A stretch of DNA of 38,804 nucleotides from Desulfatibacillum sp. (lineage in GTDB: Bacteria; Desulfobacterota; Desulfobacteria; Desulfobacterales; SpSt-501): positions 1-38,804 of the forward strand of contig DYEU01000017.1 in the NCBI GenBank assembly GCA_020725555.1. The letters are read 5' to 3'. The position numbers and the translations under genes are program-made. Positions within the stretch are counted from its first letter, which is position 1; each line of letters begins with the position of its first letter. The notes under the pieces were generated by a model, which did no database searches, was not told the origin of the DNA, and saw nothing but the letters and a program-made list of their open reading frames with translations. This document shows, piece by piece, positions 1 through 38,804 of this stretch.

Positions 1-206
1 ATGCGGCCGCGTTGAGCTTCCTCGGCCTGGGCGCCCAGCCGCCCACGCCGGAGTGGGGGGCCGACATCGCCCGCAGCCGCGCCCTCATCCTGCGCGCCTC
101 CTGGGTGATGACCTTTCCGGGGATCGCGATCCTGCTCGCCGTGCTGGGCTTCAACCTCCTGGGGGACGGCCTGCGGGACGCGCTCGACCCGCGGCTCAGG
201 GATTGA
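1..206 (+). CDS. Peptide ABC transporter permease, C-terminal fragment (DppC/OppC-like)
   Basis: Only the last 67 or so codons are in the window; the frame is open from base 3 and stops at 204-206. The visible residues include [16 protein letters not shown], the EAA-loop-adjacent signature of DppC/OppC/NikC inner-membrane permeases. A hydrophobic segment ([17 protein letters not shown]) follows, then the usual [13 protein letters not shown] tail. The family protein pairs with a DppB-type permease to form the channel of a peptide or nickel importer. The stop is four bases before the ATPase gene at 211, so it sits in one operon with the two ATPases. The substrate (peptides, nickel or other) cannot be told from this fragment. 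Confidence 0.9.
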
Positions 207-210
207 CCCG

Positions 211-1177
<967 letters not shown>

Positions 1178-1185
<8 letters not shown>

Positions 1186-2227
1186 GGCGGACGGCCCCTC
1201 GGCGCCGCTGCTCGAGGTGCGCGGGCTGGTGAAGCACTACCCGCTCCGGGGGGGGCTGTGGCTGCGGCCGAGGGCCGCGGTGAAGGCGCTCGACGGTGTG
1301 AGCCTCACGATCGCGGAGGGGGAAACCGTGGGGCTGGTCGGCGAATCCGGCTGCGGCAAGACCACCTTCGGCCGCGCCGTCCTGCGCCTCGAGGAGCCGA
1401 CCGCCGGCGAGGTGCGCTTCGAGGGCCGGGACATCCTCACCCTGGGGCGGGCCGAGATGCGCGCCCTGCGCCGCCGCATGCAGATCATCTTCCAGGACCC
1501 CTTCTCCTCCCTCAACCCCCGCCAGACCGTGGGCGGGATCGTCGGGGAGCCGCTCGCCATCCACGGCGTCTGCGGCCGGCGCGAGCGGGAGGAGCGCGTG
1601 CGCGAGCTGCTCGCCAAGGTCGGCCTGCGGCCGGAGCACCTGCGGCGCTACCCGCACCAGTTCTCCGGCGGCCAGCGCCAGCGGATCGGGATCGCCCGCG
1701 CGCTCGCCCTGAACCCCCGCCTGGTGATCTGCGACGAGGCGGTCTCGGCCCTCGACGTCTCCATCCAGGCCCAGGTTCTCAACCTCCTCAAGGACCTGCA
1801 GCGGGAGTTCGGCCTGACCTACCTCTTCATCTCCCACGACCTCTCGGTGGTCGAGCACGTGAGCGACCGCGTGGCCGTCATGTACCTCGGCAAGATCGTG
1901 GAAACGGCGCCCGCCCGGGACCTCTACCGCGAGCCCCTGCACCCCTACACCCGGGCGCTGCTCGCGGCGGTGCCGGTCCCCGACCCCGCGCGCCGGCGCA
2001 CGGGCCGCCTGCTGCTCCCGGGCGACGTCCCCAGCCCGATCGACCCGCCCCCGGGCTGCCGCTTCCACCCGCGCTGCCCCCTCGCCCAGCCCCTCTGCGC
2101 GGAAACCGAGCCCGCCGGACGCGAGATCCGGCCGCGGCACGTCGCCGCCTGTCACTTCGCCGGGCCGGGGCCTTCCCCCGAGGCGGCCGCCCCCGCGCGG
2201 GGGGGCTCCGGCGGCGGGCACTCGTAG
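1178..2227 (+). CDS. Peptide ABC transporter ATPase, DppF/OppF-like
   Basis: 349-residue partner of the preceding ATPase; DppD/DppF-type importers use a heterodimer. Walker A GESGCGKT lies at residues 55-62, the signature FSGGQRQR near 162-169, followed by Walker B ([11 protein letters not shown]) and an oligo_HPY tail with [15 protein letters not shown]. The ATG lies inside the 3' end of the upstream gene. The last 25 residues are a Gly/Ala/Pro-rich tail beyond the usual family end. That tail is encoded antisense to the 3' end of the minus-strand psiE-like gene (shared bases 2152-2227), so one or both tails may be a recent stop-codon read-through extension. Confidence 0.95.
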
Positions 2228-2649
2228 CGCCCGGCCTCGCGGATCGCCCGCTTGACGAAGAAATACCCGAGGGCGAGAGCGAGCACGATGCTCGCCACGC
2301 CGACCAGGGCGAGCGGGGAATACTGGGGCACCTCGAGGATGATCACCTTGCGGGCGACGGCGATCATGGCGACGAGGAACACCACTTCCACGTGCAGCGT
2401 GTCGTCGTCCAGGTAGGCGCGGATCGATTCGAGAAGCTCGAGGCCGATCAGGACCATCAGAAAGAAGCCGAAAATCTCAAGGAGGTTTTCGATCCCGAGA
2501 AGCCCGGCGGGGGGCTTGCGCACCTCCTGGACGAGCACGATGGCCAGCTCGAGCGCCGAGAGGATGACGGCGACGAGCATCAGGACGATCAGGGAGACGA
2601 CGACCCCGCGCGTCACCCGGTCCAACAGGGTTTTCAGCGACCCTTCCAT
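2152..2649 (-). CDS. PsiE-like phosphate-starvation-inducible membrane protein
   Basis: 165-residue inner-membrane protein with four predicted membrane segments (about 17-41, 54-78, 86-106 and 112-134). It has the acidic/aromatic pattern of the PsiE family, including [30 protein letters not shown] and a conserved VPQYSPL loop. PsiE was named for phosphate starvation induction in E. coli; its molecular function is unknown. The start ATG at 2649 is preceded by GGAGG at good spacing. It lies 22 bases downstream of the usp gene on the same strand, so the two likely form one operon. Its C-terminal 25 residues (Pro/Gly/Ala-rich) overlap dppF convergently. Confidence 0.8.
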
Positions 2650-2671
2650 GCTTCCTCCGTGATCCCGGGGC

Positions 2672-3604
2672 TCAGGGGACGACCCAGAGGGCGGCGTCGG
2701 CCAGACCGCGGAAGACGCCGCGGGTGACCCGGCCGCCGAAGAAGGAGCCGCCCGCGCCGCGGCGGCCGAGAACGATCGTCCCGCACTCGCGCTCCCGCGC
2801 CTCCCGCAGGACCGTGTCGGCGATGTCGTGCCAGACCGTCGCGGTCGCCGTCTCCACCGCCCCCGCCAGCCCCGCCGCCTCCAGACGCGCCATCGCCGCG
2901 GGGACGAACTGCTCCATGCAGCGCCGGTCGCCCCGCACGACGAGCTCCTCGAGGCCCTCCGGGATCTCGGCCGCGAAGTCGATCTCGCAGACATCGCGCA
3001 GCCGCGGGGCGACATGGAGGAGGACGACCCGGGGCGGCGGGGCGCCGGAAAACAGAAACGCCAGGTGATCCACGGCGCGCAGCGCGCTCTCGGAGCCGTC
3101 CACGGCGGCGAGGATTCCCTCGCCTCGCGGGCTTCCGTCCACGACCCACACCGGGATCAGGCGCGAGTGCTCCAGGAGATGGCGCGAGAGGCTTTCCCCG
3201 AACAGCTCCTCCAGGCGCGTAACCCCCCGCCGGCCCACGCAGACGGCGTCGAAGAGCCCCTCCTCGGCGGCGTCGAGAAGGTCCTTGGCCGCCCCCTCGC
3301 GCCGCGGCCGGCTCTCGAGCTCGATCGCCCCGGGGGGCATCCCGGCGCGCAGCAGCACCTCGCGCGCCTCCTCGAGCAGCCGGCGGGCACCCTCCTGGTG
3401 CTTGCGGCAGAGCGCGGCCAGCCGCTCCCGGGCGAGCGGGTCGCGGCCGGCCTCCTCGGCGAGAAAGGCCGAGACCGCGGGTTCGACGTGCAAGAGCCTC
3501 ACCCCGAGACCCGGAGCGGCCCGGGCGAGGCGGCCGACGTAGTCGAGCGCCTTGCGGGCGCCGCTCGAGGCCGCGACGCCGAGGAGGATCTTGCGGGCGT
3601 CCAT
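2672..3604 (-). CDS. Tandem-domain universal stress protein (UspA family)
   Basis: 310 residues comprising two UspA domains. The first runs from about residue 1 to 150 (starts ARKILLGVAASSGARKALDYV, ends CVGRRGVTRLEELFGESLSRHLLEHSRLIPVWVV). The second runs from about 155 to 310 (GILAAVDGSESALRAVDHLAFLF, ends IVLGRRGAGGSFFGGRVTRGVFRGLADAALWVV). The G-2x-G-9x-G(S/T)-like ATP-binding pattern is better preserved in the second half. Such proteins are cytoplasmic nucleotide-binding stress factors. A longer reading frame extends upstream, but the ATG at 3604 fits the domain start and has AAAGGA about 9 bases upstream. Divergent from lutA; the 98-base gap must hold both promoters. Confidence 0.85.
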   Translation of the reverse strand: MDARKILLGVAASSGARKALDYVGRLARAAPGLGVRLLHVEPAVSAFLAEEAGRDPLARERLAALCRKHQEGARRLLEEAREVLLRAGMPPGAIELESRPRREGAAKDLLDAAEEGLFDAVCVGRRGVTRLEELFGESLSRHLLEHSRLIPVWVVDGSPRGEGILAAVDGSESALRAVDHLAFLFSGAPPPRVVLLHVAPRLRDVCEIDFAAEIPEGLEELVVRGDRRCMEQFVPAAMARLEAAGLAGAVETATATVWHDIADTVLREARERECGTIVLGRRGAGGSFFGGRVTRGVFRGLADAALWVVP

Positions 3605-3702
3605 GGGCGGGGATCCTTTCGCCGGCCGGTCTTTCCTTCCCCCGGCGGCTGTGGTAGTTTCCCGCCGGTTATCACGACGCTTACGCCGGAGCAAGCGCCT
3701 TC

Positions 3703-4455
3703 ATGGCCGACCCATCGCCCAAGCCCGCCCGCGTCCAGCTCTTCGCCACCTGCCTGGTCGAGGCCTTCTTCCCCGAGACGGCGCTCGCCGCCGTCGAGCT
3801 GATCGAGCGCGAGGGGGTCGAGGTCGTCTTCCCCGCCGGCCAGACCTGCTGCGGGCAGCCGGCCTACAATGCCGGGCATCGGAACGAGGCGCGCGCCGCC
3901 GCCCGCCGGCAGCTTTCGGCCCTGGCGGGCGACCTGCCCGTCGTCGTCCCCTCCGCCTCCTGCGCCGGCATGATGAAGCACCACTACCCGCGCCTCTTTT
4001 CCGACCCGGCGGAGCGGGAGGCCGCCGAGCGCCTGGCCCACCGCGTCGTCGAGTTCGGCGAGTTCCTCGTGCGCGGCCTCGGGGTGCGCCTCCGCGACGC
4101 GGGGCCGCCGCTCCGGGTCGCCTGGCACTCCTCCTGCCATGCGCTCCGCGAGATGGGGGTCGTCCTCTTCGCCAAGGCGCTGCTCGCGGGGCTCGCGCGG
4201 GTCGACGTCGTCCCCCTCGCCCGCGAGACCGAATGCTGCGGCTTCGGCGGGATCTTCGCCGTCAAGCACCCGGCCCTCTCGGCGGCGATGGCCGAGGACA
4301 AGCTGGCCGATCTCGCGGCCACGGGCGCCGAGCGCCTGATCGCCGGCGACTGCGGCTGCCTGCTCCACCTCCAGGGCGCGATCGAAGCCCGCGGGCTCCC
4401 GCTTCGCGTCCAGCACCTGGCCGAATTTCTCCGGGAGCGGGTTCATGGGGGATAG
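3703..4455 (+). CDS. lutA: L-lactate utilization protein LutA (CCG-domain Fe-S protein)
   Basis: 250-residue cytoplasmic subunit of the LutABC L-lactate oxidation complex (also YkgE). Two cysteine-rich CCG domains are visible: C17 with TCCG (C49-C50) and C87 in the first half, then C145 with ECCG (C178-C179) and a late CGC in the second half. These domains resemble heterodisulfide-reductase/GlpC modules that bind non-canonical iron-sulfur clusters. It is followed by lutB, whose start lies inside the lutA end (11-base overlap), and by lutC, so the assignment rests on the full operon as well as the motifs. The substrate is inferred from the LutABC family. Confidence 0.92.
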   Translation: MADPSPKPARVQLFATCLVEAFFPETALAAVELIEREGVEVVFPAGQTCCGQPAYNAGHRNEARAAARRQLSALAGDLPVVVPSASCAGMMKHHYPRLFSDPAEREAAERLAHRVVEFGEFLVRGLGVRLRDAGPPLRVAWHSSCHALREMGVVLFAKALLAGLARVDVVPLARETECCGFGGIFAVKHPALSAAMAEDKLADLAATGAERLIAGDCGCLLHLQGAIEARGLPLRVQHLAEFLRERVHGG

Positions 4456-5851
4456 CGGCTTCGAAGCCCGGGTCGAGCAGGCGCTCGCGGATGCCGGCCT
4501 GCGGCGGAACTTCGCCTCCGCCATGGGGGGCTTCGCCGCCCGGAGGCTCGCCGTCTTCCCCGACGCCGCCGCCCTCGAGCGGCTGCGCGAGCAGGGGGCC
4601 GCCGCCCGCCGGCGGGCGCTGGCGCGGCTTCCCGAGCTCCTCGAGGAGCTCGAGCGCGCCCTCGTCGGCAACGGGATCCACGTCCACTGGGCCGAGACCG
4701 CGGCGGTCGGCAACCGCATCGTCCTCGAGATCCTCGAGGCGCACGGGGTGCGCCGGGTGGTCAAGGGGAAGTCCATGGTGTCCGAGGAGATGCACCTGAA
4801 CGCCTTCCTCGCCCGGCACGGGATCGACGCCGTGGAAACCGACCTCGGCGAGTTCATCATCCAGCTCGCGGGCGAAACCCCCTCGCACATCATCGTCCCC
4901 GCCGTTCACAAGAACCGCGCCCAGATCGCGCGGCTCTTCCACGAAAAGATCCCCGGGACGCCCTACACCGAGGAGGTGGCCGAGTTGAACGCGGTCGCCC
5001 GGCGCACGCTGCGGCGGATGTTCCGCGAGGCGGGCGCGGGGCTGAGCGGGGTGAACTTCGCCGTCGCCGCGACCGGCACCCTCTGCCTCGTCGAAAACGA
5101 GGGCAACGGCCGCATGTGCACGGGGGTGCCGCCGCTGCACATCGCGGTGATGGGGATCGAAAAGGTCATCGAGCGCCTCGAAGACCTCCCCCCGCTCCTT
5201 AGGCTGCTCACGGGCTCGGCGACCGGGCAGCGCGTCACGACCTACGTGAACCTGATCAGCGGCCCGCGCCGGGCCGGGGACCCGGACGGGCCGCGCGAAG
5301 TCCACGTGGTGCTCCTCGACAACGGCCGCTCGGCCGTCTACGCGGACCCCGAGCTGCGCGCCACCCTGCAGTGCATCCGCTGCGGCTGCTGCCTCAACCA
5401 CTGCCCGGTCTACACGCGGATCGGCGGGCACGCCTACGGCACGACCTACCCCGGGCCGATCGGCAAGGTGCTGACCCCCCAGCTCGCCGGCCTCGAGCGG
5501 GCCGGCGGGCTGCCTTTCGCCTCGACCCTCTGCGGCGCCTGCGAGGAGGTCTGCCCGGTGAAGATCCCCCTCACGCGGCTCCTGCGGCGGCTGCGCGAGG
5601 AGACGGTGCGGGCCGGCGCCGCGGGGGGCGCCGGGGCCGGGGCGCTCGAGCGCCTGGCCTGGCGGGGCTACGGGCTGAGCGCGCAACACCCCCGGCTCTA
5701 CCGCCTGTTGTTCGCCTGCGGGAGGTGGCTGGGCGGCCTCATGCCCCCGGTCGCCGCCCTCGAGCGCTGGGGGCGCGCCCATGCCGAGCCGCGCTTCGCC
5801 CGCCTGAGCCTGCGGCGGCTTTTCCGCAAGCGGGGGATCCCCGATGCCTGA
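4445..5851 (+). CDS. lutB: L-lactate utilization iron-sulfur protein LutB
   Basis: 468 residues. Residues about 60-300 form the LUD (DUF162) domain with the typical run [13 protein letters not shown] and a later [14 protein letters not shown] ferredoxin-like module follows with C310-x2-C313-x2-C316-x3-C320 ([14 protein letters not shown]) and a second set C363-x2-C366-x3-C370 ([14 protein letters not shown]). The C-terminal helical tail (about 400-468) matches the LutB family extension. It passes electrons from lactate oxidation between LutC/LutA and an acceptor. It overlaps lutA by 11 bases and lutC by 8, which implies tight translational coupling. Confidence 0.94.
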
Positions 5852-6500
5852 GCACGCGCGCGATCGCATCCTCGCGCGGCTGCGCCGCGCCCCCCGCGAG
5901 GCGCAGCCCCCGGATGATGCGGCCACGCCGCGGGCGCCAGCCCCCGGCGGGGAGGCCGCCGCGGCCCTGGAGGCCGCGCTCGCGGCGATGCGCGCCGAGG
6001 TCCAGCGCCTGCCCCGGGAGGGCTGGGCCGGGGAGCTCCGGGAGCGCCTGCGCGGCCGGGGGCTTTCGAGCCTGCTCTACGCCCGCGACACCCCGTGGGC
6101 GCCCGCGCTCGAGGAGGCCTGGGCGGCCGGGCCGGAGCGGCCGCCCGCTCTCGTCGCCTGGGAAGGGACGGTCGAGGATTTCCGCGACCGGCTCTTCGTG
6201 GCCGACGCCGCGATCACCCGCGCGGAGGCCGCGGCGGCCGACCCCGGCGTTCTCGTCCTGCGGCCCGGACCGGCGGAGCCGCGGCTGCTCTCGCTCGTCC
6301 CGCCCGTTCACGTCGTGCTCGTCCCCGGCGAGCGGATTTTCGGCACCCTCGAGGAGGCCCTCGCGGGGGGCGGGTTCACCCCGCCGCTTCCGGCCAACCT
6401 CGTCCTCGTCTCGGGCCCCTCGAAGACCGCGGACATCGAGCTCACGCTCGCCTTCGGCGTGCACGGGCCGCGCGAGCTTCTCGTCTTCATCCTCGAATGA
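5844..6500 (+). CDS. lutC: L-lactate utilization protein LutC (LUD domain)
   Basis: 218-residue LUD-domain protein, third member of the LutABC set. The C-terminal half carries the family pattern [21 protein letters not shown]..., PPVHVVLV, then the ending [30 protein letters not shown]. The N-terminal 60 residues are Ala/Pro/Arg-rich and variable, as usual. The ATG at 5844 lies inside lutB. The three genes together are expected to convert L-lactate to pyruvate with electrons entering the respiratory chain or a quinone-linked carrier. No separate lactate permease of LctP type is adjacent; the MFS gene at 7065 or the TRAP system at 8520 could supply substrate (inference). Confidence 0.9.
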
Positions 6501-6516
6501 ACGGGAGGGCCCCCCG

Positions 6517-7068
6517 ATGAGCTTCGTCCCCCAGGCCATCTTCTTCACCCAGGGCGTCGGCCATCACCGCAACCGGCTGCAGAGCTTCGAGCTCGCCCTG
6601 CGGCGGGCCGGCATCGAAACCTGCAACCTCGTCACGGTCTCGAGCATCTTCCCGCCCGGCTGCCGCATCCTCTCCCGCGAGGAGGGGATCCGCCGGCTGC
6701 GGCCGGGTCAGCTCACCTTCGTCGTCATGGCGCGCGAGAGCACCCAGGAACCCAACCGCCTGGTCGCCGCCGCCATCGGGCTCGCCCGCCCCCGCCGGCG
6801 CGACCAGTACGGCTACATCAGCGAACACCACGCTTTCGGCCAGACCCGCAAGAAGGCCGCCGACTTCGCCGAGGACCTGGCCGCGACCATGCTCGCCTCG
6901 ACCCTGGGCATCGAGCTCAACCCGGACGCCGCCTGGGACGAGCGCAAGCAGGTTTACAAGGTGGGCGCGCGGCAGTTCGAAAGCCGCAGCATCTGCCAGT
7001 CGGCCCGCGGCCACAAGGACGGCCTGTGGACGACGGTGATCGCCTGCGCCGTCTTTTTGCCCGAATGA
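6517..7068 (+). CDS. Pyruvoyl-dependent arginine decarboxylase
   Basis: 183-residue proenzyme of the PvlArgDC family, which makes agmatine from arginine, the first step of a polyamine route that bypasses PLP enzymes. The self-cleavage region reads [12 protein letters not shown]. By family analogy cleavage is between S42 and S43, S43 becoming the pyruvoyl group. The downstream pattern [24 protein letters not shown] and [13 protein letters not shown] is characteristic, and the length is typical (160-195). The ATG at 6517 follows GGGAGGG and lies 16 bases after lutC, and the stop overlaps the MFS start (ATGA), so it appears to be co-transcribed with lactate genes. That is an unexpected grouping. 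Confidence 0.9.
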
Positions 7069-8393
7069 CGCCCACCCCGCCCGCCGCCGGGCGGGAGGCG
7101 CCGTGCGCCGCGCCCCCGCCGCCGCCCCTGCGGCTTTCCTGGACCGTCTGGAGCCTGGGGGCGTTCTTCTACCTCGTCGCCTTCTTCCACCGCCTGGCCC
7201 CGGCGGTCATGACCCGGGAGTGGATGGCCGATTTCGGCATCCATGCCGCGGGCCTGGGACAGCTCTCGGCCCTCTACTTCTACAGCTACTGGCTGATGCA
7301 GATCCCCACCGGCATCCTCGCCGACCGCATCGGCCCCCGGCGGCTGCTCACCGCGGGGGCGGTCGGCTGCACGGCGGGCGCCCTCGTCTGCGCCCTCGCC
7401 CCCAACGTTTTCTGGGCGGGGGCCGGCCGCCTGCTCATCGGGGCGACCGTCTCGGTCTCCTTCGTCGTCACCCTGAAGCTCGCCGCCCACTGGTTCCCGC
7501 CGCGGGCCTTCGCGATGATCTCGGGGATCGCGCTGCTCGCCGGCATCGCGGGCGCGCTGCTCGCCGGCGTCCCCCTGCGGCTCGCCGTGGAGGCCGTCGG
7601 CTGGCGCCCGGCGATCCTCGCCTCGGCCGCGGCGAGCGCGGGGCTCGCCCTGCTGCTCTGGGCCGTCGTGCGCGACGACCCGGCGGAACGCGGCTTCCGC
7701 AGCTGGGCGGAAGCCGCATCCGGGACCGCCCGCCGCCGCAGCCGGCCCCTGGACGACCTGGGCGAGGTGCTCCGCATCCGGAACATCCGCCTGCTCGTCT
7801 TCATCCCCGCCGGCCCGGTGGGCTGCGTCCTCTCCTTCTGCGGCCTCTGGGGGGTCCCCTTCCTCACCCAGGCCTGCGGCCTCGCCGCGCCGCAGGCCGC
7901 GGCCCTGACGACGCTGCTGCTCGTCGCCTGGGCGGTCGCCACCCCCCTGACCGGCCGCCTGACCGACCTCCTCGGCCGCCGCAAGCCGCTCATGCTCGCC
8001 GGGCTCGCCCTCGCGGCCGCCTGCTGGGCCGTCCTGCTCTACGCCGCACCGCGGATGCCCTTCGGCCTGCTCACGCTCCAGGCGGCGCTCACGGGGATCG
8101 CCTCCTCGAGCTTCACCGTCTGCTGGCCCCTCGCCAAGGAGTCGGCGCCGCTCCGGCTGACGGGGACCGTGACCGGCGTGATCAACATGGGCATCATGCT
8201 CGGCCCCACACTCCTGCAGCCGGCCGTGGGCTGGATGCTCGACCGGTTCTGGGACGGAGGCCTCGCCGGCGGGCTGCGCGTCTACGGCGCCCCCGCCTGG
8301 CGGGCGGCCTGGGTGCTCCCCTTGGGCTGGCTCCTCCTCGCCTTCGGGCTGCTCCTCTTCGCCCGCGAAACCCACGGCCGGCAGGCGGCCTGA
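7065..8393 (+). CDS. MFS transporter
   Basis: 442-residue major facilitator with about 12 hydrophobic segments. The first begins near residue 25 ([21 protein letters not shown]). The loop-2/3 motif [13 protein letters not shown] is the diagnostic A-motif, repeated in weaker form as [15 protein letters not shown] in the second half. The start chosen is the ATG overlapping the decarboxylase stop; an earlier in-frame start would add 13 residues from within that gene. Position in the lut/arginine-decarboxylase operon suggests uptake or export of lactate, pyruvate, arginine or agmatine, but nothing in the sequence picks between these. The closest general resemblance is to hexuronate/nitrate-like or organic-acid MFS proteins, not assigned further. 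Confidence 0.88.
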
Positions 8394-8441
8394 ACCCCGG
8401 CCGCATCCCCCGCGTCCCGCAGCGCGCCCAAGGTTGCCGTG

Positions 8442-8470
8442 TTGACAGGCGATGCGCTTTCTTCTATGCC
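8442..8470 (+). promoter_or_regulatory. Sigma70-type promoter upstream of the TRAP operon
   Basis: Perfect -35 TTGACA at 8442-8447, 17-base spacer, -10 TATGCC at 8465-8470. It lies 50 bases before the dctP start in the only sizeable gap between 3703 and 16396. The -35 is followed by GCGCTTT six bases later, a pattern repeated at the promoter at 16431. Confidence 0.6.
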
Positions 8471-8519
8471 TTTGCGCCTGGAAGATCCTTCCCCACCACC
8501 CCATCCAAGGAGTCACGCC

Positions 8520-9494
8520 ATGCGCCCGAGAGGAATCGTTGGGATCATCGGACTTGTGCTCGCGGGGCTTGTTTCGGCCGCGGCCGCCCAGACCCAGATC
8601 AACATCGCCGCCGTCACCAACCCCGATTTCGTCCACACGAAATCGGCCTTCTGGTTCAAGGAGTGCGTCGAGAAGGCCGCCCCCGGCAAACTCGCCGTCA
8701 CCGTGCACCACTCGGCCGCCCTGGGGAGCGAAACCCAGGTGCTCCAGCAGATCCAGCTCGGAACGACCCAGATGTCGGTCTGCACCACGGGCCCGATCGA
8801 GGCCTTCGTGCCCGAGATCAAGGCCCTCGAGATGCCCTTCGTCTTTCCCTCCTACGAGGCGGCCGACAAGGTGCTCGACGGCCCGATCGGCCGCGAGCTC
8901 GCCCGGAAGTTCGAGAAATCGGGGTTCGTGGCGCTCGCCTTCCTCGACAACGGCTTCCGCAACGTGACCAACGCCAAGCGGCCGGTGAAGACCCCCGAGG
9001 ACCTCAAAGGCCTCAAGATCCGCACCATGGAGGCGCCGACCCACCTGGCGATCTGGCGCGCGATCGGCGCCAACCCCACCCCCATGGCCTGGCCGATCTT
9101 CACCCAGCTGCAGCAGGGCGTGATCGACGGGCAGGAAAACCCGATCGCGGTCATCCACGCCGCCAAGCTGGTCGAGGCCGGCCAGAAGCACCTGACCCTC
9201 ACCCGCCACGTCTACTCGGCGCTCGTCTTCGTCGCCAACAAGGCCTTCATCGACGGGCTGCCCGCGGAGCAGCGCAAGACCGTGGCCGACTGCGCGGTCT
9301 CGGCCGCCCTGCAGGGGCGCCGCTTCATCCGCGACAACGAGGCGCGGCAATTGAACGAGCTCAAGGCCCTGGGGATGCAGGTCGAGGAAAACCCCGATCT
9401 CTCCGCCTTCCGCAAGGCGACCGAGCCCGTGATCGCCTCGGCCTCGGGGGAGGTGAAGAAGCTCGTGGAACAGATCCAGCAGGCGGTGAAGTAG
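8520..9494 (+). CDS. dctP: TRAP transporter substrate-binding protein, DctP family
   Basis: 324-residue periplasmic receptor. A signal peptide covers about residues 1-24 (basic MRPR, hydrophobic core, AAA cleavage region). The mature part shows the DctP pattern: LGSETQVLQQIQLGTTQM, then LKGLKIRTMEAPTHLAIWRAIGANPTPM, where the Arg normally forms a salt bridge to the ligand carboxylate, then FTQLQQGVIDGQENPIAVI. This points to a carboxylate ligand. The start is fixed by AAGGAG eight bases upstream; an in-frame earlier start at 8439 would lie on the promoter. It is followed by dctQ and dctM, a complete transporter. Confidence 0.93.
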   Translation: MRPRGIVGIIGLVLAGLVSAAAAQTQINIAAVTNPDFVHTKSAFWFKECVEKAAPGKLAVTVHHSAALGSETQVLQQIQLGTTQMSVCTTGPIEAFVPEIKALEMPFVFPSYEAADKVLDGPIGRELARKFEKSGFVALAFLDNGFRNVTNAKRPVKTPEDLKGLKIRTMEAPTHLAIWRAIGANPTPMAWPIFTQLQQGVIDGQENPIAVIHAAKLVEAGQKHLTLTRHVYSALVFVANKAFIDGLPAEQRKTVADCAVSAALQGRRFIRDNEARQLNELKALGMQVEENPDLSAFRKATEPVIASASGEVKKLVEQIQQAVK

Positions 9495-9507
9495 AAGGAA
9501 GCGGCCC

Positions 9508-9984
9508 ATGGACCGCCTGCAGCGGCTGAGCGAGGCCCTGAACGCCCTCGTCGAGAAGGCGCTCTTCGCGATCGGCGCGGTCATCTGCCTGATCCTCTTC
9601 GCGCAGGTGCTCTTCCGCTACGCGGGGGCCTCGATCGGCTGGTCGGAGGAGGTGAGCCGCCACCTGCTGGTGGCGATCACCTTCCTCGGCGGCACCTCGG
9701 CCTACAAGCGCGCCGGCCTGATCGGGCTGCGCGGCCTCGGCCACCGCCTGGGGCCGCGGACCGAGGCCGCGATCCGTGCCGTGCTTCAGGCCTTGACGGC
9801 CGCGCTCTTCGCCGGGCTCCTCGTCTTTTCGGCCGCCTACACGGTCAAGGCCTGGGAGCACACGACCGCCTCGGCCCAGATCCCCATGGCCGTCCCCTTC
9901 GCCGCCATCCCGGCGGCGATGGCGATCTTCCTCATCCACGCGCTGGCCGGCTTCGGGCCTCCGCGGCGGCCGACCCGATCATGA
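9508..9984 (+). CDS. dctQ: TRAP transporter small permease, DctQ family
   Basis: 158-residue four-helix membrane protein that pairs with DctM. Hydrophobic segments begin near residues 18 (FAIGAVICLILFAQVLFRY), 50, 90 and 127. The conserved tract GWSEEVSRHLLVAITFLGG is the family signature around the second helix. Start ATG at 9508 follows AAGGAAG. It ends with a 4-base ATGA overlap onto dctM. Confidence 0.92.
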   Translation: MDRLQRLSEALNALVEKALFAIGAVICLILFAQVLFRYAGASIGWSEEVSRHLLVAITFLGGTSAYKRAGLIGLRGLGHRLGPRTEAAIRAVLQALTAALFAGLLVFSAAYTVKAWEHTTASAQIPMAVPFAAIPAAMAIFLIHALAGFGPPRRPTRS

Positions 9985-11285
9985 CCGTCGCCCTCCTCTT
10001 CGGGCTGCTCTTTCTGCTCATCGCCCTGGGGATGCCGATCGCGCTCGCGATCGGTCTGCCCGCGATCGGGATCATGCTCACGCCGGGCGTCTTCCCGGCC
10101 ACGGTGCCGATCCCCGCCCTCGGCCAGACGATCATCCAGCTGCTCTTCGCCGGGGTCGACTCCTTCGACCTCCTGGCGGTCCCGCTCTTCATGCTGGCCG
10201 GGGCCATCATGGAACGGGGCGGGATCAGCCGGCAGCTGATCGATTTCTCCGACAGCCTCGTCGGCTGGGTGCCGGGGGGTCTCGCCTGCGCCTGCATCGT
10301 CGCCTCCATGTTCTTCGCCGGGATCTCGGGGTCGGCCGCGGCCGACACCGCGGCCCTGGGGGCGGTGGTCATCCCGGCCATGGTGCGCCAGGGCTACCCG
10401 CCCGCCTTCGCCGCCGCGGTCGTGGCCGCGGGCGGCTCGATCGGGGTCGTGATCCCGCCCTCGATCCCCATGGTGATCTTCGGCTTCCTGACCAACGTCT
10501 CGATCGCCCGGCTCTTCGCCGGCGGCATCCTCGTGGGGATCCTCTTCGGGCTGGCCTTCATGGCCGTCGCCATGGGGATCTCCTGGAAGCGGGGCTACGG
10601 CGGAAGAAGGCCGTTCTCGGCCGCCCGGGTGGGGGCCGCACTCCGGGAGGCCGCCTGGGCCCTGGGGGCGCCGGTGATCGTGCTGGGCGGCATCCTGGGG
10701 GGGATCGTCACCGTCACCGAAGCCGCGGCGCTCGCCGTGTTCTACGCCCTCTTCGTCGCCATGGCCGTCAACCGCAGCCTCCCCTGGCGCGAGCTCCCCG
10801 GGATCATCTCGCGCGCCATGGTCGTCGCCGCCACCATCCTCTTCATCATCGCCATGGCGAAGGTCTTCACGTGGCTGGTGGCGATGAAGCAGGGGCCTCA
10901 GCTGCTCCAGGCCGCGATCCAGGCGCTCGACCTCGCCCCCTGGGGGGTGCTGCTGTTGGTCATGGCGGGCCTGCTCGTCGTGGGCTGCGTCATGGAAACC
11001 GCGGCCAGCCTGATTCTTCTCGTTCCGGTGCTCGCCGCGATCACCCCGCAGATGGGGGTCGACCCCGTGCAGTTCGGCGTGCTGATGGTCGTCAACCTCG
11101 CCGTCGGCATGCTGACCCCGCCGGTCGGCATCTGCCTCTTTGTGAGCTGCGGGATCTCGGGGGAGCCGCTCGGCCGGGTCGCCTGGGCCGCCATGCCCTT
11201 CGTGGGGGTCGCGCTGCTGTGCCTCCTGATTTCCTGTTTCTGGACGCCCCTCATCCTCTGGCTTCCGGGGCTCATCTATGCCTAG
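9981..11285 (+). CDS. dctM: TRAP transporter large permease, DctM family
   Basis: 434-residue channel subunit with about 12 hydrophobic segments. Typical DctM motifs are present: LALGMPIALAIGLPAIG at the N-terminus, SFDLLAVPLFMLAGAIMERGGISRQLIDFSDSL split across helices, AGISGSAAADTAALGAVVIPAM, GGSIGVVIPPSIPMVIFG, and NLAVGMLTPPVGICLFV near the end. It couples sodium entry to uptake of the ligand delivered by DctP. A 26-base perfect palindrome begins at the last base of its stop codon and separates it from the dehydrogenase gene. Confidence 0.95.
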   Translation: MTVALLFGLLFLLIALGMPIALAIGLPAIGIMLTPGVFPATVPIPALGQTIIQLLFAGVDSFDLLAVPLFMLAGAIMERGGISRQLIDFSDSLVGWVPGGLACACIVASMFFAGISGSAAADTAALGAVVIPAMVRQGYPPAFAAAVVAAGGSIGVVIPPSIPMVIFGFLTNVSIARLFAGGILVGILFGLAFMAVAMGISWKRGYGGRRPFSAARVGAALREAAWALGAPVIVLGGILGGIVTVTEAAALAVFYALFVAMAVNRSLPWRELPGIISRAMVVAATILFIIAMAKVFTWLVAMKQGPQLLQAAIQALDLAPWGVLLLVMAGLLVVGCVMETAASLILLVPVLAAITPQMGVDPVQFGVLMVVNLAVGMLTPPVGICLFVSCGISGEPLGRVAWAAMPFVGVALLCLLISCFWTPLILWLPGLIYA

Positions 11286-11310
11286 CGCGGCCCCGCCGGC
11301 GGGGCCGCGC
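11285..11310 (+). repeat. 26-base perfect palindrome (intercistronic hairpin)
   Basis: Arm GCGCGGCCCCGCC (11285-11297) is followed directly by its exact reverse complement GGCGGGGCCGCGC (11298-11310). As RNA this gives an 11-bp all-G/C stem with a CCGG loop. No T-run follows, so it is not a classical intrinsic terminator. It sits immediately after the dctM stop and 33 bases before the next start, a place where such stems protect upstream mRNA or reduce read-through. Confidence 0.75.
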
Positions 11311-11343
11311 CGTAACCCGAACGCGACGGTCAAGGAACAACGG

Positions 11344-12720
11344 ATGGAAACCTTCAGCGCGGAGCATGCCGAGGAACTCGCCGCCATCGTGGGCCGGGAG
11401 CGCTTTTCGACCGGCCTCTCCAGCCGCGAGCTTCACCTGCGCGACATCTCCTTTCACCGCGGGGTGCTGCCCGCCGGTATCGTCTGGCCGGAGTCGACCG
11501 AGGAGGTCGCGCGGCTGCTCGCCTGGGCCTACGCCCGCGAGGTCCCCGTGACCCCCTGGGGGGCGGGGACGAGCACGGAGGGAAACCCCGTGCCGACCCG
11601 CGGCGGGCTCGTCGTGGACATGACCCGCATGAACCGGGTGCTCGCGATCCGGCCGCAGGACCTCCAGGCCGACGTCCAGCCCGGCGTCCCCCGCAAGGAA
11701 TTGAACCGCCAGGCCGGCCGCCACGGGCTGTTCTTCCCGCCCGACCCCGGGGCCGACGCGACGATCGGCGGCATGATCGCCAACAACGCCTCCGGCGTCC
11801 AGACCGTGAAATACGGGGCGACCCGCGATTGGGTCCAGCGCCTGACCGTGGTCCTCCCGGGCGGCAGCGTGATCCGCACCGGGACGCTCGCGCCGAAGTC
11901 CTCGGCCGGCTTCGACCTGACGCGGCTCTTCGTCGGCTCCGAGGGGACCCTCGGCATCGTCACCGAGGCGACCCTGCGGCTGGCCGGCATCCCGGGCCAC
12001 ATCCTCGCCGCCGTGATCCTCTTTGCCGAGCTCGTCCCGGCCTCCGAGGCCGTCGCCGCGCTGATCGGCGCCGGGCTCGGCCCGGCGGCCCTCGAGCTTC
12101 TGCCCCCCGCCCTGATCCGGCTCATGAACCGCGAAAAGGACCTCGGGCTCGCCGAGACCCCTTCGCTCTTCTGCGAGTTTCACGCCGCAAGCGCCGCGGC
12201 GCTCGAGGAGACGGCCCGGCTGGCGCGCGAGATCTGCGAGGGCTTCGGGGCCCTGGAGTTCCGCCACGCCACCGCGGAGGCCGCGCGCAGGGAGCTCTGG
12301 CGCGCGCGCCACGAGGCCTGGGAGACGATCCACCGCGCCCACCCCCGCCAGGAGACGCTCATCGTGGACGCGGCGGTCCCCATCTCGCGTTACCCGGAGA
12401 TGGTGCAGTTCGCCCAGCGGGAGGTGGAGGGGCAGGGGGTCACGGGCTACGTCTTCGGCCACGCCGGCGACGGCAACCTCCACGTCGTCCTCGTGGGCGA
12501 CCCCGCCGACGCCGCGCAGTGGTCCCGGCTCGAGGCGGTGAACCAGGCCGTCGTCGAGCGGGCGATCGCCTGCGGCGGCACCTGCACCGGCGAGCACGGG
12601 GTCGGCATCGGCAAGCGCAAGTTCATGGAACTCGAGCACGGCGAGGCCTACCGCCTCATGCGGCGGATCAAGGACCTGATCGACCCCAAGGGGTTGATGA
12701 ACCCCGGGAAAATTTTCTAA
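11344..12720 (+). CDS. FAD-linked D-2-hydroxyacid dehydrogenase (LDHD/GlcD-like)
   Basis: 458 residues. An FAD-binding type-4 (VAO) domain covers about 40-240: VPVTPWGAGTSTEGNPVP, then PGADATIGGMIANNASGVQTVKYGATRD, then LFVGSEGTLGIVTEATL. A C-terminal FAD oxidase domain has GHAGDGNLHVV (near 373) and GGTCTGEHGVGIGKRKFM, both close to the single-subunit D-lactate dehydrogenase (LDHD) pattern. It has no cysteine-rich Fe-S extension. LDHD-type enzymes oxidise D-lactate and other D-2-hydroxyacids, including D-2-hydroxyglutarate in relatives. The start at 11344 follows AAGGAA; the earlier ATG at 11278 would translate through the palindrome and give an atypical Pro/Arg leader. The neighbouring transhydrogenase makes a D-2-hydroxyacid substrate plausible. 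Confidence 0.9.
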   Translation: METFSAEHAEELAAIVGRERFSTGLSSRELHLRDISFHRGVLPAGIVWPESTEEVARLLAWAYAREVPVTPWGAGTSTEGNPVPTRGGLVVDMTRMNRVLAIRPQDLQADVQPGVPRKELNRQAGRHGLFFPPDPGADATIGGMIANNASGVQTVKYGATRDWVQRLTVVLPGGSVIRTGTLAPKSSAGFDLTRLFVGSEGTLGIVTEATLRLAGIPGHILAAVILFAELVPASEAVAALIGAGLGPAALELLPPALIRLMNREKDLGLAETPSLFCEFHAASAAALEETARLAREICEGFGALEFRHATAEAARRELWRARHEAWETIHRAHPRQETLIVDAAVPISRYPEMVQFAQREVEGQGVTGYVFGHAGDGNLHVVLVGDPADAAQWSRLEAVNQAVVERAIACGGTCTGEHGVGIGKRKFMELEHGEAYRLMRRIKDLIDPKGLMNPGKIF

Positions 12721-12745
12721 ACACGGGGCAAGGAGGCCCGGGCGC

Positions 12746-13621
12746 ATGAACGTCGCCTTCATCGGCATGGGCACCATGGGGGCCGCCATGGCCCTGAACC
12801 TGCTCAAGGCGGGCCACGCGGTCGCGGTCCACAACCGCACCCGCGCGCGCGAGGAGCCCCTGGCCGCGGCCGGGGCGCGCCGCGCGGCCTCGCCCGCCGA
12901 GGCCGCGCGCGGGGCCGAGGTCGTCTGCACCTGCGTCAGCGACACCCCCGACGTCGAGGCGGTGATCCTCGGCGACTCCGGGGTGATCCACGGGGCGGCC
13001 CCCGGGACGACGGTCGTCGATCTCTCGACCATCCGCCCCGCGGCGGCCCGGGAGATCGCCGCCGCCCTCGCCCGCCGCGGCATCGCCTTCCTGGACGCCC
13101 CCGTCTCCGGCGGCTCCGAGGGCGCGCGCCTGGGGACGCTCTCGATCATGGTCGGCGGCGCGCCCGAGGCCGTGGCGCGCGCGATGCCCGTGCTGCAGGC
13201 CATGGGCAAGACCATCACCCACATCGGGCCGGTCGGCTCCGGCCAGATGACCAAGGCGATCAACCAGGTCATCCTCTGCGGCACCTACCTCGCGGTGGCC
13301 GAGGGGGTGGTGCTCGGCCTCAAGGCGGGGCTCGACATGGAGAAGGTCATCGCCGCGGTCTCGGGCGGCGCGGCCGGCTCCTGGGGCCTGACCCACCGCT
13401 CCGGCAACATGATCCAAAACCGCTACCCCCTCGGGTTCCGCGTGCGGCTGCACCGCAAGGACCTGGGGATCGCCCTCGAGGCCGCGCGCGAGCTGGGGGC
13501 CTTCGCCCCGCTGGCGGCGCTGGTCGAGCAGATCGAAAACGCCCTGATCGGCCAGGGCCTGGGCGACGAGGACGTCTCGGCCATGGCCCGCTGGATCCGC
13601 CGCAGCTCGGGCCTGGAGTGA
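12746..13621 (+). CDS. NAD(P)-dependent beta-hydroxyacid dehydrogenase (HIBADH/GarR family)
   Basis: 291 residues. The Rossmann motif is GMGTMG (7-12) with an N-R-T motif after the second strand (HNRTRAR), suggesting NADP preference. The family substrate motif is DAPVSGGSEGARLGTL and the catalytic lysine lies in GSGQMTKAINQ (about 171). A second conserved run, PLGFRVRLHRKDLGIALE, resembles 2-hydroxy-3-oxopropionate and succinic-semialdehyde/gamma-hydroxybutyrate reductases of this family. AAGGAGG precedes the ATG. In this cluster it may interconvert 4-hydroxybutyrate and succinic semialdehyde, or 3-hydroxyisobutyrate or glycerate with their oxo forms. The exact substrate is not decidable from sequence alone. 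Confidence 0.88.
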   Translation: MNVAFIGMGTMGAAMALNLLKAGHAVAVHNRTRAREEPLAAAGARRAASPAEAARGAEVVCTCVSDTPDVEAVILGDSGVIHGAAPGTTVVDLSTIRPAAAREIAAALARRGIAFLDAPVSGGSEGARLGTLSIMVGGAPEAVARAMPVLQAMGKTITHIGPVGSGQMTKAINQVILCGTYLAVAEGVVLGLKAGLDMEKVIAAVSGGAAGSWGLTHRSGNMIQNRYPLGFRVRLHRKDLGIALEAARELGAFAPLAALVEQIENALIGQGLGDEDVSAMARWIRRSSGLE

Positions 13622-13665
13622 ACGGCCGGCGGCGGACCGCCCCTTGCGGGGGAAAGGAGCCTGCG

Positions 13666-14943
13666 ATGCGTCTGGAAACCGCCTTCACCATGGACACCTC
13701 GAGCATCAAGTACGGCCGGGGCGCCACGCGCGAGATCGGCCACGACATGGAGGAGCTCGGCTGCCGCCGCGTGATGGTCGTGACCGACCCCGGCCTGAGG
13801 GAGAGCCTTCCCGTCGCGGTCACGATGGAGGCCCTGCGCGGCCGCGGGATCGACGCCGTGCTCTACGACGGGGCGCGGGTCGAGCCGACCGACCGCTCCT
13901 TCCGGGAGGCGATCGCCTTCGCGCAGGAGGGCCGCTTCGACGGCTACGTCGCCGTGGGCGGGGGCTCGAGCATCGACACCTGCAAAGCCGCCAACCTCTA
14001 CGCCACCCACCCCGCGGACTTCCTGGCCTACGTCAACCCGCCGATCGGCAAAGGGCTCCCCGTCCCCGGGCCGCTCCAGCCCATGCTCGCCGTGCCCACG
14101 ACCGCCGGCACCGGCAGCGAGACCACGGGGACGGCGATCTTCGATTTCCTCGAGATGGGCGCCAAGACCGGCATCGCGAGCCGCGCGCTGCGGCCCGTCC
14201 GCGGCATCATCGACCCGGACAACACGCGCACCATGCCGCGCATGGTGGCCGCCTGCACGGGCCTCGACCAGCTGACCCACGCCCTCGAGTCCCTCACGGC
14301 GCTGCCCTACCACCGCCGCCCGGCGGCCGAGCACCCGCGGCTGCGGCCGGCCTACCAGGGCGCAAACCCGATCAGCGACATCTGGGCCGCGCGCGCGGTC
14401 GAGATGATCGCCCGCAACCTGGTGCGCGCGGTCGAGCACCCCGAGGACGACGCGGCGCGCGGGGAGATCCTGCTCGCCGCCACCTACGCCGGCATCGGCT
14501 TCGGCAACGCCGGCGTGCACCTCGCCCACGGCATGTCCTATCCCGTCTCGGGGATGGTGCGCGATTACGTCCCGGAGGGCTACCCGCCCGGCCACCCGCT
14601 CGTCCCCCACGGCATGGCGGTTTGCCTCAACGCGCCGGCGGTCTTCCGCTTCACCGGGCCGGCCGCCCCCGAGCGGCACCTCGAGTGCGCGCGGCGGATG
14701 GGCTGCGACGTCGCGGGCGCCCGGCCGGAGGAGGCGGGCGAGATCCTCGCGGGGGCGCTGGTCGAGATCATGCGGCGCGTGGGCATGCCCAACGGCCTCG
14801 CCGCGGTGGGCTTCCGGCCCGAGGACGTGGATCGCCTGGTCGCGGGGACCCTCCCCCAGCACCGGGTGACCAAACTGTCCCCGCGGCCGGCCGGCGCGGA
14901 GGATCTGCGGCGGCTGTTCCTCGACTCGATGCGGCTGTGGTGA
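13666..14943 (+). CDS. Hydroxyacid-oxoacid transhydrogenase (ADHFE1-like iron alcohol dehydrogenase)
   Basis: 425 residues. It aligns by eye along its length with animal ADHFE1/HOT: RVEPTDRSFREAIAFAQ, YVAVGGGSSIDTCKAANLYA, PIGKG, VPTTAGTGSETTGTAIFD, PAYQGANPISDIWA, AGIGFGNAGVHLAHGMSYP and TLPQHRVTKLSPRP. Likely metal ligands are D201, H205, H288 and H315. Known HOT enzymes oxidise 4-hydroxybutyrate to succinic semialdehyde while reducing 2-oxoglutarate to D-2-hydroxyglutarate with bound NAD, needing no free cofactor. The ATG at 13666 follows GGAAAGGAG; an earlier frame-open start is weaker. With the LDHD-like flavoprotein upstream, the D-2-hydroxyglutarate product could be recycled (inference). 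Confidence 0.9.
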   Translation: MRLETAFTMDTSSIKYGRGATREIGHDMEELGCRRVMVVTDPGLRESLPVAVTMEALRGRGIDAVLYDGARVEPTDRSFREAIAFAQEGRFDGYVAVGGGSSIDTCKAANLYATHPADFLAYVNPPIGKGLPVPGPLQPMLAVPTTAGTGSETTGTAIFDFLEMGAKTGIASRALRPVRGIIDPDNTRTMPRMVAACTGLDQLTHALESLTALPYHRRPAAEHPRLRPAYQGANPISDIWAARAVEMIARNLVRAVEHPEDDAARGEILLAATYAGIGFGNAGVHLAHGMSYPVSGMVRDYVPEGYPPGHPLVPHGMAVCLNAPAVFRFTGPAAPERHLECARRMGCDVAGARPEEAGEILAGALVEIMRRVGMPNGLAAVGFRPEDVDRLVAGTLPQHRVTKLSPRPAGAEDLRRLFLDSMRLW

Positions 14944-14971
14944 CCGCCCGCCGCCCGGGGGGTAAAGGCCG

Positions 14972-16396
14972 ATGGCCGACAAGGCGTGCGACAACGAGCT
15001 CGAAGATCTCCGGCAGCGGCTCGACATGTACGAGCGGATCTTCGAGAGCATCTACAACGGCGCCATGGTCGTGGACGCCGCGGGCTTCATCACCCACTTC
15101 AACCGCCCCTACGGGCAGTTCCTGGGCGTGGACCCGGCCGCCCAGATCGGCCGGCACTGCACGGAGGCCGTCGAGAACTCGCGCATGCACATCGTGGCCC
15201 GCACCGGGGTCGCCGAGATCAACCACTCCCAGGTCATCCGCGGCCAGAAAATGGTCGTCCAGCGGATCCCGATCCTCAAGGACGGCCGGGTGATCGCCGT
15301 CTTCGGGCAGGTGATGTTCAAGGACGTGCGCGACGTCGCCAAGCTCGCCCGCGAGCTCTCGCGGCTCGAATCCAAGGTGAAGATCTACGAGGAGGAGCTC
15401 CTCCAGCTCCGCTCCACCCGCTTCACCTTCGAGAGCATCCTCGGCGACAGCGAGGCCCTCCAGGCGCTCAAGCGCGAGGCGATGCGGGCCGCCCAGAACA
15501 GCTTTCCCGTCCTGATCACCGGGGAGAGCGGCACCGGCAAGGAGATGTTCGCCCAGGCGATCCACCACGCGAGCGCCCGCCGCCTGGGTCCCTTCGTGCG
15601 CATCAACTGCGCGGCCATCCCGCGCGACCTCCTCGAATCCGAGCTCTTCGGCTACGAGAAGGGGGCCTTCACCGGCGCCCGCGCCGAGGGCAAACCCGGC
15701 AAGTTCGAGCTCGCCCACGAGGGCACCGTCTTTCTCGACGAGGTGGGGGACCTGCCGCTCGAGATGCAGCCGAAGCTCCTGCGGGCGATCGAGGACAAGG
15801 AATTCGAGCGCGTGGGCGGAACCCGGGTCGTGCGCTCGGACTTCCGCGTGATCGCCGCCACCAACCAGAACCTGGAGGCGATGCTCGCCGCGGGACGCTT
15901 CCGCAAGGACCTCTTCTACCGGCTGAACGTGGTCGCGCTCCACGTGCCGCCGCTGCGCGAACGGCCGGGCGACACGGTCGCCATCGCGCGCGCCTACCTC
16001 GCCCGCACGGCGCGGGAGGCCGGCCTGGGCGAGGTCGGCCTCGACCCCGAGGCCGAGAACGCCCTGCGGCGCTGGGAGTGGCCCGGCAACGTGCGCGAGC
16101 TGATCCACGTGCTCGAGCGCAGCCTGCACGCCCTGGAGGGCGACCGCATCCGCCTGGAGGATCTCCCCTTCCCCCTGCGGCGCAGCGCCGCCCGCGGATC
16201 CCCGCGCCGCAGCGCCTCCCTGCGCGAGCTGCAGTCGCAGGCCGAGCGGGAGCTCATCTGGAACACCCTGCGCGAGACGAACTTCCACAAGGTCCGCGCG
16301 GCGCGCCGCCTCGGCATCCACCGGACACTCCTCTACAAGAAAATGAAAAAGTACGGCCTGCCGCTCCGCCCGCGGCCGGAAGAGGCCGCCCCGTGA
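14972..16396 (+). CDS. PAS-domain sigma54-dependent transcriptional activator (Fis-type HTH)
   Basis: 474 residues. A single PAS sensor covers about 20-125 ([19 protein letters not shown]...), followed by a short coiled linker (125-150). The AAA+ sigma54 domain has Walker A GESGTGKE (184-191), the sigma54-contact loop GAFTGA (231-236) and Walker B VFLDEV (253-258). A Fis-like helix-turn-helix is at about 440-461 ([20 protein letters not shown]). There is no receiver domain, so it senses through PAS rather than by phosphorylation. It lies 28 bases after the transhydrogenase and probably controls the TRAP/dehydrogenase operon, although I found no GG-N10-GC sigma54 promoter in front of dctP. Confidence 0.93.
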
Positions 16397-16430
16397 GGGG
16401 GGAGGCCCCGCGCCGCCGCTCCGGCCGCGG

Positions 16431-16459
16431 TTGACAGCCTGCGCGCTTTTCGTTAGGGG
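16431..16459 (+). promoter_or_regulatory. Sigma70-type promoter upstream of hyuA-like gene
   Basis: Perfect -35 TTGACA at 16431-16436, 17-base spacer, weak -10 TAGGGG at 16454-16459 (GTTAGG would be a shorter-spaced alternative). GCGCTTT follows the -35 after six bases exactly as in the promoter at 8442. It lies 41 bases before the hyuA-like start in a 104-base gap. Confidence 0.5.
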
Positions 16460-16500
16460 GGAGGCAGGCGGTCTCGGGCAAACGCAACCGGGCGGACGGC

Positions 16501-18234
16501 ATGATCATCGGGCTGGATGTCGGGGGCACGCACACGGACGTCGTCCTGCTGGACCAGAGCGGCCTGCTCCGCCAGGCCAAGATCCCCACGGATCCCGCGG
16601 ACCTCTTCCGTTCCCTCTTCGCGGCCCTGGAGGCGGTCACGGCGGGCGTTCCGCCCGAGCGCATCCGCCGCATCGTGCTCTCCACCACCCTCACCACCAA
16701 CGCCGTCATCCAGGGGAACACCCCGCCGGTCGGCCTGATCGTCTCCGCCGGCCCCGGCATCGATCCCGAGGCCTTCCGCATGGGAGAGGCCTACGTCTGC
16801 GTGCGCGGCTCGATCGACCACCGCGGCCGCGAGATCGAGCCCCTCGACGAGGCCGAGGTCCGCCGCGCCGCCGCGCGCTTCCGGCGCGAGGGCATCCGCC
16901 AGGTGGGGATCGTCGGCAAGTTCTCGGTCCGCAACCCCGCCCACGAGCTCGCCATCCGCGAGCGGCTCGGGGAGGGGTTCGACGGCGTCTTTCTCGGCCA
17001 CCGCGTCTCCGGCCGCCTGAACTTCGCCCGCCGCATCGCGACCACCTACCTGAACGCCGCGGTGGACCCCCTGCACCGCTCGTTTTTCGAGGCCGTGCGC
17101 GCCAGCCTCGCCGAAAAGGGGCTGCACCTGCCGCTGCGGCTCCTCAAGGCCGACGGCGGCAACATGCGGCTCGAGGCCTCGCTCGAATGCCCCATCCAGA
17201 CCGTCCTCTCCGGGCCCGCGGCGAGCGTCATGGGGGCGGTGGCCGCGGCCGCGGGCGAAGGCGACGCCGTGGTCATGGACATCGGCGGGACGACGACCGA
17301 CCTCGCCGTCCTGATCGGCCCGGCGCCGGTCTTGAACCCCCACGGGATCACGATCGGCGCCTACCGCACGCTGATCCGCTCGCTGGAGACCCTCTCGATC
17401 GGCACCGGCGGCGACAGCGCCGTGCGGGTCGAGGACGGCCGCCTGGCGGTGGGGCCCGACCGCCGGGGCCCGGCGATGGTCTTCGGCGGCGCCCACCCCA
17501 CGCCGACCGACGCGATGGCCGCCCTGGGGATGCTGCCGCACCCGGCGCGCGAGCGCGCCTGCGAGGGGCTGAGGCCGCTTGCCGCGCGGCTCGGGCTCGA
17601 CCTCGACGCCTTCGCCCGCGCGGTCGTGGACACCGCCTGCCGCCAGATGCTCGCCGCGGCCGACCGGCTGGTCGAGGCCATCAACGCCCAGCCCGTCTAC
17701 ACCGTGCACGAGCTCAAGGAGGGGTACCGCGTCCGGCCGCGGGCGATCCTCGTCCTCGGGGGGCCCGCCCCCTACTTCGCCGCCGCCCTCCGGGCCTTCA
17801 CCCCGCTTGCGGTGCGCGTGGTCCCGCGCTGGGAGGTGGCCAACGCCATCGGCGCGGCCCTCGCCCGCACGACCTGCGAGGTCGAGTTCTTCGCCGACAC
17901 CGAGCGGCGCATCGCCTGCGCGCCGGCCGAGAATTTCCAGGAGGCGATCGCGCCGCCCTACGGCCTGAAGGACGCCACCGCGCGGGCGCTGGCGCTGCTG
18001 CGCGTCAAGGCGCTCGCCCGGGGCGCCAACCCCGATTTCCTGGAGATGGAAGTCGTCGAAGCCCAGGAATTCCACATGATCCGGGGCTTCCACACCACGG
18101 GCAAGAACCTGCGCGTGCGGGTGCAGGTCAAGCCGGGGCTGATCCACGGCTACGACGCGCTGCTCGCGCACCTCTCGGCCCCGGCGGACCCCCTCGCGCC
18201 CCGCGCGGCCGGGGAGGCCCTCCCCCCATGCTGA
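16501..18234 (+). CDS. Hydantoinase/oxoprolinase A-family protein (solitary)
   Basis: 577 residues, ATP-dependent hydantoinase A / oxoprolinase family with the ASKHA fold. Phosphate-binding loops are DVGGTHTD (6-13), STTLTTNAVIQG (about 60-71) and MDIGGTTTDLAVL (260-272); GIGTGGDSAVRV-like sequence follows near 301. Relatives act on 5-oxoproline, hydantoins or lactams, or form the ATPase subunit of acetone/acetophenone carboxylases. No HyuB-type partner follows, which is unusual for the well-studied enzymes, and the protein is shorter than HyuA-class proteins of about 690 residues. The ATG at 16501 has only a weak ribosome site. It overlaps the deacetylase-fold gene by 7 bases. Substrate unknown. 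Confidence 0.88.
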   Translation: MIIGLDVGGTHTDVVLLDQSGLLRQAKIPTDPADLFRSLFAALEAVTAGVPPERIRRIVLSTTLTTNAVIQGNTPPVGLIVSAGPGIDPEAFRMGEAYVCVRGSIDHRGREIEPLDEAEVRRAAARFRREGIRQVGIVGKFSVRNPAHELAIRERLGEGFDGVFLGHRVSGRLNFARRIATTYLNAAVDPLHRSFFEAVRASLAEKGLHLPLRLLKADGGNMRLEASLECPIQTVLSGPAASVMGAVAAAAGEGDAVVMDIGGTTTDLAVLIGPAPVLNPHGITIGAYRTLIRSLETLSIGTGGDSAVRVEDGRLAVGPDRRGPAMVFGGAHPTPTDAMAALGMLPHPARERACEGLRPLAARLGLDLDAFARAVVDTACRQMLAAADRLVEAINAQPVYTVHELKEGYRVRPRAILVLGGPAPYFAAALRAFTPLAVRVVPRWEVANAIGAALARTTCEVEFFADTERRIACAPAENFQEAIAPPYGLKDATARALALLRVKALARGANPDFLEMEVVEAQEFHMIRGFHTTGKNLRVRVQVKPGLIHGYDALLAHLSAPADPLAPRAAGEALPPC

Positions 18235-19583
18235 AGGCCAGGCACCGCGTCGGGCTCGTCTTCTTCCCGGCCTACGACTGGGCGATCCACCCGCAGCACC
18301 CCGAGCGCGAGGAGCGCCTGCTCTACACCCAGGACCAGATCCTCGAGGAGGGCCTCTTCGACGTCGAGGGCATCCTCGAGCTCAAGCCCGACCCCGTCGT
18401 GCTCGCCGACATCCAGCGCGTGCACTTCTGCGTGCCCGACCCCTGGCAGGTGGCGACCGAGTCCCATTTCATCAGCGCGGGCGGGGCGAAGACCGTCGGC
18501 ATGGCCGTCTGTGAGCACCGCGTCGACCGGGGCTTCGCCCTGGTGCGGCCGCCGGGGCACCACGCCATGCGGGTCGTCCACGGCTCGCGCGGGTTCTGCG
18601 CGATCAACATCGAGGCCATCATGATCGAGTTTCTGCGGCGGAAATACGGCATCCGCCGCGTGGCCGTCGTGGACACCGACTGCCATCACGGGGACGGGAC
18701 CCAGGACATCTACTGGCACGACCCCGACACCCTGTTCATCTCGCTCCACCAGGACGGCCGCACCCTCTACCCTGGGAGTGGCTTTCCCGACGAGCTGGGG
18801 GGGCCGAACGCCTTCGGCACCACGCTGAACATCCCGCTTCCGCCGCACACCGCCGAGGAGGGCTTTCTGCACGCCCTGCGCCGCGTCGTCCGGCCGGTGC
18901 TCGACGAATTCCAGCCGGAGCTCGTCGTGAACTCCGCCGGCCAAGACAACCACTACACCGACCCGATCACGAACATGAACTTTTCGGCGCGCGGCTACGC
19001 GCAGCTGACCGAGGAGCTCGGCGCCGACATCGCCGTGCTCGAGGGCGGCTACGCGATCGAGGGGGCGCTCCCCTACGTCAACGTGGGGATCCTCCTCGCC
19101 ATGGCGGGCCTGGACTACCGGCACGTCCGCGAGTCGGACTACGAGCGGCATCAGATCCGCCAGACCGCCGCGGTGACCGAGGCCGTGCACCGGGTCTGCG
19201 ACCTCGTGCTCTCCTGCTGGCAGAAACGGGACAAGCTCCGCGAGCAGGTGCTCGCCCGCGAAAACGCCTTCCGCCGCCGCCGCCGGATCTTCTACGACAC
19301 CGACGGCTTCACCGAGACCCAGCTCGAGGAGGTGACCCCCTGCGAGCGCTGCGGCGGGGCCCTGCGCATCGACTCGACCACGGACCGCGGCGCCCACATC
19401 CTCGCCGTGCACATCCCGCACCGCGCCTGCCCGGCCTGCCGCGACCGGGGGCTCGCCTGGTTCGACGAGGCCTCCCCGAAGCGCTTCGACCGCATCGTAC
19501 TCCAGGACGGGCCGGCCGACCGCTACACCGTCAAAGCCCGCGAAGCCGCGGGCGGATCGAAAGGGCCTTCGACCCATGGATGA
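18228..19583 (+). CDS. Histone-deacetylase-fold amidohydrolase with C-terminal Cys4 ribbon
   Basis: 451 residues. Residues about 1-325 form an arginase/deacetylase fold with all key residues: paired histidines H111-H112 (RPPGHHA), zinc ligands D151 and H153 (DTDCHHGDGTQ), D240 (SAGQDNHYTDP) and the transition-state Tyr Y275 (LEGGY). Bacterial members deacetylate acetylpolyamines, acetoin-pathway proteins or other small amides. After a basic helical linker (about 326-356) comes a C-terminal part with C372-x2-C375 and C401-x2-C404, a zinc-ribbon-like arrangement that I do not associate with this family. The ATG lies within the hyuA stop region and the stop lies within the kinase gene, so all three are coupled. 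Confidence 0.9.
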   Translation: MLKARHRVGLVFFPAYDWAIHPQHPEREERLLYTQDQILEEGLFDVEGILELKPDPVVLADIQRVHFCVPDPWQVATESHFISAGGAKTVGMAVCEHRVDRGFALVRPPGHHAMRVVHGSRGFCAINIEAIMIEFLRRKYGIRRVAVVDTDCHHGDGTQDIYWHDPDTLFISLHQDGRTLYPGSGFPDELGGPNAFGTTLNIPLPPHTAEEGFLHALRRVVRPVLDEFQPELVVNSAGQDNHYTDPITNMNFSARGYAQLTEELGADIAVLEGGYAIEGALPYVNVGILLAMAGLDYRHVRESDYERHQIRQTAAVTEAVHRVCDLVLSCWQKRDKLREQVLARENAFRRRRRIFYDTDGFTETQLEEVTPCERCGGALRIDSTTDRGAHILAVHIPHRACPACRDRGLAWFDEASPKRFDRIVLQDGPADRYTVKAREAAGGSKGPSTHG

Positions 19584-21108
19584 CCGGCAGCGCCTGACGC
19601 TGATCGAGCGGCTCCTCGAGGCCGCCGGCCTCGGAGCCGCCTTCGCCGACGAAGACGGGACCCTGCGCGGGGTCAGCCCGGCCTTTCATCGGATCCTGGG
19701 CGGGCGGCCGGGGGAGGCCCCCCCGCGGGATTTGGCCGGGTGCCTCGCCCCTGCGGAGCGGCCGGCCTTCGAGCGATTCCTGGCGGAGCTCCGGACCGCG
19801 GGGGAGGGGGCGGGCCTTCTGGAAACCGCCCTGCAGGCGGCCGGGGGCCCGCGGCCCGTGCTGCTGGCGGCGGCGGTCGTGCCGCCGGCAGGGGGGCTCC
19901 CCGGAGGCGCCGCCTTCCTCCTCAAGGACCGCTCCACGGAGGTTGAAGCCGAGGAGGAGCGCCGGCGGATCGCCGCCCACATGCAGCAGGCGCAGAAGAT
20001 GGAGGCGATCGGGACCCTGGCCGGCGGGCTCGCCCACGACTTCAACAACCTGCTCATGGGCATGCAGGGGAACCTCTCGCTGTTGCGCCTCAACAAGGAG
20101 AAGGACCACCCCGACCTCCCCTACCTGCAGAAGATCGAGGCCGCCGTCGAGCGCGCCTCCGAGCTCACGCGCCAGATCCTCGGCTTCGCCCGGGGCGGCA
20201 AGTACGACGTGCGCGTGACCGATCTCAACCGGCTCGTCGCGCAGACGGTCGATCTCTTCGGCAAAACCCGCAAGGAGCTCGACATCCGCAAGCGGCTCGC
20301 CCCGGAGCTGCGGCCGATCGAGGCCGACCAAAGCCAGATCCAGCAGGTGCTGCTCAATCTCCTCGTCAACGCCTGGCAGGCCCTGGGCGCGGGCGGAACC
20401 CTCGAGGTGGGGACCGAAAACGTCGAGGTCGCCGCAAACGACCCGGAGCGGCCGCCGGACGCCCCGCCCGGCCCCTACGTCCGCCTGGAGGTCCGCGACA
20501 GCGGCGAGGGCATGGAGGAGACGGTCCGCAAACGCATCTTCGAGCCGTTTTTCTCGACGCGTTCCCGGGCCGAGGCGAAGGGGCTCGGCCTCTCCGCCGC
20601 CTGGGGCATCGTGCGCGGCCACAACGGGTTCATCACCGTCGAAAGCCGCAAGGGCGAAGGCTCGACCTTCCGCGTCTACCTCCCGGCCGCGGGGAAAGCC
20701 CCCCCGCCCCCGCGCGCCGTCGCCGCGGCCCCCTCCCCGCCGCGCACGGTCCTGCTCGTCGAGGACGAGGAGATCGTCTGCGACATCGGCGAAAAGATGC
20801 TCCGGCGGCTGGGCTACGCGGTCCTCACCGCGCGCAGCGGCGAGGAGGCGCTCACCCTCTTCGCCGCGGGCCACCGCGAGATCGACCTCGTGATCCTGGA
20901 CCTGATCATGCCGGGCATCACCGGCGCCGAGGTCTTCGAGCGCCTCCGCGCCATCCGGCCCGATGTCCCCGTGTTGCTCTCGAGCGGCTTCAGCCTGGAC
21001 GGGGAGGCGATGGACCTGCTGCGGCGCGGGTGCCGGGGCTTCATCCAGAAGCCCTTCAGCCTCGATCAGCTGCGCGCGAAAATCCAGGAAATCACCGCGG
21101 CCCGCTGA
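19576..21108 (+). CDS. Hybrid sensor histidine kinase with C-terminal receiver
   Basis: 510 residues with no obvious membrane segment, so probably cytoplasmic. A PAS-like region covers 10-120. HisKA follows with phospho-accepting H154 in GGLAHDFNNLL. HATPase has N-box NLLVNAWQAL (261-270), G1 DSGEGM (308-313), F-box FEPFFSTR and G2 GLGLS (336-340). A linker rich in Pro/Ala (371-389) leads to a receiver domain at 390-508 with D442 as phosphorylation site (VILDLIMPGITG) and a late KPF (492-494). It overlaps the deacetylase gene by 8 bases, so it seems to be made with the two enzymes. No DNA-binding response regulator is adjacent. Confidence 0.92.
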   Translation: MDDRQRLTLIERLLEAAGLGAAFADEDGTLRGVSPAFHRILGGRPGEAPPRDLAGCLAPAERPAFERFLAELRTAGEGAGLLETALQAAGGPRPVLLAAAVVPPAGGLPGGAAFLLKDRSTEVEAEEERRRIAAHMQQAQKMEAIGTLAGGLAHDFNNLLMGMQGNLSLLRLNKEKDHPDLPYLQKIEAAVERASELTRQILGFARGGKYDVRVTDLNRLVAQTVDLFGKTRKELDIRKRLAPELRPIEADQSQIQQVLLNLLVNAWQALGAGGTLEVGTENVEVAANDPERPPDAPPGPYVRLEVRDSGEGMEETVRKRIFEPFFSTRSRAEAKGLGLSAAWGIVRGHNGFITVESRKGEGSTFRVYLPAAGKAPPPPRAVAAAPSPPRTVLLVEDEEIVCDIGEKMLRRLGYAVLTARSGEEALTLFAAGHREIDLVILDLIMPGITGAEVFERLRAIRPDVPVLLSSGFSLDGEAMDLLRRGCRGFIQKPFSLDQLRAKIQEITAAR

Positions 21109-21200
21109 ACGGCGGGCGGAAACGTCCGGTTCGTTCCGCATCGCCGCGCGCGAAACGGCGCATACGTCTGACGACGCGGCCGCCTCATCCAGGAGCCTCG

Positions 21201-22958
21201 ATGAATTCACCTGAGTGCGGGAAAGAGGAATTGTTATTCGATTGCCGGCGCCTCTTGGACTCCGCCCACAACGGCATCGTGGTCATCGACCGTAAAGGGA
21301 TAATCCGGTTTTACAACCGCGCCGCACGCAGCATTTTCAACGATGGCGACCGGCCGGTCATCGGGGAGCATTTCCGGGACGTCCGCCCGGAGGCTTGGCC
21401 GGAGTTCCGTCGCGTGCTGGAGACGGGTTTGCCGCAGATCGGGAAAAAAATCGAGCTGCCCCAAGCCACCATCATCGCCAACCGGGCGCCGATCCGCTGC
21501 CAAGGCAAGGTCATCGGGGTCATCTCGATCTTCCAGGACATTTCCGAATACGAAACGCTCATTTCGCAGCTGCAGGCCTATCGGCAGATCAAGGGGGAAC
21601 TCGAGGCCATCTTCGAATCCTCTTACGACGGCCTCTACATCACCGACGGCCGAGCCAACACCCTGCGGGTCAACAAAGCCTACGAGCGGATCACCGGCCT
21701 TTCGGGTCGCTTGCTGATCGGCCGCAACATGCGGGATCTCGTCAAGGAGAAAGTCTTCGATTCCTCGGTGACCCTCGAAGTGCTGAAGAGAAAAGAACCG
21801 GTGACCCTGATCCAGCGGATCCAGGGCCGCAAGGAAGTCATGGTGACCGGGAGCCCCATCGTGGACGAAAAGGGGGAAATCGCCTTCGTGGTCACCAACG
21901 TGCGCGACATCACCGAATTGAATCGTTTGAAGGCGGATCTGGAGCGCGCCCGCCGGATCAGCTCGCGGATGGCGGAATACATGCGGGAACAGAAAGGACT
22001 GGAACGAGCGCTCGATAAAATCATCGTCAAAAGCCCGAAAATGATCCAGGTGCTGAAGACGGCGGTCCAGGTGGCCAAAACCGACACCTCCGTCCTCCTC
22101 TACGGTGAATCCGGCGTGGGCAAAAGCATGATGGCCGATTTGATCCACCGTCTGAGCCCCCGGAAGAACAAACCGCTGGTCCGGATTCACTGCGGGGCGA
22201 TCCCCGACCCGTTGATCGAAAGCGAACTCTTCGGCTACGAGCGGGGGGCCTTCACCGGAGCGGCGTGGAGCGGAAAGGCCGGTCTGGTCGAAACGGCCCA
22301 TGGGGGCACGCTGGTTCTGGATGAGGTGGCCGAGCTGAGTTTGTCCGCCCAAGTGAAGCTGCTGGAAGTGATCGAGAACAAAACGTTCACCCGCCTGGGG
22401 GCGACCGTCCCGACCCGCGTGGATGTGCGGGTCATCGCCGCCACCCACCAGGACCTGGAGAAACGGATCGGTCAGGGAAGCTTTCGACAGGATCTTTTCT
22501 ACCGCCTGAACGGCGTGCCCATCGAAATTCCTCCGCTGCGCGAGCGGCCCGAAGACATTGCCCCGATCGCCCTCAGCTCGCTTGAAAAGCTCAATCGCGC
22601 CCACGGGTTCCAAAAACGCCTGAGCGCCGCGGCGCTGGATGCTTTGTGCAGGTACTCCTACCCCGGAAACATCCGCGAACTGATCCACATCGTTGAACGA
22701 ATGTTCACGATGAGTGAGGGGGAAACCATAGACGCGGAAGATCTCCCCTGGGAAATCCGCAGCGGGGTGCCTGCGTCTTCTCGAGTCTGGCGCAAAGGCA
22801 TGAGCTTGGCACGGGCGGTCGAACAGTTCGAGGAGGAGGTCATCCGTGAAGCGCTCCGACAGAGCGGCAGCGCCGAAGAGGCGGCACAGGTGCTGGGAAT
22901 CCATTATACGACGCTCTGGCGCAAGGCAAAAAAATATGCCCTCTCATTGCAAAAATGA
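21201..22958 (+). CDS. Double-PAS sigma54-dependent transcriptional activator (Fis-type HTH)
   Basis: 585 residues. PAS1 covers about 15-118 and PAS2 about 132-240, followed by a helical linker. The AAA+ domain has Walker A GESGVGKS (302-309), GAFTGA (349-354) and Walker B LVLDEV (371-376). The Fis-like HTH is at 558-579 (EEAAQVLGIHYTTLWRKAKKY). It has no receiver domain. The ATG at 21201 follows AGGAG; a long upstream open frame is a shadow of the kinase gene. Codon use is markedly less GC-rich than upstream (AAA, GAA, TTG common), and this gene opens the low-GC segment. A sigma54 promoter lies 161 bases beyond its stop, so it is the likely regulator of the liv operon. Confidence 0.93.
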   Translation: MNSPECGKEELLFDCRRLLDSAHNGIVVIDRKGIIRFYNRAARSIFNDGDRPVIGEHFRDVRPEAWPEFRRVLETGLPQIGKKIELPQATIIANRAPIRCQGKVIGVISIFQDISEYETLISQLQAYRQIKGELEAIFESSYDGLYITDGRANTLRVNKAYERITGLSGRLLIGRNMRDLVKEKVFDSSVTLEVLKRKEPVTLIQRIQGRKEVMVTGSPIVDEKGEIAFVVTNVRDITELNRLKADLERARRISSRMAEYMREQKGLERALDKIIVKSPKMIQVLKTAVQVAKTDTSVLLYGESGVGKSMMADLIHRLSPRKNKPLVRIHCGAIPDPLIESELFGYERGAFTGAAWSGKAGLVETAHGGTLVLDEVAELSLSAQVKLLEVIENKTFTRLGATVPTRVDVRVIAATHQDLEKRIGQGSFRQDLFYRLNGVPIEIPPLRERPEDIAPIALSSLEKLNRAHGFQKRLSAAALDALCRYSYPGNIRELIHIVERMFTMSEGETIDAEDLPWEIRSGVPASSRVWRKGMSLARAVEQFEEEVIREALRQSGSAEEAAQVLGIHYTTLWRKAKKYALSLQK

Positions 22959-23101
22959 TATCTATTGCAACAGTGCAATCTGATTATCATCCTGAATACA
23001 ATCAGAATTTTTATTAACATCGAGCCCTATCTCGGTTTTATTTCCTTTTTGCAACCAGGCAACGCCTGGCCGTCCTCAAAACATCTCGATTTTGTTTGCA
23101 A
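22947..23101 (+). promoter_or_regulatory. Four TTGCAA boxes: likely upstream activator sites
   Basis: TTGCAA occurs at 22947-22952, 22965-22970, 23049-23054 and 23096-23101, far more often than expected in 155 bases. The second box is part of a perfect inverted repeat, ATTGCA-N4-TGCAAT (22964-22979). These lie about 20-170 bases upstream of the sigma54 promoter at 23119, the range used by enhancer-binding proteins. A near-consensus IHF-like site (AATCAG-N4-TTT, one mismatch) lies at 23000-23012 between boxes 2 and 3. Binding by the adjacent activator is inference. Confidence 0.6.
22977..23012 (+). terminator. Weak intrinsic-terminator-like repeat
   Basis: CTGATT (22980-22985) pairs with AATCAG (23000-23005) over a 14-base loop, and AAT/ATT extend the stem past a one-base bulge. 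A T-rich tract (AATTTTTATT) follows. The stem is A/T-rich and weak; it may end the activator transcript or be incidental. Confidence 0.3.
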
Positions 23102-23118
23102 TTCATTTCCTGCAGGGC

Positions 23119-23133
23119 TGGCATTTTCCTTGC
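23119..23133 (+). promoter_or_regulatory. Sigma54 (RpoN) promoter of the liv operon
   Basis: TGGCATTTTCCTTGC has the -24 GG and -12 GC elements exactly ten bases apart and matches the TGGCAC-N5-TTGC consensus except C to T at one position. Initiation would fall near 23145, giving a leader of about 185 bases before livJ. The gene just upstream encodes a sigma54 activator, which strongly supports the call. Confidence 0.82.
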
Positions 23134-23180
23134 GTGTACGGTGAGAAGCAAAGATCCGGCAGCGTCGGTGGAGAAGTGTA

Positions 23181-23273
23181 ATGATTCTGGATGGATTGGA
23201 TTGTTGTGAACGCGGACCTGAGGACATCCTTTCAAGGTCAAGGAGGGCAAGAGGCGGGAGAAGAGCAGGCTAA
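23181..23273 (+). CDS. Possible 30-residue leader ORF ahead of livJ
   Basis: ATG at 23181 with GGAG seven bases upstream, open for 30 codons to TAA at 23271. The product begins MILDGLDCCERG and ends Arg/Gly-rich (RRARGGRRAG). It lies wholly within the predicted leader, downstream of the sigma54 start site and 56 bases before livJ. It has no recognisable homology to me. It could be a translated leader or chance; the ribosome site is the only support. Confidence 0.25.
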   Translation: MILDGLDCCERGPEDILSRSRRARGGRRAG

Positions 23274-23329
23274 GGGTCAAACGTCGTTTTTCGCTGTTTC
23301 ATCTTTCACGAAGACAGAGGAGAGCCGAG

Positions 23330-24580
23330 ATGAAAAGCCGCAAAATCGCCTTATGGATTGTTTTGATGCTCGTGGTATTCCTCCCCTCGCTGGGTTTTGC
23401 TCAGGAGAAGGTGATCCGCATCGGGGCGCTCTACCCCATGACGGGGCGGTCGGGACTCTACGGCATGGACTCCGTCGCCGCCGCCGAAATGGCGATCGAT
23501 GAAATCAACGCCAAGGGCGGCGCCGCGGGATACAAGCTCGACATCATCTTCACCGACAGCAAATCCAAGCCTGCCTACGCCGTCCGGGTCGCCGAGCGCT
23601 ACATTACGGAGGACAAGGTTCACTTCCTTTTCGGGGTGGTCAGTTCGGCGGTGGGATTGGCCGTGACGGAAATTTCCCGGCAAAACAAGGTCATCTTCAT
23701 CGGAACCGATCACGCGGCCACCGAACTGACGCTCGACAACTTTCAGCCTTACTATTTCCGCGTCTCCAACAACACCTTCCAGTCCATGACTGCCGGCGCC
23801 CTCTACCTGAAGGAGCTCCAGAAAGAAAAGCCCTGGAAGACGATCTCCTATATCGGCCCCGATTACGCCTACGGCCACAGCCAGCTGGACGAGATTCAAT
23901 ACAACCTGAAACGATTCGGCGTCGATTTCCAGCTCGTCAGCAAATACCTGCCCAAGCTCTACGAACCCGACTACACGAGCTTCATCACCTCGCTGATCAA
24001 GGACAAGCCCGACGTGCTGGTTTCCGGGTTCTGGGGCGGGGATACGGTGGCTTTCATCAAACAGGCCAAAGCCTACGGGCTGTTTGAAAAAATGCTTTAC
24101 TTCCACCCGGATGCGGGAGGGAATTACGAGGTCATGAGCGCCCTTGGAGCGGAGATGCCCGCCGGGCTCGTGCTCTCCGCCCGCCATCACAACAACTGGC
24201 CCGACACGGAACTCAACCGCCGCTACGTCGCCGAATTCAAACGCCGTACCGGCCGCTATCCCACCTATGCCGCCGAGGGGGCCTATGCCGGCATCTATGC
24301 CATCGCGCGGGCGGTCGAAAAGGTGGGCACCCCCGACAACACCGAGGCCCTCGTCAAGGCGTTGGAGGGGTTGCAAATCAAGCTGCCGGAAGACCCCGAC
24401 GGGTTCACCTCCTACATCGATCCTCAGACCCATCAAATCGTCCAAGTACAGGCGATCGGCGTGAGTGTGCCGGACGACAACTTCCCTCCCGCCAAAATGA
24501 TGCTCGGCAAATGGAAGGTGTACAAAGCCGAGGATCTTCTGCCGCCGAAGGAGCTGATCGAGAAACGGTTGAAGAAATGA
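23330..24580 (+). CDS. livJ: Branched-chain-type ABC transporter substrate-binding protein (LivJ-like)
   Basis: 416-residue periplasmic receptor of the type-I amino-acid/amide fold (Peripla_BP_6). A signal peptide covers about residues 1-24 (MKSRK, hydrophobic core, GFA cleavage region). The mature start IRIGALYPMTGRSGLYGMDSV is the family hallmark, followed by AAEMAIDEINAKGG and a central VSNNTFQSMTAGALYL. Relatives bind branched-chain amino acids, amides, urea or aromatic and short-chain acids, so the ligand is not fixed by family alone. The company of alcohol and aldehyde oxidoreductases favours a non-amino-acid ligand (inference). The start is set by GAGGAG shortly upstream. It is first in the sigma54-driven operon. 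Confidence 0.9.
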   Translation: MKSRKIALWIVLMLVVFLPSLGFAQEKVIRIGALYPMTGRSGLYGMDSVAAAEMAIDEINAKGGAAGYKLDIIFTDSKSKPAYAVRVAERYITEDKVHFLFGVVSSAVGLAVTEISRQNKVIFIGTDHAATELTLDNFQPYYFRVSNNTFQSMTAGALYLKELQKEKPWKTISYIGPDYAYGHSQLDEIQYNLKRFGVDFQLVSKYLPKLYEPDYTSFITSLIKDKPDVLVSGFWGGDTVAFIKQAKAYGLFEKMLYFHPDAGGNYEVMSALGAEMPAGLVLSARHHNNWPDTELNRRYVAEFKRRTGRYPTYAAEGAYAGIYAIARAVEKVGTPDNTEALVKALEGLQIKLPEDPDGFTSYIDPQTHQIVQVQAIGVSVPDDNFPPAKMMLGKWKVYKAEDLLPPKELIEKRLKK

Positions 24581-24598
24581 GGGATCGCCGAGTCGCGC

Positions 24599-24620
24599 GC
24601 CCCCGGCGTCCGCCGGGGGC
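24599..24620 (+). repeat. livJ-livH intercistronic hairpin
   Basis: GCCCCCGGCG (24599-24608) and its exact complement CGCCGGGGGC (24611-24620) are separated by TC, giving about nine stable G/C pairs. No T-run follows. The site lies 18 bases after the livJ stop. Such stems commonly stabilise the binding-protein message relative to downstream transporter genes. Confidence 0.7.
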
Positions 24621-24647
24621 GCCCTGGCGCCCACCGGAGGGACCTCC

Positions 24648-25535
24648 ATGGACTTCGCCTTCCTCGCCACCCAGATGGTGAGCGGTTTTTCCCTCGCGAC
24701 CTTGCTGTTTCTGAATGCCAGCGGGTTGACGCTCATTTTCGGCGTCGGACGGATCTTCAACTTCGCCCACGGCTCGTTTTACATGCTGGGGGCCTACTTC
24801 GGATATCAGGTGTCCGCCGTCTGGGGCCTGCCGTTCTGGCCGGCGATCCTCGTCGCGGGCGCCGCCGCCGGCATCGTCGGCTCAGCCTCCGAATATCTTT
24901 TTCTCCGCCGCATCTACGGCAGACCGCACGAAGGCGGGTTCCAGATCCTCCTCACCTACTGCCTGATTCTCATCTTTGACGATCTGGTCAAAATGATCTG
25001 GGGAAGCGAGTACAAGTCGATCGCCAAGCCCCCCGGGTTTCTCGGCGCCGTTCAGGTCGGGGATGTGTTCATCCCCACTTACAACCTGGCCATTATCGCC
25101 GTCGGCCTGCTCGTGGTCCTGGCGGCGTGGTGGATCCTCTCGCGCACCCGCGCCGGCCGCATTGCGCGGGCCTCGGCCGTCGACCGGGAAATTCTAGGAT
25201 GCCTGGGGGTCAACGTCCCCCTCACCCTGACGGTGGTTTTTGGCCTGGCGACCGCCCTGGGCGGCATGACCGGCGCCTTGGCCGCCCCCCTGCGGTCGGT
25301 GACCCCGGGCGCGGGTATCGAAATCATCATCGACTCGCTGATCGTGGTGGTGCTCGGCGGAATGGGCAATTTCTGGGGAGCCTGGTTCGGGGCCATCCTC
25401 CTCGGGGAAGTCAATGCGTTCGCCGTAGCCTTCGTTCCGGAGTGGTCTTCCTTATTCAGCTACATCGTGATGGTGCTGACGCTCATCTTTCGGCCGGAAG
25501 GGTTGTTCGCTCCGGCGCGGATACGAAAGGCGTGA
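24648..25535 (+). CDS. livH: Branched-chain-type ABC transporter permease LivH
   Basis: 295-residue inner-membrane subunit with about eight hydrophobic segments. The N-terminus has NASGLTLIFGVGRIFNFAHGSFYMLGAY, the classic LivH start. The EAA-type cytoplasmic loop near residue 165-180 (RTRAGRIARASAVDREILGCLGVNV) contacts the ATPases. Late conserved blocks are ALGGMTGALAAPLRSVTPG and VVVLGGMGNFWGAWFGAILLG. Start ATG follows GGAGG, which can itself pair with CCTCC just before the ATG and so may be partly masked. It is two bases from livM. Confidence 0.94.
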   Translation: MDFAFLATQMVSGFSLATLLFLNASGLTLIFGVGRIFNFAHGSFYMLGAYFGYQVSAVWGLPFWPAILVAGAAAGIVGSASEYLFLRRIYGRPHEGGFQILLTYCLILIFDDLVKMIWGSEYKSIAKPPGFLGAVQVGDVFIPTYNLAIIAVGLLVVLAAWWILSRTRAGRIARASAVDREILGCLGVNVPLTLTVVFGLATALGGMTGALAAPLRSVTPGAGIEIIIDSLIVVVLGGMGNFWGAWFGAILLGEVNAFAVAFVPEWSSLFSYIVMVLTLIFRPEGLFAPARIRKA

Positions 25536-25537
25536 CC

Positions 25538-26503
25538 ATGGATCTGCCGCGCCGCTACAAGTTCGGCCTGCTCTGGACCGCCGGGTTGCTTGTCTTCGCC
25601 CTCGTGCCGCTTCTCATGACCTCCCGCTACCAGATGAACCTGGCGGGGCACATTTTGGTCTGGGGGCTTTTTGCGGTCTCGTTCAACATGCTCTGGGGGG
25701 TCACCGGAATGCTCTCCTTCGGGCAAGCGCTCTACTACGGGATCGGAGCCTACAGCGTCGGCCTGCTGGTGACCCGGGTCGGCGCCGCATGGTTTTTTCC
25801 CGCTCTGGGGATCGGCTTGGCCACGGCCGCCCTCATCTCCCTGCTCGTCGGCTTGCTGGTCATCCGCATGACCGGCGTCTATTTCACCATGCTGACGCTC
25901 GCCTTCGCCCAGCTCGCCTATCAAGTGACGCTCAAATGGCGGGACCTGACCGGCGGCGACGACGGCATCCAGGGCATCATCCCTCCCGGCCTGCTGGCTG
26001 ACAAAACCTTTTACTATTACGTCGTCCTGGCGGTCGTCTTTTTTTCCATCTGGGTCCTCAAACGGATGGCCTACTCCCCCTTCGGACTCGTCCTGCGCTG
26101 CATTCAACAAAACCCCGAAAGGGTGCGCTTCATCGGGCGCAGCGTCCGGATGAACCAGTTGCGCATCTATGTCATCTCCTCTCTGTTTGCGGCCGCGGCC
26201 GGGGCCCTGATGGCCGGAATGGACAGCTCCATTCATCCGGACATGCTTTACTGGACAACCTCGGGCGAGGTCATCCTGATGTCGGTGCTGGGCGGGATCA
26301 ACCGGTTTTTCGGGCCGTTCATCGGGGCGATCGTTCTCATCCTCCTCGAAGACGTGATCGGCGCCAAAACGGAATTCTGGCCGATCGTCATCGGGAGCGT
26401 CATCCTGGTCATCGTGATTCTCTTTCCCCGCGGCGTGGTCGGCGAAGCGCAACATCTCTGGAGTCGCTTCCGGGGAGACAGCAGCCAGAGGAGTCCGGCA
26501 TGA
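25538..26503 (+). CDS. livM: Branched-chain-type ABC transporter permease LivM
   Basis: 321-residue second permease with eight to ten hydrophobic segments. It has the LivM signature HILVWGLFAVSFNMLWGVTGMLSFGQALYYGIGAY, then RMTGVYFTMLTLAFAQL and the EAA-like loop SPFGLVLRCIQQNPERVRFIGRSV. The C-terminus has SGEVILMSVLGGINRFFGPFIGA. The ATG at 25538 has AAAGG upstream; a longer open frame reaching back to 25127 is a shadow of livH. It overlaps livG by 4 bases (ATGA). It forms the heterodimeric channel with LivH. Confidence 0.94.
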   Translation: MDLPRRYKFGLLWTAGLLVFALVPLLMTSRYQMNLAGHILVWGLFAVSFNMLWGVTGMLSFGQALYYGIGAYSVGLLVTRVGAAWFFPALGIGLATAALISLLVGLLVIRMTGVYFTMLTLAFAQLAYQVTLKWRDLTGGDDGIQGIIPPGLLADKTFYYYVVLAVVFFSIWVLKRMAYSPFGLVLRCIQQNPERVRFIGRSVRMNQLRIYVISSLFAAAAGALMAGMDSSIHPDMLYWTTSGEVILMSVLGGINRFFGPFIGAIVLILLEDVIGAKTEFWPIVIGSVILVIVILFPRGVVGEAQHLWSRFRGDSSQRSPA

Positions 26504-27255
26504 ATGCCCTTCTTCGCGTCGAGCAGCTGCGCAAAGCATTCGGCGGTCTCAAGGTCACCGACGAGGTGAGCTTTTCCATTCGGCCTCAGGAAATCGCGGC
26601 CATCATCGGCCCCAACGGCGCCGGAAAGACCACGCTCTTCAACCAGATCACCGGGCAGCTTCCGCCGGACGGCGGGCGGATCCGTTTTGAAGAGGTCGAT
26701 CTGGTCGGCCGCAGTCCCCAGGATATCGTGCGCCTTGGGATCGGCCGTTCCTTCCAGATCGCCTCGATTTTTCCCGACGAGAGCGTTCGGGACAACCTTC
26801 TCGCCGCATGCCTATCCCGGCTCAACCAGACCCGTCGCCTCTGGCGTCCCTACACTTCGCATTTGCAGGCCGGCGAGGAGGCGATGGCCATCCTCGCCAG
26901 CCTGGGGTTGGAATCCCAAGCGAACCGGCCGGCTTACGAACTCGCGCACGGCGACCAGAAGCTGCTGGACATCGGCATCGCCCTGGCGTTGCGCCCCAAG
27001 CTGCTCCTGATGGACGAGCCGACGGCCGGCATGTCGCCCGAGGAACGGCAACGGACAAGGACGCTCATCAAAAAGCTCTGGCAAGAGTACCGGTTGACCC
27101 TGGTGTTCATCGAACACGACATGGACATGGTCTTTGGCATCGCCGAAAGAATCTTCGTCCTCAACCACGGTCGGCTGATCGCCGAAGGGGCTCCGGAATC
27201 CATCCGCGCCAACCGGGACGTCATCACCGCCTACCTCGGGGAGGAAACCGGATGA
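26500..27255 (+). CDS. livG: Branched-chain-type ABC transporter ATPase LivG
   Basis: 251 residues. Walker A GPNGAGKTT is at 37-45. The LivG-specific block LGIGRSFQIASIFPDESVRDNL follows at about 80-100. The signature is degenerate as usual in LivG (LAHGDQKLLDIG), then Walker B LLLMDEPTAGMSPEE and EHDMDMVFGIAERIFVLNHG. It pairs with LivF on the cytoplasmic face. Overlaps of 4 bases at both ends (livM and livF) show tight coupling. Confidence 0.94.
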   Translation: MNALLRVEQLRKAFGGLKVTDEVSFSIRPQEIAAIIGPNGAGKTTLFNQITGQLPPDGGRIRFEEVDLVGRSPQDIVRLGIGRSFQIASIFPDESVRDNLLAACLSRLNQTRRLWRPYTSHLQAGEEAMAILASLGLESQANRPAYELAHGDQKLLDIGIALALRPKLLLMDEPTAGMSPEERQRTRTLIKKLWQEYRLTLVFIEHDMDMVFGIAERIFVLNHGRLIAEGAPESIRANRDVITAYLGEETG

Positions 27256-27956
27256 AGCCGATTCTCCAGGTCTCCGGCATGCATACCTATTACGGCCGCA
27301 GCCACATCCTGTTCGATGTGGCGCTCTCGGTTTACGAGGGGGAAACCGTCTGCCTCATGGGACGCAACGGCGCGGGCAAAACCACAACGTTCAGGTCGCT
27401 TGCCGGTTTGACTCCTCCCCGGGCCGGGGAAGTGGTCTTCAAGGGAAAGCCCTGCACCCGCCTGCCCGCGTACCGCATGGCCCGGCTCGGCTTGGGGTTC
27501 GTGCCGGAAGACCGCCGAATTCTCGGCCCGCTGACCGTCAAGGAAAACCTCGAGCTCGGAAAGGTTCCCGGGCGCAAGGGCCCATGGACGATGAGCCGCG
27601 TCCTCGATCAATTTCCGGTTTTGAGGGACATGCCCCACCGGCTCGGCGGAACCCTCTCCGGCGGCGAGCAGCAGATGTTGACGATCGCTCGAGCGCTGAT
27701 GGGCAATCCGGACCTCCTGCTGCTGGATGAACCGAGCGAAGGCCTGGCACCGGTCATCGTCGCCGAGCTTCGCCGCCTGCTGCTGCAACTCAAACAAATG
27801 GGCACCACCATTCTGCTTTCCGAGCAGAACATCCGCTTCGCCCTGGCCGTCACCGACCGCGTTTTCATCATCGACAAGGGGCACATCGTCTATTCCGGAG
27901 GAATCGACGACTTCCGCCGAAACACCGAACTGCAGCAAAAATATCTCTCGGTCTGA
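27252..27956 (+). CDS. livF: Branched-chain-type ABC transporter ATPase LivF
   Basis: 234 residues. Walker A GRNGAGKTT is at 37-45, the LivF block GLGFVPEDRRILGPLTVKENL at about 75-95, signature LSGGEQQ at 135-141, Walker B LLLLDEPSEGLAPVI, and switch region LSEQNIRFALAVTDRVFIIDKG. It completes a five-gene LIV importer. The stop is 18 bases before the iron alcohol dehydrogenase gene, so the catabolic genes are likely part of the same transcript. Confidence 0.94.
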   Translation: MKPILQVSGMHTYYGRSHILFDVALSVYEGETVCLMGRNGAGKTTTFRSLAGLTPPRAGEVVFKGKPCTRLPAYRMARLGLGFVPEDRRILGPLTVKENLELGKVPGRKGPWTMSRVLDQFPVLRDMPHRLGGTLSGGEQQMLTIARALMGNPDLLLLDEPSEGLAPVIVAELRRLLLQLKQMGTTILLSEQNIRFALAVTDRVFIIDKGHIVYSGGIDDFRRNTELQQKYLSV

Positions 27957-27974
27957 TTCGGAAAGGAGAGCGCC

Positions 27975-29132
27975 ATGAAAAAAACGAGCCTGTTTCAGAC
28001 GACCCCGCGGATCCTGATGGGAGTGGGTTCTCTCGATCAGGCGCCCTCCGAGGTCGGCCGTTTGAAAGCCCGGAAGATTCTGGTGGTGACCGACCCGGGG
28101 CTCGTGGCGGCGGGAATCGTAGGGCGACTTGAGGAAATCCTCGCGCGAGCCGGTCTTTCATCGAACCGCTTCGATGCGGTCGAGCCGGACCCTAGCATTG
28201 AAACCGCGCTTCGAGCCGCCGAAAGCGCCCGGGGGGCCGGCGCCGATCTGATCATCGGCCTGGGAGGCGGCTCGGCCCTGGATGTCGCCAAGGTTGCCGC
28301 CGTGCTGGCCACGCAGAGCACCCCGATCGAAAAGATGTTCGGTATCGACCAGGTCCCCGAGGAGGGTCTGAACACCCTGCTCATCCCGACGACCGCCGGT
28401 ACCGGCAGCGAGGTCACCCCCATCGCCATCCTGAGCGATCACCGCGACAAGCTGAAAAAAGGGATCGTCAGCCCCAGGCTTCTGCCCAAAGCCGCGATCC
28501 TTGACCCGGGGCTCACCGTCGGGTTGCCTCCGGCCGTCACCGCCGCCACCGGCATGGACGCCCTCATTCATGCCCTGGAAGCCTACACCTCACGAAACGC
28601 GACACCGCTGAGCGACCTTCTGGCAGAGCAGGCCATGCGGCGGATCTATGGCAGTCTGCGGAAGGCCTTTGCCGACGGCGACGACCTGGCGGCACGGGCC
28701 AACATGCTGGAAGGAAGTCTTCTGGCGGGCATGGCCTTCGCCAACGCCGGGGTGACCGCCGTGCATGCCTTCGCCTACCCGATCGGAGCCGAGTTCCACA
28801 TCCCCCACGGGATCGCCAACAGCATCATGCTGCCGGCCGTCCTGGAGTTCAACCTGATGGGCAATCTCGAAAAATTCGGACACATCGCCGAGATCTTCGG
28901 TGAGCCCGTCGGCGACGCCAACGCGCGGGAGCGAGCCCGGCGGGCTCTCCGGGCCGTTCAGGAGCTGATGGAAGACCTCCAGGTCCCGCGGCGGCTGCGC
29001 GATTTCGGGGTCACCGAAGAACATCTCCCCGCCCTGGCCGCCGGGGTGATGAACGTGACGCGGCTGCTGGCCAACAACCCGCGGCGGATCACCCTCGCGG
29101 ATGCCGAATCGATTTATCGCAAAGCCCTCTAG
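27975..29132 (+). CDS. Iron-containing alcohol dehydrogenase (group III)
   Basis: 385 residues, typical length for Fe-ADH. The NAD-binding loop is GLGGGSALDVAK (95-106), followed by PTTAGTGSEVTPIAI. Likely iron ligands are D195, H199, H264 and H278, matching the standard D-x3-H ... H-x13-H spacing (GMDALIHALEAYTS, HAFAYPIGAEFHIPHGIAN). These enzymes interconvert primary alcohols or diols and aldehydes with NAD(H). It differs clearly from the transhydrogenase at 13666, lacking the GNPISDIWA-type blocks. GGAAAGGAG precedes the ATG. Directly ahead of the aldehyde oxidoreductase gene, it could supply that enzyme's aldehyde (inference). Confidence 0.92.
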   Translation: MKKTSLFQTTPRILMGVGSLDQAPSEVGRLKARKILVVTDPGLVAAGIVGRLEEILARAGLSSNRFDAVEPDPSIETALRAAESARGAGADLIIGLGGGSALDVAKVAAVLATQSTPIEKMFGIDQVPEEGLNTLLIPTTAGTGSEVTPIAILSDHRDKLKKGIVSPRLLPKAAILDPGLTVGLPPAVTAATGMDALIHALEAYTSRNATPLSDLLAEQAMRRIYGSLRKAFADGDDLAARANMLEGSLLAGMAFANAGVTAVHAFAYPIGAEFHIPHGIANSIMLPAVLEFNLMGNLEKFGHIAEIFGEPVGDANARERARRALRAVQELMEDLQVPRRLRDFGVTEEHLPALAAGVMNVTRLLANNPRRITLADAESIYRKAL

Positions 29133-29154
29133 CCGGGATCCCCGGAGGCCTGTC

Positions 29155-30918
29155 ATGCACGGCTTTTTCAACCTCGCGCTGAGGATCGATGCCACCCAGC
29201 ACGCCTTTGAGATCGAGCCGATTCCGGATTCCGTCCTCCGGCATACGCTGGGCGGCAAGGGGCTGGGGACCCATTTGCTGCTCAAATACAACCCGCCCGG
29301 TGTGGACCCCCTCCATGCGGACAATCACCTGATCTTCGCCGTGGGTCCCCTTACCGGCTCCGCCGTATGGGGTTCGTGCCGCCACGGCGTTTTCACCAAG
29401 TCCCCGCTCACCGGCGGGTATGCCGAGAGCTACTCCGGGGGAAGCGCCGCCGAGGCCATTTCGGCGACAGGATTTGACGCCGTGATGATCCGCGGAGCTT
29501 CTGCGGAACCCGTTTGGCTGGAAATCGCCGAAAGCAGCGTCCAAGTCCACCCGGCGCACGATCTCTGGGGGTTGGATGCCCTGGCCGCCGAGGAGCGGAT
29601 CCGCACCTGGCTGCGAGCGAATCGGTCGGAGGCGGGCCGGGTCGGTGTCTTGACCATCGGCCCGGCAGGGGAAAACGGCGTGGCCTTTGCGGTCATCGAA
29701 AACGACCGCTGGCGCAGTGCGGGACGGACGGGGACGGGAGCCGTCATGGGGTCCAAGCGCATCAAGGCCGTCGCGTTCTGGGGTCATCGCACCCGTTCGG
29801 CGGCCGACCCCGAGGAACAGAAGCGGTTTGCCGCGGAAACGGCGCGGGCCGCCAAGGAATCCCCGGTCGTGCGCGCCTACCGCACGATGGGCACGCCGAT
29901 GCTGGTCGACGTCCTCAACCGGGCCGGGGGGTTTCCGACGCGATATTGGCAAAAAGGCCGTTTCGAGGGCTGGGAGCAGATCAACGCCGCAGCGCTTCAC
30001 GCGCGTTGCGAGGTTCAACCGCACGCCTGCCTGCGCTGCCTGATGGCCTGCGGGCGGCTTTCCACCGTCCGCGAGGGGCGTCACCGGGGGCTTCGCGTCG
30101 AAGGGCCGGAATACGAGACCATCTATGCGTTCGGCGGGTTGTGCGAAATCGGGTCGATCGAAGAGATCCTCTACTTGAACGATCTCTGCGACCGCTGGGG
30201 CATCGATACCATTACCGCAGGAAACCTGGCGGCTTTCACGATCGAAGCCGTCCGCCGCCGGCGCATCGACTACCCGATCGACTACGGCGACCCGGACGCG
30301 GTAGCGCGTCTGCTCGAGGACATCGTCACCCGACGGGGAATCGGGGATCTTCTCGCCCAGGGCATCCGCAAGGCGTCGGCCGAATGGGGGCTGGAGGATC
30401 TGGCCGTCCACGTCAAAGGGCTCGAACCCGCAGGGTATGACCCCCGCATTTTGAAGGGCATGGGCCTCGCCTACGGCACCGCCGACCGCGGGGCCTGCCA
30501 CCTGCGCTCCACGTTCTACAAGCCGGAACTCGCCGGCCTGGTGGATCCGGACCGGATCGCAGGCAAGGCCAAAATCTTCGCCGAATGGGAAGACCGCCTG
30601 ACCTTGTTGGACAGCCTCATCCTTTGCCGCTTCTACCGCGACCTCTATCTTTGGGATCCTCTGGCCAGCATCCTGCGGAGCGCCACCGGGCTTGAGCTCG
30701 ACCTCCCCGCAATGCGCGCGATCGCCGCCCGCATCCGCAACGACACCCGGCGCTTCAACCTGCAGGAAGGGTTCACGGCCCGGGACGACCGCCTGCCCGC
30801 CCGGTTTGCGTGCGAGCCGCTCCCCGAGTCGAACCGGACCCTCGCGGAATCCGAGATGGACATCCTGCTCAAAGAATACTACCAGGAAAGGGGCTGGGAC
30901 GAAGAGGGCAGGCCCTGA
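29155..30918 (+). CDS. Aldehyde:ferredoxin oxidoreductase (tungsten/molybdopterin AOR family)
   Basis: 587 residues. The N-terminal domain contains LGGKGLGTHLLLKYNPPGVDPL and the pterin-binding run GSCRHGVFTKSPLTGGYAESYSGG. [4Fe-4S] ligands are C292-x2-C295-x3-C299 (HACLRCLMACGRL) with the distal C491 (LILCRFYRD), the same spacing as the archaeal enzyme. The block EGPEYETIYAFGGLC and the late DPRILKGMGLAYGTADRGACH are diagnostic. The family oxidises aldehydes to acids, reducing ferredoxin, or runs in reverse. The ATG at 29155 follows CCGGAGG. Substrate and the metal (W or Mo) are unknown. Confidence 0.93.
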   Translation: MHGFFNLALRIDATQHAFEIEPIPDSVLRHTLGGKGLGTHLLLKYNPPGVDPLHADNHLIFAVGPLTGSAVWGSCRHGVFTKSPLTGGYAESYSGGSAAEAISATGFDAVMIRGASAEPVWLEIAESSVQVHPAHDLWGLDALAAEERIRTWLRANRSEAGRVGVLTIGPAGENGVAFAVIENDRWRSAGRTGTGAVMGSKRIKAVAFWGHRTRSAADPEEQKRFAAETARAAKESPVVRAYRTMGTPMLVDVLNRAGGFPTRYWQKGRFEGWEQINAAALHARCEVQPHACLRCLMACGRLSTVREGRHRGLRVEGPEYETIYAFGGLCEIGSIEEILYLNDLCDRWGIDTITAGNLAAFTIEAVRRRRIDYPIDYGDPDAVARLLEDIVTRRGIGDLLAQGIRKASAEWGLEDLAVHVKGLEPAGYDPRILKGMGLAYGTADRGACHLRSTFYKPELAGLVDPDRIAGKAKIFAEWEDRLTLLDSLILCRFYRDLYLWDPLASILRSATGLELDLPAMRAIAARIRNDTRRFNLQEGFTARDDRLPARFACEPLPESNRTLAESEMDILLKEYYQERGWDEEGRP

Positions 30919-30984
30919 ATCCTTGGCTGCCCGGGACGCACTCACCCCGGGGCGAAATCTCATGTGCACCTTGAAGGAGGCAGC

Positions 30985-31377
30985 GTGAAAATCATCGTCG
31001 GCTACGACATGACGGATCCGGCCGAACGCGCCCTGGATACGGCGATCGACTATGCCGAACGGTTGAAGGCCGATCTCCAGGTGATCGCCTCCCTCGTGGG
31101 AGGGGGCAAGGAGTCGGTCGAAGAAATCCACGCATTCGAAAAAGGCCTAACATCGGCTCGGATCAAAGCCTCCCGCAAAGGAGTCTCTTGCGAGACGCAT
31201 CTGCTGATGCGCGGCAAAACCCCGGGCGAAGACCTCGTGGCCTTCGCCGGGGAGCAATCCGCCGACCTGATCGTGATCGGTGTGAAAAAGCGTTCCAAGG
31301 TGGGGAAGCTCATGTTCGGCTCCACCGCCCAATATGTGATCCTGGAAGCCGGCTGCCCTGTCCTGGCCGCCAAATAG
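30985..31377 (+). CDS. Single-domain universal stress protein (UspA)
   Basis: 130 residues, one UspA domain: VKIIVGYDMTDPAERALDTAIDYAERL at the start, then ADLIVIGVKKRSKVGKLMFGSTAQYVILEAGCPVLAAK with the G-x2-G-x8-G(S/T) ATP-binding pattern near the end. The start is GTG at 30985, chosen because a full AAGGAGG sits four bases upstream; a farther in-frame start would put the ribosome site inside the gene. It is the last gene of the low-GC segment and ends two bases from the convergent permease gene. Confidence 0.9.
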   Translation: MKIIVGYDMTDPAERALDTAIDYAERLKADLQVIASLVGGGKESVEEIHAFEKGLTSARIKASRKGVSCETHLLMRGKTPGEDLVAFAGEQSADLIVIGVKKRSKVGKLMFGSTAQYVILEAGCPVLAAK

Positions 31378-31379
31378 CA

Positions 31380-32546
31380 TCAGCCCCGGCCGAGCGCCTC
31401 GAGCAGGTTCATCCGCGCCGCCCGCAGCGCGGGCAGCAGCCCCCCGGCCAGGCCCATGAGGAGGGCGAAGCCCAAGGCCTCGAGGGCGATCGGCCCGCTC
31501 AGCCGGAAGCGGAAGACGACCTCGGAGAACGTCTGGAAGTTCGTCGTCGACACGGTCAGGGCCTCGAGGCCCGCCGCCGCCAGCATTCCCGCCAGCCCGC
31601 CCGCCAGACCCAGAAAGACCGCCTCGGTGAGAAAGGCCGCGAGGATCACGCCCCGCGGGAAGCCGAGCGCCCGCAGGATGCCGATCTCGGCCGTGCGGTG
31701 GGCGACCGCGGCGTAGAGGGTGATCATCGCCCCGACCACGGCCCCCACGGAGAAGATCGCGGCCAGCGCGGTGCCCAGGATGCGCAGGAAGGTCGCCGTC
31801 GCCTCGGACTGCTCGCGGTAGTAGTCGATTTCGCGCTTGACCTCGAGGGAAAGCCGCGGGTCCCCCTCGAGGCGCCCCCGGAGCTCCTCCAGGCGCCCGG
31901 GCTCTGCGAGCCGCAGCAGGACCGAGGAGTAGGACCGGCGGCGGAAGGCCTGGAGCAGGAGGTCCGCGTCGGCCCAGATCTCGGAGTCGAAGGCGGTGTT
32001 CCCGGCGTCGAGCAGCCCCACGACCCGCCAGGTGCGGTTGGCGAAGGCGAGCTCCTCGTGGAGCCCGGCCCCGGCGAAGCGCTGCGCGGCGCCCTGCCCC
32101 ACGACGACCTCGGGCAGCCCTGGCTGCGGCTCCCGGCCGGCGGCGAGCCGGACCTGCGGCCGCAAACGAAGCGAGCGCTCCGCGACCCCCCGCAGGGTCA
32201 CGTTCGAGGTGCCCTCCCCGCCGCGCCGCGGAAGCTGGATGAGGACGACGAGCTCGCGCGCCACGAGCGGCCGGCCGTCGGCCCCGGCGGCGATCCCGGG
32301 CAGGCTCTCCACGATCGCGGCCTCGGCCACGGCCACGGGGCTTTGCACCTCGGAGTTCGAGCCCTTGCGCAGGACGACCGCGTTCTCCGGGGAGCCCGAA
32401 TCGACGAGGGCGCGCTCGAGCCCCTCGGCGAGCATGAGGATCGCGGCGAAGACGAAGACGACCAGGGCCATCCCGCCTGCGGTCAGGGCGGCGGTCAGCC
32501 GCCGGGCGAGGAGGTTGCGCAGGCTGTAGGCGAGGATCAGCGCCAC
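31380..32546 (-). CDS. FtsX-like ABC transporter permease, second subunit
   Basis: 388 residues in the MacB/FtsX permease topology: one N-terminal membrane helix (about 14-38), a large extracytoplasmic domain (about 40-255) and three C-terminal helices. The last cytoplasmic loop is HRTAEIGILRALGFPRG, the hallmark of this class, and the protein ends PALRAARMNLLEALGRG. It begins at a GTG (32546) with AGGGGG upstream, seven bases after the upstream permease stop; an ATG-started frame farther up is a shadow. It differs clearly from the first permease, so the exporter probably uses a heterodimer. Confidence 0.88.
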   Translation of the reverse strand: MALILAYSLRNLLARRLTAALTAGGMALVVFVFAAILMLAEGLERALVDSGSPENAVVLRKGSNSEVQSPVAVAEAAIVESLPGIAAGADGRPLVARELVVLIQLPRRGGEGTSNVTLRGVAERSLRLRPQVRLAAGREPQPGLPEVVVGQGAAQRFAGAGLHEELAFANRTWRVVGLLDAGNTAFDSEIWADADLLLQAFRRRSYSSVLLRLAEPGRLEELRGRLEGDPRLSLEVKREIDYYREQSEATATFLRILGTALAAIFSVGAVVGAMITLYAAVAHRTAEIGILRALGFPRGVILAAFLTEAVFLGLAGGLAGMLAAAGLEALTVSTTNFQTFSEVVFRFRLSGPIALEALGFALLMGLAGGLLPALRAARMNLLEALGRG

Positions 32547-32553
32547 GGCCCCC

Positions 32554-33708
32554 TCACCCCACCCGCCCCAGGGCCGCGACGATCGGCGTGGCGAGAACGG
32601 CGCGGATCGGCACGGCGGCGGCGAGCGCCCCCACCCCCAGGCAGGCCAGCCCGCCCAGAAGCAGGGTCTCCGCGGGGGGTGCGACCGCCGGGAAATAGGC
32701 CCCGAACCCCCGCTCGAGGAGGGCGAGCGCGGGGTAGAGGGCCGCGGTCCCGAGCACCCCGCCGGCGGCGCAGAGTGCAAGCGACTCGCCCCCGATCAGC
32801 GCCGCCAGAAACCCCGGCCCGAAGCCGAGCGTCCGCAGCACGGCGTATTCGCGCATGCGCTCGCGCACCGACATGATCATCGTGTTCGACACCACCGCGA
32901 GCAGGATGACCACGATCACGAGCGACACCACGCGGATGGCCGAGAGGATCGCCGCGCTCATCGAGACGAAGCCCATCTGGAAGGCGCGCTCGGTCTCGGT
33001 CCGCGTCTCGGCGGGCGAGCTGCGAAAGAGCGCATCCACGGCGATCGCGGCCTCGGGGGCCTCCTCGGCGCGGTGGACCTCGATCACGAAGATCCCCACG
33101 CGGTTCGCGCGCGGGGGCATCCTTTCCTTCAGGCGCTCGTTCAGGAGGTCCCAGTGGAAGAAGAACTGCTTCTCGTCGGTCCCCCGGTCGCGGCCGCTGT
33201 AAATCCCGCGGACGGTGAAGGTCCACACCCCGGGGTAGATCGTCCCCTGGAGGGGCACGGCGTCCCCGATCCTCCAGCCGAAGCGCTCGGCCAGGCCGCG
33301 GCCGATCACGCAGCCCCGCCGGTCCCGCAGGAAGGCGAGGCGCTCCTCCTCGGAGAGCCGGTACTCGGGGTAGAGATCGAAGAAACTGTGGGCCTCGACG
33401 GCGAAGTTGGCGAAGAAGTTCTTCCGCTCGCGGAAGAACCCGCCGAACCAGCTCATGTGGGTGATCGCGCGCACGGCCTCGACGGTGCGGATGCGCTCGC
33501 GGTAGGCGATGGGGAGGGAAAAGGTGAGCGAGATCGCGTGGCGCACGACGAGGCGGTTGGCCGAGGCCGCGGAGACCCCCGCGTGCCAGGCCTCGACCAG
33601 GGTGCCGAGGAGCCCGAAGGCGAGGATCGCCACCCCGACCGCGACCAGGGTGAGCGCGGTCCGCAGCGGGTGCCTAGCGGCATTGCGGATCCAGAGCTTC
33701 CCGAGCAT
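32554..33708 (-). CDS. FtsX-like ABC transporter permease, first subunit
   Basis: 384 residues with an N-terminal helix (RTALTLVAVGVAILAFGLLGTLV), an extracytoplasmic domain about 45-255 and three C-terminal helices starting near 262 (AIRVVSLVIVVILLAVVSNTMIM). The coupling loop SVRERMREYAVLRTLGFGPG follows the second helix, as in MacB and LolCE. Its start overlaps the ATPase gene by 35 bases. In relatives, such permeases drive mechanotransmission to move lipoproteins, glycolipids, antibiotics or siderophores out of the periplasm or envelope. Confidence 0.9.
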   Translation of the reverse strand: MLGKLWIRNAARHPLRTALTLVAVGVAILAFGLLGTLVEAWHAGVSAASANRLVVRHAISLTFSLPIAYRERIRTVEAVRAITHMSWFGGFFRERKNFFANFAVEAHSFFDLYPEYRLSEEERLAFLRDRRGCVIGRGLAERFGWRIGDAVPLQGTIYPGVWTFTVRGIYSGRDRGTDEKQFFFHWDLLNERLKERMPPRANRVGIFVIEVHRAEEAPEAAIAVDALFRSSPAETRTETERAFQMGFVSMSAAILSAIRVVSLVIVVILLAVVSNTMIMSVRERMREYAVLRTLGFGPGFLAALIGGESLALCAAGGVLGTAALYPALALLERGFGAYFPAVAPPAETLLLGGLACLGVGALAAAVPIRAVLATPIVAALGRVG

Positions 33709-34396
33709 CGGTGAGAACGCCCTTGTCGAGGGCCCGCACGGTGTGGGCGCGCCGCGCCGCGCGGGGATCGTGGGTGACGAGAAGGATCGTCTTGCCCAGG
33801 TTCGTGCAGAGCCCCTCGAGCAGATCGAGGATCTCCCCCGCCGAGGAGCGGTCCAGGTCCCCGGTCGGCTCGTCGGCGACGACGAGCGGCGGATCGGTCA
33901 CGATCGCGCGCGCGATCGCCACGCGCTGCTGCTGGCCCCCGGAGAGACGCGCGGGCGTGTGGCCCCGGCGGTCGGCCAGGCCGACCAGCTCGAGGGCGAG
34001 CTCGGCGTGGGCGCGCCGCCGGCGGCGGTCGAGCCCGGTCAGCAGCAGCGGGAGCTCCACGTTTTCGAGCGCGGTGAGGACGGGGATCAGGTGGTAGAAC
34101 TGAAAGACGAAGCCGACGCGACGCGCCCGCCAGGCGGTGAGCTCGGCCTCGGAGAGGGCGGTGATCTCGACCCCGCCGACACGGATCGCCCCGGCGTCGG
34201 GCCGGTCAAGGCCGGCGATGAGGTGGAGGAGCGTGCTTTTCCCGGACCCCGAGGGGCCCATCAGGGCGAAGAACTCGCCGCGCCGCACGCGCAGCGAGAG
34301 GCCCTCGAGCACGGGGAGGGTTTCGCCGCCGCGGCGGAAGCTCTTGCGCACGCCCGCAAGCTCGACGAGGACCGGGGCTTCGGCGTCGGGGTTCAT
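33674..34396 (-). CDS. ABC exporter ATPase, LolD/MacB type
   Basis: 240 residues. Walker A GPSGSGKST at 47-55, Q-loop FQFYHLIPVLTALENVELPLLL, signature LSGGQQQRVAIARAI near 149, Walker B VVADEPTGDLD and switch histidine in LVTHDPRAA. The FQ-x2-L-IP-LTA-ENVELPL block is diagnostic for the LolD/MacB class. It overlaps the adaptor gene by 4 bases (ATGA) and the first permease by 35, giving one continuous operon. Confidence 0.94.
   Translation of the reverse strand: MNPDAEAPVLVELAGVRKSFRRGGETLPVLEGLSLRVRRGEFFALMGPSGSGKSTLLHLIAGLDRPDAGAIRVGGVEITALSEAELTAWRARRVGFVFQFYHLIPVLTALENVELPLLLTGLDRRRRRAHAELALELVGLADRRGHTPARLSGGQQQRVAIARAIVTDPPLVVADEPTGDLDRSSAGEILDLLEGLCTNLGKTILLVTHDPRAARRAHTVRALDKGVLTDAREALDPQCR

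Positions 34397-38804: not shown

Follow-up and report, generated by a model that had tools for sequence, protein, structure and literature searches.

The window, a stretch of 38,804 nucleotides from Desulfatibacillum sp. (contig DYEU01000017.1), contains genes for a HyuA-type ATPase, a histone deacetylase (HDAC)-fold enzyme and a hybrid histidine kinase in close succession. The usual partner of HyuA is HyuB, and the question raised by this locus is what a HyuA does beside a zinc deacetylase, and which of the neighbouring genes belong with the two.

The three-gene locus and its proteins

Gene 1 (16501-18234, plus strand) encodes a solitary HyuA-type ASKHA ATPase of 577 amino acids. Gene 2 (18228-19583, plus strand) encodes an HDAC-fold zinc amidohydrolase of 451 amino acids with an extra C-terminal CxxC...CxxC region. 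These two are taken as the core. The third gene (19576-21108, plus strand) encodes a hybrid histidine kinase/receiver. HyuA shares 7 bases with HDAC (18228-18234) and HDAC shares 8 with the kinase (19576-19583), as an earlier note on this DNA had stated. Its family labels also held in Pfam: Hydant_A_N (PF05378) and Hydantoinase_A (PF01968) in HyuA, Hist_deacetyl in HDAC, and HisKA, HATPase_c and Response_reg in the kinase. The kinase had been called a PAS kinase; the domain is a weak one, PF00989 scoring 20.5 bits (cut-off 22.6) in a scan of residues 1-125 alone. The single promoter proposed at 16431 was not recovered in a sigma-70 scan of 16200-21400 (0 found, 0.1 expected). At 16431 itself the sequence TTGACA sits within a terminator-like hairpin of a kind found at chance level (1 found, 1.9 expected). 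No -24/-12 boxes were matched by regular expression in 16001-16500.

The best NCBIfam match of HyuA was caprolactamase alpha CapA (NF050156), below threshold at 118.4 bits compared to a cut-off of 1000. Motif alignments drew on near-full-length, stop-free matches (94 of 102 for HyuA and 96 of 113 for HDAC). The nucleotide motifs D6xGGT and D260xGGTTTD of HyuA were invariant in 30 sequences. The AF2 model (pLDDT 87.6) aligned with caprolactamase alpha 6yra over most of its length (Z 28.3, rmsd 5.2, 518 aligned). Activators of 2-hydroxyacyl-CoA dehydratase were among the fold matches with Z of approximately 15-16, compared to 28 for the HyuA family. The C-terminal region of HyuA had no Pfam match above cut-off.

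HDAC matched PF00850 with an E value of 2.5e-61 (208 bits) and its start agrees with the consensus of its relatives, MLxAKHKTGLVFFPA. RPPGHH (107-112), DTDCHHGDG, GQDNH and EGGY (272-275) were invariant in 30 aligned sequences, as were four C-terminal Cys (CxxC...CxxC). These motifs include the HH, DxH, D and Y active-site residues of the classical Zn-dependent deacylases (HDAC superfamily), so that the catalytic residues are invariant. The AF2 model had a pLDDT of 79.8 with low confidence at residues 14-20, 27-33 and 111-115, the last lying within an active-site motif. It aligned with HDAH 2vcg over model residues 1-335 only (Z 35.1, rmsd 2.5, 311 aligned), and the nearest solved folds were bacterial HDAC-like amidohydrolases and lysine deacetylases. 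The C-terminal region had no Pfam match above cut-off, and residues 338-451 were not reached by fold matches, which in itself does not establish a new fold. From the models both folds look intact. In the main text of a deacylase survey (PMC11532494) RPP and XGGY motifs mark robust deacetylases, and RPPGHH and EGGY satisfy this. P246-I247-T248 aligns with the PIS gatekeeper described in that text for bacterial polyamine deacetylases.

Co-inheritance of HyuA and HDAC

The pair was followed in an even draw of 297 genomes of the phylum (coded G) and in named-record loci (coded L). The latter were limited to the best 80 of 512 relatives, whose titles are all Desulfo- or delta-proteobacterial, and are a biased set of the closest loci. 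All counts come from kindred genomes within a single phylum and cannot be treated as independent. HDAC was present in 83 of the 297 genomes (approximately 28%), HyuA in 84 and both in 83, so that the two occurred together in 83 of the 84 genomes with either gene. The exception is G238, whose partial HyuA (residues 1-423) begins 12 bases from the end of a contig. The genes were adjacent on the same strand in 74/83 genomes; seven genomes of genus g75 and G219 had the genes unlinked yet retained both, and in G272 the pair was split at contig ends. The order HyuA-HDAC recurs across the phylum, beyond chance and far outside close relatives; restriction to close relatives was what the earlier note had named as counting against its reading.

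Among the best 80 of 512 relatives, HyuA ended within 700 bases upstream of HDAC in 65 of the 70 loci with at least 2 kb upstream, and an overlap in L094 brought the linked loci to 66/70. The gap was 13 bases or less in 37 of 86 linked loci, the large overlaps among them reflecting start choice. Seven further genomes had no HyuA at the HDAC locus and six of these had it elsewhere. In two of the seven, L042 and L046, HDAC lies at a locus end and may be linked to HyuA. HyuA was not found in the draft genome L052, which has HDAC. Plasmid records matching HDAC numbered 166, none of them across more than 80% of the protein, and a HyuA neighbour was absent beside two annotated plasmid-borne HDAC-fold proteins, a third record being without annotation. 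Distance-matrix correlations across 46 loci were 0.75 for HyuA-HDAC, 0.71 for HDAC-EpmA and 0.65 for HyuA-EpmA. This was dropped as a main argument for the pair, the first value being only slightly above those with EpmA.

No HyuB (PF02538) was found in the window's own genome; a HyuB elsewhere as the true partner of HyuA was the other result that, by the earlier note, would have spoken against its reading. Across the 80 of 83 HDAC genomes searched, all with the pair, HyuB was absent from 52 and present in 28. The two genes form a genuine unit, and near-perfect co-inheritance, which extends to unlinked genes, supports their coupling well. The earlier observation largely stands in its open reading frames and overlaps, while its promoter is not supported. 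Of the earlier interpretation the core of a solitary HyuA with a zinc amidohydrolase is supported; the promoter and the kinase as a constant member are not.

Neighbouring genes and candidate substrates

A histidine kinase-like gene was found within 1,600 bases downstream of HDAC in just 10/67 loci (best 80 of 512 relatives). The kinase is therefore outside the conserved core and accessory, being confined to near relatives. A PAS and sigma-54 activator gene (14972-16396, plus strand) lies directly 5' of HyuA. Homologues sharing 91% identity with it (L024) or 67-68% (L030, L031) also lie just upstream of HyuA, and the gene encodes a candidate regulator. Another PAS and sigma-54 activator gene lies downstream (21201-22958, plus strand, start codon uncertain, scanned as 21195-22958) and encodes a putative regulator. 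The kinase and the sigma-54 activators may provide lineage-specific regulation.

The window also encodes EpmA, the EF-P (R)-beta-lysine ligase (36115-37014, plus strand), approximately 16.5 kb after HDAC. It passes TIGR00462 (301 bits compared to a cut-off of 286.9) and was 52-60% identical to the EpmA downstream of HDAC in L030, L032, L036, L069 and L081. The genome also encodes an EF-P carrying a PGKGQ loop with its lysine. EpmA is a frequent gene downstream of HDAC in the window's order and was missed by the earlier note: it started within 600 bases after HDAC in 43/67 named-record loci (best 80 of 512 relatives). It was also enriched in HDAC genomes of the phylum draw (45/83 compared to 44/214 others, Fisher p 4e-8, uncorrected for kinship). 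These counts, with the EF-P lysine and the EpmA of the genome itself, are consistent with a role in EF-P maintenance, where the pair would edit acyl-lysines (for example EF-P Lys34 or the (R)-beta-lysyl arm) or free beta-lysine from an acylated store. This reading is very unlikely, however, as EpmA adjoined HDAC in only 4/45 genomes with both in the phylum draw, all four from the window's order. No EpmA was found at E<=1e-60 in 38/83 HDAC genomes, and 44 genomes with EpmA lack the pair. EpmA is thus neither necessary nor sufficient for the pair and was rejected as an obligate partner. An EpmB-like aminomutase gene adjoined EpmA instead in at least 19 genomes, 7 of which have the pair elsewhere. 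The TIGR03821 cut-off for EpmB was passed by 0/297 genomes, and the label was therefore limited to EpmB-like.

Polyamine genes, which adjoin the pair in a few relatives, could point to another pathway. L069 has HyuA-HDAC-EpmA followed by speA and nspC, and L055 has the same three genes followed by carboxynorspermidine synthase and nspC (profile models). In genus g75, with HyuA elsewhere, HDAC is followed by carboxynorspermidine synthase and/or is near nspC. The nspC gene was enriched in HDAC genomes (36/83 compared to 38/214 others, p 1e-5, uncorrected for kinship), and the PIT aligned to PIS also fits HDAC as an acyl-polyamine deacetylase; HyuA would then act on some related carboxyspermidine-pathway amide or lactam. 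Against this, nspC is missing from 47/83 HDAC genomes, and no speA, nspC or agmatinase was found by profile models in the window's own genome, so a universal polyamine role was discarded. The speA gene was present in 8/40 HDAC genomes compared to 4/40 others (author-chosen subsets, the former 40 of the 83). Agmatinase (TIGR01230) was equally common in both groups (63/83 and 159/214), and the pair as an agmatinase replacement was rejected as a general role. Polyamine metabolism is therefore a highly improbable explanation.

Proposed function and relation to known systems

The reading preferred here, tentatively and at somewhat less than even chance, is that HyuA and HDAC form an obligate two-protein unit without HyuB, acting as an ATP-dependent hydrolase of amide or acyl substrates, with HDAC in the place of HyuB. 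HyuA, an ASKHA-fold ATPase of the caprolactamase/acetophenone carboxylase family, would activate an amide with ATP by O-phosphorylation, by analogy with its relatives. The zinc HDAC-fold enzyme would be the hydrolase partner, the role held elsewhere by HyuB, coupling ATP use to amide cleavage in a putative complex. The extra C-terminal region of HDAC is a candidate docking module. The target would probably be an amide whose amine resembles lysine or a polyamine, a class resting on the neighbours of a minority because no tested pathway gene is common to all pair genomes.

Deacetylation of the HDAC type needs no ATP, and the two proteins may therefore act on different bonds. In a rival model, whose order of ring opening and then deacylation is that of the earlier note, they are separate enzymes of one short pathway with no complex, HyuA activating or opening a cyclic amide and HDAC deacylating, or the reverse. 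Near-perfect co-inheritance, also where unlinked, is explained equally well by a shared pathway and by a complex, and both active sites look intact. We know of no HyuA protein that completes ring opening without HyuB, however, and HyuB is absent here; the gene overlap favors a complex without proving one. The separate-enzyme model is considered rather unlikely. An HDAH/AcuC-type protein lysine deacetylase for metabolic enzymes, with HyuA as its ATP-dependent activator or sensor, would suit the nearest folds of HDAC and its RPPGHH and EGGY motifs, and ASKHA ATPases do include enzyme activators. HyuA nevertheless fits the substrate-phosphorylating HyuA family far better than the activators by Z score, and this possibility is decidedly unlikely.

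More widely, HyuA and HDAC may represent a novel type of ATP-driven deacylase/lactamase with lysine-type amides as substrates and, in the window's order, a tie to EF-P modification; in it an HDAC-fold enzyme would have replaced HyuB and come to depend on a dedicated ATPase. This wider proposal is unlikely as a whole. To our knowledge, a dedicated ATPase partner has not been described for any bacterial HDAC. Literature searches found no paper on hydantoinase with histone deacetylase in sulfate-reducing bacteria, nor on hydantoinase tied to carboxyspermidine/putrescine or to polyamine and histone deacetylase-like proteins. A full-text search found none on EpmA/elongation factor P with deacetylase in Desulfo- bacteria, and no title in other listings concerned the pair. 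The main text of PMC11532494 had 0 mentions of Desulfo, hydantoinase, EpmA or zinc ribbon. The available text of a D. vulgaris fitness paper (PMC10102598) had 0 mentions of deacetylase or hydantoinase, and that of PMC5764234 had nothing on the pair. A HyuA found strictly with a zinc deacetylase instead of HyuB in many bacteria of the sulfate-reducing type points to an undescribed two-protein amide-cutting system. A pair present in over a quarter of the sampled genomes, and retained even when unlinked, represents a specific functional gap in the biology of sulfate reducers and their relatives. Should the link to EpmA prove functional within the window's order, EF-P maintenance in that group would become accessible to study.

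HyuA resembles the CapAB/HyuA-HyuB enzymes (5-oxoprolinase, N-methylhydantoinase, acetophenone and acetone carboxylases) in Hydant_A_N, Hydantoinase_A, the DxGGT motifs and fold. It differs in the lack of a HyuB found in the genome, in its length (577 compared to about 700 amino acids), in falling far under the equivalog cut-offs, such as that of CapA, and in having GGDS where the two best-matching PDB chains have GGGS. HDAC is similar to HDAH, Kdac1 and HdaH (HdaH examples being cluster 1 in the main text of PMC11532494) in fold over residues 1-335, RPPGHH and EGGY. Unlike bacterial HDAC-like amidohydrolases it has the extra CxxC...CxxC region and is tied to HyuA. GFDAA of HDAC6 CD2 corresponds to GQDNH. 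DPIT aligned to DPIS, EGGY and the position of some loci beside polyamine genes recall the ApaH acetylpolyamine amidohydrolases (cluster 4 in the same text), but HDAC is nearer to HDAH/HDAC6 in fold and sequence. In ApaH the PIS gatekeeper goes together with a head-to-head dimer formed through the L2 loop. The likeness to the EpmA/EpmB genes of EF-P modification is that EpmA is often the third gene in the window's order, in contrast to its rare adjacency across the phylum.

Operon layout and host genome

The genome holding the window comprised 3.59 Mb in 35 contigs with an estimated completeness of 100%. Judged by record titles, the closest relatives of the window were Desulfobacterales. The operon encodes HyuA, a hydantoinase-A-type ASKHA ATPase of 577 aa (16501-18234), HDAC, a zinc deacetylase-fold enzyme of 451 aa (18228-19583), and a hybrid histidine kinase (19576-21108). 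The overlaps of 7 bases (HyuA and HDAC) and 8 bases (HDAC and kinase) were as claimed in the earlier note, and the three family assignments agreed with those made there. The kinase had been described as a PAS kinase; its family held, while the PAS domain was matched below threshold only. The promoter placed at 16431 was without support. A domain search of the window showed the operon to be flanked by two PAS/sigma-54 activators. A homologue of the upstream activator was also located just 5' of HyuA in three relatives' loci (L024, L030 and L031).

Lactate/2-hydroxyacid genes were seen at 4445-5851 and 9981-16396. They included genes for a LutB/LldF-type Fe-S protein, a TRAP transporter large subunit, a GlcD-like FAD oxidase, a 2-hydroxy-3-oxopropionate-reductase-like enzyme and an Fe-alcohol dehydrogenase, the last gene being a PAS/sigma-54 activator. 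Region 23330-30918 encoded a branched-chain-type ABC transporter with a periplasmic binding protein, another Fe-alcohol dehydrogenase and a protein resembling aldehyde ferredoxin oxidoreductase, possibly a module for substrate uptake and oxidation beside the operon.

Coupling of HyuA and HDAC

HyuA and HDAC are coupled, and the pairing proposed in the earlier note was borne out by shared presence and adjacency. Presence was called at E≤1e-60 in a draw of 297 phylum genomes. HDAC matched 83 genomes and HyuA 84, with 83 in common, and no genome of the draw had HDAC without HyuA. In the sole HyuA-only genome (G238), HyuA was partial and started 12 bases from the end of a contig. The two genes adjoined on the same strand in 74 of the 83. 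Among the nine non-adjacent genomes, the pair was split at contig ends in G272. Seven genomes of genus g75 (G076, G109, G138, G165, G190, G235 and G256) and G219 kept both genes on different contigs or far apart. This co-retention of unlinked genes is the strongest sign of a common function.

A named-record sample of 80 loci (the best 80 of 512 relatives) included 70 with at least 2 kb upstream of HDAC. HyuA ended within 700 b upstream of HDAC in 65 of these 70 and overlapped it in one more (L094); it was not upstream in L045, L051, L052 and L089. HyuA was searched genome-wide in seven genomes with none seen at the HDAC locus, including L042, L046 and L072, which had a short upstream stretch. 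It was found in six, but not in the L052 draft genome.

Hydantoinase_B (PF02538) had zero matches in the window's genome, in keeping with the solitary HyuA described earlier, and was present in only 28 of 80 genomes carrying the pair (80 of the 83 HDAC genomes were searched). To our knowledge, the known HyuA enzymes (caprolactamase, 5-oxoprolinase, N-methylhydantoinase) require the partner HyuB. Because HyuB is absent here, HyuA probably has a different partner. HDAC was the gene travelling with HyuA among the genes examined.

Neighboring genes and possible substrate class

The kinase is lineage-specific. Among the 67 named-record loci with enough downstream sequence, an HK-like gene was located within 1600 b downstream of HDAC in 10 and within 60 b in six (L024-L029). 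EpmA, the EF-P (R)-beta-lysine ligase, is common beside HDAC among close relatives: in 43 of the 67 its start was no more than 600 b past the end of HDAC, and in 7 it was farther downstream. In L042, L046, L065 and L067 this distance was 1.3-1.8 kb, space for a gene. The order HyuA-HDAC-HK-EpmA was found in L030 and L032 (HyuA partial in L032). Five HDAC-neighbor EpmAs passed TIGR00462, as did the window's own (36115-37014), located ~16.5 kb 3' of HDAC. Translations read by eye placed minus-strand ABC-transporter/HlyD-like genes on one side of the latter, and a small heat-shock-like ORF (37067-37579) and a Lon-like ORF (from 37620) on the other.

Of the 45 evenly drawn phylum genomes with both genes, only 4 had EpmA directly after HDAC, and each of these (G134, G161, G186 and G232) belongs to the window's order. 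Among the matches listed, an EpmB-like aminomutase adjoined EpmA in at least 19 genomes, and at least seven of them carried the pair elsewhere. The EF-P of the window's genome has a PGKGQ loop. That genome's only EpmB/lysine-aminomutase-like match at E≤1e-20 (G000:C12:64688-65647) scored 253.7 bits, under the EpmB cut-off. This cut-off was passed by none of the 297 genomes, although the window's EpmA passes TIGR00462.

Polyamine genes were also neighbors. Downstream of EpmA were speA and nspC in L069, and carboxynorspermidine synthase and nspC in L055. In g75, carboxynorspermidine synthase followed HDAC in L110, L112, L114, L116 and L130, and nspC was close by in L114, L130, L132 and L134, with one unassigned ORF in between in L114. 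By eye, a patatin-like ORF was immediately after HyuA-HDAC in three loci of family f42: L123 (8018-10227), L124 and L125.

Counts in HDAC genomes compared to others, drawn from related genomes whose events are not independent, were 45/83 and 44/214 for EpmA, 36/83 and 38/214 for nspC, 63/83 and 159/214 for agmatinase, and 8/40 and 4/40 for speA. EF-P modification was rejected as a universal role on the EpmA count. Polyamine synthesis was rejected on the nspC count and because the profile models used found no speA, nspC or agmatinase in the window's own genome. At most, the neighbors suggest a chemical class for the substrate, an amide whose amine part resembles lysine or a polyamine.

Protein features and comparison with known systems

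The HDAC motifs RPPGHH, DTDCHHGDG, GQDNH and EGGY were invariant in 30 aligned sequences, as were the C-terminal C372, C375, C401 and C404. The C-terminal region had zero Pfam matches above cut-off. Residues 1-335 of the HDAC model, in which some active-site loops are at low confidence, matched bacterial HDAC-like amidohydrolases (2vcg, Z 35.1, rmsd 2.5, 311 aligned). HyuA kept both nucleotide motifs in the alignment and scored far under the equivalog cut-offs. Its model aligned over most of its length to caprolactamase alpha (6yra), with Z 28.3, rmsd 5.2 and 518 aligned positions, and to acetophenone carboxylase (5l9w), with Z 28.0, rmsd 5.5 and 524 aligned positions.

Simple deacetylation runs without ATP. 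On the simplest reading, HyuA would activate an amide using ATP, presumably by phosphorylation, and HDAC would hydrolyze the activated amide. HDAC would then fill the role that HyuB has for other HyuAs. We infer a complex between the two proteins, a phosphorylation step and the substrate. The main alternative is that HyuA and HDAC catalyze two separate steps in one pathway.

In a bacterial deacylase survey (PMC11532494) robust deacetylases are marked by RPPGHH plus EGGY-type motifs, both carried by HDAC, and P-I-T 246-248 of HDAC aligned to the PIS gatekeeper of the bacterial polyamine deacetylases. A term search of the survey text did not find the HyuA-HDAC pairing, and the literature searches turned up no obligate pair of this kind lacking HyuB. 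HyuA and HDAC each fall within a known superfamily; the apparent novelty is their obligate pairing without HyuB.
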